The notes under the pieces are model-generated. The model saw only the letters and a program-made list of their open reading frames with translations, searched no databases and had not been told where the DNA came from. The translations under genes were made by a program, and so were the position numbers. From NCBI GenBank assembly GCA_949296825.1, contig CASFQZ010000080.1:1-48965 (forward strand): a stretch of 48,965 nucleotides of DNA. Reading direction: 5' to 3'. Source of the stretch: an uncultured Eubacteriales bacterium. GTDB taxonomy: Bacteria > Bacillota > Clostridia > Oscillospirales > Acutalibacteraceae. Numbering within the stretch: the first letter of the stretch is position 1; each line of letters begins with the position of its first letter. Below are positions 1 to 48,965 of this stretch, in pieces.

Positions 1-69
1 AGATCAGACCGTTTCTCTCCCGACGGAAGCCCGGCCTTTCGTCGTTCTTTGGCTTACAACGAAAAAAAG

Positions 70-96
70 GGGAAAAGAGAAAAAATCTCTTTTCCC
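70..96. terminator. AT-rich inverted repeat downstream of the SGNH gene
   Basis: A 10-bp perfect stem (GGGAAAAGAG at 70-79 with CTCTTTTCCC at 87-96) encloses a 7-base loop. It lies beyond the end of the minus-strand operon that stops at 216 and may end transcription from either side. The region 1-215 holds no convincing gene; an 85-codon frame across it runs through both hairpins and has no usable start. Confidence 0.4.
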
Positions 97-150
97 TGAA
101 CAGCGGGAAATACTGCCCGAAGGCGCTGCGGCGCGCAAAAAGGCATCGCG

Positions 151-180
151 CGGAGGCGTTTGCGCATAAAAACGCCTCCG
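151..180 (-). terminator. GC-rich hairpin after the MBOAT/SGNH operon
   Basis: An 11-bp perfect stem (CGGAGGCGTTT at 151-161 with AAACGCCTCCG at 170-180) sits 36 bases beyond the stop of the last operon gene. On the minus strand a run of five T follows only after nine further bases, so it is a weaker match to an intrinsic terminator than others in this window. Confidence 0.45.
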
Positions 181-215
181 GCTGCCGATGGAAAAGCGAA
201 AGGATAGGAGACGTT

Positions 216-1781
216 TTATTTCCTGGTTCCCTCGCTCTGCTCGTTGCGGAAGGTGACGCAATCCACCAGCCGGTCCAGCTCGGTATCGTAGACCAGGATG
301 GTCAGACCGAGATCCTGGCTATGGGTGACACCGTTGAACGACAGCTCGCAGAGGTAATAGGTATCGTCCTCTCCCCTGCTGCTTTGGGCTGCTAACTTCA
401 GATTGTTCTTTTTGCCCAGGGCGATATATTTCTCAAAGCCTTCGGCGTTTTCTCCCACCAGCGTCCAGCCATTCTCCGTGCGCTCCCACACGCCGCCGAA
501 GGTCAGCGACTCCTTGCCGGGGAAGAGGGTCTCCATCGTCCGCGCAAGCGGCTGAACCGACAGCACCTTCTGCCGGTACTCTTCGACCTTCTTTCTCAGC
601 TCGTCGGAAATTTCCTCATCGTGGAACACGGTGGTTCCGGTCTGCATGGACAGGGCGGACTCTTTGGAGATGCAGGTATTCTGCGCCAAAAACACCCGAT
701 AGCCGTCCGACAGCTCGCTCAGGCGATCCATATAGGTAGGCAGGTCGCTGACCTGCTTCAGATCATTGTTCTCATACAGCCGGTAAAACACCCGGGCATT
801 TTCCTCCCAGGACGCATATGCCGCGTCGCCGCGGCGGTCCGGCAGCTCCAGCTCCTCCTTCAAAATTTTGCCGAAATAGCTGGTAAATTTGATGGCGCCG
901 TTGTCGTTGAGGTGCTGCTTGCCGGAAAAATCCGTCGTAAAATCCAGTCCCATTTCATCATAGCATTTATTGAAATCAATAAAATGCACCAGCGGGCTGT
1001 CATATTCCCCGGTGATCCGGGCGGCGGTATTGACAGTGGTCTGGGTGTCGGAAGCCACTGCATAGGGAATGGAAATGATATAGATGGGGATCTGACGCTC
1101 GATCGCCAGCTCGATGATGGCGCGGAAATACCTCTCATGCTTTTCGGCAAAGGTCCTGGTATTGGTCCATTTTTCCGGCGTGGGGCGGTCAATCTCCTGG
1201 ACGGTATCGTAGGTATAGAAGCCCTTATAGCTGTCGCCGTAATAGGCTTCGTCGCCGTTATCGGGCAGAAGGTCCGACGATGAAAGCTCCCCGTAGCGGG
1301 AATGATATTGATAAAAGGGCAGCAAAATCTCCGGAAAATCCTCTTCGGGGAACGCCGCCTGCATCGCAAGGTATTTGTTTTCGGACCATTTCATGCCGTA
1401 CGTGGTTTTGATGGCGTTGGCGGTGGTGTCGTATTCCCCGTTGGTGTTCATCATATAGACGTCAAAAACCACCGCCTTGGGCGTTTGGGATTTCAGCGCC
1501 TCGACAAAGTAATAATAGGAGTTCCAGACCGTCTGCGCCGGGGCGCAGAGGTCATAGGCGGCGATGCCGTATTCCCGATACAGGACGGCGGGGGAAAGCC
1601 CCTCGTATACATGGCTTGTGCCCAGCCCCAGCACGTCGATGGTATTTTCCTCCTGCTCATAAAAACGACGGATGGAGGTGATGGAGTCGCTATAGCGATA
1701 GCGCAGCAGAAGGTCCATGCAGCCGAAGACCATCACCAGCGCCAATAGCGCGCCCAACGAACGAAGCAGTACCTTTTTCAT
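216..1781 (-). CDS. SGNH-hydrolase-like (DltD/AlgX-type) partner of the MBOAT acyltransferase
   Basis: A 521-residue protein with one N-terminal membrane anchor (about residues 5-27) and an exported SGNH-like domain. Visible family signs are a GTSH motif near residue 54 (the nucleophile block of this fold) and a late block D-x-x-x-x-x-x-HLND near residue 290 that would carry the catalytic His. Proteins of this kind act outside the membrane with an MBOAT protein to O-acylate a polysaccharide or wall polymer. The start is well supported by AAGGAGG eight bases upstream, overlapping the stop of the MBOAT gene 12 bases away. It is the last gene of a four-gene operon. The acceptor polymer cannot be read from the sequence. 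Confidence 0.75.
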   Translation of the reverse strand: MKKVLLRSLGALLALVMVFGCMDLLLRYRYSDSITSIRRFYEQEENTIDVLGLGTSHVYEGLSPAVLYREYGIAAYDLCAPAQTVWNSYYYFVEALKSQTPKAVVFDVYMMNTNGEYDTTANAIKTTYGMKWSENKYLAMQAAFPEEDFPEILLPFYQYHSRYGELSSSDLLPDNGDEAYYGDSYKGFYTYDTVQEIDRPTPEKWTNTRTFAEKHERYFRAIIELAIERQIPIYIISIPYAVASDTQTTVNTAARITGEYDSPLVHFIDFNKCYDEMGLDFTTDFSGKQHLNDNGAIKFTSYFGKILKEELELPDRRGDAAYASWEENARVFYRLYENNDLKQVSDLPTYMDRLSELSDGYRVFLAQNTCISKESALSMQTGTTVFHDEEISDELRKKVEEYRQKVLSVQPLARTMETLFPGKESLTFGGVWERTENGWTLVGENAEGFEKYIALGKKNNLKLAAQSSRGEDDTYYLCELSFNGVTHSQDLGLTILVYDTELDRLVDCVTFRNEQSEGTRK

Positions 1782-1793
1782 GCCGTCGCCTCC

Positions 1794-3287
1794 TTAAAAT
1801 TCCGCATAAATAAACGCGCTCTCGCCAAACCGGCTGCCGTAGCACCCGAAGAACAGGATTGCCGTCACCAGCGCCAGCGCGATCAACACCCGCAGGACGA
1901 CAGGCTGCTCCCCGACCAGAGCGGCGAATTCTTTCTTTTTCCTGTCTCGCAAAAAGTCCACCAGAAACAGCACCGCCGTCCCCAAAAACAGCAGGTTCAT
2001 TTCGGTGACGTCCAGCCCCAGCTCATAAATCGAGCCGTTCATCACATTCCACAAATCGGGACGGGCAAAGAGCCGCCAGACATAGACCCCCGCCTCGGTG
2101 AGGCTGCCGGCACGGAAGAAGATCCAGGCAAAGGCGCTCAGCAAAAAGACCGTCAGCCGCTGCGCCGCCCGAAAGGCGGGCGAAGCGGTGTCAATGCGCC
2201 ACCGGCGGTACAGCGCCTCACGCTTTTCTCTGGTCAGACCGCCGATGATCTGATACGCCGCGTGCAGCGCGCCCCAGACCAGAAAGGTCCAATTTGCCCC
2301 GTGCCACAGTCCGCAGATCAGGAAAACCACGGCGGTGTTGAAATATTTGCGCGCCTCGCCCTTTCGGTTGCCGCCCAGGGGGATATAGAGATAATCCCGG
2401 AACCAGCTGCTCAGCGAGATATGCCAGCGCCGCCAGAATTCCTTGATGGAAAGGGAAAAATAGGGGGCGTTGAAATTATCGGTCAGCTCAATGCCCAGAA
2501 TACGGGCGAAGCCCAGCGCCATATAGGAGCCGCCGGCGAAATCGCCGTAAATCTGGATGGAAAAAACCAACGCCCCCACCAAAAGGGCAAAGGAGCCGTG
2601 GTTCCAGAACTGGTCAAAGACGCTCGACACCAGGATGGCAGCCCGATCCGCCACCACCAGCTTAAGGAAATAGCCCCACAGCACGGTCAAAGCGCCGGAG
2701 CCGATGCGCCCGGCGTCCCAGAGCCGGACGCTCGAAAGGCTGCGAAGCTGCCGCAGCAAATGGTTTGAGCGCTCGATGGGACCGGAGGAAAAATTGGGGA
2801 AGAAGGCAAGGAAGAGCAGATATTTGCCGAAGCTTTTTTCCGCCTCGGCGCCGCCCCGGTACACGTCGATCAGATATCCCGCCGAAGCGAAGGTATAGAA
2901 GGACAGCCCCACCGGCAGCAAAATATCCGGCAGCTCGACCCGCCGGCTCGCCCCCAGGGCGCCGGCGATGTCATTGACGGTATCCGCCGCCATGCCGGCA
3001 TATTTACAAATTACCAGAAGACCAAAAAGCAGAAGCAGAAAAACCGCCAGAATGGTTTTTCTTTTTTCCAAATTCGGTTTTTCCGGCTGGGGAGCGACCA
3101 GAATGCCGCCCAGATAGGTCGCCAGCGCGACGCCCAGCACAAAAAATCCGGCGGCAACCTCCCACAAAAAGACATAGCCGAGGCTGCCAAGCAGCAGCCA
3201 GCCCCAGCGCGCTTTGGCGGGCAGAACAAAATAGACCGCCGCCAGCACGGCAAAATACAGAAAAAACGTCAATTCCGTATAAGCCAT
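1794..3287 (-). CDS. MBOAT family membrane-bound O-acyltransferase (AlgI/DltB-like)
   Basis: A 497-residue polytopic protein with about ten or more membrane segments. The diagnostic block is near residues 290-345: LYIPLGGNRKG followed by ICGLWHGANWTFLVWGALH, where the His of WHG is the conserved MBOAT active-site residue. Members move an acyl group, usually acetyl, across the membrane to a secreted polysaccharide. Pairing with the following SGNH-like gene (12-base gap) is the standard two-component arrangement. The start follows AGGGGAG. The upstream FAD oxidoreductase gene ends 20 bases away, so all four genes are probably cotranscribed. Confidence 0.9.
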   Translation of the reverse strand: MAYTELTFFLYFAVLAAVYFVLPAKARWGWLLLGSLGYVFLWEVAAGFFVLGVALATYLGGILVAPQPEKPNLEKRKTILAVFLLLLFGLLVICKYAGMAADTVNDIAGALGASRRVELPDILLPVGLSFYTFASAGYLIDVYRGGAEAEKSFGKYLLFLAFFPNFSSGPIERSNHLLRQLRSLSSVRLWDAGRIGSGALTVLWGYFLKLVVADRAAILVSSVFDQFWNHGSFALLVGALVFSIQIYGDFAGGSYMALGFARILGIELTDNFNAPYFSLSIKEFWRRWHISLSSWFRDYLYIPLGGNRKGEARKYFNTAVVFLICGLWHGANWTFLVWGALHAAYQIIGGLTREKREALYRRWRIDTASPAFRAAQRLTVFLLSAFAWIFFRAGSLTEAGVYVWRLFARPDLWNVMNGSIYELGLDVTEMNLLFLGTAVLFLVDFLRDRKKKEFAALVGEQPVVLRVLIALALVTAILFFGCYGSRFGESAFIYAEF

Positions 3288-3307
3288 AGGCTCCCCTCTT
3301 TCTGTAC

Positions 3308-4912
3308 TTAATACTCGGTATCGTCGGCAAAGACGGCTTCCGCGCCCCGGATGCCGTCCACGGCGGCGGAAACAATGCCTCCGGCATAGCCCGCGCCCTC
3401 GCCGCAGGGATAAATCCCGCGCACGTTGGTCTGGAAGCTCTCGTCCCGCAGGATACGCACCGGCGATGAGCTGCGGCTCTCCGGGAAGGTCAGCACCGCC
3501 TCCGGCAGCGCGAAGCCCTTGAGCTTCCGGTCAAAGGCAAGGATCGCGTCGGCGATGGGGTCCGTCAGCCGCCGGGGCAGCACCAGACGCAAGTCCGACG
3601 GCGTCACACCGGTCGGGCAGGTGGGCTTTACCGCGCCCAATCTGACGGATTTTTGCCCCTTCAAAAAATCGCCGACGGTCTGACAGGGGGCGGTATAATC
3701 GCCGCCGCCGAGGGCGAAGGCGGTTTTTTCCAGCTGCCGCTGAAAGGCGAAGCCGGACAGGGGGTGGTCGTCCGGGAAAAAATCCGGCTCGACGCCGACC
3801 AGAATGGCGGAATTGGCGTTTTCGCCGTCCCGCCGGTAACTGCTCATACCGTTGGTAACGACCATGCCTTCCTCGGAGGAGGCGCAAACCACCGTACCGC
3901 CGGGACACATACAGAAGGTATACCCTCCCCTGCCGTGGGGCGGGTGGTTCGCCAGCTTATAATCCGCCGCACCCAGCCGGGGATCGTTCCAGAATGCGCC
4001 GTACTGCGCCCGGTTGATCAGCTCCTGGGGGTGCTCGATGCGCGTGCCGACCGAAAAGGCCTTTTGCTGCATACGAAGACCCTTGCGGCAGAGCATTTCC
4101 ACCGTATCGCGGGCGGAATGCCCGATGCAGAGCACCAGACAGTCGGTCTCCACATCCTTCACGCACTCCCTTTCCCCCACATAGGACACGCCCTGAATGA
4201 AATCATTGGCGATATACAGCTCGCTCAGGCGGCAGCCGAACCGCACCTCGCCGCCCAGCCGCTCGATCTCCCGGCGGATGTTTTTGACCACGCCGCCCAG
4301 CCGGTCCGTCCCGATATGAGGGCGGGCGGACCAGAGGATCTCCTCCGGCGCGCCGAACGCCGCCAGCTCCCGCAGTACCTGACGGGTCCTCGGATCCTTG
4401 ATGCCGGTGGTCAGCTTGCCGTCGGAGAAGGTGCCTGCGCCGCCCTCGCCGAACTGAATATTGGATTCCGTATTTAATGTTCTGTTTTTCCAAAAAGACT
4501 GCACATCCCGCATCCGGGTGTCCACATCGTGCCCGCGCTCCAGAATCAGCGGGCGCATCCCCTGCCTCGCCAGCCATAAGCCGCAGAACATCCCGGCGGG
4601 ACCGAAGCCCGCCACCACGGGGCGGAAGGCGGAGCGGCGGCGCACCTCGGGCAGGACGTATTGGTATTCCTCATGGACCTGGGCGCGGTTTTCCGGGAAG
4701 CGGGCTGCCAGCCCTTCCTCCCTGCCGTCCAGACGCACGTCCACCGAATAGACCAGCTGCACCCGGTCCTTTTTGCGGCAATCCAGCGATTCGCGCACAA
4801 TGGCAAAGGACAGGAAATCCTCCGCCCGAACGCCCAAAAGCCGCGCCGTCTGCTCTTTCAGCGCCTCCGCCGGCGTACCGAGGGGGACTTTGATTTCATG
4901 GATTCTCAGCAT
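3308..4912 (-). CDS. FAD-dependent dehydrogenase (COG2509-type)
   Basis: A 534-residue flavoprotein. An N-terminal region of about 95 residues precedes the dinucleotide fold, whose FAD site is VVAGFGPAGMFCGLWLARQG near residues 98-118 (GxGxxG). Other blocks typical of this family are NIQFGEGGAGTFSDGKLTTG in the middle and YPCGEGAGYAGGIVSAAVDG at the C terminus, which closes the FAD site. These proteins are widespread in Firmicutes, of unknown substrate, and often labelled uncharacterised FAD-dependent dehydrogenase. The ATG is 10 bases after the preceding gene and its ribosome site is weak (TTGAG), suggesting translational coupling. Confidence 0.85.
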   Translation of the reverse strand: MLRIHEIKVPLGTPAEALKEQTARLLGVRAEDFLSFAIVRESLDCRKKDRVQLVYSVDVRLDGREEGLAARFPENRAQVHEEYQYVLPEVRRRSAFRPVVAGFGPAGMFCGLWLARQGMRPLILERGHDVDTRMRDVQSFWKNRTLNTESNIQFGEGGAGTFSDGKLTTGIKDPRTRQVLRELAAFGAPEEILWSARPHIGTDRLGGVVKNIRREIERLGGEVRFGCRLSELYIANDFIQGVSYVGERECVKDVETDCLVLCIGHSARDTVEMLCRKGLRMQQKAFSVGTRIEHPQELINRAQYGAFWNDPRLGAADYKLANHPPHGRGGYTFCMCPGGTVVCASSEEGMVVTNGMSSYRRDGENANSAILVGVEPDFFPDDHPLSGFAFQRQLEKTAFALGGGDYTAPCQTVGDFLKGQKSVRLGAVKPTCPTGVTPSDLRLVLPRRLTDPIADAILAFDRKLKGFALPEAVLTFPESRSSSPVRILRDESFQTNVRGIYPCGEGAGYAGGIVSAAVDGIRGAEAVFADDTEY

Positions 4913-4922
4913 ATGCGATTAC

Positions 4923-6164
4923 TCAATTCCGTTTCTTTTCCAAAAGATATTTTACCGCCTGCGCACCGGCGGCTCTGCCGGAGCAAAACGCCCACATCAG
5001 ATTATATCCGCCGCACGCACCGGTCACATCGACTGTCTCGCCGCAGAGGAACAACCCGGGGCTGCTGCCAGCCTGAAGGGTTTCCTCCAGCGCCGCCGCC
5101 CCCGCGCCGCCGCGTATCGTCTGCGCCGGACCGGCAAGCCCTGTCACCAGCCAGCTCGCCCACTTCATGTTCTGCGCCAGCCGGCGAAGCGCCTGTCCGT
5201 CGCCGGGCAAGGGCTTCGCCGGCGAAAGACCGCTCTGTTTCAAGGCATACAGCCACAGAGGCTTTGGCAGAAAGGCGGTCATTTTTCGCTCGGCGGGAAT
5301 TTCTTCGCCGCGCCTCGCCTGCCGCGCCGCTTCCTCCGCCAGCGTCCGGACGGAGAAATCGGGCAAAAGATCCAGCGTCAATACAACCTTCCTGCCCCGG
5401 TGCAAAAACGGACCTGCCTCTAGCGACGCCTGCAGCACCGGGATGCCGGACACGCCTTTTTCGTTGAACTGAATCTCGCCGCGCTGCCATGCTCCGTCTT
5501 TTCCATCGCATTGAAGCCTTAAGGCGCCGATTTGGCGCGCGCCCTTCAGGGAGCGAGGATACTCCTGCGCCAGCAGAAGTCCGCAAAGCGCGGGGATTTC
5601 GGGCGAATAAGGCACCTCCAATTGCCGCAGAAAAGAAAAGGTCCGGCAATCGGAAAAGCCCTCCCCTGCCCGGCTGCCGGTGGCAAGAATCAACGCGGGG
5701 GCAAAAAATTCTCCGTTCACCAGATAACCTTCCGCCGTTTTATCGATGGTATTTGCGCCGCAGCCGCAGAGGATCGCAGCCCCGGCGCTTTTCGCCCCAG
5801 CCGTCAGCGCATCGGCAACGCCCGCCGCCTTGCGGGAGACGGGATAGAGCCTGCCGCTGCCGTCGTCATAGGCGGGAACCCCCAGCCCGCGCAAAAAACC
5901 GGGAACCTCTGACGCCGGATAACGGGAAAAAACCGCCTGCGCCAACTGCGTTTCCCCGTAGTAATGGGAAATCGAAATATCTCTGTTGGCAAAATTGCAT
6001 TTGCCGTTTCCCGTCGCCAGGAGTTTTTTGGCTGGATATTTCTCTTTTTCTAAAACAAGAACCGACAGCGCCTTCCCTTCGGCGCGCGCCCTGTGTTTTG
6101 CCTCAATGGCGGCGCAAAGCCCCGACGCTCCGCCGCCGACGACGATCAGATCATAGGTTTTCAT
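4923..6164 (-). CDS. HI0933/BaiN-like NAD(P)/FAD-dependent oxidoreductase
   Basis: A 413-residue flavoprotein of the HI0933-like family. The N terminus has a Rossmann FAD motif (VVGGGASGLCAAIEA, about residues 9-23). A block KKLLATGNGKCNFAN near residue 46 and the C-terminal CGETVDVTGACGGYNLMWA are family hallmarks. Relatives include BaiN, reported in bile-acid-converting clostridia, but the substrate here is unknown. It is the first gene of the operon running down to the SGNH gene. A TTGACA-17-TAAAAT promoter lies 28 bases upstream and GGAAGTG precedes the ATG. Confidence 0.85.
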   Translation of the reverse strand: MKTYDLIVVGGGASGLCAAIEAKHRARAEGKALSVLVLEKEKYPAKKLLATGNGKCNFANRDISISHYYGETQLAQAVFSRYPASEVPGFLRGLGVPAYDDGSGRLYPVSRKAAGVADALTAGAKSAGAAILCGCGANTIDKTAEGYLVNGEFFAPALILATGSRAGEGFSDCRTFSFLRQLEVPYSPEIPALCGLLLAQEYPRSLKGARQIGALRLQCDGKDGAWQRGEIQFNEKGVSGIPVLQASLEAGPFLHRGRKVVLTLDLLPDFSVRTLAEEAARQARRGEEIPAERKMTAFLPKPLWLYALKQSGLSPAKPLPGDGQALRRLAQNMKWASWLVTGLAGPAQTIRGGAGAAALEETLQAGSSPGLFLCGETVDVTGACGGYNLMWAFCSGRAAGAQAVKYLLEKKRN

Positions 6165-6191
6165 ATCGCACTTCCGTTATCCTTTGCTTCA

Positions 6192-6220
6192 ATTTTACCG
6201 CACCGCGCCGGGACTGTCAA
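6192..6220 (-). promoter_or_regulatory. Sigma-A promoter of the flavoprotein/MBOAT operon
   Basis: On the minus strand TTGACA (6220-6215), a 17-base spacer and TAAAAT (6197-6192). It fires toward the HI0933-like gene, whose ATG is 28 bases downstream of the -10 box. Confidence 0.8.
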
Positions 6221-6233
6221 GACAAACCGCCAA

Positions 6234-6270
6234 AACGCTGCCCGCCCGGAAAAAGCGGGCGGCGTTTTTT
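6234..6270 (+). terminator. Intrinsic terminator hairpin
   Basis: A strong GC stem built on GCCCGC/GCGGGC with flanking CGC/GCG pairs is followed by six T on the plus strand; on the minus strand it is followed by TTTT. It lies between the XRE gene terminator and the promoter of the flavoprotein operon and probably insulates the two units. Confidence 0.65.
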
Positions 6271-6360
6271 GTTTTCCCTGTTTTTGCCGCAAGCTGCGCT
6301 CCGCAGGAAAGACGGAAGCTTTCAGACCTGCTCCCGGGCGGCGGCGCATCGAAAATGTAA

Positions 6361-6390
6361 GAAAAGAGCACCCCGCTCTGCGGGGTGCTC
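6361..6390 (-). terminator. Intrinsic terminator of the XRE gene pair
   Basis: A perfect 10-bp stem (GAGCACCCCG at 6366-6375 with CGGGGTGCTC at 6381-6390), a 5-base loop, then TTTT on the minus strand, 22 bases after the stop at 6412. Confidence 0.85.
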
Positions 6391-6411
6391 CTGGATGACA
6401 AGAACAGGGAA

Positions 6412-6804
6412 TCAATCCTCCGGAGTCAAAAGAACCTGAATCTGAGCTTTATCGTCGTAAGCACGATAAAGAATCAGCAGACGCCGCTCGTCCTGCGTCA
6501 GATAGCCGACATGACGGCATTCCTCGTCAAACAGCCGGGGGCAATCCTTGTTGGGAAACGCCGCATTCAGATTCGATTTTCTCACAACATCCTCATTCGG
6601 TGAAGCAAAAAGCATCTGCTCTACTGTCACGCCGAAAAACTCCGAGACTTTACAGAGCGTTTCAATATTCATATTGGTACGCCCCAACTCATAGTTGGCA
6701 TAAGCCGTACGCTCGATTTTCAGCACGTCCGCGATCTGCTGCTGAGTCATGCCGTTCATTTTGCGGAAGCGTTTCAGATTTTCACGCCAATACAACGTTC
6801 GCAT
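6412..6804 (-). CDS. XRE-family helix-turn-helix regulator, 130 residues
   Basis: The N-terminal 60 residues form a Cro/C1-type DNA-binding domain: MTQQQIADVLKIERTAYANY is the recognition region, followed by a helix around VSEFFGVTVEQML. The remaining 60 residues resemble no domain I can name; the end is acidic and probably mediates assembly or ligand response. The start is the ATG at 6804, since GAAGGAG lies eight to ten bases upstream; a longer frame to 6840 lacks a site. It follows a second XRE gene, but a hairpin and an extended -10 promoter separate them, so it can be expressed alone. Its target is unknown; the divergent NAD operon is one candidate. Confidence 0.8.
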   Translation of the reverse strand: MRTLYWRENLKRFRKMNGMTQQQIADVLKIERTAYANYELGRTNMNIETLCKVSEFFGVTVEQMLFASPNEDVVRKSNLNAAFPNKDCPRLFDEECRHVGYLTQDERRLLILYRAYDDKAQIQVLLTPED

Positions 6805-6840
6805 AGGGGATTTCTCCTTCCAAAAATATGAAAACACCAT

Positions 6841-6849
6841 ATTATAACA
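6841..6849 (-). promoter_or_regulatory. Extended -10 promoter for the 130-residue XRE gene
   Basis: TG-T-TATAAT reads on the minus strand (6849-6841). There is no -35 match; its place is taken by the hairpin at 6853-6874. The gene starts 37 bases downstream of the -10 box. Confidence 0.55.
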
Positions 6850-6852
6850 GCA

Positions 6853-6874
6853 CCCTCCGTCCGGAGGCGGAGGG
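6853..6874 (-). terminator. Hairpin between the two XRE genes
   Basis: CCCTCCG (6853-6859) pairs with CGGAGGG (6868-6874) around an 8-base loop, 15 bases after the stop of the upstream XRE gene. No clean T run follows, so it may attenuate or stabilise rather than terminate. Confidence 0.45.
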
Positions 6875-6888
6875 CAGCCTGCAGTAGA

Positions 6889-7137
6889 TTAATCCTCTTT
6901 GCCGAGCAGCCAGTTGATGGTCACGCCCAGGGTATCAGCGATGGCAACCAACTCGTAGTCATTGACCGAACGAAGCTGACCCTCCAGCTTGGAAAGCCCG
7001 GACGCGTTCAGATCGATGCCTTTGATCTGAAGCTGCGTCAGAAGGTCCTTCTGTTTCATGCCGATGGCTTTGCGTCTTTGCTCGATTTTCGCGCCACAGA
7101 TGTTGCGAGTACCGAGAGCTTGCTTTCTGATTCTCAT
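6889..7137 (-). CDS. Small XRE-family helix-turn-helix regulator, 82 residues
   Basis: An almost minimal Cro/C1-type repressor. The first 20 residues are basic; the HTH follows (KIEQRRKAIGMKQKDLLTQL, then SGLSKLEGQLRSVNDYELV) and the end GVTINWLLGKED is the usual closing helix of this family. The start is ATG 7137 with AAAGGAG upstream; a frame start at 7155 lies inside that site. The 12 bases GGAGAAATCCCC before its start are identical to those before the other XRE gene. It is divergent from pncB across about 300 bp containing a 9-bp inverted repeat, so autoregulation and control of pncB are plausible but unproven. Confidence 0.8.
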   Translation of the reverse strand: MRIRKQALGTRNICGAKIEQRRKAIGMKQKDLLTQLQIKGIDLNASGLSKLEGQLRSVNDYELVAIADTLGVTINWLLGKED

Positions 7138-7170
7138 GGGGATTTCTCCTTTCAATCTATGCTGATTAGT

Positions 7171-7199
7171 AGTTTAGCACATTATCTCGAAGAAATCAA
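7171..7199 (-). promoter_or_regulatory. Sigma-A promoter of the small XRE gene
   Basis: On the minus strand TTGATT (7199-7194), 17-base spacer, TAAACT (7176-7171), ending 33 bases before the ATG at 7137. Confidence 0.7.
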
Positions 7200-7253
7200 T
7201 TCCCTTTTTCAACCTTTTTTGATTTTTTTCATAGTTTAATTGTTTGTTCATAA

Positions 7254-7294
7254 TTTGGCATAGATATATCCATATTTTGTTTTTTTATGCCAAA
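7254..7294. promoter_or_regulatory. Candidate operator: 9-bp inverted repeat between XRE and pncB
   Basis: TTTGGCATA (7254-7262) and its exact complement TATGCCAAA (7286-7294) are 32 bases apart centre to centre, close to three helical turns, in an AT-rich divergent intergenic stretch. The arms lie 55 bp from the XRE -35 box and 69 bp from the pncB -35 box. The remainder of 7200-7360 is AT-rich with one weak repeat (ATCAAA/TTTGAT at 7308-7324) and no gene. Confidence 0.5.
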
Positions 7295-7363
7295 AAAGAG
7301 CAGGTTTATCAAAAAAACTTTGATTTTTGAATCGGTTTTTTACATGGAATCGACGTTCACGGT

Positions 7364-7392
7364 TTGAAAAAATGCGCAAGCTGTGATAGAAT
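7364..7392 (+). promoter_or_regulatory. Sigma-A promoter of the pncB-nadABC operon
   Basis: TTGAAA (7364-7369), 17-base spacer, TAGAAT (7387-7392), with transcription expected to begin near 7399, 41 bases before the pncB start. Confidence 0.8.
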
Positions 7393-7439
7393 GAAGGAGC
7401 AATTCAGATGGCAGTCCCATCACAACGGAGTTGATACTT

Positions 7440-8906
7440 ATGAATACGCTGCCAACGCCGGAGAAATTGTCGCTGATGATGGACGTTTACTCCGCGGCGG
7501 CTTCTGCCGATTTTTTCACGCAGAGCAAAAAGGAGGAGACGATCTGCTGGTTTGACCTGTCCTTCCGCAAGGTGCCCGAGCTGGGCGGCTTCTGTATTAC
7601 GGCAGGCTTACAGCAGGTTGCCGGTATTCTGGAGAATCTGCGCTTTGACGAAGGGGAGCTTACGGAGCTGAAAAGCCGCGGCTGTCCGGATTCTTTTCTG
7701 GATTATTTAAGAAATTTCCGATTTTCCTGCGACCTCTGGGCGGTACCGGAGGGGACGCCGGTCTTCGCCGGCGAGCCGGTCCTCAAGGTCCGCGGTCCTG
7801 CCGTACAGGCGCAGATGATCGAGACCATTCTGATGCAGACGATCAACCACCAGAGCCTGATCGCCACCAAGGCGAACCGCATCGTGCGCGCCTCCCAGGG
7901 GCGGCGGGTGGTGGAGTTCGGCGCCAGACGCGCCCAGGGGGCGACGGCGGCGCTGTCGGGCGCCCGGGCGGCGTACATCGGCGGGTGCAGCGCCACCACC
8001 TGCGCGGCGGGGGCGCTGATGCACGGGATCCCCGCCTTTGGCACGATGACCCACAATTATATTCAGATGTTCCCCAGCGAATATGAGGCGTTCAAAGCCT
8101 ATGCCAAAGCCTTTCCCGAGCAGTGCGTGCTTTTGATCGACACCTACGGCGCTCTGCAATCGGGGCTGCCCAATGCCATCCGCGTCTTTAACGAGGTGCT
8201 GCTGCCCATGGGCAAGCGTCCCTGCGGCGTGCGCATTGACAGCGGCGATCTGGCGTACCTGTCCAAAAAGGTGCGGCGGATCCTGAACGAGGCAGGCTTC
8301 CCGGACTGCGACATCATCGCGTCCAATTCGCTGGACGAGCATATCATCCGCGAAATGATCCAGCACGGCGCCAGGGTCGATACCTTTATGGTCGGCGAAA
8401 AGCTGATCACCTCCAATGAAGCGCCAATCTTCCCCGGCGTATACAAGCTGACCGCCACGGAAAAGGATGGCAAAATCACCCCGATCATCCGCCTGGCGGA
8501 GAATGTGGAAAAAATCACTACCCCCTGTCCCAAACTGCTGTGGCGGCTCTTTGACATGGAAACCGGCAAAGCCATCGCCGACGTCATGAGCACCGAGGAC
8601 GAGGAGCTGTCAGACTGCGAGAGCTACCGGCTCTTTGACCCGGACTATACCTGGAAGCGGAAGGAAGTGCGCAACTTCGTGGCGCGGCAGCTTTTGACCC
8701 CCTTCTTCCGGGCGGGAAAATGCGTCTACCGCTTCCCCTCCCTGCAGGAGACCCGCGCCTACTGCGCCCAGCAGGTGGACTCGCTGTGGGAAGAGGTACT
8801 GCGGTTTGAATATCCCCACAATTACTATGTAGACCTTTCCCAAAAGCTTTGGGACATCAAAAACGACCTGATCCAGAAAATGAGAAACGGAGGCGGCGAG
8901 GAATGA
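7440..8906 (+). CDS. pncB: Nicotinate phosphoribosyltransferase
   Basis: Converts nicotinate, PRPP and ATP to nicotinate mononucleotide (EC 6.3.4.21), the entry of the nicotinate salvage route. The 488-residue product has the expected family blocks: VEFGARRAQGATAALSGARA around residues 155-175, GTMTHNYIQMF with the His expected to be phosphorylated, LLIDTYGALQSGLPNAI, and GVRIDSGDLAYLS for phosphate binding. The chosen start is ATG 7440, nine bases after CGGAG; an upstream TTG at 7431 touches that site and is unlikely. The stop overlaps the nadA start as ATGA. It is unusual that a salvage gene leads the de novo pathway operon. Confidence 0.93.
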   Translation: MNTLPTPEKLSLMMDVYSAAASADFFTQSKKEETICWFDLSFRKVPELGGFCITAGLQQVAGILENLRFDEGELTELKSRGCPDSFLDYLRNFRFSCDLWAVPEGTPVFAGEPVLKVRGPAVQAQMIETILMQTINHQSLIATKANRIVRASQGRRVVEFGARRAQGATAALSGARAAYIGGCSATTCAAGALMHGIPAFGTMTHNYIQMFPSEYEAFKAYAKAFPEQCVLLIDTYGALQSGLPNAIRVFNEVLLPMGKRPCGVRIDSGDLAYLSKKVRRILNEAGFPDCDIIASNSLDEHIIREMIQHGARVDTFMVGEKLITSNEAPIFPGVYKLTATEKDGKITPIIRLAENVEKITTPCPKLLWRLFDMETGKAIADVMSTEDEELSDCESYRLFDPDYTWKRKEVRNFVARQLLTPFFRAGKCVYRFPSLQETRAYCAQQVDSLWEEVLRFEYPHNYYVDLSQKLWDIKNDLIQKMRNGGGEE

Positions 8907-9811
8907 AGCTCATAAGAGAAATTGAGGAATTAAAAAAGACCACCGACACGCTGATTATGGCGCATACCTATCAGCCGCCCGAGATCATCGAGCTGGCGGA
9001 TGTAGTCGGCGACAGCTTTGCTCTGGCAAAAAAGGCGCCGTATGCCGCGCAAAAAAACATCCTTATGTGCGGCGTGCGCTTTATGGCGGAATCCGTTAAA
9101 ATTCTATCGCCGGAAAAGACCGTCCTGCTGCCCGCCCCGGAGGCGACCTGCCCCATGGCGGAGCAGATTGACCCCCTGCGGGTGCGCGCCTACAAGAAAG
9201 CCAACCCCGACGCCGCCGTCGTCGCCTATATCAACACCACCGCCGCGCTCAAGGCGGAGTGCGACGTCTGCGTCACCTCCTCCAGCGCCCTGACCATCGT
9301 CGGCAAGCTGGACGCGCCGGAGATCCTGTTTATTCCCGACAAGAACCTCGGCGGCTTTGTCAAGGCGAAATTCCCGGATAAGAATATTGTTCTGTGGGAC
9401 GGCTATTGTCCGATCCACAACGCTCTGACCGAGGAGGAGGTGCTGGCGGCGAAAAAAGCGCATCCCGACGCGCTGCTGGCGATGCACCCCGAATGCCCCG
9501 CCGACTGCGTCAGGCATGCCGATCTGGTCGGCTCGACGGCGGAGATCATTCGCTTTGCAAAGGAGAGCGAAAAGCCCGTCATCATCGGCACCGAGCGGGG
9601 TGTGGCGGACACGCTGATCCCCGCCTGTCCGGACAGGACCTTCTATTATCTGGCGAAGGAGAAGCTGATCTGCCCGGATATGAAGAAAATCACCCCCGAG
9701 CTGGTGCGCGACACCCTGCTGGGCAAGGCGGGCGAAGCGCTGACGCTGCCGGAGGACCTGCGTCTGCGCGCCAAAAAGAGCATCGACGCCATGCTGCGGC
9801 TGGGAGAATGA
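8903..9811 (+). CDS. nadA: Quinolinate synthase
   Basis: Condenses iminoaspartate with dihydroxyacetone phosphate to quinolinate (EC 2.5.1.72) using a [4Fe-4S] cluster held by three Cys. Candidates are Cys56 (MCGVRFMAE), Cys198 (HPEC) and Cys257 (ICPDMK), matching the spacing order of known NadA proteins. Other blocks are MAHTYQPPEI near the start and DVCVTSSSA in the middle. The 302-residue length is normal. The start is ATG 8903 within an ATGA overlap with pncB; an upstream in-frame extension to 8849 has no ribosome site. It forms the second gene of the NAD operon. Confidence 0.95.
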   Translation: MKLIREIEELKKTTDTLIMAHTYQPPEIIELADVVGDSFALAKKAPYAAQKNILMCGVRFMAESVKILSPEKTVLLPAPEATCPMAEQIDPLRVRAYKKANPDAAVVAYINTTAALKAECDVCVTSSSALTIVGKLDAPEILFIPDKNLGGFVKAKFPDKNIVLWDGYCPIHNALTEEEVLAAKKAHPDALLAMHPECPADCVRHADLVGSTAEIIRFAKESEKPVIIGTERGVADTLIPACPDRTFYYLAKEKLICPDMKKITPELVRDTLLGKAGEALTLPEDLRLRAKKSIDAMLRLGE

Positions 9812-9823
9812 GGGGGCTTTGCC

Positions 9824-11290
9824 ATGAGTAGTACAAAAAAGGAAATTTATGATGTATTGATTGTCGGCTGCGGTGCGGCGGGCTGCTACGGCGCGCTGCA
9901 ATACACCCCGGACATCAATATTTTAATGCTGTCCAAATACTCGCTGACCACCTCCAACAGCAATCTGGCGCAGGGCGGCGTGGCGGCGGTTCTGAGCTTT
10001 GAGGACGACAGCTATGAGCTGCACATCAACGACACAATGATCGCCGGGCACCACGCCAATAATATTGAGGCGGTAGAAACGCTGGTGCACGAGGGCCCCG
10101 GCGATGTGCGCAAGCTGATGGAGTACGGCGTGACCTTTGACCGCAAGGCGGACGGCGAATTGGACAAGACGATGGAGGGCGGGCACAGCCGCCGCCGGAT
10201 CGTCCACCACAAGGACACCACCGGCGCGGAGATCGTGCGCGGGCTGCTTGCGCAGGTACAGCAGCGCGAAAACATCGAGGTAGCGGAAAACGCGACCCTC
10301 TGCTCCCTCTCCCGGGTCAACAGCGGCTTTCGCGCCGACCTTTTAATCCACGGCGAAGCGCACAGTATTTTTTGCAGCTATTGCGTGTTGGCGAGCGGCG
10401 GCATCGGCAGAATCTACCGCTATACCACCAACCCGAAGACCGCCACCGGCGACGGCATCCGCATTGCCTACGAGCTGGGTGCGTCCATTAAAAATTTAAG
10501 CTATATCCAGTTCCATCCCACCGCCTTCAATTCCGACGACGGCGAGCAGTTTCTGATCAGCGAATCGGTGCGCGGCGAGGGGGCTTATCTGCTCAACTGC
10601 AATAAAGAACGATTCATGGACCGCTACGACAAGCGGCTGGAGCTGGCGCCGCGGGATGTTGTTTCCAAGGCAATCATTCTGGAGAGCCGGCGCACCGGCA
10701 GCGACCGGTTTTATCTGGACATTTCCTATAAACCGGCGGATTACCTGCTGAACCGCTTTCCGGGCATTGCCGAAGGATGCCGCAATTACGGCGTGGACAT
10801 TACCAGGGACCTGATCCCGATTTTCCCCTGTCAGCATTATCTCATGGGCGGCATCGAGGTGGATATTGATTCGCGCACCACGGTGCCCCGGCTGTACGCG
10901 GCGGGCGAATGCTCCAACACCGGCGTTCACGGCAAAAACCGTCTGGCGAGCAATTCGCTGCTGGAGGCGCTGGTTTTTTCGCGTCACGCCGCCGAGGACA
11001 TCATGCGCTGCATAAAGGCGGGCTATCCCGGCGTCAGTGCCCATCCCTATCACCGGGACATTACCGGCGCGCCGATGCCCGGCAATATCAAAAGCGAGAT
11101 CCAGAGCATCATGCAGCGGGCGTATTTCGTCTTTGCCGACGAGAGCGCGGTGCGCACCGGGCTCAAGCAGCTGGAAAATATCCTCAAGCGGCTGAAGGGC
11201 TCCAAATACGCTGTGACCACCGAATACTGCGAGGCGCTGAGTATGGCGACCTGCGCTTATATTGTTTTGAAAGAGGTTGACGAGCAATGA
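9824..11290 (+). CDS. nadB: L-aspartate oxidase
   Basis: FAD enzyme that oxidises L-aspartate to iminoaspartate for NadA (EC 1.4.3.16); in anaerobes fumarate usually serves as electron acceptor. Visible blocks: FAD site IVGCGAAGCYGAL (about residues 12-24), SNLAQGGVAAVL, the active-site region HSRRRIVHHKDTTG near residue 120, QFHPTAF, SVRGEGAYLLN and HGKNRLASNSLLEAL near the C-terminal part of the FAD domain. At 488 residues it is some 50 shorter than the E. coli enzyme because the C-terminal helical domain is abbreviated. It starts 12 bases after nadA and overlaps nadC by ATGA. Confidence 0.94.
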   Translation: MSSTKKEIYDVLIVGCGAAGCYGALQYTPDINILMLSKYSLTTSNSNLAQGGVAAVLSFEDDSYELHINDTMIAGHHANNIEAVETLVHEGPGDVRKLMEYGVTFDRKADGELDKTMEGGHSRRRIVHHKDTTGAEIVRGLLAQVQQRENIEVAENATLCSLSRVNSGFRADLLIHGEAHSIFCSYCVLASGGIGRIYRYTTNPKTATGDGIRIAYELGASIKNLSYIQFHPTAFNSDDGEQFLISESVRGEGAYLLNCNKERFMDRYDKRLELAPRDVVSKAIILESRRTGSDRFYLDISYKPADYLLNRFPGIAEGCRNYGVDITRDLIPIFPCQHYLMGGIEVDIDSRTTVPRLYAAGECSNTGVHGKNRLASNSLLEALVFSRHAAEDIMRCIKAGYPGVSAHPYHRDITGAPMPGNIKSEIQSIMQRAYFVFADESAVRTGLKQLENILKRLKGSKYAVTTEYCEALSMATCAYIVLKEVDEQ

Positions 11291-12126
11291 AACTCTTATC
11301 TTTTACCGTAGACGACATCATCAAGCGCGCCCTTGCGGAGGACATCAACTATATGGACGTCTCCACTGTCTATCTGTTTGACGAGGACGCCCGTTCCGAC
11401 GCCTATTTTGTCGCCAAGGCGGACGGGGTGCTTTGCGGCATTGAGATCGCGCTGCGGGTCTTTGAGCTGCTGGACCCGACCGTAAAGGCGACCCTGTATT
11501 TCCACGATGGGGACCGCATCAAAAAAGGCGACCGCATTGCCGATTTCAACGGCAAAACGACCTATCTTTTACAGGGGGAGCGGACGGCGCTGAATCTGCT
11601 GCAGCATCTGTCCGGTGTGGCGACCGCGACCGCGCAGGCCGTTGATTTAATCAAAGGGACCGGTGCGACCGTTGCCGAAACCAGAAAAACACTGCCGGGT
11701 CTGCGGGCGCTGCAAAAGTACGCCGTGACCTGCGGCGGCGGCCGAAATCACCGGTTTAACCTGTCCGACGCTGCCATGCTGAAGGACAATCACATCGACG
11801 CCGGCGGCGGCATCGCCAAAACGGTGGCGACCCTGCGGCAAAAAGCCGGGCACACCATCAAAATTGAGGTCGAGACCCGCAATCTGGAAGAGGTACAGCA
11901 GGCGATCAACGCAAAGGCCGACATCATCATGCTGGACAATATGAGCATCGAGGACATGGCGGAGGCTGTCCGACTCATTGACGGCAAAGCGCTGACCGAG
12001 GCATCGGGCAATATCACCGCCGAAACCATCCGGCAGGTCGCTTCCTGCGGTGTGGACATCATCTCCATCGGCGCGATCACCCATTCCGTCAAAGACATGG
12101 ATATTTCCATGCGAATCCAGAAGTAA
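11287..12126 (+). CDS. nadC: Nicotinate-nucleotide diphosphorylase (carboxylating)
   Basis: Converts quinolinate and PRPP to nicotinate mononucleotide, CO2 and PPi (EC 2.4.2.19), completing the de novo branch to the same product as PncB. The 279-residue length is typical. Diagnostic blocks are ERTALNLLQHLSGVAT near residue 98, ETRKTLPGLRALQKYAV near residue 136, CGGGRNHRFNLSDAAMLKDN and the C-terminal ISIGAITHS. The start is in an ATGA overlap with nadB, so translation is coupled. Two hairpins end the operon 14-88 bases downstream. Confidence 0.95.
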   Translation: MKLLSFTVDDIIKRALAEDINYMDVSTVYLFDEDARSDAYFVAKADGVLCGIEIALRVFELLDPTVKATLYFHDGDRIKKGDRIADFNGKTTYLLQGERTALNLLQHLSGVATATAQAVDLIKGTGATVAETRKTLPGLRALQKYAVTCGGGRNHRFNLSDAAMLKDNHIDAGGGIAKTVATLRQKAGHTIKIEVETRNLEEVQQAINAKADIIMLDNMSIEDMAEAVRLIDGKALTEASGNITAETIRQVASCGVDIISIGAITHSVKDMDISMRIQK

Positions 12127-12139
12127 TCGAAATAAAGCG

Positions 12140-12174
12140 AACCGCCGCAAGCCCATGGCTTAGGGCGGTTTTTT
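12140..12174 (+). terminator. Intrinsic terminator of the NAD operon
   Basis: AACCGCC (12140-12146) pairs with GGCGGTT (12164-12170) and is followed by TTTT, 14 bases after the nadC stop. Confidence 0.8.
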
Positions 12175-12177
12175 CGC

Positions 12178-12214
12178 AAAGAAGCCCCCACCGCCAAGGG
12201 AAGGGGGCTTCTTT
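12178..12214. terminator. Bidirectional terminator between nadC and the BceB-like gene
   Basis: A 12-bp perfect stem (AAAGAAGCCCCC at 12178-12189 with GGGGGCTTCTTT at 12203-12214) with a 13-base loop. It lies between convergent operons and could serve both. Confidence 0.75.
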
Positions 12215-12269
12215 GGGTGTGGCAGCGCTTCGTTCTTTCCTTTGAAACGGCGCAAAAAGCCGGTGCTTT

Positions 12270-14276
12270 TCAGGAAACAGGCTCTGCCTTTACGATCTGG
12301 TAATAGGCTTTGGCGGTCAGGGTATAGACAATGAAATAGAGGACGGCAAAGACCGCGAAGCAGACCAGCGCGCAGAGGACAAACAGCTGCGCATTGCTCA
12401 GGCTGAACAGCGTCAGCAGCCGTATCAGGGCGGGCATGGCGACCGTCAGATGAAGGCCGGCAGTCAGAAGCGGCAGGAAAAACACCAGAAGGATCTGGCT
12501 GCGGACGGTCTTTTTGACCTCGGCACGGTCCATGCCGACCTTTTGCAGAATCTCAAAGCGGCTGCGGTCCTCATAGCCTTCGGAGATCTGTTTATAGTAA
12601 ATGATCAGGATGGCAGCCGTGACAAAGAGGATGCTTAAAAAGATGCCGAGAAAGAGGAAGCCGCCGTAGAGAGAGCGCACATCCGTCTCGGAGGCGACCC
12701 GGGAGCGCACCTGATAGTCGGCGGTCCAGCCGTAATCGTTCAAATGCGCCGCCATAAACTCCGCCGCCGCCTTCTGCTGCGTCTCGCTGCCCTCGCCGTC
12801 ATAGCCGTAATAGGTTTGCAAGGGGGACGCGTTGTCGCCGTAAACCGCTTTCTGCTTGTCATACAGCGTCCGGAGCACCGCTTCGTCCTTCACGGCAAAG
12901 CAGGCGGAGGGCATGGAAATCATCGCCGCATTGCCCTCGGCAGGCATTTCCGGCACGATTTTGCGGATCGTAAAAGCTTCACCGGCGATACGGATCGTCC
13001 CCTCGGGCAAGGTCAGACGGCTGCTGCACGCCAGCACCTCGCCCTCGCCCAGCTGCTCGCCGGCGCCGTACCAGCGGTTATACTCCGCAACGGTCATAAA
13101 AAACAGATTGACGGTCCGGCTCTGCCCCGCCATGCTGTAATCCGCCCGGAGGGAAAAGGTGTTTTCATTTTCCTGATAGGACGTAAAGCTCAAATACGTG
13201 TAGCTGTTTTTTTCGGTCAGCCTCATGCCGTTGGCGCTTAAGGCTGTGACGGCGCACTGGTCCACCGTCCGGTCGATATCCGGGTCGGCGGCGTCCACCA
13301 GCACGGTGATATCCTGCGGATATTGCTGCGATAGCGCCTGATCCAGCCCCAGCCACAGGCAGATGGTCGCCGACAGCATGACCAGAACCATGGTGGAAAG
13401 GATGCAGATATTCCCCAGCCCGACGGCGTTCTGCTTCATGCGATAAATCAAGCCGGACACCGAGATAAAATGGTTCGGACGGTAATAATATTTTTTATTT
13501 TTTTTAAGAAGCTTCAAAAAAGCCACACTGCCAGCCGAAAACAGCAGGTAGGTCCCGAGGATGACCAGCATCACGGCAACAAAGAAAAGGGACAGCACCT
13601 GCAGCGGGTTTTCGACAAAGAGGGAAATCCCATAGCCGCCGCCCAGGCAGAGGATCCCCAGAAGCGCCATGAACCAGCGCGCCTTCGGCTCCTTTTCGCC
13701 GACGGCTTCGCTTTTGAGCAGCTGCGCAGGATTCTGCGCGCGGAGCTGGAAAACGCCCCGCAGAAAAAGCAGCAGAAAGGTCAGCGCAAACAGCAGCACC
13801 GTCAGCGCGGCTGCCTTGCCGGAAAAGGAAAAGCCCAGCGGCACCGATGCGCCCATCAGCCGCAGCAGGACCAGATAAATCAGTTTATCCAGCAAAATGC
13901 CCGCCGGAATGCCGCATAAAAGGGTCAGCGCCAGCAGCTGCCCGCTTTCAAAAAAGAGCACGGCGGCGATATGTTTTTTCTCCATGCCTAATATATGAAA
14001 CAGACCGAATTCCTTCTGCCGGCGGCGCATCAGAAAGCGATTGGTATAAAACAGAAAAATCACAATAAAAATTGCGACCACCGCCGCCCCCATCTGCATG
14101 ACGGCTTTCACCACGTCCGCGCCCATCATGCTGTCCAGCCCGGTGTTGCCCGTCAAGGAGCAGATGATATAAAACATCGCCGCGCTCAGGACGGAGGAAA
14201 GCAGAAAGGGCAGATAGAGCCGGCGGTTCTTTTTCAGATTATCCGCCGCCAGGGAAAAAAGAAAGCGTTTACGCAT
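12270..14276 (-). CDS. BceB-type ABC transporter permease (FtsX-like)
   Basis: A 668-residue permease matching the BceB family in length and shape: one N-terminal membrane segment, a cluster of about six more up to residue 310, a large extracytoplasmic domain of roughly 210 residues (about 330-530), and three C-terminal segments. Relatives remove bacitracin-like or other lipid-II-binding peptides from their target and signal to a paired histidine kinase. The gene overlaps the ATPase gene by 8 bases. The substrate cannot be told from sequence. The missing response regulator is discussed with the kinase. Confidence 0.85.
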   Translation of the reverse strand: MRKRFLFSLAADNLKKNRRLYLPFLLSSVLSAAMFYIICSLTGNTGLDSMMGADVVKAVMQMGAAVVAIFIVIFLFYTNRFLMRRRQKEFGLFHILGMEKKHIAAVLFFESGQLLALTLLCGIPAGILLDKLIYLVLLRLMGASVPLGFSFSGKAAALTVLLFALTFLLLFLRGVFQLRAQNPAQLLKSEAVGEKEPKARWFMALLGILCLGGGYGISLFVENPLQVLSLFFVAVMLVILGTYLLFSAGSVAFLKLLKKNKKYYYRPNHFISVSGLIYRMKQNAVGLGNICILSTMVLVMLSATICLWLGLDQALSQQYPQDITVLVDAADPDIDRTVDQCAVTALSANGMRLTEKNSYTYLSFTSYQENENTFSLRADYSMAGQSRTVNLFFMTVAEYNRWYGAGEQLGEGEVLACSSRLTLPEGTIRIAGEAFTIRKIVPEMPAEGNAAMISMPSACFAVKDEAVLRTLYDKQKAVYGDNASPLQTYYGYDGEGSETQQKAAAEFMAAHLNDYGWTADYQVRSRVASETDVRSLYGGFLFLGIFLSILFVTAAILIIYYKQISEGYEDRSRFEILQKVGMDRAEVKKTVRSQILLVFFLPLLTAGLHLTVAMPALIRLLTLFSLSNAQLFVLCALVCFAVFAVLYFIVYTLTAKAYYQIVKAEPVS

Positions 14277-15036
14277 GATTGCCGCCTCCCGCCGTCAGCA
14301 CCGTCAGGGTGTCGGAAATTTCGCGAAACATGGTTTCCCGGCTCTTTTCGCCGCGATAGAGCTGATGAAATACCGCGCCGTCCTTGATAAAGAGTACCCG
14401 CCCGGCGTAGCTTGCCGCCAGGGTGGAGTGGGTCACCATCACGATGGTCTGCCCTGCCCGGTTCACCTCGGCAAAGGTTTGCAGCAGCGATTCCGACGCC
14501 TTGGAATCCAGCGCCCCGGTCGGCTCGTCCGCCAGAATCAGCTTTGGCTCGGTGATCAGCGCCCGCGCCACGGCGACGCGCTGTTTCTGTCCGCCGGATA
14601 TTTCATAGGGGTATTTATCCAGCAAATCGGCAATATGCAGCGTCAGGACCACCGGCTTCAGCCGCTTTGCCATCGATTCGTACGCCATCCCGGAGAGCAC
14701 CAGCGGCAAAAGGATATTATCCTTGACCGAAAAATTATCCAACAGATTAAAATCCTGAAATACAAAGCCCAGATTGCTGCGGCGGAAGGCGGAAATCTCC
14801 CGGTCAGACAGGCTGGACAGGCTCTTGCCGTCGAGAACGACCTCGCCGGCGGTGGGCTGATCCAGCGCCGCCAGAATATTCAGAAGGGTGGTTTTGCCGG
14901 AGCCGGACTCCCCCATCACGGCGACGAACTCCCCTTTTTCCACCGAAAAGGTGACATGGGAAAGCGCCTCGGTCTGATTACCGGAAAATCGGGTGGTATA
15001 AATTTTCTGTACGCCCTTGACTGTTAAAAATGCCAT
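14269..15036 (-). CDS. BceA-type ABC transporter ATP-binding protein
   Basis: A 255-residue ATPase of the MacB/LolD/BceA type. Walker A is GESGSGKTT (residues 42-50), the Q loop is FVFQDFNLLD, the signature is EISGGQKQRVAVARAL and Walker B is LILADEPTGALD. The real start is ATG 15036, with GGAGGT eight bases upstream; the frame can be extended to 15126 but that part reads through the upstream stop region. It partners the permease that follows with an 8-base overlap. Confidence 0.9.
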   Translation of the reverse strand: MAFLTVKGVQKIYTTRFSGNQTEALSHVTFSVEKGEFVAVMGESGSGKTTLLNILAALDQPTAGEVVLDGKSLSSLSDREISAFRRSNLGFVFQDFNLLDNFSVKDNILLPLVLSGMAYESMAKRLKPVVLTLHIADLLDKYPYEISGGQKQRVAVARALITEPKLILADEPTGALDSKASESLLQTFAEVNRAGQTIVMVTHSTLAASYAGRVLFIKDGAVFHQLYRGEKSRETMFREISDTLTVLTAGGGNHA

Positions 15037-15122
15037 GGGAACAACCTCCTTTTGCCTTCCAGTATACCCCCTGCGCCGCGCCTTCGCCATTTCATCCGGT
15101 GACATTTCGCCCCCGGCGTCTT

Positions 15123-16142
15123 TCATTTTTGTAAGGCGGCGCGCTGCGATTCGGACAGATCAATCCTGAAATCCGAGCCTTTGCCGACCTCGCTTTGGAC
15201 GGTCAGCACCGCGCCGATGCGCTCCGCCGCCCGTTGGCTCAAATACAGCCCCAGACCGGTGGAACGCTGTTGCGCTCTGCCGTTTCCGCCGGTGAAGCCC
15301 TTGTCAAAAATGCGGGGCAGCTCCTCCGGCGCGATACCAATCCCGGTATCCTTCACATGCAGCACCTGATTTTCGTCCAGAAATACCGCCACCTCGCCGC
15401 GCTCTGTATATTTGACCGCATTGGACAGCAGCTGCTCCAGCAGGAATCCGAGCCATTTTTCATCCGTTAAAATTTCGGCGCCGGTATCCTTGTAAACAAA
15501 GGAAATATTTTTGCTGACGAAGAAAGAAGAATATTTCCGGGCGGCGGCTTTAACAATCGGGTCCAGCCTCTGGCGGCGGTAGAGAAGATCCGAGGCGTCC
15601 GGCGTCAGCCGCGCGAAGCACAGCGCCATACCGACATAATCCTCCACCCGCTGCAGCTGACCCAGCAGGGCGTGCGCCCGATCGCTGTCCTCCTGCTGCA
15701 GCTCCAGCCGCAGCACCGACAGCGGCGTTTTGATTTCATGAACCCAGGCGGTATAATAATCATTGGTTTCCCGCTTGAACGCTTCCAGCGCCGTGCGGTT
15801 GCTGCGGTTCTCCTCCCACAGAATACGCAGCAGCCCGACATACAAAAGCGCCTGCGCCTCCTTTGGCACGTCGGACGCCTCCGGTATTTCCGTCACGATG
15901 GTTTTCGCCCGCTGCCGCAAATACCGGCAGGTGCGCCGGTAGCGAAGAAAGGAAACCGCAAATATCACCACAGCGCCTGCCAGCCACAGCACAAGAGCAT
16001 AAAGCACCGCTTCCGTTTTTTCGGCATACAAAAAAAATACGACCGCGCCGATCAGGGCAAAGAGCAGCGCCGCGCCCCAGCCCGCAGCGTGGGCGCGCCA
16101 GTAGCTGATAAACAGCTCCCATTTGTTTTCCTCTGCTTGCAA
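15123..16142 (-). CDS. Intramembrane-sensing histidine kinase, BceS-like
   Basis: Two membrane helices (about residues 20-40 and 44-66 from the chosen start) with almost no external loop, then a kinase core: phosphoacceptor His135 in WVHEIKTPLS, N box LLSNAVKYTERG, and G boxes VKDTGIGIAPEEL and STGLGLYLSQR. This is the BceS/intramembrane-sensing layout. The start is a TTG at 16142 preceded by AGGAGG at a spacing of eight, giving 339 residues, near the family length; the frame stays open to an ATG at 16220 without a site. In normal Bce modules a BceR regulator precedes the kinase. Here only about 190 untranslatable bases separate it from cysK. Confidence 0.85.
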   Translation of the reverse strand: MQAEENKWELFISYWRAHAAGWGAALLFALIGAVVFFLYAEKTEAVLYALVLWLAGAVVIFAVSFLRYRRTCRYLRQRAKTIVTEIPEASDVPKEAQALLYVGLLRILWEENRSNRTALEAFKRETNDYYTAWVHEIKTPLSVLRLELQQEDSDRAHALLGQLQRVEDYVGMALCFARLTPDASDLLYRRQRLDPIVKAAARKYSSFFVSKNISFVYKDTGAEILTDEKWLGFLLEQLLSNAVKYTERGEVAVFLDENQVLHVKDTGIGIAPEELPRIFDKGFTGGNGRAQQRSTGLGLYLSQRAAERIGAVLTVQSEVGKGSDFRIDLSESQRAALQK

Positions 16143-16242
16143 TGGAGCTTCCTCCTTTTCCGTTGTCGAAGCCGCCCTGACGGCGGCACGGTCCGAGCCG
16201 CGCCAACGCTTCCCGGACAAAAATATATGTTTTCTTAACCAA

Positions 16243-16290
16243 AAAGGACTGCCGCAGAAAAACCCTTTCGTTTCCGTATGACAGTCCCTT
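16243..16290 (-). terminator. Weak terminator-like hairpin after cysK
   Basis: On the minus strand AAGGGACTG and CAGTCCTTTTT can pair around a loop of about 33 bases, followed by T-rich sequence. It lies 41 bases after the cysK stop and would separate the glycan/cysK transcript from the kinase gene. The 190-base interval 16143-16331 holds nothing else recognisable. Confidence 0.4.
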
Positions 16291-16331
16291 TATTCCCTTG
16301 TTTTTGGCTGACACAAAAGCGCAGCCTTGTT

Positions 16332-17303
16332 TTATTCGACGTCAAACAGGGCGGTGGAAAGGTACCGCTCGCCGCCGTCCGGCAAAAGGACGACGATCTG
16401 TTTGTTTTTCATTTTCGGACGTTTGGCAATCCGGACGGCTGCCGCCAGCGCCGCACCGGAGGAGATACCGACCAGAAGCCCTTCGGTGGCGGCGGCTTTT
16501 CTTGCTTCTGCGAGGGCGTCCTCCGTGGAAACCGAAATCACTTCATCCAAAATGTCCCGATTCAGAAGCTCCGGCACAAAATTTGCGCCGATGCCCTGTA
16601 TGCCGTGGCTTGCGCTCCTGCCCTCGGAAAGCAGGGGGGATTCCGCCGGCTCTACCGCGACGATTTTGACAAAGGGGTTATAGGCTTTGAGCACCTCTCC
16701 CACTCCGGTGATCGTGCCGCCGGTGCCTACGCCCGCAACGAATACATCCGCCTTGCCGTATAAATCCCGCAATATCTCCGGCGCGGTGGTTTTGCGATGG
16801 GCGCCGGCGTTGGCAGGATTTGCGAACTGATCGGGAATCCATGCTTTTTCCGTTTGCGCCGCCAACTCCTTGGCCTTTTTGACCGCGCCTTCCATGCCTT
16901 CCGCGGCGGGGGTCAGCACCAGCTCGGCGCCGAGCATCCGCAAAATCTTTTTACGCTCTTCGCTCATGTTTTCGGGCATGGTCAGCAAAAGACGATAACC
17001 CCGAATCGCGGCGATAAACGCCAGCCCGATCCCCGTATTGCCGCTGGTCGGCTCGATGATCGTGCCGCCGGGAAGCAGGGCGCCGCTTTGCTCCGCCGCC
17101 TCCACCATCGACAGGGCAGCGCGGTCCTTGCTGCTGCCCAGCGGGTTCATATATTCTAATTTTGCAATAATCGTTCCGTCGCAGCCCTCGTTTTCCATCA
17201 AGCGCTCCAGCCGAAGCAGCGGCGTTGCGCCCACCAGCTCCGTCAGGTCGGAGGCGACGCGGCGGGTCTTATCCACACCGAAGCCAAAGGTAAATTCTGC
17301 CAT
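16332..17303 (-). CDS. cysK: Cysteine synthase (O-acetylserine sulfhydrylase)
   Basis: PLP enzyme that makes cysteine from O-acetylserine and sulfide (EC 2.5.1.47). Lys59 in NPLGSSKDRAA is the expected PLP lysine; EPTSGNTGIGLAF binds substrate, and GTGGTITGVGEVL binds the PLP phosphate. The end has LLPDGGERYLSTALF, a block shared by housekeeping CysK proteins. The PLP loop reads SSKD instead of the more common GSVKD. Length 323 is slightly above the usual 305-310 because of a short N-terminal extension. It follows uxaC by 14 bases and seems to be the last gene of the long glycan transcript, which is functionally unexpected. Confidence 0.92.
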   Translation of the reverse strand: MAEFTFGFGVDKTRRVASDLTELVGATPLLRLERLMENEGCDGTIIAKLEYMNPLGSSKDRAALSMVEAAEQSGALLPGGTIIEPTSGNTGIGLAFIAAIRGYRLLLTMPENMSEERKKILRMLGAELVLTPAAEGMEGAVKKAKELAAQTEKAWIPDQFANPANAGAHRKTTAPEILRDLYGKADVFVAGVGTGGTITGVGEVLKAYNPFVKIVAVEPAESPLLSEGRSASHGIQGIGANFVPELLNRDILDEVISVSTEDALAEARKAAATEGLLVGISSGAALAAAVRIAKRPKMKNKQIVVLLPDGGERYLSTALFDVE

Positions 17304-17317
17304 GGTTGTCTCTCCTT

Positions 17318-18721
17318 TTACAGCTGCAAATCAAAATAACTTTTCGCATTCTCAAAGGCGATGCCCCGGACAATCTCCGTCAGACGGGCGGTATCGTTGG
17401 GATATTGTCCGCTTTCGACCAGGAAGCCGATCAAATCGCAGACAATGCGGCGAAAATACTCATGCCGGGGGTACGAGAGGAAGGAGCGGCTGTCGGTCAC
17501 CATGCCGACAAATTTGGACAGCACACCCAGATTCATCAGCGCCTGCATCTGCGCGCGCATCCCGTCGATATTATCATTGAACCACCACGCCGAGCCGAAT
17601 TGGAGCTTGGAGACCGCGTCGTCGTTCTGGAAATTACCGAGCATGGAACCCAGCACATAATTATCCTTGGGATTCAGGGCGAAAAGGATGGTTTTCGGCA
17701 GCGCATCCTCCTCGGCAAGGGAATCCAGAAGGCGGGAAAGCGGCTGCGCCACCGGCGCGTCGGCAATGGAGTCGTAGCCGGTGTCCGCGCCCAGCAGGCG
17801 GAACATTTTGGCGTTGTTGTTGCGCATGGCGCCGATATGGATCTCCATCGCCCAGCCGTGCGCCGCGTACTCCTTCGCCAAAAAGCGCATAAGCTCGGTC
17901 TTGTAGGCGGCAATCTCCTCCGGCGTCAGCGCGTCGCCGCGCAGGGCTTTTTTGTAAATCCGATTCACCTCGCCCGGCTCCGCGCGCAAAAACAGCACCT
18001 CGGTCAGCGCCTGGTCGGAAGCGCGGCAGCCCAGGGAATCGAAATCCTCAATGCGGGTCGCCAGCGCGTCGCAAAGGACCTCAAAATTGTCCAGGCGGCG
18101 GTTGACCCGCCCCTCCAGCTCATGGATCCAGCCGGCGAAGGTCGATAGCTCTATACCCAGCGCCTTATCGGGGCGGAAGGCGGGAATGACCTTGCAGGAG
18201 AAGCCGCCCTCCTCCTTGAGCATCCGGTGATAGTCCAGGCTGTCCGCCGGGTCGTCGGTGGTGGCGACGCAGACAACATTGGATTTTTCAATCAGCGCCC
18301 GGGGCGTAAAGCCCCCCGCCCTGATTTTTGCATTGGCTTCGTTCCAGATCCGGTCGCAGGACGCTTCGCTCAGCGGCTCGTCAATATCAAAATACCGCTG
18401 CAGCTCCAGATGGGTCCAGTGATACAGGGGATTGCCCAGAAGATAGGGCATGGCGCCCGCCCATGCGCGGAATTTTTCATAAGAAGAAGCGTCGCCGGTG
18501 ATATACCGCTCCGGAATGCCGAGGCTGCGCATGGCGCGCCATTTATAGTGGTCGCCGCCCAGCCAGAGCTGGGTCAGGTCCTGCGGCGTCTCGTTTTCAT
18601 AAATTTCTTTAGGCGAAAGATGACAATGCCAATCGAAAATCGGCTCCCGGCGGCAGGCGGCAAAGAGGGACTTCGCCGTGTCGGTGGAAAGCAGGAAATC
18701 ATCATCCATAAATTTTTTCAT
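17318..18721 (-). CDS. uxaC: Glucuronate isomerase
   Basis: Interconverts D-glucuronate and D-fructuronate, or galacturonate and tagaturonate (EC 5.3.1.12). The 467-residue product has the metal-binding FDWHCHLSPKEIY (His32, His34) and family blocks LWLGGDHYKWRAMR and LYHWTHLELQRYF. The start is ATG 18721, ten bases after AAGGAG; a GTG at 18730 adjoins the site. No other uronate catabolic gene (uxaA, uxaB, uxuA, kdgK) is nearby. It sits 19 bases after the YfhO-like gene, inside an apparent cell-surface glycan operon, so it may be expressed with sugar synthesis rather than uronate growth. Confidence 0.93.
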   Translation of the reverse strand: MKKFMDDDFLLSTDTAKSLFAACRREPIFDWHCHLSPKEIYENETPQDLTQLWLGGDHYKWRAMRSLGIPERYITGDASSYEKFRAWAGAMPYLLGNPLYHWTHLELQRYFDIDEPLSEASCDRIWNEANAKIRAGGFTPRALIEKSNVVCVATTDDPADSLDYHRMLKEEGGFSCKVIPAFRPDKALGIELSTFAGWIHELEGRVNRRLDNFEVLCDALATRIEDFDSLGCRASDQALTEVLFLRAEPGEVNRIYKKALRGDALTPEEIAAYKTELMRFLAKEYAAHGWAMEIHIGAMRNNNAKMFRLLGADTGYDSIADAPVAQPLSRLLDSLAEEDALPKTILFALNPKDNYVLGSMLGNFQNDDAVSKLQFGSAWWFNDNIDGMRAQMQALMNLGVLSKFVGMVTDSRSFLSYPRHEYFRRIVCDLIGFLVESGQYPNDTARLTEIVRGIAFENAKSYFDLQL

Positions 18722-18740
18722 CAAAAACACTCCTTCGGCA

Positions 18741-21449
18741 TTATTGGAACAGACTCACGATCGAAAAGCCGGCGGGCAGGGCGTAAACGCCCAAAAGCGC
18801 GGCAATATACAAAAGGCAGAACACGCCGTAAACCAGCTTTTCCAGCGGCGCGGGCACCTGAATTGCCTTCTTTTTCAGCGCAAAGATCAGTAAGACGGCA
18901 AGGAGCACAGCGCCGATGGCGCTCAACGCCGCACCGAGGGATAATCCCTCCGGCACAAAGGTCAGCGCCGCCTCCCCTTCGCCCGGGGGCACGGCGATCG
19001 CCATCCAGCCGCCGAAGACCTGATAGATCTGAGCATCGCTGCCGTTGACCTGCGCCCGCCAGCCGCCGTCACAGGAAACGGGCAGGAAGAGATAGCGCGT
19101 CTTGTCGCTTTGATTTTGATAGGTCAGGGAAATCTGACGCCCCTCGGCGGTCAGTTCGGTGCCGTCGCCGGCGTGCAGCGCGGTAAGCTCCTCCATTTTT
19201 TCCAGCGACAAAAAGCCCAGCGCCGGCTCGCAGTCCACCTCGTCCAGGACGCGCAGGCGCACCGTGACAGTCTCATCCTCAAACACACCCAAGAGCAGGC
19301 AATTATTGTTGTATTCGGCGGTATAGGCGGTGTTGTCCTCCCGGTGGTAGGACGGCACCTGAACCGTCTCGCCGTTGACGGAAATCTCCAGCCGGCTCCA
19401 GCTCAGCGCCGGGTCGGTCAGATAAAGGACTTCCTTCCCCACCGCCCGCAGCTCATAGGTGATTTCGGTCGAAGTGCCGGTTTGCCGGAGCATCATCGCC
19501 GGGTCCGTCTGCGGGGTACGGAAAAGGGCGCCGCTGCCGCCCAGGGCGCGGTACAGAAGGTTCTGGTTTTCAAAAACGGCTTCGCTGTTGCCGCTGAACA
19601 TCTGTGTCAGCTCGCAGGAAATCAGCTCCTCGCCGCAGAGCATCCCCACCGGAAGGGTATATTTGTTTTGATACAGGGTATAATCCCCCACATTGCCGGT
19701 CTTTTGATAGAGCTGCTCGGGCAGCTGCTCCTTGGAGACCGTTTCCGTCATATTCAGAAGCGCATCGGAAAGCAGTGTGCCGCCGCCGTCCAGAAGCAGC
19801 GTATAGGTGATGCTGTACCCCAGGGAACGGGCGGCGTATTGCAGTGAAGCGGGGATTTGATGGGTCCAGTTCGACAGCGCCGCCCTGCCCATCACGAAAC
19901 CGTAGTTGATGTTCAGCGACATATCCGGGTTATGCACCCGCTCCAGCTTCGTCGGGTCGGCGGTCAGCTTTTTGCCGGTTTCAAGGGACGGCTCGATGTA
20001 CGCGGTGTCGTGCTCGCGGCGCTCATAGCGGATCGGCGAGCCGGTACCGACGGTTTGCAGCGCAAAGGGAAACAGCATTCCGACACAAAGAACCAGCGTT
20101 ACCGCGTCCACGACGCGCCGGTCCGGCAGCTGGCGAATCAGGTAAAACGTCAGCGCCGAGCAGAATAAAATCGTCAGGGAGAAAAAAAGTGAGGTTTGCT
20201 CCGCAGAGAGGACGCCGACGCTGCCGCCGAACACGGAAAAGGCGGCGGCGGTCACAGCGGCGGTACACGCCACGCCCAAAAACGCCCAAAGGGCGGATAG
20301 GGCAGCTTGCTTTTTCTCTTTTTCCTTTTCTTTTCCCTGCTCCGGCTCGGAAAATTTCCTTGCCGCCAATGAGAGAAGAAGGAAAATCGCCACAAAGCCG
20401 AAGCGGTACGGGAAATCCCGATAGGAGCCGAAGTGCAGCAGCGCGGCGCTTCCCTCCAAAAGCAGGGGAGAAAACAGAAGCAGCAGCGACGCCAGGGCAA
20501 ATTTTGCCGTGCGGGGGTGTTTTTTATATCCAGCCAGCAAAAGCGCCGCGCCCAAAACCGCCAAGCCCATACTGTAAAACATCCAGATGGTATTCTCGTT
20601 CAGCTCGGGCAGCGCCCCCAATATCTCGCGCCAGTCCTCCGTCAGCGCGTACCGGGCGGAATTTTGCATCTGCAAAAAAGCGGGCAGCAGCAAAAACATC
20701 GGCATCAGCCCGCCGACTGCCGTGCCCAGCCCCAGGCGGAACACAGCGGCGGGGCGTTTTTCTTTTTCCAACAGCGTAAACACATAGGCGCCGCTGATCA
20801 GGAAGACGCAAATCAGCGTCATAATGCCCAGATAAAAGCCGGCGACCAGGCTCAGCGCCAGGCAAAGCGCATAGGGAAAGACCCTGCCGCCCTGGAGCAT
20901 TTTTTCGCCGAAATAAAATAAAAGGGGCAGCAGGATCAGCACATCCAGCCAGATGATGTGAAGGTAATATAAAAACACATAGCCGGACAGGGCGTACAGC
21001 ACAGAGAGGACGCTGGAAAGCCCGACGGAGAGCCCCCGAAAGCGGCGGTGGAAGAAGAACTGGGCGCTGACGGCGCAGAGGACAATTTTAAGGATAAGAA
21101 AAATATTCAAAAAATCGACCAGTCCGTCCCGGCTCGTCAGGTAAAAAAGCAGATTCAGCGGGCTTAAAAGTCCGTTGACCGCCGCGACGCCGATCATATT
21201 CACGCCGGTGCCCGACAAAAAGTCAAAAAGCAGCGATTTATCCCCATGCAGAAAATCGTAGAGGTGATAATACATCGGGATATAGCCGTGACACATATCC
21301 ATAATCGCCGCGCTCTGCCCGCCGAAGGGGAAGAAGCCTTTGACGGCGTATAATATCAAAAGAAAAAACAGCGTAATCAGTCCGCCGCAAAGATACGGCA
21401 GAGCTTTTTGCGCTGTTTGGCTGGCGGAGTTTTTAGTTTGCGTCGGCAT
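18741..21449 (-). CDS. YfhO-family membrane glycosyltransferase-like protein
   Basis: A 902-residue protein with about twelve membrane helices in its first 480 residues, a large extracytoplasmic region and C-terminal helices (two near residues 845-895). Early loop residues GQSAAIMDMCHGYIPMYYHL match the YfhO/GT-C pattern with acidic residues in the first outer loop. B. subtilis YfhO works with CsbB and a flippase to glycosylate lipoteichoic acid. The preceding gene here is a CsbB/GtrB-like transferase and overlaps it by 17 bases, which supports the same division of labour. ATG 21449 lies 12 bases after GGAAGG; ATG 21461 abuts that site, so the exact start is uncertain. Confidence 0.8.
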   Translation of the reverse strand: MPTQTKNSASQTAQKALPYLCGGLITLFFLLILYAVKGFFPFGGQSAAIMDMCHGYIPMYYHLYDFLHGDKSLLFDFLSGTGVNMIGVAAVNGLLSPLNLLFYLTSRDGLVDFLNIFLILKIVLCAVSAQFFFHRRFRGLSVGLSSVLSVLYALSGYVFLYYLHIIWLDVLILLPLLFYFGEKMLQGGRVFPYALCLALSLVAGFYLGIMTLICVFLISGAYVFTLLEKEKRPAAVFRLGLGTAVGGLMPMFLLLPAFLQMQNSARYALTEDWREILGALPELNENTIWMFYSMGLAVLGAALLLAGYKKHPRTAKFALASLLLLFSPLLLEGSAALLHFGSYRDFPYRFGFVAIFLLLSLAARKFSEPEQGKEKEKEKKQAALSALWAFLGVACTAAVTAAAFSVFGGSVGVLSAEQTSLFFSLTILFCSALTFYLIRQLPDRRVVDAVTLVLCVGMLFPFALQTVGTGSPIRYERREHDTAYIEPSLETGKKLTADPTKLERVHNPDMSLNINYGFVMGRAALSNWTHQIPASLQYAARSLGYSITYTLLLDGGGTLLSDALLNMTETVSKEQLPEQLYQKTGNVGDYTLYQNKYTLPVGMLCGEELISCELTQMFSGNSEAVFENQNLLYRALGGSGALFRTPQTDPAMMLRQTGTSTEITYELRAVGKEVLYLTDPALSWSRLEISVNGETVQVPSYHREDNTAYTAEYNNNCLLLGVFEDETVTVRLRVLDEVDCEPALGFLSLEKMEELTALHAGDGTELTAEGRQISLTYQNQSDKTRYLFLPVSCDGGWRAQVNGSDAQIYQVFGGWMAIAVPPGEGEAALTFVPEGLSLGAALSAIGAVLLAVLLIFALKKKAIQVPAPLEKLVYGVFCLLYIAALLGVYALPAGFSIVSLFQ

Positions 21450-22494
21450 TCTCCGTGTCATCCTTCCGCGTTTCGCCGGTACCGGCGACTTCCGTTTCCT
21501 CCCTATGTAAATACTCCGGGCTGACAAACCGTGCCTCGCCGATGGGGATCGGCATCTGGGCGCCAAAGTTCAGCCGTTCCTCTTCCACGACCAGCGGACG
21601 CTTCATAATCCGGGAGTTGATATTTAAAACATATTCGCCCAAAAAGCCGATAAAGAACAGCTGGACCGCACCCAAAAAGAACATGCCGATCAGGAGCGGC
21701 GCGGTGCCCATGGGATATTTATCCCAATTGATCAATTTTAAAATAAAGAACACCAGACCGATCACCGCGCTGATGAACGCCATGGCGAAGCCCAGGAAGG
21801 TGGCGAGGCGCAAGCCGATCTTGGTATAGGAGGTGAAGCTGAGCATGGCAGCGTCAAAGAGAGAATAGAAATTGTTGTGGGTCTTGCCCGCCCGCCGTTT
21901 TGCCTGCTCATAGGGAATGTCCTTGCGCTTAAAGCCCAGCTCGGCTACAATGCCCCGCAGGAAGGGACGGCTGTCGTCAATCTCGCGCAGCACTTCGATA
22001 AAGCTGCGGTCATACAGCCCGAAGCCGGTGAAATGCTCGATCTGCTCAACGTCGCTCATCCTTTTGATGACCTTATAATAACAGGTGCGGAAAAAGCGCA
22101 TGATCGGATTTTCCTTACTGGCAGTCTTGATGGCGGAGACGATTTTATAACCCTTTTCCCACTCGGCGACCAGCTTGGGGATCATTTCCACCGGATCCTG
22201 GAAATCGGCGCACAGCAAAACGGTGCAGTCGCCGGTGGACTGGCACATGCCATAATAGGGCGAATTGAACTGCCCGAAATTCTTGGCGTTGAAAATCGCC
22301 TTGATTTTCGGGTTATTGGCGCAAAGCCCGCGGATCAGGGCGCGGGTATTGTCCTGGGAATCATTATCAATGAAGATGATCTCATAGTCGTAGTCCGGCA
22401 GGCTTTTTTGCATCTCATCGATGACCGCCTGACTGATCGGTACGACGTTTTCCTCTTCGTTAAAACAGGGAATGACGATACTGATGGTTTTCAC
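21433..22494 (-). CDS. CsbB/GtrB-like family 2 glycosyltransferase with two C-terminal membrane helices
   Basis: Soluble GT2 domain at residues 1-225 beginning IVIPCFNEEENV, with FNAKNFGQFNSPYYGM and CADFQDP (residues 95-101, the DxD-equivalent of the DLQDP block of GtrB/CsbB/ArnC enzymes). Two helices follow at about 228-254 and 263-290, then FLGEYVLNINSR. Such enzymes load a sugar onto undecaprenyl phosphate at the cytoplasmic face. I chose the GTG at 22494: AAAGG lies nine bases upstream and the protein then begins MKTISIVIPC, as in homologs; ATG 22503 directly touches the ribosome site. The neighbours suggest that the loaded sugar is the CDP-derived one. Confidence 0.82.
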   Translation of the reverse strand: MKTISIVIPCFNEEENVVPISQAVIDEMQKSLPDYDYEIIFIDNDSQDNTRALIRGLCANNPKIKAIFNAKNFGQFNSPYYGMCQSTGDCTVLLCADFQDPVEMIPKLVAEWEKGYKIVSAIKTASKENPIMRFFRTCYYKVIKRMSDVEQIEHFTGFGLYDRSFIEVLREIDDSRPFLRGIVAELGFKRKDIPYEQAKRRAGKTHNNFYSLFDAAMLSFTSYTKIGLRLATFLGFAMAFISAVIGLVFFILKLINWDKYPMGTAPLLIGMFFLGAVQLFFIGFLGEYVLNINSRIMKRPLVVEEERLNFGAQMPIPIGEARFVSPEYLHREETEVAGTGETRKDDTENADAN

Positions 22495-22516
22495 AAGAGG
22501 CATCCTTTCTGACTCA

Positions 22517-23440
22517 TTACAGTCCGAGAACTTCTTTTCGCCAGGCGGCGGTGCGGCGGACTCCTTCCTCAAAGCCGATTTTCGGCGCAAATCCCGTATC
22601 CTGCCGCAATTCCGACAAATCGGCGCAAAGGCGCATGACCTGCCCCGGCGGATAGGGAATCTCCCCCAAAAACAGCGGCGCAGCCGGCGCGACGACATCA
22701 CGCATGGCGGTAATATATGCCGCTAAGGTGCGGTTCTCGCCGCTGGAGAGCGGGTAGATTTTGCTTTCCTTCGCCCTTTCGCCGATCCGGTAAAAGGCGT
22801 CGGCGGCATCGTCGCAATAGAGGAAATCCCAGAGCTGCTCACCCTTGGTGAAGACAGCTTTTTCGCCCTTCAGAAACTTATCGATGGAGGACGGAATGAT
22901 GGAATTGGGGATGCTGCCCACGCCGAAGACGCTTAAGATACGCACCCAGACATGGGTAAGCCCCAGACTGTCCGCGTACAGGCGCGACAGCCGTCCGGCG
23001 GCGAATTTTGCGATGCCGTAGCCGGTCACCGGCTGCACGGCAAGCGAAGCGCTGAGCGTCTGCTCGGTGGGACCCCACTCCGCCTGGGAGCCGGCGCCCA
23101 CAAACAGACGACAGCCCGTCTCCTTCGCCAGCGTAACGCAGTCGACGGTATAGCGGATGTTATTATTTTGCAGATACGGATCGTCCCGCCCGCCGCCGAA
23201 GGTACCCAGCCACGCAAAATGATACAGCACATCGCAGGGCTTGGTAATTTGCTCTTTTGCGGCAAGAAATTCGGAAATATCCGCGTCAATCACATGAACC
23301 AGCGGATGGAGAAGGCAGTCGATCCCCTCGGCGGTGCCGGGTTTGCACAAAGCGAAAACCTCGACCCCCGCCTCGGTCAGGCGGCGGATCAGCGCCGTGG
23401 CGATCATGCCGGTGGCGCCGGTCACGATTGCGGTTTTCAT
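22517..23440 (-). CDS. NAD-dependent epimerase/dehydratase family reductase, probably acting on the CDP sugar
   Basis: Extended short-chain dehydrogenase of 307 residues. The nucleotide motif is TGATGMIA (residues 7-14), the catalytic pair is Tyr141/Lys145 (YGIAK), with an upstream GAGSQAEWG block supplying the Ser. It sits directly after a ThDP enzyme and rfbFGH. By analogy with CDP-abequose/paratose synthases and YerF, it could reduce the 4-keto or newly added acyl group of the CDP-dideoxy sugar. That substrate is inferred from context only. Its ribosome site is weak and a GC hairpin stands in the 77-base gap upstream, so it may be expressed at a different level from the upstream genes. Confidence 0.8.
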   Translation of the reverse strand: MKTAIVTGATGMIATALIRRLTEAGVEVFALCKPGTAEGIDCLLHPLVHVIDADISEFLAAKEQITKPCDVLYHFAWLGTFGGGRDDPYLQNNNIRYTVDCVTLAKETGCRLFVGAGSQAEWGPTEQTLSASLAVQPVTGYGIAKFAAGRLSRLYADSLGLTHVWVRILSVFGVGSIPNSIIPSSIDKFLKGEKAVFTKGEQLWDFLYCDDAADAFYRIGERAKESKIYPLSSGENRTLAAYITAMRDVVAPAAPLFLGEIPYPPGQVMRLCADLSELRQDTGFAPKIGFEEGVRRTAAWRKEVLGL

Positions 23441-23475
23441 AGGATCACCATGCTTTTATGAAAATAGGGAGAAAC

Positions 23476-23511
23476 GCGCCGCCGATCCGGCGAAAAGCGG
23501 TCGGGCGGCGC
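23476..23511 (-). other. GC-rich stem-loop inside the glycan operon
   Basis: GCGCCGCC (23476-23483) pairs perfectly with GGCGGCGC (23504-23511). On the minus strand GTTTCTCCC follows, a poor T tract. It lies between the ThDP enzyme gene and the reductase gene and could act as a partial terminator or RNA-processing element. Confidence 0.4.
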
Positions 23512-23517
23512 GGATCC

Positions 23518-25335
23518 TCAGTCTTTTTTAATCAAAGGAATATACATATTCGCCTTCAGCTCGTCCTCGGGCAGGAAGGGCGCCAGATCCTCCAGCGGCG
23601 GGGACACCAGCGTACCGTCGGGCAGCTTTTTGGTGGCGGATTTCGGCTCGAAGTTCTGCTCGGTGGTCACGACGATTTCACAGAACGCGGGACCGTCGAC
23701 CGCCAGCGTGTCGGCGATGGCGCGATCCAACTCATCATTTTTCGCCGCCTTGAAATAGGGGTAGCCATAGGCAGGCGCGAGCCTGGACATATCGGGAAAG
23801 CTCAAGTCGCCGCTCTGCGGACCGATGCCGACATAATGGGAGTCGAACATATTGGTCTGGGTCTGACGGATGGAGTGATAGCCTGCGTTATTGATCATGA
23901 AAATTTTGATGGGCAGGCGGTTGGTGATGATGGTTTGCAGCTCCTGAATATTCATCTGGAGGCTGCCGTCGCCGGTCAAAAGGATGATCTGTTTGCCGCC
24001 GGCGGCATAACAGGCACCGATGGCGGCGGGCAGGTCATAGCCCATGGAGGCGATGGCGGAGTTGATGAAAAAGCGCGAGCCCTTTTTGATCACAAAGGCG
24101 TGGGACCCGACAACGCAAGCGGAGCCGTTGCCGACCACCGTCACCTGCTGCTCGGGCAGCGCGTCCGACACCTTTTTGACAAAGGCATAGACATTGGCGG
24201 CGTAGTCCTCCTTGAAATGCTTCGGCAGGACGACCGGATATTTCTGCTTCCAGAGCTGACACTGCCGCACCCATTCCCCGGAAAACAGCGGCGCAGTCTC
24301 CCCTTCCAGATAAGCAAGGAATCCCTCGATAAAATCCTTTGCGTCCGCCCAGAGGGGCATATCGGGATGAATGGTCGGTTTTTTCAGCTCCTCGGCGTCC
24401 ACATCGACCACAATTTTATAGGCGGCTCTCGCCCAGGTCTGCCAGTTATAGCCGACCTGACGAATGGAGAGACGGCTGCCGACGCTCAGCAGCAGATCGC
24501 TGTTCTGCACGGCGAAATTGCCGGCCCGATCTCCCATGATGCCGGCTCTGCCGGTATAGAGGGGGTCCGCATCCTCGATCAGGTCAATACTGTCCCAGCC
24601 GGTGACCACGGGGATGCCGAGCTTTTCCACAAGGCGGCGAAACGATTCGTACGCCCCCGCCCAACGGATGCCCGCTCCGGCGTTGAACACCGGGCGCTCG
24701 GCAGTCTTGATTTTTTCGACGATGGTCCGATACACTTCCGCACCGGGCTTCGGCGGCGGCGTTTCGTCGTCCGCACCGTCGTAGCCGCACAGCTCGTCGG
24801 TGTCCACCGTCGCGCCCTGGATGTTCAGCGGAATATCCAGCCAGCAGGGACCGGGTCTGCCGCTGTGCGCCAGGTGGAAAGCCTTTTCCAGGCAATAGCG
24901 GATCTTATTTTTATCGGTCACCATCTCGCAATATTTGGTCATAGAGGCGACCGCTTTGCAGATGTCGAACTCCTGATCGCCCATGGCGCGGATACCAAGA
25001 CCGGTGGAACGGGCGGTGGTGTCATAGCGCACCTGTCCGGAGATAATCAGCATCGGGATCGAATCCAGCCAGCCGCCGACCACGCCGGTGATGGCGTTGG
25101 TGCCGCCGGGACCGGTGGTCACGCAGACCGCCGCGATTTTATTTTCCAGTCGGGCATAGCTTTCCGCCGCAATGGCGCACGCCTGCTCGTGATGGTTATA
25201 CACACAGTGAAGCCCTTTCTGGTGTCCCAGCGCATCGTTCAGATGCATCGCGCCGCCGCCGGTGACGGTAAAGGCGGTGTCGATGCCGTGCTCGACCAGA
25301 AAGGACGAAACATATTCGCTGACTTTGATTTTCAT
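23518..25335 (-). CDS. Thiamine diphosphate-dependent enzyme of the acetolactate synthase superfamily (YerE-like context)
   Basis: 605 residues with the three-domain acetolactate-synthase plan: N-terminal PYR domain with Glu50 in YNHHEQACA (the cofactor-activating Glu), central domain, and C-terminal PP domain with GDG at 455-457 and NN at 482-483, the ThDP/Mg motif. It ends with a tail of about 40 residues. In a biosynthetic ilv context this would be IlvB, but no ilvN, ilvC or ilvD is present; instead it is flanked by rfbH and a sugar reductase. In Yersinia, YerE of the same superfamily adds a two-carbon unit from pyruvate to a CDP-4-keto-3,6-dideoxy sugar. I infer a comparable role. ATG 25335 follows GGGGAGAG. 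Confidence 0.78.
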   Translation of the reverse strand: MKIKVSEYVSSFLVEHGIDTAFTVTGGGAMHLNDALGHQKGLHCVYNHHEQACAIAAESYARLENKIAAVCVTTGPGGTNAITGVVGGWLDSIPMLIISGQVRYDTTARSTGLGIRAMGDQEFDICKAVASMTKYCEMVTDKNKIRYCLEKAFHLAHSGRPGPCWLDIPLNIQGATVDTDELCGYDGADDETPPPKPGAEVYRTIVEKIKTAERPVFNAGAGIRWAGAYESFRRLVEKLGIPVVTGWDSIDLIEDADPLYTGRAGIMGDRAGNFAVQNSDLLLSVGSRLSIRQVGYNWQTWARAAYKIVVDVDAEELKKPTIHPDMPLWADAKDFIEGFLAYLEGETAPLFSGEWVRQCQLWKQKYPVVLPKHFKEDYAANVYAFVKKVSDALPEQQVTVVGNGSACVVGSHAFVIKKGSRFFINSAIASMGYDLPAAIGACYAAGGKQIILLTGDGSLQMNIQELQTIITNRLPIKIFMINNAGYHSIRQTQTNMFDSHYVGIGPQSGDLSFPDMSRLAPAYGYPYFKAAKNDELDRAIADTLAVDGPAFCEIVVTTEQNFEPKSATKKLPDGTLVSPPLEDLAPFLPEDELKANMYIPLIKKD

Positions 25336-25357
25336 AAAACTCTCCCCCTGTCGGACA

Positions 25358-26689
25358 TCAGGCGTTCCGTACCGCCTCGGTGACGATACGAGCCATATAA
25401 TCCAGCATTTCATCCGTCATACCCGGATATACGCCGATCCAGAACGAATCGTTCATAATCCGGTCGGTCTGGGAGAGGTCGCCGACAATACGGTACCCCT
25501 CGCCGGTTTTGCGCATTTCGTCAAAACAGGGGTGCTTGGTCAAATTGCCCGCGAACAGCATTCTGGTCTGCACGCCGTGGCTTTCGACAACATCGACCAC
25601 CCTTTTGCGGTCAATCCCGTTCCGGCAGGTCATGATAAAGCCAAACCAGCTGGGATCGGAATTTTCGCACGCCACCGGCAGGATCAGCTTGTCGGAAACT
25701 CCTTCCAGCGCCTGATGCAGACGGGCAAAATTATGCTTCCTGCGCTCGACGAAGGAGGGGAATTTTTCCAGCTGGGCGCAGCCGACCGCCGCCTGCATAT
25801 CGGTCGCCTTCAGGTTATATCCGAAATGAGAATAAACATACTTATGGTCATAGCCCAGCGGCAGCTCGCCGTACTGGCGGTCGAACCGGTGACCGCAGAG
25901 GTTGTCCTGACCGGAGGCACAGGAGCAGTCCCGCCCCCAGTCGCGGATGGAGCGCATGATTTTATGAAGCAGCGGGTCGTTGGTATAAACAGCACCGCCC
26001 TCGCCCATGGTCATATGATGGGGCGGATAAAAGCTGGAGGTGCCCAGGTCGCCGACCGTGCCGGTGAAATATTCCTTTCCGTCCAGCGTATATTTGGAGC
26101 CGAGCGCATCGCAGTTGTCCTCGATCAGCCACAGGTTATGCTTTTTGCAAAACGCCTGAACGGCTTTCAAATCAAAGGGATTGCCCCGCGTATGGGCGAC
26201 CATGACCGCCTTGGTTTTGTCGGAAAGAGCCTGCTCGAGCATGGCGACGTCGATGTTGTCGTGGGGACTGGGCACTGCCACAAACACCGGCACCGCGCCG
26301 TATTGAATGATCGGCGTGACGGTGGTCGGGAACCCTGCCGCCACGGTAATCACCTCATCGCCGCGGCACACGCGCCGCTCGCCCAGAAGGGGCGAGGTGA
26401 GCACGCTGAACGCCAGCAGATTGGCGCTGGAGCCGGAATTGACCAGCGCGCAATGGCGCACCCCCAGATACGCCGCGAATTTTTTCTCAAATTCATTGGT
26501 ATAGCGTCCGGCAGTCAGCCAGAATTCCAGCGCGCTGTCCACCAGATTGACCATCTCCGCGCTGTCGTAAACGCGGGAGGCGTAGGGAATGCGCTGCCCC
26601 GGCTGAAACGGGGACTTCTGGTTATGGTATGTGTCACAGTACGATTTCACCGCACTGAGGATGGCTTCTCTTGCGTCTTTTTCCGTCAT
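25358..26689 (-). CDS. rfbH: CDP-4-keto-6-deoxyglucose 3-dehydrase (E1)
   Basis: A PMP/[2Fe-2S] enzyme that removes the C3 hydroxyl of CDP-4-keto-6-deoxyglucose, giving the 3,6-dideoxy skeleton. It is an aminotransferase-fold protein whose PLP lysine is replaced by His (FYPPHHMTMGEGGAV, His224/225), the hallmark of E1. The cluster ligands are all there: Cys193 (DNCDALG), Cys255-x-Cys257 and Cys265 seven residues later. The spacing from Cys193 to Cys255 is 61 residues, four more than I recall for the Yersinia enzyme. E1 needs a reductase, E3 (RfbI/AscD/DdhD), which I do not find in the window. Length 443 is normal. Confidence 0.92.
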   Translation of the reverse strand: MTEKDAREAILSAVKSYCDTYHNQKSPFQPGQRIPYASRVYDSAEMVNLVDSALEFWLTAGRYTNEFEKKFAAYLGVRHCALVNSGSSANLLAFSVLTSPLLGERRVCRGDEVITVAAGFPTTVTPIIQYGAVPVFVAVPSPHDNIDVAMLEQALSDKTKAVMVAHTRGNPFDLKAVQAFCKKHNLWLIEDNCDALGSKYTLDGKEYFTGTVGDLGTSSFYPPHHMTMGEGGAVYTNDPLLHKIMRSIRDWGRDCSCASGQDNLCGHRFDRQYGELPLGYDHKYVYSHFGYNLKATDMQAAVGCAQLEKFPSFVERRKHNFARLHQALEGVSDKLILPVACENSDPSWFGFIMTCRNGIDRKRVVDVVESHGVQTRMLFAGNLTKHPCFDEMRKTGEGYRIVGDLSQTDRIMNDSFWIGVYPGMTDEMLDYMARIVTEAVRNA

Positions 26690-26722
26690 GTTCTTACAAA
26701 GTCCTTTCGCGTTACTCGTTCT

Positions 26723-27778
26723 TTATTCCGAAAAAAACTCCTGAATTTGCCTTAGCGCCGCTTCGGCGGTATCGCCGCCGGCGGCATAGACCTTCGTCCA
26801 TTCCACGGTTTTTTCCACCGCCTGCGCTGCCGTCCAGACCGGCTGCCAGCCAAAGGTTTTCCTGGCAAGGGAGCAGTCCAGCTTAAGGAAATTCGCCTCA
26901 TGGGGACCGTCCTTCTGCACGGCTTCCCAGCGCTGTCCCTCGCCCCAGCTGCGGCAGAAAATCGTCGCCAGCTCGCCGGTGGTCAGGCAGTCGGCGTCGT
27001 TGGGGCCGACGTTGTAATAGCCCTGCAAGGTGCTGTCCTGCGCCTGGCGGGCGACGATGGTCAGATAGACCGCCAGAGGCTCCAGCACATGCTGATAGGG
27101 GCGGATGGAATTGGGATTGCGCACACGGATGGGCGTTTTTGCCATGGCGGCGCGCACACAGTCGGGGATGATGCGGTTCGCGGCAAAGTCGCCGCCGCCG
27201 ATCACATTGCCCGCCCGGGCGGTAGAGACCGCCACGCCTTTCTGGTCAAAGAAGGAGACTTTATAGCTGTGGGTCACCAATTCGGAGCAGGATTTGGAAT
27301 TGGAGTAGGGATCGTACCCGTCCAGCGGCTCGTTTTCCCGATAGCCCCAGCACCATTCGTTGTTCTGGTAAACCTTATCGGTGGTAACATTCAACACCGA
27401 GCGCACCGTGTCGGACTGGCGCACGCATTCCAGCAAATTGACGGTACCCATCACGTTGGTTTCGTAAGTATAGCGCGGCTGCTCATAGGAGGTGAGCACA
27501 ATGGGCTGCGCCGCCAGATGAAAGACCAGCTCCGGCGCGGCTTCGTCAAACGCCTCTTTCAGGCGCGCTTCATCGCGGATGTCGCCGATCACCGAATGGA
27601 TTTGATCCTCGACGCCAATCATCGAAAACAGGTTCGGGTTGGTCGGCGGCTCCAGCGCGTAGCCGGTCACCTCGGCGCCGGCATAGGTCAAAATCTTGAC
27701 CAGCCAGGAGCCCTTGAAGCCGGTATGTCCGGTCACAAAAACGCGCTTGCCTTTATAAAAATCAAGAACAGAATTCAT
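26723..27778 (-). CDS. rfbG: CDP-glucose 4,6-dehydratase
   Basis: Extended short-chain dehydrogenase that turns CDP-glucose into CDP-4-keto-6-deoxyglucose (EC 4.2.1.45). The NAD motif is TGHTGFKGSWL (Gly17, 20, 23), followed by the active-site TTDK at 132-135 and Tyr158/Lys162 in DPYSNSKSCSE. HLAAQPIVLTSYE is characteristic of this branch. Length 351. Two adjacent ATG codons are available; the second (27778) is seven bases after GGAG and is preferred. It lies between rfbF and rfbH with gaps of 18 and 33 bases, the standard order of CDP-dideoxyhexose clusters. Confidence 0.93.
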   Translation of the reverse strand: MNSVLDFYKGKRVFVTGHTGFKGSWLVKILTYAGAEVTGYALEPPTNPNLFSMIGVEDQIHSVIGDIRDEARLKEAFDEAAPELVFHLAAQPIVLTSYEQPRYTYETNVMGTVNLLECVRQSDTVRSVLNVTTDKVYQNNEWCWGYRENEPLDGYDPYSNSKSCSELVTHSYKVSFFDQKGVAVSTARAGNVIGGGDFAANRIIPDCVRAAMAKTPIRVRNPNSIRPYQHVLEPLAVYLTIVARQAQDSTLQGYYNVGPNDADCLTTGELATIFCRSWGEGQRWEAVQKDGPHEANFLKLDCSLARKTFGWQPVWTAAQAVEKTVEWTKVYAAGGDTAEAALRQIQEFFSE

Positions 27779-27796
27779 CATATCTCTCCGAAGGGA

Positions 27797-28573
27797 TCAA
27801 TCCCAGTTTTTCCAGGGGGCGTTGCCGCTTGCCCATAATTTTTCCAACAGCTCTTTATCGCGCATGGTATCCATCGGCTGCCAGAAGCCCTGATGCTTAT
27901 AGGCGTTGAGCTGCCCGGTTTTGGCTGCCTGCTCCAGCGGGTATTTTTCAAAGACGGTGGCGTCGCCCTCGATCAGGTCAAAAATCCCCTGCTCCAGCAC
28001 CATAAAGCCGCCGTTGATAAAGCCGCCGTCCTGGGCGGTTTTCTCCCGGAACTCCTGCACGTTCTGCTTTTCGTCAATATCAATGACGCCGAAGCGCTGG
28101 GTCAGCTGGATGGCGGTCAGGGTCGCCATCTGCCCCTTCTCCTGATGGAATCGAACCAGCTGATCAATATCAACATCCGAAACGCCGTCGCCGTAGGTCA
28201 TCATAAAGGGCTCGCCGTTCAGATGGGGACGGATGCGCTTGATTCTGCCGCCGGTCATGGTATTTAACCCCGTGTCGACCACCGTAACCTTCCACGGCTC
28301 GGAATATTCGTTATGAACCAATATTTTGCCGCCGCTGGTAAAATCAAAGGTAATATCACTGCGGTGCAGGTAATAATTGGCGAAAAACTCCTTGATCACC
28401 TGCTGCTTATAACCGGCGCAGATGATAAAATCATTGTAGCCGTACGCGGAGTAATGCTTCATGATATGCCACATGATCGGCATCCCGCCGATCTCGATCA
28501 TCGGTTTGGGGCGCAGATGGCTTTCCTCGCTGATGCGGGTACCGAAGCCGCCGGCAAGAATCACAACTTTCAT
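27797..28573 (-). CDS. rfbF: Glucose-1-phosphate cytidylyltransferase
   Basis: Makes CDP-glucose from CTP and glucose 1-phosphate (EC 2.7.7.33), the committed step of the pathway that rfbG and rfbH continue. The N terminus is the nucleotidyltransferase signature LAGGFGTRISEESHLRPKPM, with the RISEE form specific to RfbF rather than RmlA or GalU. The length of 258 residues fits. Gene order rfbF-rfbG-rfbH is that of dideoxyhexose clusters in enterobacteria. It is the first gene of the long operon; a promoter and a hairpin lie in the roughly 100-base leader. Confidence 0.94.
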   Translation of the reverse strand: MKVVILAGGFGTRISEESHLRPKPMIEIGGMPIMWHIMKHYSAYGYNDFIICAGYKQQVIKEFFANYYLHRSDITFDFTSGGKILVHNEYSEPWKVTVVDTGLNTMTGGRIKRIRPHLNGEPFMMTYGDGVSDVDIDQLVRFHQEKGQMATLTAIQLTQRFGVIDIDEKQNVQEFREKTAQDGGFINGGFMVLEQGIFDLIEGDATVFEKYPLEQAAKTGQLNAYKHQGFWQPMDTMRDKELLEKLWASGNAPWKNWD

Positions 28574-28623
28574 ACAATAACCGCCTTTCTTCAGAATAGA
28601 GCGTTTTCATTTCTTTATAGCAA

Positions 28624-28650
28624 AAAACCTCAGGCGATCCCACACCGCCT
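28624..28650 (-). terminator. Hairpin with T run in the glycan operon leader (possible attenuator)
   Basis: On the minus strand AGGCG (28650-28646) can pair with CGCCT (28636-28632), and GAGGTTTTTTG follows. The stem is short, about five pairs with a nine-base loop. It lies between the promoter and rfbF. Confidence 0.35.
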
Positions 28651-28677
28651 TACCGGCTTTTTGACAGACACAGTTGA

Positions 28678-28706
28678 ATTATAATATATTTCGGTGAAAA
28701 AGTAAA
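28678..28706 (-). promoter_or_regulatory. Promoter of the glycan operon
   Basis: On the minus strand TTTACT (28706-28701), 17-base spacer, TATAAT (28683-28678). The -10 is perfect and the -35 is a four-of-six match. Transcription would start about 100 bases before rfbF. Confidence 0.7.
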
Positions 28707-28744
28707 GCCTTTTCCCGCAAGGCGCCGGGATTGATTCCTTCTGC

Positions 28745-29848
28745 TCAGCCGTTCGCCACGGCAATCACAATCTGCTTGCCGGTGAAATCATACACCGCCG
28801 CCACGCTTTCGCTGCCGGACTTTTCATAGAGAGCGGCGACCTTTGCGGCGTCAATGGTTTTCTGGGCGCAGGTAAAGCCGCAAGCTTCCAGGAAGTGGAG
28901 ATAGGATTCAAACAAAACAAAATCCGTCACATTGCGCTCGGCGGAATAGAAATAGGCGACATAGCCGATCTGATAGCGGGATTCGACGCAGAGCTTGCCC
29001 GCGTAGCTGTCAAAATCGGGGACGGAGGAATCCGGATAAAAGCTGTCCGCCTCTCTGGCGACAAAATTCACGGTCATTTCGCAGGAAAGCTCCTGCCAGC
29101 GGACGGTAAATTTCTTTTCGCCGGGCAGCTCGCTCGTTAAGTTTTCCGGCTCGATGGTAAAGCCGCCGTCCAGCAGGGCGTGGCTCGCGTCGGGATAGAC
29201 GGCAATGACCTGCACCGCCTTCGGGTCCAGGGCGCTGCCCGCCTGGGGGGCCTCGCCGGTATAATAGGCATAAATCGCCAGCGCCTCGCCGGCTTCGGGC
29301 GTTCTGCCAATGGGATTCGTAAGCTGCTCAAGCCCCACCGCCGCCCGCAGCGCCCTGCGCGCGTCGGCGGTCGTCACCTTGCCATCGGCGTCGCAGTCGG
29401 CTGCCAAGGCAACGGCGGCAGGCAACTGCTCCAGCTTTGTCGCGCAGCGCAGAATGGAACGCGCGTCCGACGTTTTGACAAAGCCGTCGCCGTCCGTGTC
29501 GCCGAAGACGGCAAACACGCCGATATCCAGCACCGCGTCGCCATCGGTCACAAGGACCAGCGTACCGGTGCAAAGGCGGGTATCGGCATAGGGCAGCACC
29601 TCCCCGCCGGGAGAAAGAAAGAGCATCCGCTCGCCCGCCGCAAAGCGCGCGGCGGCGTCGGAAAGATCATCGCCCGGCAAAAAACCGGTAATCATCTTGA
29701 CCGAATCGGACAGATAAACCGCAACGGTGTCGGAATGGTCCGAAAGGGAAAGGCTTTCCCCTTCGGCAAAAACGGGCAGACCGCCGCCGCAAAGCAGCAG
29801 CAAAACCAAAAGACAGGACACCGCCTTTGTCAAATGCTGATATTTCAT
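28745..29848 (-). CDS. Secreted protein with type I dockerin-like repeats
   Basis: 367 residues. A signal peptide (residues 1 to about 28, basic start, Leu-rich core, VFA cleavage region) is followed by a region of unknown fold. Two dockerin-type calcium loops follow at about 116-143 (GDTDGDGFVKTSDARSILR) and 151-176 (DCDADGKVTTADARRALRA), each with the DxDxDG and S/T-DA pattern. Next comes a bacterial Ig-like region (about 190-262) and a C-terminal domain I do not recognise. Dockerins bind cohesins on scaffold or wall proteins; no cohesin is encoded here. The dockerin is internal rather than terminal, which is common in non-cellulosomal clostridial surface proteins. GGGAGG precedes the ATG. 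Confidence 0.78.
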   Translation of the reverse strand: MKYQHLTKAVSCLLVLLLLCGGGLPVFAEGESLSLSDHSDTVAVYLSDSVKMITGFLPGDDLSDAAARFAAGERMLFLSPGGEVLPYADTRLCTGTLVLVTDGDAVLDIGVFAVFGDTDGDGFVKTSDARSILRCATKLEQLPAAVALAADCDADGKVTTADARRALRAAVGLEQLTNPIGRTPEAGEALAIYAYYTGEAPQAGSALDPKAVQVIAVYPDASHALLDGGFTIEPENLTSELPGEKKFTVRWQELSCEMTVNFVAREADSFYPDSSVPDFDSYAGKLCVESRYQIGYVAYFYSAERNVTDFVLFESYLHFLEACGFTCAQKTIDAAKVAALYEKSGSESVAAVYDFTGKQIVIAVANG

Positions 29849-29877
29849 CCAACTGACGCCTCCCTTGCCTTTTCTTT

Positions 29878-29906
29878 ATTGTACAATTTGTTCGATTGAT
29901 TGTCAA
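29878..29906 (-). promoter_or_regulatory. Proximal promoter of the dockerin gene
   Basis: On the minus strand TTGACA (29906-29901), 17-base spacer, TACAAT (29883-29878), 30 bases before the ATG. A 10-bp palindrome ATTGTACAAT (29878-29887) overlaps the -10 box. Confidence 0.75.
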
Positions 29907-30012
29907 GAAAAACCGTCGTCTTTTGGCAAAAGCAACAAGTTTTTTCTGGCGGCAGCATCGGTTCCGACGAAAATCTAAACAAAAAACAGAAAACAGAAAG
30001 GGCATTTTTGTT

Positions 30013-30041
30013 ATATTATCTTAAACTAAATATTTTGTCAA
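30013..30041 (-). promoter_or_regulatory. Distal minus-strand promoter in the dockerin/nfnA intergenic region
   Basis: On the minus strand TTGACA (30041-30036), 17-base spacer, TAATAT (30018-30013). It would give a leader of about 158 bases ahead of the dockerin gene. Its -35 box lies back to back with that of the nfnA promoter. Confidence 0.6.
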
Positions 30042-30056
30042 AAATCCCTTGACAAA
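30034..30056. promoter_or_regulatory. Inverted repeat TTTGTCAA-N7-TTGACAAA over two divergent -35 boxes
   Basis: Perfect 8-bp arms at 30034-30041 and 30049-30056. Each arm contains a -35 hexamer, one for each direction. It may be a repressor operator controlling both sides or simply the result of two consensus -35 boxes facing apart. Confidence 0.5.
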
Positions 30057-30077
30057 CCGATATCTGGTGACTAAAAT
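30049..30077 (+). promoter_or_regulatory. Promoter of the nfnAB operon
   Basis: TTGACA (30049-30054), 17-base spacer, TAAAAT (30072-30077). The start codon is 69 bases downstream. Confidence 0.8.
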
Positions 30078-30145
30078 AGGCTGTATTCTAAGGATAATGT
30101 ATAATAATAACTACTGAAAATTTGATTGTAATCGAGAGGATACCT

Positions 30146-30994
30146 ATGTACCGAATCTTCAAAAAGGAAGTGCTGAACCCGACCACCACCTCGATGTGGG
30201 TCGAGGCACCCGCCGTGGCGAAAAAAGCCCAGCCGGGGCAGTTCATCATTCTGCGGGCGGAGGAGGACGGCGAGCGCATCCCGCTGACCGTCGCAGACAC
30301 CGACCCGCAAGCCGGGCTGGTACGCATCATTTTTCAATCCGTCGGCGCGACAACGATGAAGCTTTCCCGCAAGGAAGAGGGCGACGCGATCCCGGATTTT
30401 GCCGGACCTCTGGGCAACGCCACCTACACCGCCGGTTTGAAAAAAGTGGCAATCGTCGGCGGCGGCGTCGGCTGCGCCATTGCCTATCCGGTGGCGAAAA
30501 AGCTGCATCAGCAGGGCTGTGAGGTGCATTTCATCGCGGGCTTTCGCAACCGGGACGCCATTATTTTGCGGGAGGACTGCGAAAAGGTCAGCGATCGGTT
30601 CCTCCTTTGCACCGACGACGGCTCCGCCGGCAAAAAAGGCGTGGTGACCGACGCGCTCAAGGAGCTGTTGGACAGCGGCGAGAGCTACGACGAGGTCTTT
30701 ACGGTGGGACCGCTGATCATGATGAAATTTGTCTGTGATATGACGAAGATATACCGCCAGAAGACCGTGGTCTCGATGAATCCGATCATGATCGACGGCA
30801 CGGGCATGTGCGGCGGCTGCCGCCTGACGGTCGGCGGCGCCATCTGCTTTGCCTGTGTGGACGGTCCGGAATTTGACGGACATCTGGTGGATTTTGACGA
30901 GATGATCAAGCGCAACGGCGTCTATCGCGACTGGGAGCGCCACGCGTATGACGAGACCTGCAATCTGTTGAAGGGGGCGGCAAGCCATGGCTGA
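30146..30994 (+). CDS. nfnA: NfnA: small subunit of NADH-dependent ferredoxin:NADP+ oxidoreductase
   Basis: 282-residue FAD/NAD-binding protein of the dihydroorotate-dehydrogenase electron-transfer (PyrK-like) family. The FAD domain fills residues 1-95; the NAD motif is AIVGGGVGCAIAYPV (103-117); a [2Fe-2S] site near the end uses Cys222, 225, 234 and 237 (GTGMCGGCRLTVGGAICFAC). With NfnB it forms a bifurcating transhydrogenase that couples NADH and reduced ferredoxin oxidation to reduction of two NADP+. The start is ATG 30146 after GAGAGGA; the frame to 30122 has no site. The 8-base overlap with nfnB supports a complex. PyrK is excluded by the partner gene. Confidence 0.9.
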   Translation: MYRIFKKEVLNPTTTSMWVEAPAVAKKAQPGQFIILRAEEDGERIPLTVADTDPQAGLVRIIFQSVGATTMKLSRKEEGDAIPDFAGPLGNATYTAGLKKVAIVGGGVGCAIAYPVAKKLHQQGCEVHFIAGFRNRDAIILREDCEKVSDRFLLCTDDGSAGKKGVVTDALKELLDSGESYDEVFTVGPLIMMKFVCDMTKIYRQKTVVSMNPIMIDGTGMCGGCRLTVGGAICFACVDGPEFDGHLVDFDEMIKRNGVYRDWERHAYDETCNLLKGAASHG

Positions 30995-32381
30995 TCAGAA
31001 AAACCTGCGGCGGCAGCCCATGCCGGTACTGCCGCCGAGAGAACGGATTTATTCCTTTGCGGAAGTGGCGCGGGGCTATGACGAGACCGAAGCGGTGGCG
31101 GAAGCGACCCGCTGCCTGCAATGCAAAAACGCGCCCTGTGTCAAAAAATGTCCGGTCAATATCGACATTCCGCGCTTTATTCAAAAAATCAGCGAGGGCG
31201 ATCCGGAGGGCGCCTACGGCGTGATCTCCGAGCAAAGCTCCCTGCCCGCGGTTTGCGGCAGGGTATGTCCCCAGGAGAGTCAATGCGAAAGCGTCTGTAC
31301 CCGGGGCATCAAGGGCGAGAGCATCGCCATCGGGCGGCTGGAGCGCTACGCGGCGGACCATCACCGCAAAAGCGGCAGCAAGCATCCCGAAGCAAAGCAG
31401 AAAAACGCGCACCGGGTGGCGGTTATCGGCTCCGGACCCTCGGGGCTGAGCTGCGCCGGCGAGCTGGCGCGGCGGGGCTATGATGTAACGGTTTTTGAGG
31501 CGCTGCACCAGGCCGGCGGCGTGCTGGTATACGGCATTCCCGAGTTCCGCCTGCCTAAAAATATTGTCAAAAGCGAGCTTGCCGCTCTGGAAAGTCTGGG
31601 GGTGCGCTTTTGCACCAACACCATCATCGGCAAAACCTTTACGGTGGATGAGTTGCTGACGGAGGAGGGCTACGAGGCGATCTTCATCGGCAGCGGCGCG
31701 GGACTGCCGCGTTTTTCCGGCATTCCCGGCGAAAGCCTCTGTGGTGTATATTCTGCCAACGAATTTTTAACCCGCACCAACCTGATGAAAGCCTATCAGT
31801 CCGACAGCGCGACGCCGATTCGTCCGGCGCGCAAGGTCGCCGTTATCGGCGGCGGCAATGTCGCCATGGACGCAGCCCGGGTCGCAAAGCGCCTGGGCGC
31901 CAAAGACGTCACCGTCGTTTATCGCCGCTCGGAAGCAGAGCTGCCCGCCCGGAAAGAAGAATATGAAAACGCCCTGGAGGAGGGCGTCAGCTTCCAGTTC
32001 CTGACCGCGCCGATCCAGATCCTTTCCGATGTCAAGGGCTTTGCGCGGGGGATGCTGTGTGAAAAAATGGAGCTGGGCGAGCCGGATGTTTCGGGACGCC
32101 GCCGTCCTGTGCCCGTGCCCGACTCCGATTTTATCGTGGACACCGACTGTGTCATCGTCGCCATCGGCACTTCGCCGAATCCGCTGATCACCTCCACCAC
32201 CGACGGGATCATCACCAACCAGAAGGGCGGCATTATGACAGATGAAAACGGCATGACCAGCCGTCCCGGCATCTTCGCCGGCGGCGACGCGGTCACCGGC
32301 GCGGCAACGGTCATTCTCGCCATGGCAGCCGGGAAAAAAGCCGCCGACTCCATTGACCGCTACATCAAAAGCAGGCATTGA
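30987..32381 (+). CDS. nfnB: NfnB: large subunit of NADH-dependent ferredoxin:NADP+ oxidoreductase (GltA-like)
   Basis: 464-residue protein of the NADPH-glutamate-synthase small-chain family. The N-terminal domain has two Cys sets for [4Fe-4S] clusters: Cys43, 46, 51, 55 (CLQCKNAPCVKKC) and Cys90, 94, 100, 104 (CGRVCPQESQC..C). The FAD motif is AVIGSGPSGLSCAGEL (about 145-160) and the NADPH motif AVIGGGNVAMDAARVA follows near residue 285. Together with the adjacent nfnA it is NfnAB rather than glutamate synthase, because no gltB large subunit is present. This supplies NADPH in strict anaerobes. A terminator follows ten bases after the stop. Confidence 0.9.
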   Translation: MADQKNLRRQPMPVLPPRERIYSFAEVARGYDETEAVAEATRCLQCKNAPCVKKCPVNIDIPRFIQKISEGDPEGAYGVISEQSSLPAVCGRVCPQESQCESVCTRGIKGESIAIGRLERYAADHHRKSGSKHPEAKQKNAHRVAVIGSGPSGLSCAGELARRGYDVTVFEALHQAGGVLVYGIPEFRLPKNIVKSELAALESLGVRFCTNTIIGKTFTVDELLTEEGYEAIFIGSGAGLPRFSGIPGESLCGVYSANEFLTRTNLMKAYQSDSATPIRPARKVAVIGGGNVAMDAARVAKRLGAKDVTVVYRRSEAELPARKEEYENALEEGVSFQFLTAPIQILSDVKGFARGMLCEKMELGEPDVSGRRRPVPVPDSDFIVDTDCVIVAIGTSPNPLITSTTDGIITNQKGGIMTDENGMTSRPGIFAGGDAVTGAATVILAMAAGKKAADSIDRYIKSRH

Positions 32382-32390
32382 CCCCATACA

Positions 32391-32423
32391 AAAACCGCCC
32401 CTGAAAAAAGGGAGCGGTTTTTT
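32391..32423 (+). terminator. Intrinsic terminator of nfnAB
   Basis: A stem of AACCGC plus CCCT with AGGG plus GCGGTT, loop of A residues, then six T, starting ten bases after the nfnB stop. Confidence 0.85.
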
Positions 32424-32503
32424 CATATGCAGCGGTTTTCATGGGCTTCGGTTTTCATACACCATGGTGTTTCAGGCGCTGTGTTTTTTATGCCTTGTGA
32501 TGT

Positions 32504-33304
32504 TCATGCGCGGCGGGCGGGCAGAGCGTCCAGGCTTACGGCGGCGCGCAGGATCTTGCGGGCGTCGGAGGTGGTGATTTTTTCATCATTGTCCACATCG
32601 GCGGCTTTTTGCGCCGTCTCCCCCAACACATCCAGCTTCATCGCCGCGCGGAGGGCAAGCCGGGCGTCGGCGGAGGTGATGCTTCCGTCGCCGTCCACAT
32701 CCCCCGCCCGGATTGCCGGCTTTGGCGCGGTGGGTTCCGGGTCGATGGGTTCCGCTGCGGCGGTGGGGGCGGTCGGCGGGAAGCTCGGCGTCGGCGGCGG
32801 AGGCGGCAGGGGCGGTGCAGTCGGCAGCGGCTCTGTCGGCGGGTCAACCGGCACGGGCGCCGGCGTCGTGCCGGAGGACCCATCGGGCGCCCCGGTGGCC
32901 GGCTCCAACGGTGCAGTCAGCATTTCGGTGGTCGGCTCCTCCGGCGCTGGATTCCAGTCCGTGGGGAGGATCACTTCATTTTTTGTCTGCTTGCAGCGGC
33001 AGCATTCATCAAATTCAATCCCCACCAGCCCGTTCTCCGGAGGCACGAGGATATGGACCCATTGATGCCCCAACGGGGGGATTTCTTCTGTTTGCTCATA
33101 ACCGCAGGCGGAACAGCTGCGCTTTTGCGCGCCGGCCGCCGTGCAGGACGCCGGCGCCGCCATCTGCCATTCGCCAAAGACATGGGCGCCGCCGCTTGCC
33201 GAACAGACGCTGCCGTCGCTCTCTCCGCTGGCAGCAATCGGAAGCAGCGCCAGCAGCAGGGCAAGCAAAACCGCCGCCGCCAGTTGTTTTTTAAACCGGT
33301 TCAT
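32504..33304 (-). CDS. Secreted dockerin protein with Pro/Thr-rich linker
   Basis: 266 residues: signal peptide (1 to about 26, ending AASG), a Cys-rich region with CxxC-like pairs (about 33-110), a Pro/Thr/Ala-rich linker (about 115-197, including a run of six Pro), and a C-terminal type I dockerin with two calcium repeats: GDVDGDGSITSADARLALRA and ADVDNDEKITTSDARKILRA. This is the classic dockerin position at the end of the chain. The Cys-rich part contains SCSACGYEQTEEIPPLGHQW, a short motif repeated in many clostridial surface proteins. No enzyme domain is present. It may be an adaptor or wall-attached ligand protein. Promoter TTGATA-17-TATGAT lies 28 bases upstream. Confidence 0.8.
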   Translation of the reverse strand: MNRFKKQLAAAVLLALLLALLPIAASGESDGSVCSASGGAHVFGEWQMAAPASCTAAGAQKRSCSACGYEQTEEIPPLGHQWVHILVPPENGLVGIEFDECCRCKQTKNEVILPTDWNPAPEEPTTEMLTAPLEPATGAPDGSSGTTPAPVPVDPPTEPLPTAPPLPPPPPTPSFPPTAPTAAAEPIDPEPTAPKPAIRAGDVDGDGSITSADARLALRAAMKLDVLGETAQKAADVDNDEKITTSDARKILRAAVSLDALPARRA

Positions 33305-33331
33305 ATGTTCTCCCTCGATACCATTTTTTCT

Positions 33332-33360
33332 ATCATATCATAGATGGATGCGATTATCAA
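33332..33360 (-). promoter_or_regulatory. Promoter of the C-terminal dockerin gene
   Basis: On the minus strand TTGATA (33360-33355), 17-base spacer, TATGAT (33337-33332). The ATG is at 33304. Confidence 0.75.
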
Positions 33361-33422
33361 GGAAAAAGTGCTTACTCCGACAATATGTGAAAAAATTTGA
33401 CGGTTGTGCGAAAATCCGTCAA

Positions 33423-33453
33423 AAGAAGCCGAAGGCAAAAGCCTTCGGCTGTA
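33423..33453 (-). terminator. Terminator of the acyltransferase-domain gene
   Basis: AGCCGAAGGC pairs with GCCTTCGGCT around an AAAA loop, followed by TTCTTTTG on the minus strand. It starts ten bases after the stop at 33463. Confidence 0.75.
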
Positions 33454-33462
33454 ATGAAAAAC

Positions 33463-34392
33463 TTAATAAACCAGGATTTCCGACGGGTTTTTGAAAATCT
33501 CTTCCAGACGAACCAGGAAGGGCTTGACCTCGCCGAAATCCAGCGCGCGGTGGTCAAAGACGACATTCAGCGGCAGAATATCCGCCGAGGTAATGATCTC
33601 CTTGCCGTTTTCGTCGATACGGACCACGGGACGCTTGACCACGGAGGAAATACCGATGGCGCAGATCTGCGGCGGGATAATCATCAGCAAAGCGACGGCG
33701 CCGTCGATACCGCGGGTGATGGAGCCGATGTTGGAAATGGTGATGGTACCCTGCTTGAGGTCGGTTTTGGTAATCTTCTCGTTATCGGGGATGGCGTCAT
33801 ACGCCTTCTTCGCCGCGCCCTTTAAGGGGGTGATGCGGTGGCGCTTGGTGGTTTTGGAGCCGATCAGGCGCTGGATCACGCGTACGACCTTGCCCTTGCG
33901 CAGCGCTTCAAAGGTATCGTTCATAGACACGGAGATCATCGCTTCGTTCAGATCGGTCTTTTTGATCTTTTCGGCGGTCTGCTGCATATACTCGGTCATA
34001 TTGCCCAGGCTGCGGTTGCCCATATCCTTCATATTGATGGTCATCATGGTCTGATCCGGCAGGATCCAGGGCATGGAAACATCGATATTATCATACTGGA
34101 TGATCTTGCCGCGAACCAGCTTGCGCTCAAAGTGAATGTGCGCGTTCATCTGGGGCGCAGCTTTGATCGCTTCGGTCAGCGCTTTTAGGATGACGGTGTT
34201 CAGGGTGACATGCTTCCCCTCCGGGAGCGAAGCGTCAAACTCCTTGTACTTGCGGATAAACTCCGTCACATCGGGCTCATAAATATAGCTGACGTGCGGA
34301 ATGTTCTGCCAGCTTTCGCTGGTCATGTTCGCAACGATCTTGCGCTGAATACCAAAACGACTGATTTTTCTTACTTGCCCTTCCACAATCAA
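33463..34392 (-). CDS. Stand-alone 2-oxoacid dehydrogenase E2-type acyltransferase domain
   Basis: 309 residues that match only the catalytic core of lipoate acyltransferases (E2). The active-site block is VVFDHRALDFGE near residue 278: the His and Asp of the HxxxD motif are kept, but the Gly that normally follows is Phe. A block ISNIGSITRGIDGAVALLM and IIPPQICAIGISSVVKRPVV match the E2 trimer core. No lipoyl domain or E1/E3-binding domain is present, and no 2-oxoacid dehydrogenase genes are nearby. The product may form a chloramphenicol-acetyltransferase-like trimer acting on an unknown acyl-CoA. The start is a TTG at 34392, six bases after AGGAGG. Confidence 0.8.
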   Translation of the reverse strand: MIVEGQVRKISRFGIQRKIVANMTSESWQNIPHVSYIYEPDVTEFIRKYKEFDASLPEGKHVTLNTVILKALTEAIKAAPQMNAHIHFERKLVRGKIIQYDNIDVSMPWILPDQTMMTINMKDMGNRSLGNMTEYMQQTAEKIKKTDLNEAMISVSMNDTFEALRKGKVVRVIQRLIGSKTTKRHRITPLKGAAKKAYDAIPDNEKITKTDLKQGTITISNIGSITRGIDGAVALLMIIPPQICAIGISSVVKRPVVRIDENGKEIITSADILPLNVVFDHRALDFGEVKPFLVRLEEIFKNPSEILVY

Positions 34393-34415
34393 TGAATACC
34401 TCCTGAAAAAATAAA

Positions 34416-34444
34416 ATAATATAAAAATAGACTTCAGTTAGCAA
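34416..34444 (-). promoter_or_regulatory. Promoter of the acyltransferase-domain gene
   Basis: On the minus strand TTGCTA (34444-34439), 17-base spacer, TATTAT (34421-34416). It gives a leader of only about 17 bases. The stretch 34445-34630 further upstream is AT-rich and shows no gene. Confidence 0.65.
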
Positions 34445-34632
34445 AATACAGAAAAATATACAGAAATAAGGCTGCATTAGTTTTGAATGTATTTTAGCAG
34501 AGATTCATGATAATTGATTCCAAACGGATTGAACATATTATGAACAAGCGCCAATTTTTGCTACAGAATTTTGCTATATTCTATTTTTATATCAAAAATT
34601 AGGCAATTTGCCGAATCTTTTTCGCTTTTTTA

Positions 34633-34700
34633 TTGACAATCGTCAACTAATATTGACGAGATATTTCGGTTTTTTGACCTGTGCTTTGCGGCGGATTGAC
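34633..34700 (+). promoter_or_regulatory. Phased TTGAC direct repeats upstream of the nitroreductase promoter
   Basis: TTGAC occurs on the plus strand at 34633, 34653, 34674 and 34696, at intervals of 20, 21 and 22 bases; the last is the -35 box. An inverted copy (GTCAA, 34642-34646) makes a small palindrome with the first. The pattern suggests an activator or repressor site on one helix face. Confidence 0.4.
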
Positions 34701-34724
34701 AGGACCGCCGCAGAGCGGTATAAT
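34696..34724 (+). promoter_or_regulatory. Perfect-consensus sigma-A promoter before the nitroreductase gene
   Basis: TTGACA (34696-34701), 17-base spacer, TATAAT (34719-34724). Transcription should begin near 34731, 141 bases before the start codon. Confidence 0.88.
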
Positions 34725-34730
34725 AAATTC

Positions 34731-34860
34731 GCTTGGGCGAATGAATCTCCGTTTCGCCGCTGCCCTGTGGCGGGCGCTTCACGTCCGCCCGGCGAGCATG
34801 AAATGATACGGTGCGGTGGCGTTCTCCCCTGCACTTACTTAGAATGATCCCATACAAAGG
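34731..34860 (+). ncRNA. Candidate structured leader or small RNA ahead of the nitroreductase gene
   Basis: A GC-rich 130-base segment between a perfect promoter and the gene. Visible pairings are TTCGC/GCGAA at its start, CGGGCG (34771-34776) with CGCCCG (34786-34791) around a nine-base loop, and GTGC (34811-34814) with GCAC (34831-34834). I do not recognise a known riboswitch class, 6S or SRP RNA. A 79-codon frame here has no ribosome site and no protein-like composition. Confidence 0.35.
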
Positions 34861-34871
34861 AGTTTTTCTTT

Positions 34872-35390
34872 ATGAACGAGGTATTGCAAAACATCCGCGC
34901 GCGCCGGAGCGTCCGCGCCTTTGAAGACAAAGCGATTGCGGAGGACGTATTGGCGCAGATTCTGGACGCCGGGCTCTGGGCGCCCAGCGCGATGAACCGC
35001 CAGCTCTGGCAGCTGACCGCCGTCAGCGGCAAAGAGAAGCTGACCGCCCTGCAAAACGCGCTGAAAAAGGTGTTGGACCGCCCGGACTACGGCTGCTTTT
35101 ACAACGCCGATACGCTGGTGCTGGTTTCCGTGCCGCGGGACTATGAGCACGGCATGGCGGACACCGCCTGCGTGCTGGAAAATATATTCCTGGCGGCGAA
35201 ATCTCTGGGCGTGGGCTCGGTTTGGATCAACCAATTCAAAAACAACTGCGACGACGAGCGTCTGCGCGCGGTGCTTAGCGACTGCGGCGTACCCGCCGGC
35301 CATGTGATCTGGGGCGCGGCGGCGCTGGGCTACGGCAAGCCCCAAAGCGAGACGCGCGAGAACAAGGGTAAAATTGTCCGGGTGCGCTGA
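34872..35390 (+). CDS. Nitroreductase family protein
   Basis: 172-residue FMN enzyme of the NfsB/NOX superfamily. The N terminus has the FMN-phosphate block IRARRSVRAFEDK, then LWAPSAMNRQLWQ, and a central SVWINQF; the end AALGYGKPQ is the usual closing block. The protein is short compared with typical members (about 190-220), as in many clostridial paralogs. Such proteins reduce nitro compounds, quinones or iodotyrosine-like substrates, and the true substrate is unknown. AAAGGAG precedes the ATG. A strong hairpin follows, and azlC begins almost directly after it. Confidence 0.88.
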   Translation: MNEVLQNIRARRSVRAFEDKAIAEDVLAQILDAGLWAPSAMNRQLWQLTAVSGKEKLTALQNALKKVLDRPDYGCFYNADTLVLVSVPRDYEHGMADTACVLENIFLAAKSLGVGSVWINQFKNNCDDERLRAVLSDCGVPAGHVIWGAAALGYGKPQSETRENKGKIVRVR

Positions 35391-35402
35391 GATTTGATTC
35401 GT

Positions 35403-35435
35403 TCGGCACGGTTTTGCGCCGTGCCGATTTTTTAA
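35403..35435 (+). terminator. Terminator between the nitroreductase gene and azlC
   Basis: CGGCACGG pairs with CCGTGCCG around TTTTGCG and is followed by ATTTTTT. The azlC ribosome site (AAGGGGA) begins directly after the T run, so no separate promoter fits between them. Confidence 0.85.
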
Positions 35436-35446
35436 GGGGATTTTCC

Positions 35447-36157
35447 ATGACAAAGCAATCGACCGCCGGCGCCGCTCTGCGCGCCGCCTTCCCGAAAACA
35501 CTGCCGATTCTGGCAGGCTTTCTGTTTTTGGGCTTTTCCTACGGCATCTATATGAACGTGTCGGGGTTTTCGTTTCTCTATCCGCTGTTTATGAGCCTGC
35601 TGGTTTTCGCCGGCTCGGTGGAGTTTGTCGCCGTCAGTATGCTGCTGGGCGCCTTTGACCCGGTGCAGGCGCTGCTGATGACGATTATGATCAACGCCCG
35701 CCATCTGTTTTACGGCATTTCGATGCTGGACAAGTACCGTGGTCTGGGCAAAAAAAAGCCGTACCTGATTTTCGGGCTTTGCGACGAAACCTTTTCCATC
35801 AACTGCACCGCCGACATTCCGGCAGGAATCGACCGGGGATGGTTTTATTTTTTTGTTACGCTGCTCAACCAAATCTATTGGGTCAGCGGCGCGACGCTGG
35901 GCGGGCTGCTCGGCAGCGTGCTTCCGGTCAAAACCGAGGGGCTGGATTTTGTGATGACCGCGCTGTTTGTGGTGATCTTTCTGGACCAGTGGATGAAGGA
36001 AAAGAACCATTTCAGCTCTTTGACCGGTCTTGCGGTGTCGCTGGTCTGCCTGCTGATTTTCAAAGCCGACGGCTTTATGATCCCGGCGATGGCGGGGATT
36101 CTTCTTGCGCTGACGGCGCTGCGCAAGCCACTGGAGAAAGCGGAGGCGAAAGCATGA
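35447..36157 (+). CDS. azlC: AzlC family branched-chain amino acid exporter, large subunit
   Basis: 236-residue membrane protein with about five to six helices. Diagnostic blocks are [12 protein letters not shown] near the start, [13 protein letters not shown], and the conserved [12 protein letters not shown] near residue 84, followed by a loop with CDETFSI. With AzlD it exports branched-chain amino acids or analogues. The start is ATG 35447 after AAGGGGA; an upstream ATG at 35414 lies inside the terminator hairpin. The stop overlaps azlD as ATGA. Expression would need readthrough of the hairpin before it. Confidence 0.92.
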
Positions 36158-36480
36158 CGACGACACAACAAATCATTACCATCGCCATGGTGATTCTGGG
36201 CACGATGCTCACGCGCTTTCTGCCCTTTCTTCTCTTCCCCGCCGGAAAAAAGACGCCAAAATATATTGAATATCTGGGCAAGGTCCTGCCGGCGGCGGTA
36301 TTCGGGCTGCTGGTCATTTACTGCGTGCGCAATGTCAGCGTGCTGGAGGGCAGCCACGGCATTCCGGAGATTCTTGCCATCGCGCTGACGGCGGGTCTGC
36401 ACTTATGGAAAAAGAATATGTTTTTATCCATCGCCGCCGGTACGCTTTTTTATATGGCACTGTTGCAATTTATCTTCTAA
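36154..36480 (+). CDS. azlD: AzlD family branched-chain amino acid exporter, small subunit
   Basis: 108 residues with about four membrane helices. The N terminus has [13 protein letters not shown], the family signature, followed by [17 protein letters not shown]. It is the usual partner of AzlC and starts inside the azlC stop (ATGA), consistent with a stoichiometric complex. It is hidden within a longer overlapping frame, and the ATGA position sets the start. A small hairpin (GCTGT/ACAGC at 36484-36497, followed by CTTTTCC) lies just downstream. Confidence 0.9.
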
Positions 36481-36546
36481 GCGCTGTATAAACAGCAGAG
36501 CTTTTCCGTATACTATTCATAGAAACTAATATATGGAGAGAAGCAA

Positions 36547-36753
36547 ATGAAGAAGAAAAAGCAGAAAATTGCGGAAAACATCAACGCGCTGGACGCCCTG
36601 GGCAGCAGCGTGGCGTCGGCCAACGAGTGCACCGGCATGATCCCGAACGGAGACGATACGCAGACGGCGCAGGAATTTTACAATGAGATGATCGATTTTC
36701 TGCCCCACGGCGTAATTCCGGACGACAAGTACCGCGACGAGCCGCAAGCATAA
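36547..36753 (+). CDS. Small conserved-looking hypothetical protein, 68 residues
   Basis: A soluble, charged polypeptide with a basic first eight residues (KKKKQK) and an acidic C terminus (PDDKYRDE). No known domain is recognised. Support for it being real is GGAGAG seven bases before the ATG, codon use like that of its neighbours, and a strong terminator-like element directly after the stop. The sequence NECTGMIPNGDDTQTAQEF and DFLPHGVIP read like a folded small protein rather than noise. It is transcribed on the same strand as azlCD, with a possible weak promoter (TATACT near 36510). Function is unknown. Confidence 0.65.
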   Translation: MKKKKQKIAENINALDALGSSVASANECTGMIPNGDDTQTAQEFYNEMIDFLPHGVIPDDKYRDEPQA

Positions 36754-36758
36754 AAAAA

Positions 36759-36820
36759 CCGGCGTTTTTTGACGGAATCCCCCGGGATTTTGCGAAAAAC
36801 GCCTTGTTTTTTTGCGCCGG
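36759..36820 (+). terminator. Terminator with alternative pairing between the small ORF and the PHP gene
   Basis: GGCGTTTTT (36761-36769) pairs with AAAAACGCC (36795-36803), enclosing a second hairpin AATCCC/GGGATT (36776-36789), and T runs follow (36807-36813). A rival pairing joins CCGGCG (36759-36764) to CGCCGG (36815-36820). The two folds cannot coexist. Confidence 0.65.
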
Positions 36821-36863
36821 AAGGACTATGATAAAGCATCAGAAAAAACAAGGAAGCGAGGGT

Positions 36864-37595
36864 ATGGATATTCAAAGGATGAAAGAGGATCTGCGGAAGG
36901 AATACCCCTTCCGGCTGGAGCTGCACGCGCACACCAAGCCCGCCTCCCCCTGCGGCGACATCCCGCCGAAACAGGTGATCGACACCTTTCACCGCGCGGG
37001 CTATGACGGCATTGCCATTACCAATCATTTTTACGCTACGCTGTTTGAAACATATTACAAAGCCGCCGGCAAAAAAGAGGCGCTGGACAAGTACCTTGCC
37101 GATTACCACGAAGCCGCCGAAGAAGGCGAAAAGGTCGGTATGAAGGTATATCTGGGCGCGGAGCTGCGCTGGCCGCATCTGGCGAACAACGATTATCTGC
37201 TGCTCGGGATCGACGAGCAGATGCTCGCCGACGTTTACGACTATATGAACGCCGATCCCCAGACCTTTGTAAGGGACTGCAAAAGCGAAAAAAGCTTCTT
37301 TTTGCAGGCGCATCCCTTCCGCGACGGGCTGACGCGGCTGGACCCTGCCCTACTGGACGGGATGGAAGCTTTTAATATGCACCCCTATCACAACTCCGCC
37401 ATCGCCCTTGCAGAGCAATTCGCCGAGCAGCACCATCTGATCAAAACCATGGGCACCGACTACCACCACGAGGGGCACCACAATCTCTGCGCCACCCGCG
37501 CCAGAACCCTGCCGAAGGATTCCTTTGAGGTGGCGGAGCTGTTGAGAACCGGCGATTTTATCTGCGAAATGACCGGCACGATCTTCCTGCCCTAA
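36864..37595 (+). CDS. PHP-domain metal-dependent hydrolase
   Basis: 243 residues of the PHP (polymerase and histidinol phosphatase) fold. Metal ligands are visible in HAHT (His21, His23), TNHF near residue 54, GAEL, QAHPF and GTDYHHEGH near the end. The family includes phosphoesterases such as histidinol phosphatase and oligo-nucleotide phosphatases; the closest group here appears to be the generic PHP phosphoesterases of Clostridia, with substrate unknown. The start at 36864 follows GGAAGCGAGGGT; an ATG at 36828 has GGAAGG only three bases away. It ends before a strong terminator. Confidence 0.85.
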   Translation: MDIQRMKEDLRKEYPFRLELHAHTKPASPCGDIPPKQVIDTFHRAGYDGIAITNHFYATLFETYYKAAGKKEALDKYLADYHEAAEEGEKVGMKVYLGAELRWPHLANNDYLLLGIDEQMLADVYDYMNADPQTFVRDCKSEKSFFLQAHPFRDGLTRLDPALLDGMEAFNMHPYHNSAIALAEQFAEQHHLIKTMGTDYHHEGHHNLCATRARTLPKDSFEVAELLRTGDFICEMTGTIFLP

Positions 37596-37607
37596 GCATC
37601 AGCGCAA

Positions 37608-37639
37608 AAAACCGAACGCTTTGCCGGCGTTCGGTTTTT
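37608..37639 (+). terminator. Terminator of the PHP gene
   Basis: AACCGAACGC pairs with GCGTTCGGTT around a 7-base loop, followed by five T, 13 bases after the stop. Confidence 0.85.
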
Positions 37640-37699
37640 ATAAATCGATCCCATCTTCACTCGAAAGTGTTTTTTGCCATCCCCGCTTTTCGGAAGAAA

Positions 37700-37782
37700 G
37701 GCAGTTTTACAAAAAAATCCCCCTCTTCGGAGGGCAGGCAGTTTTACAAAAAATCCCCGTCTCCCTTTCGGAGACGGGGATT
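37700..37782 (-). repeat. Tandem terminator-like repeats
   Basis: Two copies of GGCAGTTTTACAAAAAA(A)TCCCC lie at 37700-37722 and 37737-37758 on the plus strand. On the minus strand each is a G-rich hairpin arm followed by GGGGATTTTTT and GTAAAACTGCC. The copy at 37752-37782 is a full 13-bp stem (AATCCCCGTCTCC/GGAGACGGGGATT) and ends the ABC operon. A third decayed copy may lie at 37682-37694. Confidence 0.65.
37752..37782 (-). terminator. Intrinsic terminator of the ABC uptake operon
   Basis: 13-bp perfect stem with a 5-base loop, followed by a run of six T on the minus strand, 16 bases after the ATPase stop at 37798. Confidence 0.88.
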
Positions 37783-37797
37783 GTATTTTTGGAAAAG

Positions 37798-38592
37798 TCA
37801 GGAAAGAAGGGCTCGGTCGTTGGCAAATTCGGAGCCGCTGACCTCCTCAAATTTATGAAGCAGCGTTTCGACGGTCAGCTTCTTTTTTTCCTCGCCAGAA
37901 ATATCAAGAATGATCCGCCCCTCATGCATCATGATCAGGCGGTTGCCGTAATTGATGGCGTCGTTCATATTGTGGGTAACCATCATGGCGGTCAGATGCT
38001 CTTCCTTGATGATCTTATCGCTGAGCGATAGGACCTTGGCGGAGGTTTTGGGGTCCAGCGCCGCCGTATGCTCGTCCAGAAGCAGCAGCTTTGGTTTTTG
38101 CAGCGTCGCCATCAAAAGCGTCAGCGCCTGGCGCTGACCGCCGGACAGAAGACCGACCTTGGAGGTCAGACGGTCCTCAAGCCCCAGCTCCAGCGTCTTT
38201 AAAAGCTCCTTATAGCGGGCTTTTTCCTTGGATGTCACGCCCAGGCGCAGGGTGCGCCGCTTGCCGCGGCGGGCAGCCAGGGCGAGGTTTTCGACGATTT
38301 CCATATTCGCCGCCGTGCCGGTCATCGGGTCCTGAAACACCCTGCCGAAGTATTTGGCGCGCTTGTGCTCCGGCTGATTGGTCACATCGATGCCGTCCAC
38401 GACAATAGAGCCGCTGTCGGCGGAATAAACGCCGGAGACCATATTCAGCAGGGTGGATTTGCCTGCGCCGTTGCCGCCGATGACGGTGACAAAATCACCG
38501 TCGTTCAGCGTCAGGCTGACATCGGTCAGGGCGACCTTTTCGTTGATGGTGCCGGGGTTAAAGGTTTTGCATAAATGTTTGACCTCAAGCAT
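37798..38592 (-). CDS. ABC transporter ATP-binding protein (TrpZ-like, COG1101 type)
   Basis: 264 residues with Walker A GGNGAGKST (39-47), Q loop VFQDPMTGTAANM, signature LSGGQRQALTLLMA and Walker B LLLLDEHTAALDPKT, in which the usual DEP is DEH, typical of this subfamily. The start is ATG 38592 behind GGGGGAG; it overlaps the permease stop by 8 bases. It energises uptake of the ligand captured by the lipoprotein upstream. The system resembles TrpXYZ, proposed for aromatic amino acid uptake in streptococci, but substrates differ across the family. Confidence 0.88.
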   Translation of the reverse strand: MLEVKHLCKTFNPGTINEKVALTDVSLTLNDGDFVTVIGGNGAGKSTLLNMVSGVYSADSGSIVVDGIDVTNQPEHKRAKYFGRVFQDPMTGTAANMEIVENLALAARRGKRRTLRLGVTSKEKARYKELLKTLELGLEDRLTSKVGLLSGGQRQALTLLMATLQKPKLLLLDEHTAALDPKTSAKVLSLSDKIIKEEHLTAMMVTHNMNDAINYGNRLIMMHEGRIILDISGEEKKKLTVETLLHKFEEVSGSEFANDRALLS

Positions 38593-39517
38593 CCGCTGTC
38601 TCCCCCTTTGTCTGTTTTGTCTTTTTGCCGGAGCGCTTGCCCGCAAGCTGTTTTTTCCAATAGGGGACACCGAGGAAGATGGCGACCACCAGCGCGGAGA
38701 AGAGCTTCAAATCGTTGGTATTCAGACCAATCTTCAGCACGATGGCAATAACGATATAGTAAATAATGCCGCCGATGACGCAGGAGAAGAGCCGGAGGGC
38801 AAAATTCTTAAAGATTTTGCCGAAAATCACTTCGCCGATGATCACCGCCGCCAGACCGATGACGATGGCGCCGCGCCCCATATTGACGTCCGCCATGCCG
38901 CTGAACTGCGAGAGCAGACCGCCCGCCAGGGCGACGATGCCGTTGGAGAGCATCAAGCCGAGAATCTTGCGGGAGGAGGTGTTGATGCCGTTGGCGCGCG
39001 ACATGGCTTCGTTGGCGCCGGTGGCGCGGATGGAATGCCCCATCTCCGTGCCGAAGAACCAATAGAGGATCGCAATGATCACAACGATAAAAATAGCGGT
39101 CATCAAAATGGTCTGCGGCAGCAATTCCTCGTTGGAGGAAACAATGAGGTCATATTTTCTGTGGCTGATGGTGGTATTGGCTCTGCCGTCCATGATGCGC
39201 AGATTTACGGAATACAGCGCCAGCTGGGTCAAAATACCTGCCAAAATGGCGGGAATGCCAAAAGCGGTATGCAGAACGCCGGTCACAAGACCCGCCGCGC
39301 AGCCAGCCAGGAAGGCAATGAACAGCGCCAGCCAGATATTCATCCCGCCGGTGGTCAGCACGACCAGCACCGCGCCGCCGGTAGCGATGGAGCCATCGAC
39401 GGTCAGATCGGCAAGATCCAACACCCGGAAGGTGAGGAAGACGCCAATCGCCATGATGCCCCAGATCATGCCCTGCGCAATGGGAGAGGGCAGCGATTGC
39501 AGGAACTCTAAAACCAT
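38585..39517 (-). CDS. ABC transporter permease (TrpY-like, COG4120 type)
   Basis: 310 residues with eight or nine membrane helices and conserved GVFLTFRVLDLADLTVDGS near residue 25, the hallmark of the permease family paired with COG2984 binding proteins. A cytoplasmic EAA-like loop is TGANEAMSRANGI. The end is basic and Lys-rich (about 25 residues). The ATG at 39517 lies 11 bases after AAGGAG; a TTG at 39526 is closer but less likely. The gene is separated from the binding-protein gene by 83 bases containing a stem-loop with a GCGA tetraloop. Confidence 0.88.
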   Translation of the reverse strand: MVLEFLQSLPSPIAQGMIWGIMAIGVFLTFRVLDLADLTVDGSIATGGAVLVVLTTGGMNIWLALFIAFLAGCAAGLVTGVLHTAFGIPAILAGILTQLALYSVNLRIMDGRANTTISHRKYDLIVSSNEELLPQTILMTAIFIVVIIAILYWFFGTEMGHSIRATGANEAMSRANGINTSSRKILGLMLSNGIVALAGGLLSQFSGMADVNMGRGAIVIGLAAVIIGEVIFGKIFKNFALRLFSCVIGGIIYYIVIAIVLKIGLNTNDLKLFSALVVAIFLGVPYWKKQLAGKRSGKKTKQTKGETADA

Positions 39518-39543
39518 GAAATACAAAACTCCTTAACACGCCG

Positions 39544-39577
39544 AAAGAAAGCGATAAGTCGCCTTACCGCTTTCTTT
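39544..39577 (-). other. Stem-loop between the binding-protein and permease genes
   Basis: AAAGAAAGCG (39544-39553) pairs with CGCTTTCTTT (39568-39577), extended by one G-U and TAAG/CTTA pairs to a GNRA-type GCGA loop on the minus strand. No T run follows, so it looks more like an RNA stabiliser than a terminator. Confidence 0.6.
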
Positions 39578-39600
39578 GGGATATTTACCTTTTGCTTCTT

Positions 39601-40638
39601 TTATTCGGCAGCTGCAGCATCCTCGAGGACGATGGTTTCGTACCCCTCGGGGACGGTAATATTCAGCGCCTCGCAGCGCTCGGTGACGGCCTTTTTGGTC
39701 AGACCTTCGGAATATTCGATCGCCATGGTGGCAGGATCGGCGTCATTGACCAGGATCTCATATGCCATTTCGCCGGTCTTTCTGCCAAGGTCATAATAGC
39801 TGATGGACAGGGTCGCGATGCCGCAGCCCTTGCAGATGCCTTCTTCACCGGCAATGATCGGCACACCGGCAGGCTCGGCGATATTGTTGATCGCCTCGGT
39901 GTTGGAAGCGGCGGTGTTGTCGGTGGGAATATAAAGGACATCGGAATTGTCCACGGCGGTCTGGGTGACCTGCTGGACGTCATTGGTATCCACAAAGGTA
40001 TAGATGGTGGGGTTCAGCCCAAGGGCGGTCAGCTCTTCGGCGATCACGTCCGCCTGATATTTGGAGTTGGATTCGGCGGAGCAATAGAGGATGCCGACTT
40101 CCTTCGCATCGGGGCAAAGCTCCTGAATCATCGCAGCCTGCTCCTCCAGGGGCGCAAGGTCGGCGGTGCCGGTGACATTCATGCCGGTGGTGCCGGTCCA
40201 GTTGTCGATCTGGAGGGCGGAGCCGTAATCGGTAATGGAGGTGCCAACGATCGGGATTTCTTCCGTCGCGGCGGCAGCGGCGACAAGAGAGTCGGTGGCG
40301 TTCGCCATGATCAGGTCATAGTCGGAAGAAACAAACTGGGAAATGATGGTGGTGCAGTTCGTTTTTTCGTTGGAAGCGTTCTGCTCGTCAAATACGACGC
40401 GATCGCCCAGCTTTTCGGTCAGATAGTCTCTAAAGCCCTTGGTGGCAGCATCCAGCGCCTCGTGCTGAACCAGCTGGCAGATACCGATCTCATAGGTTTC
40501 GGCGCCGGCGGCGGCGCTGTCGCTTGTGCCGACCTCACTCTGCGGATCGTCGGGCGTCTCTTCCTGATTGCACGCGGCAAAGGCGAAAAGCATCACGACG
40601 GCAAGCAAAAGCGCAAGAATCTTCTTGGATTTTTTCAT
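39601..40638 (-). CDS. ABC transporter substrate-binding lipoprotein (TrpX-like, COG2984 type)
   Basis: 345 residues. A lipoprotein signal peptide ends in AFAAC (Cys23), followed by an acidic linker and a periplasmic-binding-protein fold of the COG2984 type: IGICQLVQHEALDAATKGFRD near residue 50, and SCSA-like ESNSKYQADVI in the middle. Family members bind tryptophan, tyrosine or other small ligands. The ATG at 40638 follows GAGGAAAA, and a good promoter lies 72 bases upstream. This is the first gene of the ABC operon and is followed by an intergenic stem-loop, as expected when the binding protein must be in excess. Confidence 0.9.
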   Translation of the reverse strand: MKKSKKILALLLAVVMLFAFAACNQEETPDDPQSEVGTSDSAAAGAETYEIGICQLVQHEALDAATKGFRDYLTEKLGDRVVFDEQNASNEKTNCTTIISQFVSSDYDLIMANATDSLVAAAAATEEIPIVGTSITDYGSALQIDNWTGTTGMNVTGTADLAPLEEQAAMIQELCPDAKEVGILYCSAESNSKYQADVIAEELTALGLNPTIYTFVDTNDVQQVTQTAVDNSDVLYIPTDNTAASNTEAINNIAEPAGVPIIAGEEGICKGCGIATLSISYYDLGRKTGEMAYEILVNDADPATMAIEYSEGLTKKAVTERCEALNITVPEGYETIVLEDAAAAE

Positions 40639-40709
40639 TGACTTTTCCTCCATTATGTTAGATGAACGAAAACGCGGGATATTTTGGGAAAGCCGCGCTA
40701 ACAGAATAT

Positions 40710-40738
40710 AGTATAACCGATTGTTCAAAAAATGGCAA
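40710..40738 (-). promoter_or_regulatory. Promoter of the ABC uptake operon
   Basis: On the minus strand TTGCCA (40738-40733), 17-base spacer, TATACT (40715-40710). The leader of about 65 bases can fold by GTTAG/CTAAC and CGCGG/CCGCG pairing. Confidence 0.75.
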
Positions 40739-40829
40739 TAGACAAAATACACAAAATGCTTTAGCAATTTAAAGCAAAAGCACCAAAAAGCAGCAAAAGA
40801 ACGCAACATTTGTCGCCGAACGTCGGATT

Positions 40830-43118
40830 TTATGGCGTTACGATCCGATATTCGCCGGAAGCAGCCGGACGGACGGTTCTGCCGTCGGCGAAGACATAGC
40901 CCGCCGGCAGGCGCAGAGCGCCGTATTTTCCTTCCGCCATTTTGAGTCGCAGGGTGATGCCGCCGTTCTCCCGCATCCAGCAGACCTCGGTCCCACCGAA
41001 GCGGGCGGAGGCCATGGACAATCCGGCAGGGAAAAGCGGGGCGATATCGACCCGGCGGGGATCGGTTTTTTCTTCATTGACACGAATGCCGCCGAAGTAT
41101 TCCATAAACCAGGCGCTGATGTCGCCGAGGAAATGATGGTTCAGGGAATTGACGTGTTCGGCATAGGGCGAAAAATCCTCACACAGGGAGGTTTCGCCCC
41201 GTTCGAGCCATTCCCCGTAGGACGGGGCGGTCTTCTGCTTGAGGATACGCAGGGCAAGGTCGGCGTCGCCGCCGTCGCTCAATACCCGGAACAGCACCCG
41301 CGCACCGAGCACGCCGCAGTCGATATGCTCCTGCTGCTCGCGGATGAAATCCAACAGCCGGGCGTAGGCTTTTTCCGCGTCCTGCGGGGTAAAAATACCG
41401 TAAAACAGCGCCATTGCCTGGGAGGTCTGGCAGGCGCCCGCCGCCGTCATGGTCCCTTCGTCGATCAGGTGAGCGCGGATTGCCTGATACAGCGAATCCG
41501 CCAGCGCCGCGCATTCCGCCGCGTCGCCATCCCGCCGGATTTCTCCGAGAAGAAAGGCGGTCTTTTGGGCGATATCCCGGCTGATTACGCTATCGGTCAA
41601 CAAAAGGGGCGCCTTGGGATCGCCATGGGGCGCGCACCAGTCGCCCAGACCGATGGCGAGCAGACCTTTTTCATCCCGCCTCGTTTTTAGATACCGGCAA
41701 TATTGCAGCATCGCCCCGGCGTTTTCGGCAATCACAGCTTTGTCGCCGGTGAAGCGGTAAACCAACTCGGTCAGGGTGACCAGCACCTGGTCCCAGGCGG
41801 GACCGTTGCCCCAGTCAAAGCCCCAGCCGGTGGTGGGGATAATCCCCGGCAGGCTGCCGTCCGGGCGCGCCGCCTTACGGATATGCAGCAGCCATTCGCG
41901 GTAATTTTCCGACGGGTCAAAATTCATCAGGCAGGCTTCGGCGGAAAGCGCCGCATCCGCCGTCCAGCCGTTCTTTTCGCGGTGGGGACAATCGGTCGGG
42001 AAATGGAAGAAATTCGCCAAAATCGACCGGCGGGTCATCTCCTGCAGGCGGTTCAGCGTATCATCGGAGCAATAAAAATCTCCCCTTTCGCCCAAATCGG
42101 AGTGGGCGACGGCGAAGGACAAAAGCGAAGGCTGCGCCTGACGGGCGGTGACGCCGCTGACCAGCGCATAGCGCCCGCCGTGGTAGGTGAAGCGGGGCAT
42201 ATAGACCTCCTCTTCCCCGCCCCGGCAGATATAGATGTCCTTCTGCACCCCCGGCGGCAGGTGACGGTATTCCTTCCGCAAAAAGTCAAAGCGGATATTG
42301 GACACGTCAAAATGCCCGTCTTCGTTGATGTATTCGCCGAAAATCATTTCGATTTTCTGTCCGCGCTCACCTTTGACGCGCAGCACCGGCACCCCGGCGG
42401 TGTTTTCGCCGAAATCATACAGATAGCCGCTGACGCTCTCCTCCCGGTCGGGGTAGGTAAGCACGTCCATGCGGATTTTTTGGGCGGGCAGGATTTTTTC
42501 GATCCGGATTGGCTTCGCCCGACAGAGGACCTTTTCGCCCCCGGGCGCGGCAGCCGGCTGGGCGGCTTGCCAATCCCCGTCGTCAAAACCCGGCAGGGTC
42601 CAGCCTGCCCTTTCCAGCCGCGCGTCATAGACCTCGCCGCCGCGCAGATCGTCCCAAAGCACCGGCGAAGGGGCGGTTCTGACCAGGCTGTCCGCCTCCC
42701 AATCTTCGGTTCTGCCGTCCGAAAAGATCATACCGCACCAGAACGCCAGCACAGGCGAAGAGCGGAAGGACGCCCGGTCAAAATCCCAAACATAACCGCC
42801 CATGGCGTTCTGCATCCCGTTGCCGAGCCGGAACGCCAATACATTTTCGCCGGTCTGCAAATAGGGCGCGATGTCATACAGATCATAATCCAGCACATCG
42901 TCCGGGTTGGTGATATAGGGCGAAAGAAGCCCCCGGGTCAGCCGGACACCGTTGACCCAAAGCTCATAAAAGCCCAGACCGCAGACCGTCAGCGCCGCCT
43001 CCCGGGGAATTTCCGTCAGAGAAAACCGGCGGCGCAGGTCGGGGGCGCTGACCGGTTTTGTCCACTCCGCCCTCCGCAAGCCGGCGCAAACAAAGGAATC
43101 AGACAAATGATATTGCAT
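40830..43118 (-). CDS. Alpha-L-rhamnosidase (GH78 family)
   Basis: 762 residues. It contains N-terminal beta domains with GLGFYELWVNG and YDLYDIAPYL, then FGENTAGVP, and the catalytic (alpha/alpha)6 barrel starting near residue 350. The active-site block is PTDCPHREKNGWTADAALSAEA. The family releases terminal rhamnose from plant glycans or bacterial polysaccharides. There is no signal peptide, so it acts in the cytoplasm on imported oligosaccharides. AGGAGG precedes the ATG. It is downstream of the aspS/hydrolase genes but separated by a hairpin; no rhamnose catabolic genes are present. Confidence 0.9.
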   Translation of the reverse strand: MQYHLSDSFVCAGLRRAEWTKPVSAPDLRRRFSLTEIPREAALTVCGLGFYELWVNGVRLTRGLLSPYITNPDDVLDYDLYDIAPYLQTGENVLAFRLGNGMQNAMGGYVWDFDRASFRSSPVLAFWCGMIFSDGRTEDWEADSLVRTAPSPVLWDDLRGGEVYDARLERAGWTLPGFDDGDWQAAQPAAAPGGEKVLCRAKPIRIEKILPAQKIRMDVLTYPDREESVSGYLYDFGENTAGVPVLRVKGERGQKIEMIFGEYINEDGHFDVSNIRFDFLRKEYRHLPPGVQKDIYICRGGEEEVYMPRFTYHGGRYALVSGVTARQAQPSLLSFAVAHSDLGERGDFYCSDDTLNRLQEMTRRSILANFFHFPTDCPHREKNGWTADAALSAEACLMNFDPSENYREWLLHIRKAARPDGSLPGIIPTTGWGFDWGNGPAWDQVLVTLTELVYRFTGDKAVIAENAGAMLQYCRYLKTRRDEKGLLAIGLGDWCAPHGDPKAPLLLTDSVISRDIAQKTAFLLGEIRRDGDAAECAALADSLYQAIRAHLIDEGTMTAAGACQTSQAMALFYGIFTPQDAEKAYARLLDFIREQQEHIDCGVLGARVLFRVLSDGGDADLALRILKQKTAPSYGEWLERGETSLCEDFSPYAEHVNSLNHHFLGDISAWFMEYFGGIRVNEEKTDPRRVDIAPLFPAGLSMASARFGGTEVCWMRENGGITLRLKMAEGKYGALRLPAGYVFADGRTVRPAASGEYRIVTP

Positions 43119-43137
43119 AAGAACCCTCCTATAACAA

Positions 43138-43185
43138 GAGGGACCCGAGCCGAAAACTCCCTTTTCGCTTCGGGTCCCTGTTTTT
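43138..43185. terminator. Hairpin between the hydrolase and rhamnosidase genes
   Basis: AGGGACCCGA pairs with TCGGGTCCCT (loop about 20 bases). T5 follows on the plus strand; on the minus strand only CTTGTT follows. It lies after the alpha/beta hydrolase stop. Confidence 0.55.
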
Positions 43186-43192
43186 CATACAA

Positions 43193-44134
43193 TCAGCCCA
43201 GGTGCTGCGCAAGAAACGCAAGCGCCTGCTCACTCAGGAGCTCGGCGTGGGTCTCGTTGAGCATATGACCGGCGCCCTCGACCGTCACCTTTTCGGCGGA
43301 AGCCAGGGCGGCATCCATCGCCTCGCTCATGGCGCCGGAGACAACCATATCCCGGTCGCCGCGCGCCAGAAGGATCGGCATTTCCAGCCCCGCCAGCGCC
43401 TCATAATCGGTCGGGCGGGCGGTGGTGACCATATACATCATCCCCAAACCGGTGCCCTCCACCGTCAGCGGGTCGGTCAGGGTCGGGAGGTTATACGCTT
43501 GAGAATAGGTCCAATCCATCGTCGCCATATACATCATCAGGCGGACAAGGCAGCTCATCTGCACCGCGATTTTTATCATGAAAGAGAGCATTCCGCCCAT
43601 AAAATCGGAAGTCAGCAGACCCCTGACGCCATCGGGCAGCCCATTGACCGGCGCGGGAGCGTACAGCAGCAGCGCCTGAACGGCTTCGGGCTTTTCACAG
43701 GCGATGTTCAGCGCGACGCCGCCGCCCATGGACTGACCGGCAAGGATCCAGCCTTCGCCGGGAGCGAGCTCTTCCATCAAGCCCTCGACCAGCGCCTCCC
43801 GCTCAATCAGCTCGGTACCGGCGTTTTCACGGGTGCTGTAACCGAAATTCGGCAAATCAACCAAAACGCAGGTATAGCCCGCTTCGCTCAGAAGCTGCGC
43901 CATGGGGGCGAAGCTCTCGCCGGAATACATAAAGCCGTGCAGGCAAAGGATATTGCCCTTGCTCTCCCCTTCCGGCTCGATCACGCGGTAATGGATGCTG
44001 TAATCGCCCTGATGGTAGAACCGACTGTCTTCAAAGGGTGTTGCCAGGTCGGCAGCCGCCGCCGGAACCACCAGCGAAAACAGCAGCGCCAGGGACAAGA
44101 GAACGGATAAAAATTTCAGTCCGGTTTGTTTCAT
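43193..44134 (-). CDS. Secreted alpha/beta hydrolase
   Basis: 313 residues with a signal peptide (1 to about 28, ending PAAAA) and an alpha/beta hydrolase fold. The nucleophile is Ser135 in GQSMGG, the acid is Asp260 or Asp262 in RGDRDMV, and the base is His290 in GAGHMLNE; HGFMYSG near residue 66 forms the oxyanion region. A Met-rich lid follows around residues 165-190. The start is ATG 44134, eight bases after AAGGAG; an earlier ATG at 44158 overlaps the aspS stop. The substrate is unknown; an esterase or lipase of the cell envelope is the likeliest. Confidence 0.85.
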   Translation of the reverse strand: MKQTGLKFLSVLLSLALLFSLVVPAAAADLATPFEDSRFYHQGDYSIHYRVIEPEGESKGNILCLHGFMYSGESFAPMAQLLSEAGYTCVLVDLPNFGYSTRENAGTELIEREALVEGLMEELAPGEGWILAGQSMGGGVALNIACEKPEAVQALLLYAPAPVNGLPDGVRGLLTSDFMGGMLSFMIKIAVQMSCLVRLMMYMATMDWTYSQAYNLPTLTDPLTVEGTGLGMMYMVTTARPTDYEALAGLEMPILLARGDRDMVVSGAMSEAMDAALASAEKVTVEGAGHMLNETHAELLSEQALAFLAQHLG

Positions 44135-44154
44135 TTCATATTCTCCTTTTCCTT

Positions 44155-45939
44155 TCATTCCGGCTTGCCGGTGACGGCGATGCCCAACTCCTGAAGCTGC
44201 GCCTCATCCACCGGGGACGGGCACTGGGACATGGGCTCGGTGGCGTCCTTGAGCTTCGGGAAAGGAATGACATCCCGCAAGCTTTCCGCACCGATCATCT
44301 GCATCATCAGGCGATCCAGCCCGATGCCCATACCGCCGTGGGGCGGCGCGCCGTAGCGGAACGCCTCCAGCAGGAAGCCGAATTTCGTCCGGGCTTCCTC
44401 CTCGGAAAGTCCCAGCAGGCGGAAAATACGGTCCTGCAGCTCGGGGTCGGTGATACGGATGGAGCCGCTGGACAGCTCGATGCCGTTGAGCACCAGATCA
44501 TAGGCTTTGGCGCGGACGTTGGCTTTGTCGGTCTCCAGATAAGGCAGACACTCGTCCAGCGGCGCGGTGAAGGGATGGTGCATGGCGACAAACTGTCCGA
44601 GCTCCTCGTCCCAGTCAAAGAAGGGGAACTCAATAATCCACAGGAAGTTAAAGCGATCCTTCGGGATCATATCCAGCCGGCGGGCGACCTCGCAGCGAAG
44701 CAGCCCCAGAACGGACTGGCAGAGAGAATTTTTCGTCTCGGCAATCAGCAGCACCACATCGCCGGTCTGCGCCCCCGCCCTTTGGAGGATCTGCTCCATC
44801 TTTTCTTCGGAGATAAATTTACCGAAGGAGGAGCTGACGCCGTCCTCGGTCAGGCGAACCCAGGCAAGCCCCTTGACGCCGGAACCCTTGACAAAGTCGG
44901 TGAGCTTATCAATCTCCTTGCGGCTCAGGGTCCTGACCGCGTTTTTGGCGGTAATGCCGCGCACCGAGCCGCCCGCAGCTACGGCGTTTTCAAAGACACC
45001 GAAGCCGCAGTCTTTAACGATGTCGCTGATGTTATACAGCTCCATGGCAAAGCGGGTGTCGGGCTTGTCGGACCCGTAACGCTCCATTGCGTCGGCATAG
45101 GTCAGGCGCGGCAGAGGCGTCGGAATGGTGACGCCGATCGCCTCGTGAAAGACCCGGGCAATGTATTCCTCAATGATTTGCAGCACATCCTCCACTTCTA
45201 CAAAGGACATTTCCAAATCGATCTGGGTAAACTCCGGCTGCCGGTCGGCGCGCAGGTCCTCATCACGCAGGCAGCGGGCAAACTGGATATACCGGTCAAA
45301 GCCTGCGACCATGGAAAGCTGCTTATAAATCTGCGGGGACTGGGGCAGCGCATAAAAGCTGCCCTTATGCAGACGGGAGGGCACCAGGAAATCCCGCGCC
45401 CCCTCGGGGGTGGATTTCATCAAAAGAGGCGTATCGATTTCGATAAATCCTTTTTCGTAAAAATAATCCCTCGTGATTTTCGAGACTTTATTGCGCAAAA
45501 GGATATTGCGCTGCAAATCGGGACGGCGCAAATCCAAATAACGGTATTTCAGGCGAGTGGTTTCGGCGGTCGGACAATTTTCGACGATCTCAAACGGCGG
45601 GGTCTCGCTCTTGCCCAGAATGCGCAGCGCGGTCACCGCCAGCTCGACGTCGCCGGTCGCCAGCTCCTTATTTTTCGCCGAACGCTCCCGCAGCACGCCG
45701 GTCGCCGCCAGCACGTATTCGCCGCGGACGGTTTTCGCCTTTTCCAGCGTTTCGGCGGGGGTTTGCTCGTCCAGCGCCAGCTGTAAAATACCGGTGCGGT
45801 CCCTCAGGTCGATGAAAATCAGCGACCCCAGGTCCCTTCTTCTTTGTACCCAGCCGAAAACGGTAATTTCCTTTCCGGCGTCCGACAAACGGAAATCGGC
45901 GCAATAGCCGCTCCGCTTCAGTCCTGCCAACAGATCCAT
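44155..45939 (-). CDS. aspS: Aspartate--tRNA ligase
   Basis: Class II synthetase of 594 residues (EC 6.1.1.12). The OB-fold anticodon domain starts with VFGWVQRRRDLGSLIFIDLRD, motif 2 is FARCLRDEDLRADRQPEFTQ, followed by a GAD insertion domain as in bacterial enzymes, and motif 3 GMGIGLDRLMMQM near residue 555. It charges tRNA-Asp; the sequence alone does not tell me whether it also charges tRNA-Asn. It follows hisS by 36 bases, an order frequently seen in Firmicutes. No T-box leader is visible before either gene. Confidence 0.95.
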   Translation of the reverse strand: MDLLAGLKRSGYCADFRLSDAGKEITVFGWVQRRRDLGSLIFIDLRDRTGILQLALDEQTPAETLEKAKTVRGEYVLAATGVLRERSAKNKELATGDVELAVTALRILGKSETPPFEIVENCPTAETTRLKYRYLDLRRPDLQRNILLRNKVSKITRDYFYEKGFIEIDTPLLMKSTPEGARDFLVPSRLHKGSFYALPQSPQIYKQLSMVAGFDRYIQFARCLRDEDLRADRQPEFTQIDLEMSFVEVEDVLQIIEEYIARVFHEAIGVTIPTPLPRLTYADAMERYGSDKPDTRFAMELYNISDIVKDCGFGVFENAVAAGGSVRGITAKNAVRTLSRKEIDKLTDFVKGSGVKGLAWVRLTEDGVSSSFGKFISEEKMEQILQRAGAQTGDVVLLIAETKNSLCQSVLGLLRCEVARRLDMIPKDRFNFLWIIEFPFFDWDEELGQFVAMHHPFTAPLDECLPYLETDKANVRAKAYDLVLNGIELSSGSIRITDPELQDRIFRLLGLSEEEARTKFGFLLEAFRYGAPPHGGMGIGLDRLMMQMIGAESLRDVIPFPKLKDATEPMSQCPSPVDEAQLQELGIAVTGKPE

Positions 45940-45975
45940 ATCTGATCCAGATCCTTTCTTCCTGTTGCTGTAGCT

Positions 45976-47358
45976 TTATGATAAGGGCGGGCGTTTTTTG
46001 CCCTTGCCGCCGTCGATGACCCGCAGCGCAGGCTCCGGCGGGAGGGGGGCTTCCTCGCCGGCAAAGTCGTTTGCCCATTCATCAAAAGCCTGATCAACCA
46101 TTTCGCTAAACACATCGACGAAGTTTTTCAGTGGGACGGCGAGCGTTTCACCGGTCTGCATATATTTGAGGCTTACCTCGCCGCTTTCGAGCTCCTTTTC
46201 GCCGATAACAACCGTAAACGCCGCGCCGATTTTGCCGGCATATTTCATCTGTGCTTTCAGCGAGCGGCCGCACAGATCCCGCTCGGCGGCGATCAGCCTG
46301 CCGCGCAAATCGGCAGTGAGCAGCGTAACCATTTCCTCCGATGCCGCATCGGCGCAAAGCACGAAAATATCACACTGGGGCGGCGCGGGGAAGAAACAAT
46401 CGGTGTTTTCCATCAAAAGCTTCAATCGCTCCACGCCCATGCCGAAGCCGAGGGCAGGCAGGGCTTTGCCGCCCAATTCCTCAATCAGCCCGTCATACCG
46501 TCCGCCGCCGCAGACCGTCCCCTGGGCGCCGATGGCGTCGGAAACAAACTCAAACACCGTGCGGGTGTAATAATCCAGCCCGCGGACGATGCGCGGATTG
46601 ACGGTATAGTCGATCTCCAGCGTATCCAGCTCTTTTTTGACGCCCGCAAAATGGGCGCTGCAATCGTCGCAGAGATAATCCAGAATGACCGGCGCGCCCC
46701 CGGCAATCTCGGCGCAGACCGGACTCTTGCAGTCCAGAATGCGCATGGGGTTCTTTTCCAGTCTGCCTTTGCAGGTATCGCAGAGCGCATCGAGGTGCTC
46801 GTTAAAATAGGCTTTCAGCGCGTCGTAGTACGCCTTGCGGCAGGTCGGGCAGCCGATGGAATTGATCTGCAGCGATAGCCCTTTGACTCCAAACTCATCA
46901 AAAACCTGCTTCGCCAGGGAAATGACCTCCGCGTCCGCCTTCGGCGACTCGGCGCCGAAGCATTCCACGCCGAACTGGTGAAACTCCCGCAGGCGTCCCG
47001 CCTGGGGCTTTTCATACCGATAACAGGAGGTTGTATAATATAATTTTTGGGGCATGGCGTCGGATGAAAGTCCGTGCTCCAGCAAAGCCCGGGCTGCGCC
47101 CGCCGTCCCCTCGGGACGCAGGGTAATGCTCCGCCCGCCGTTATCAGTAAAGGTGTACATCTCTTTCTGCACCACGTCGGTCGTCTCGCCGACCGAGCGT
47201 TGGAACAGCTCCGTATGCTCAAACACCGGCGTGCGGATTTCCCGGTAGCCGAACATACCGGCAATCACGGCGAAAGTCTGCTCCAGATATTGAATTTTAT
47301 TGGTTTCATTCGGCAGAATATCCGCAGTGCCGCGCGGCGCCTTGGTCAACAATGCCAT
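45976..47358 (-). CDS. hisS: Histidine--tRNA ligase with C-terminal extension
   Basis: Class II synthetase of 460 residues (EC 6.1.1.21). Motif 2 is YRYEKPQAGRLREFHQFG, the histidine-specific block is GLDYYTRTVFEF, and motif 3 is ALGFGMGVERL. The usual core ends near residue 417; a tail of about 43 residues follows, rich in acidic residues and Pro, ending GKGKKRPPLS. I know of no function for this tail. ATG 47358 follows AAAGGAG, while a frame start at 47400 lies inside the terminator hairpin. The hairpin directly ahead leaves no space for a conventional promoter. Confidence 0.94.
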   Translation of the reverse strand: MALLTKAPRGTADILPNETNKIQYLEQTFAVIAGMFGYREIRTPVFEHTELFQRSVGETTDVVQKEMYTFTDNGGRSITLRPEGTAGAARALLEHGLSSDAMPQKLYYTTSCYRYEKPQAGRLREFHQFGVECFGAESPKADAEVISLAKQVFDEFGVKGLSLQINSIGCPTCRKAYYDALKAYFNEHLDALCDTCKGRLEKNPMRILDCKSPVCAEIAGGAPVILDYLCDDCSAHFAGVKKELDTLEIDYTVNPRIVRGLDYYTRTVFEFVSDAIGAQGTVCGGGRYDGLIEELGGKALPALGFGMGVERLKLLMENTDCFFPAPPQCDIFVLCADAASEEMVTLLTADLRGRLIAAERDLCGRSLKAQMKYAGKIGAAFTVVIGEKELESGEVSLKYMQTGETLAVPLKNFVDVFSEMVDQAFDEWANDFAGEEAPLPPEPALRVIDGGKGKKRPPLS

Positions 47359-47382
47359 TTGTTTTCTCCTTTCGCGACAGAA

Positions 47383-47412
47383 AAAATACGGGCGCGTCAC
47401 CCGTATTTTTTA
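47383..47412 (-). terminator. Terminator/attenuator between mgsA and hisS
   Basis: AAAAAATACGGG pairs with CCCGTATTTTTT around a 7-base loop, so T runs follow in both directions. It begins three bases after the mgsA stop and ends 24 bases before the hisS ATG. Confidence 0.8.
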
Positions 47413-47414
47413 TC

Positions 47415-47828
47415 TTAAAAAACGATGTTTTGCGAACCGCCTGCTTCGCGCCAATCCAAATCGCCGCGCTCAAGCGCGTGGATCAACGCCTCCGCCGTGG
47501 CAATGTTGGTAGCGACGGGCACGTTATGAACATCGCAGAGCCGCAGCAGATTGCTTTCATTCGGCTCGGAGGGCTTGGCGGTCAACGGATCCCGGAAGAT
47601 CAAAAGCAGGTCGATCTCGTTGCAGGCAATGCGCGCGCCGATCTGCTGGTCGCCGCCCTGGGCGCCGCAGAGGAAGCAGTTAATTTTCAGTCCGGTCGCC
47701 TCTGCGACCAGCTTGCCGGTGGTTCCGGTGGCGCAGAGCGTGTGGCGGCTCAGGATGCCGCAATAGGCGATACAGAAATGGGTCATCAATTCTTTTTTAG
47801 AGTCATGCGCCATCAAAGCGATATTCAT
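47415..47828 (-). CDS. mgsA: Methylglyoxal synthase
   Basis: Converts dihydroxyacetone phosphate to methylglyoxal and phosphate (EC 4.2.3.3). The 137-residue protein has the catalytic Asp60 in [14 protein letters not shown] and His101 in [10 protein letters not shown], with [11 protein letters not shown] binding phosphate. The chosen start ATG 47828 is nine bases after AAAGG; the ATG at 47837 touches it. In many Firmicutes mgsA follows the shape and min genes, as here (minD and PBP upstream). A promoter of its own lies 58 bases upstream. Confidence 0.93.
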
Positions 47829-47885
47829 ACAGTTCATCCTTTCCAGAAGAGCAAATGCGTGGGCACATTCTTACTTACTGTAGCT

Positions 47886-47914
47886 ATCTTAACATATTAT
47901 TCCGATAGTTTCAA
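47886..47914 (-). promoter_or_regulatory. Promoter of mgsA (and perhaps hisS-aspS)
   Basis: On the minus strand TTGAAA (47914-47909), 17-base spacer, TAAGAT (47891-47886), with a leader of about 50 bases before the mgsA ATG. Confidence 0.75.
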
Positions 47915-47962
47915 TGATTATTTGCAGATTTTTTCCATAAAAATCAGCGAAATATCTAAAAT

Positions 47963-48697
47963 TTATTTCAAGAGCGAGACGTTCAGGGAAATCTGCTGTC
48001 CCAACAGCCGCCCGGCGATGCGCCCATAGGCGTCGATGGCGGGGCTGGCGGGCTTCGGCAGCAGTCCGGCAGAGCCGAAATACCATAAATTTTTATCTTC
48101 CGGCACAATGCCGATCAAACGGACGCCGGCGCGGTCGATCATATGGTCCACGTTGATCTGACGGCATTTGCGCACCGCCTGGAAGCGGAAGCGATTGATG
48201 ATCAGCCGGGTCTGGGCGGGACCGCAGGCGCCGATGCGCCGCGCTGCCGCCGCACAGCCGCTGACGGAAACATCGTCGGGGGAAGAAAGCAAAAGCGCCT
48301 TTTCGGCGGGAGCGGCTGCCAGCGCCATCCCCGCGCCGATCCCGGCGGGACCGTCGATCAGGATAAAATCATAGGCGCCGTCCAGCGATTGTATCAGCCC
48401 GCGGAACGCCGCCGGGGTATGGTCGGCGGACGGGAGCCCGGGGGCGGGCAAAAGGGAAACGCCGTCGCCGCAGCTGACAATGCAATCCCGCACGGCGGCG
48501 CCGGTCAGCGCGTCCCCCCAATGGTAAACCGTTTTCTGCGCCGTGCCGGTCAGGATGCTCAGCGCGTTCATACCGACATCCGCATCCACCAGCAGCACCT
48601 TTTTGCCGGCGGCATGAAGGCTGCGCGCCAGCAAAACAGCGGCGGTGGATTTCCCCGCTCCGCCCTTGCCGGACAGGATCACAATTCGCTGCGCCAT
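47963..48697 (-). CDS. minD: MinD/ParA-like ATPase
   Basis: 244 residues with a deviant Walker A, GKGGAGKST (10-18), DADVGMNALS, and FILIDGPAGIGAGMALAAAP, the switch II block of MinD. MinD positions the division septum with MinC (and in some species MinE or DivIVA). The end, IAGRLLGQQISLNVSLLK, may form the membrane-targeting amphipathic helix but is atypical. It follows a class B PBP gene by 13 bases; minC and minE are not adjacent. FlhG or a generic ParA relative is possible. ATG 48697 follows GGAGGGG. Confidence 0.78.
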   Translation of the reverse strand: MAQRIVILSGKGGAGKSTAAVLLARSLHAAGKKVLLVDADVGMNALSILTGTAQKTVYHWGDALTGAAVRDCIVSCGDGVSLLPAPGLPSADHTPAAFRGLIQSLDGAYDFILIDGPAGIGAGMALAAAPAEKALLLSSPDDVSVSGCAAAARRIGACGPAQTRLIINRFRFQAVRKCRQINVDHMIDRAGVRLIGIVPEDKNLWYFGSAGLLPKPASPAIDAYGRIAGRLLGQQISLNVSLLK

Positions 48698-48710
48698 AAC
48701 GTCCCCTCCT

Positions 48711-48965
48711 TTATCGCAGCAGCTCGCCGGTATTCTGCGCCGGGGCTGCCGTTTCGGTTCTCGAAAAATAGTACTCGTAAATATCTCCCGCCACGTCGGC
48801 GACCGCCGTACCGCTGTTGACATTTTCAATCACCACAGCAATGGCGATTTCGGAATCTTCATAAGGTCCGAAGGAAATCAAAAAGCCGTTGTTGCCCCGC
48901 ACGACATAGCCATCGACATAACGGTCCACCTGCGAGGTGCCGGTTTTGGCGGCACAGTCCACCGG
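48711..48965 (-). CDS. Class B penicillin-binding protein, C-terminal end (PBP2/MrdA-like, partial)
   Basis: The last 84 residues of a transpeptidase whose remainder lies outside the window to the right. KTGT in VDCAAKTGTSQV is the third active-site motif of penicillin-binding domains (the KTG box); FLISFGPYEDSEIAIAVVIEN is the typical following strand. A short Thr/Pro-rich tail ends the protein. Its place beside minD suggests the elongation-type PBP2 of the mre-min cluster rather than FtsI, but only the C terminus is visible. Confidence 0.8.
   Translation of the reverse strand, partial: PVDCAAKTGTSQVDRYVDGYVVRGNNGFLISFGPYEDSEIAIAVVIENVNSGTAVADVAGDIYEYYFSRTETAAPAQNTGELLR

Follow-up and report, generated by a model that had tools for sequence, protein, structure and literature searches.

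A clostridial operon predicted to build a yersiniose-like branched CDP-sugar and export it on a lipid carrier

Introduction

Do genes for a CDP-linked dideoxy sugar, a YerE-like ThDP enzyme and two membrane-associated glycosyltransferases, found side by side in a clostridial genome, serve a single pathway? The question is raised by an uncultured Eubacteriales bacterium of the Acutalibacteraceae (assembly GCA_949296825.1, contig CASFQZ010000080.1), of which a stretch of 48,965 nucleotides, here called the window, was analysed. Yersiniose-like sugars have been reported from the surface polysaccharides of Gram-negative bacteria, related sugars being known from mycobacteria and from antibiotics made by actinobacteria. 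In enterobacteria such sugars are antigenic. An earlier note on this DNA had joined the genes into one scheme, in which a branched dideoxy sugar is built and then attached outside the cell by a carrier-lipid route. It appears likely that the operon serves to synthesise a yersiniose-like sugar and bring it out of the cell: the CDP-sugar would load undecaprenyl phosphate, and the lipid-linked sugar would be flipped and then handed on at the outer face. The sequence evidence agrees with the earlier scheme on the route to CDP-4-keto-3,6-dideoxyglucose, the YerE-like enzyme and the polyprenyl-phosphate/GT-C export, but lends no support to lipoteichoic acid as the acceptor.

Operon architecture and CDP-sugar genes

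The operon comprises seven intact genes that all run in the same direction (Table 1), matching the order and common orientation described before. The span given previously, 21433-28573, holds the first six and omits the YfhO gene. The start of the ThDP gene was placed at 25335 (MKIKV), an alternative upstream ATG at 25413 overlapping rfbH. With the chosen starts, the genes are separated by 15 (rfbF-rfbG), 33 (rfbG-rfbH), 22 (rfbH-ThDP), 77 (ThDP-SDR) and 13 bases (SDR-GT2), whereas the GT2 and YfhO genes share 17 bases; the earlier note gave gaps of 14-77 bases. Judged by its sequences, the operon looks like a new combination of already known parts.

Table 1. Genes of the operon, in the order of transcription
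Gene and product	Position	Strand	Basis of assignment
rfbF: glucose-1-phosphate cytidylyltransferase	27797..28573	-	TIGR02623, 397.4 bits (cut-off 300.25)
rfbG: CDP-glucose 4,6-dehydratase	26723..27781	-	TIGR02622, 443.5 bits (cut-off 278.45)
rfbH: CDP-4-keto-6-deoxy-glucose 3-dehydrase (E1)	25358..26689	-	NF011936, 701 bits (cut-off 423)
YerE-like ThDP enzyme	23518..25335	-	JanthE 8rph score, identity, tree
Extended SDR, proposed side-chain ketone reductase	22517..23440	-	PF01370, Y141/K145, structure model
Polyprenyl-phosphate glycosyltransferase GT2, two C-terminal TM helices, altered donor pocket	21433..22503	-	GtrB sll0501 homology, residue counts, tree
YfhO-family GT-C membrane glycosyltransferase	18741..21449	-	PF09586, 324 bits (cut-off 28.5); structure model

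The names rfbF, rfbG and rfbH, already given to these genes in the earlier note, are upheld by curated NCBIfam equivalog models, and through the known pathway their products would convert glucose-1-phosphate and CTP into CDP-4-keto-3,6-dideoxyglucose. The RfbH protein aligns with its solved homologue 3bcx at 500 bits, and both have a C-x-C-x7-C motif and a His-His pair, which recur in 39 of 39 RfbH proteins longer than 400 residues from related loci. The cysteines expected of a [2Fe-2S] cluster are present in the window protein and the PLP lysine is absent; the roles of the cysteine and His residues are presumed from the literature on the Yersinia E1 enzyme. A search of the genome (a 92% complete assembly) for a classical E3 reductase to serve RfbH found none, the only two NAD_binding_1 matches being PyrK-like and NfnA-like. 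An NfnAB-like pair adjoins the operon and was considered as a source of electrons for RfbH.

A YerE-like branching enzyme and its proposed reductase

The ThDP protein contains the three TPP-enzyme domains PF02776, PF00205 and PF02775, all above cut-off, and the GDG and NN motifs seen earlier lie at residues 481 and 508. Its closest solved structure is 8rph, JanthE, the YerE-like enzyme of Janthinobacterium sp. HH01, with 457 bits and 238 of 587 aligned residues identical, against 240 bits for the next-best structure, the best solved acetolactate synthase (ALS). The phylogeny against IlvB and acetolactate synthases that had been proposed as a check places the window protein not with IlvB but with JanthE, in one clade (support 100/99) with 21 proteins from the related loci and the G014 protein. 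Outside this clade fall IlvB, IlvI, Gcl, PoxB, Oxc and two further ThDP proteins of the genome that holds the window; that genome's own ThDP protein L001 sits in an unresolved fork with ALS rows, apart from JanthE. The 21 proteins were drawn from 80 loci on named contigs, JanthE is the sole characterised YerE-type row, and long branches were flagged. A search of plasmid records for YerE-like proteins returned 33 records; among the 30 of these that were listed all had at most 33% identity, those with annotation were mostly acetolactate synthases, and none was a second YerE-type reference.

Acetolactate synthase models do top the NCBIfam list for this protein (326 bits), which speaks for an acetolactate synthase, whether catabolic or biosynthetic, that has nothing to do with the sugar genes. 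However, every such model listed falls below its own cut-off and, together with the margin in favour of JanthE and the position in the tree, this makes an acetolactate synthase highly improbable; on scores and tree that identity was rejected. A YerE-like branching enzyme, kin of JanthE and apart from acetolactate synthases, is supported by sequence comparison.

By analogy with JanthE and YerE, this enzyme would decarboxylate pyruvate and place the two-carbon acetyl unit on the C-4 ketone. Pyruvate is the presumed donor because no aldolase gene was seen adjoining. The system might instead produce a different 3,6-dideoxy sugar, erwiniose- or caryophyllose-like for example, either from a longer keto acid or through action of the SDR elsewhere on the sugar. 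ErwE and the Mycobacterium marinum enzyme favour longer hydroxylated keto acids (PMC12247030), and an HMGL-type gene (cluster c17) occurs in 8 of the 80 related loci, its one scanned member best matching 4-hydroxy-2-oxovalerate aldolase, below cut-off. The active site bears on this as well: of the nine FAD-stabilising and pocket positions named for JanthE (PMC12188165), eight could be placed in the chain, with Y297, K567 and F564 kept and V121, Y268, P293, H494 and S498 changed in the window protein, V121 and H494 being the changes that lend weight to another branch. Against it, pyruvate requires no aldolase, and no HMGL-type gene was found among the 20 window ORFs that were scanned with Pfam or among the clustered genes of loci L017-L022 (clustered ORFs only; L020 and L022 are short contigs). 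A non-yersiniose branch seems rather unlikely beside the acetyl unit preferred here.

Reduction of the acetyl side chain to hydroxyethyl would fall to the SDR, whose Y141 and K145 are invariant across 31 aligned sequences. Its structure model (pLDDT 96.6) matches NDP-sugar epimerases, dehydratases and reductases, which indicates the fold class only. The protein is weakly conserved, with a mean identity of 40% in one set and 27-29% for loci L042, L067 and L069. Mirror-tree correlations were all positive but are uncorrected for species phylogeny, and were hence set aside as evidence.

A glycosyltransferase with an altered donor pocket

The GT2 protein has a PF00535 domain followed by two hydrophobic helices (windows at 229 and 265), in keeping with the two C-terminal helices noted before. 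Its best solved homologue is GtrB sll0501 (153.6 bits, alignment over residues 7-307), and in the tree the GT2s of the cassette form an orthologous group of their own. In all 71 of these proteins GtrB D43 is replaced by Asn and D157, the proposed catalytic Asp, by Gly; Asp is likewise absent from the D94 position, the first Asp of the DXD motif, in 71 of 71, whereas the metal ligands D96 and Q98 are retained in every one. The window protein has N, C and G at D43, D94 and D157. D43 bonds N3 of uracil (PMC5526996). An Asn at the uracil-reading site, with the first DXD Asp and the proposed catalytic Asp both gone, would suit a donor that is not a UDP-sugar. The joined pathway had been said to fail if the GT2 used only UDP-sugars; by residue comparison, the UDP-reading residues of GtrB are absent from it. 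From its base-reading, sugar-contacting and proposed catalytic residues, the GT2 is predicted to pass the CDP-sugar to undecaprenyl phosphate. The same Asn at the base-reading site is shared by one GT2 that is not linked to a cassette (L144), which the tree places within the cassette clade, though on a long branch.

Candidate flippases, proposed outer transferase and acceptor

The lipid-linked sugar would then be turned outward by a flippase. None is encoded within the operon, and the candidates are three genes at other places in the genome that score above the GtrA-family cut-off. The YfhO-like membrane protein of the earlier note is borne out by its Pfam score and models as a GT-C transferase: its best PDB matches (model pLDDT 86) are AftD, OST and AftA, with Foldseek E values of 8e-9 for AftD and below 0.001 for the others, at query TM-scores of 0.30-0.46 and rmsd of at least 12 A. 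The gene was seen in only 22 of the 80 related loci: clustering accounts for 18, L043 and L053 hold partial matches, and Pfam recognises it in L061 and L088. Elsewhere the cassette GT2 is directly followed by other genes of GT-C type, namely a GtrA-PMT_2 fusion (L038), GtrII (L035) and PMT_2 (L167).

YfhO would hand the sugar on at the cell surface, where a wall glycopolymer is the probable acceptor and a protein a possible one. Lipoteichoic acid, to which YfhO transfers sugar according to the earlier note, finds no backing in the genome, where three of four sulfatase-family matches were checked and none was LtaS-like: one has five N-terminal hydrophobic windows but carries a CxPxR motif, presumably an arylsulfatase sign, two others are arylsulfatase-like, and the fourth match is weak. 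The acceptor could be a secreted or surface protein, O-glycosylated as by PgfS/PgfM of Streptococcus mutans, in which PgfS-PgfM1-PgfE-PgfM2 is a protein glycosylation system. The best NCBIfam matches point that way, GT2 to PgfS (NF047588, 180.5 bits) and YfhO to PgfM2 and PgfM1 (109 and 108 bits), as does a secreted dockerin-type protein encoded just upstream of rfbF and conserved in L017-L019. These scores nevertheless lie far under the respective cut-offs (500, 1500 and 1400), and two gene clusters, c8 and c9 (each in 27 of 80 loci, identified from one scanned member apiece), mark another group of loci, in which more glycosyltransferases come after the cassette GT2 and in most cases a polyprenyl sugar-phosphate transferase and an LCP protein as well, a wall-polysaccharide setting. 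A protein acceptor seems rather unlikely beside decoration of a wall polymer.

Relation to known systems

The yersiniose pathway of the Yersinia O-antigen consists of RfbFGH/DdhABC, YerE and a reductase; the operon shares its CDP-sugar enzymes and a YerE-like enzyme followed by an SDR. It differs in being clostridial, in that no E3 was found in the genome, and in that the sugar apparently goes to polyprenyl phosphate and a GT-C enzyme rather than into an O-unit. JanthE, although in the same clade as the window enzyme, has CDG in place of GDG, and several named pocket residues differ. Of the NCBIfam models, those of the Pgf system come nearest to GT2 and YfhO despite the low scores, the epimerase of that system being replaced here by the CDP-sugar pathway. 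A two-TM GT-A, a GT-C YfhO and candidate GtrA-type flippases in the genome are common to the operon's host and CsbB/GtcA/YfhO and other multi-component transmembrane glycosylation systems. The window GT2 differs in its altered donor pocket; among such GT-A/GT-C pairs, those with a stated sugar add Gal, Glc or GlcNAc and some are unassigned, in the part of PMC8035078 that covers them.

The earlier note knew of no described Gram-positive system of this composition. That statement needs narrowing, since YerE-like enzymes are known in M. marinum (MMAR_2332) and M. gastri (MygE) (PMC12247030), and more than 200 YerE-like genes are reportedly catalogued in a 2024 study. Among the papers listed by literature searches, none reported a clostridial yersiniose. 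The mycobacterial enzymes likewise make branched sugars outside Gram-negative O-antigens, but these are glycolipid sugars with other branches, and the sections of PMC12247030 on them describe no GT2-YfhO partner. A like sugar occurs in another gut bacterium, Bacteroides fragilis 23745M1, whose capsule carries terminal yersinose (PMC12413058); this is a Gram-negative capsule, likened here by its sugar.

Distribution across the class

Among the 80 related loci, some of which end at contig edges, an unbroken rfbF-rfbG-rfbH-ThDP-SDR-GT2 run recurs in 26 and a ThDP-SDR-GT2 run in 47, and the grouping is thus more than chance. Across 393 genomes of the class, 34 have both the ThDP enzyme and RfbH (34 of 38 ThDP-positive genomes), 4 the ThDP enzyme alone and 10 RfbH alone (Fisher 1.3e-35); among 60 relatives the corresponding numbers are 9, 1 and 0. 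RfbH scored above cut-off in 48 of the 50 genomes tested out of the 80. In 39 tested genomes rfbH was absent from the fetched locus, and in 38 of these it lay elsewhere in the assembly. Locus L072 has the ThDP, SDR and GT2 genes, yet the best RfbH match of its genome reaches only 136 bits.

The GT2 follows the same pattern. It occurs in 31 of the 34 class genomes with ThDP enzyme and RfbH but in a single one of the 10 that have only RfbH (Fisher 2.9e-6), in 1 of 4 with the ThDP enzyme alone and in 3 of 345 with neither. Among the 60 relatives a GT2 of at least 67% identity is found in the same 9 genomes that have both enzymes, the next match at E <=1e-20 having 36%. This tracking of the ThDP enzyme, with the GT2 placed directly after ThDP-SDR so often and the UDP-reading Asp missing throughout, argues against the CDP-sugar genes and GT2-YfhO being neighbours with separate jobs, in which case the GT2, like CsbB, would take a common UDP-sugar, and the branched sugar would go to another transferase. 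The sugars of the known pairs and the PgfS match, though below cut-off, speak for such a division, which we consider improbable.

Narrowly favoured is a more specific form of the single-pathway reading, in which the GT2 would read CDP rather than UDP or GDP through the Asp-to-Asn change and the two Asp losses, and would load undecaprenyl phosphate with a 3,6-dideoxy sugar that bears a two-carbon branch. The GT2 may then be the fixed core of a class-wide surface-decoration system (36 of 393 genomes), with the outer transferase (YfhO, PMT_2, GtrII, perhaps GT87) and the acceptor swapped between lineages. If so, the lipid-carrier route of wall decoration would extend to CDP-sugars and be marked by a short residue signature, and yersiniose-like branched sugars would be a surface trait in a sizeable share of Clostridia, where they could affect immune recognition of commensals and phage adsorption. 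These would include Clostridium symbiosum, Enterocloster and C. fessum, in whose records the ThDP-GT2 genes and RfbH lie at separate loci.

Operon layout and genomic setting

The source assembly of the window has a size of 2.1 Mb and a completeness of 92%, and the window is its contig C80. The gaps between the cassette genes (rfbF, rfbG, rfbH, ThDP enzyme, short-chain reductase (SDR), GT2 and YfhO) measure 15, 33, 22, 77 and 13 bases, and the GT2 and YfhO genes overlap by 17 bases. The span 21433-28573, proposed in the earlier note for a yersiniose-like CDP-sugar pathway joined to CsbB/YfhO-type surface glycosylation, covers the genes through the GT2 but ends there and excludes YfhO. The nearest relatives among the named records, loci L017-L022 (ThDP protein identity 80-92%), are metagenome-assembled genomes (MAGs) recorded as Clostridia, Eubacteriales or Ruminococcaceae; several come from rumen or omasum. 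The first dockerin-type protein has a homologue directly upstream of rfbF in L017, L018 and L019, and homologues of UxaC (cluster c18), which adjoins YfhO downstream, lie near the cassette in 7 of the 80 named-contig loci. The plus-strand pair resembles NfnA/NfnB.

Coordinates of the cassette, its neighbours and one variant-locus gene
Feature	Position	Strand	Match
Seven intact cassette genes	window 28573-18741	-	
UxaC (glucuronate isomerase)	window 17318-18730	-	
Dockerin-type repeat protein, secreted-looking	window 28745-29848	-	PF00404, slightly below cut-off
Dockerin-type repeat protein, secreted-looking	window 32504-33304	-	PF00404
NfnA-like	window 30122-30994	+	NF004862, over cut-off
NfnB-like	window 30987-32381	+	TIGR01316, over cut-off
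ORF opposite the first Nfn-like gene	window 30071-30988	-	no Pfam match
Cluster c10 member	L083:8285-9727	-	under cut-offs

A YerE-like enzyme and its CDP-sugar pathway

RfbF, RfbG and RfbH exceed the cut-offs of curated models. The alignment of RfbH to the solved E1 enzyme 3bcx scores 500 bits and spans residues 1-433. The C-x-C-x7-C and ED-x-CDA motifs and the His-His pair are kept in all 39 RfbH proteins longer than 400 aa from related loci; in the Yersinia E1 enzyme the cysteines hold a [2Fe-2S] cluster and His replaces the PLP lysine. Together these features lead us to expect CDP-4-keto-3,6-dideoxyglucose as the product of the three enzymes. No classical E3 partner for RfbH was found in the window genome's assembly, where the two NAD_binding_1 matches are PyrK-like and NfnA-like; since the assembly is incomplete, this is a gap rather than proof of absence.

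The best solved homologue of the ThDP protein is 8rph (457 bits; runner-up 240 bits), described as the YerE-like enzyme JanthE (PMC12188165), with which 238 of 587 aligned residues are identical; three of the eight placeable pocket residues named for JanthE are kept. In a tree of 34 rows, with long branches flagged, JanthE falls into a 100/99 clade with the window protein, the protein of relative G014 and 21 of the proteins encoded in the 80 named-contig loci. IlvB, IlvI, Gcl, PoxB and Oxc fall outside. Two other ThDP proteins of the window genome also lie apart from this clade (TPP_enzyme_C has four further matches there, the window's own ThDP protein among these four), and a divergent protein from G035 joins outside it (support 99/96). 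YpYerE is described as taking activated acetaldehyde derived from pyruvate and adding it to CDP-3,6-dideoxy-4-keto-D-glucose; within the decarboxylase superfamily the conversion of isolated ketones to tertiary alcohols is reported as known only for YerE-like lyases (PMC12247030).

Among 60 relatives, RfbH (by model cut-off) is found in 9 genomes, all within the 10 carrying the ThDP enzyme at E <=1e-100 (Fisher 6.8e-10; by genus 1.6e-4). The tenth, G014, has an enzyme with 51% identity, encoded on a contig of 6 kb (L166, G014:C81); its neighbours there are a c17-type gene and genes for a HAD protein and a member of an epimerase family. This enzyme perhaps branches another keto sugar. Across 393 class genomes, with ThDP matches counted at E <=1e-90 and identities down to 35%, the ThDP enzyme is present in 38, RfbH in 44 (43 over cut-off) and both in 34 (Fisher 1.3e-35). 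The four ThDP-only genomes comprise G158 and G359, with matches of just 38-39%, and G308 and G460, at 64-66%. When 50 of the 80 genomes behind the named loci were searched, 48 had RfbH over cut-off; the exceptions are L040, where the gene is cut by a contig end, and L072 (best match 136 bits). The fetched locus lacked rfbH in 39 of the 50, of which 38 carry it elsewhere in the assembly; L032, among the 39, carries a 27% paralogue. Of four separate rfbH regions read, L168 (C. fessum), L169 (C. symbiosum) and L171 (Enterocloster bolteae MAG) each pair a LicD-like gene with rfbGH or rfbFGH and also hold a different GT2 (36-38% identity to the known set); L170 (Lachnospiraceae MAG) has the LicD-like gene without that GT2. 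Contigs that bear the labels Desulfovibrionaceae and Candidatus Methanomethylophilus (L045, L078) also carry cassette pieces, through either transfer or mis-binning.

A distinct GT2 with an altered donor pocket

The closest solved homologue of the GT2 is the polyisoprenyl-phosphate glucosyltransferase GtrB sll0501, followed by ArnC. The cassette GT2 is a separate orthologous group: the nine RfbH-positive relatives each carry it at 67% identity or more, all other matches among the 60 at E <=1e-20 reach at most 36%, and all 26 cassette GT2s used in a tree sit in one 100/100 clade. Counted at E <=1e-80 in the class genomes, it occurs in 31/34 with ThDP and RfbH, 1/4 with ThDP only, 1/10 with RfbH only and 3/345 with neither, and therefore tracks the branching enzyme rather than RfbH alone; the 3 of the 34 without it have ThDP matches of just 37-40% identity.

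In GtrB numbering, Asp43 is replaced by Asn, Asp157 by Gly and Arg122 by Lys in all 71 cassette GT2s (68 from the loci plus those of the window, G018 and G035), and Asp94 by Cys, Ala, Val, His or Asn, with D96, Q98 and R200 retained throughout. Among 26 comparison GT2s, including E. coli YfdH (GtrB) and ArnC, Asp43 is retained in 24, Asp94 in 24, Asp157 in 23 and Arg122 in 19. N3 is a hydrogen donor in uracil and an acceptor in cytosine, so Asn in place of Asp is the change that, we infer, a CDP reader would require. We know of no CDP-using polyprenyl-phosphate transferase. GtrB Asp43 is described as bonding uracil N3 (PMC5526996), SpsA Asp39 as doing likewise (PMC3849446), and GtrB D157 as a putative catalytic acid whose D157N variant is inactive (PMC4728340).

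Asn alone is no proof of CDP reading, because it is shared by the GT2 of L144 (G036), an unlinked long-branch protein within the cassette GT2 clade; RfbH and the ThDP enzyme were not found in that genome. The lost DXD Asp was dropped as a pointer to a C3-deoxy sugar, the published contact of that residue being C2; the odds, based on the base-reading position and co-occurrence, are unaffected.

Outer step and acceptor

The window YfhO passes the Pfam cut-off, and its AlphaFold model (mean pLDDT 86) matches AftD, oligosaccharyltransferase subunits and AftA (E <0.001, query TM-scores 0.30-0.46). Asp51 is unchanged in 19 of 19 YfhO rows. The structural matches are GT-C enzymes, and GtrII and GT87 also count as GT-C types. 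Part of the class assignment of the structural matches follows PMC8035078, which describes GT-A/flippase/GT-C systems with GT-C domains including YfhO and PMT-2 and with GtrA or Wzx flippases. In L017-L022 and L068 YfhO is encoded on the downstream side of the GT2; in L024-L031, L048, L049 and L165 it precedes rfbF. Different GT-C-type genes occur in further loci: directly after the GT2 stand a GtrA-PMT_2 fusion in L038, GtrII in L035 and PMT_2 in L167, and a GT87 lies three genes past it in L092. Given five YfhO genes in the window genome (six matches, two sharing a frame), the probability that one would lie 10 kb or less from the cassette by chance is ~5%. The operon contains no GtrA-family gene; the three over cut-off all lie elsewhere in the genome.

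Lipoteichoic acid, named in the earlier note as the target of YfhO transfer, is not supported as acceptor in the window genome, for which a wall glycopolymer and a surface protein are both possible candidates. In another group of loci (cluster c8 in 27/80, c9 in 27/80), the cassette GT2 is followed by more GT2-type glycosyltransferases and usually by genes for an LCP protein and a polyprenyl sugar-phosphate transferase as well (identities from a single member scanned per cluster), and this gene company suggests a wall-linked polysaccharide as acceptor there.

Relation to known systems and variant loci

Already known are the pathway to CDP-dideoxy sugars, branching by YerE-like enzymes and wall decoration by GT-A/GT-C systems. 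Within the literature surveyed, the GT2 residue signature appears to be new, as do the joining of these parts into one cassette in Clostridia and the spread of that cassette. Cillose and cereose, both Bacillus sugars, carry a C-methyl branch. Pathways to CDP-cillose and CDP-cereose have been named (PMC7725333), genes for CDP-paratose have been predicted in connection with C. butyricum flagellin (PMC13317340), and yersinose is reported from a Bacteroides fragilis capsule (PMC12413058).

An HMGL-type protein (c17) is encoded near the ThDP gene in L045, L054, L063, L071, L088, L093, L094 and L096 and may supply a longer keto acid, giving a different branch; the L096 member best matches 4-hydroxy-2-oxovalerate aldolase, under cut-off. 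In 16 loci, including L042, L051, L057, L069 and L083, the SDR and GT2 are separated by a gene resembling sugar C-methyltransferases (c13, Methyltransf_14). In 15 of these loci that gene is followed by either a zinc dehydrogenase or a second SDR, which suggests further modification of the branched sugar. Cluster c10 lies upstream of the ThDP gene in 23 loci, and its L083 member resembles choline-binding repeat proteins.
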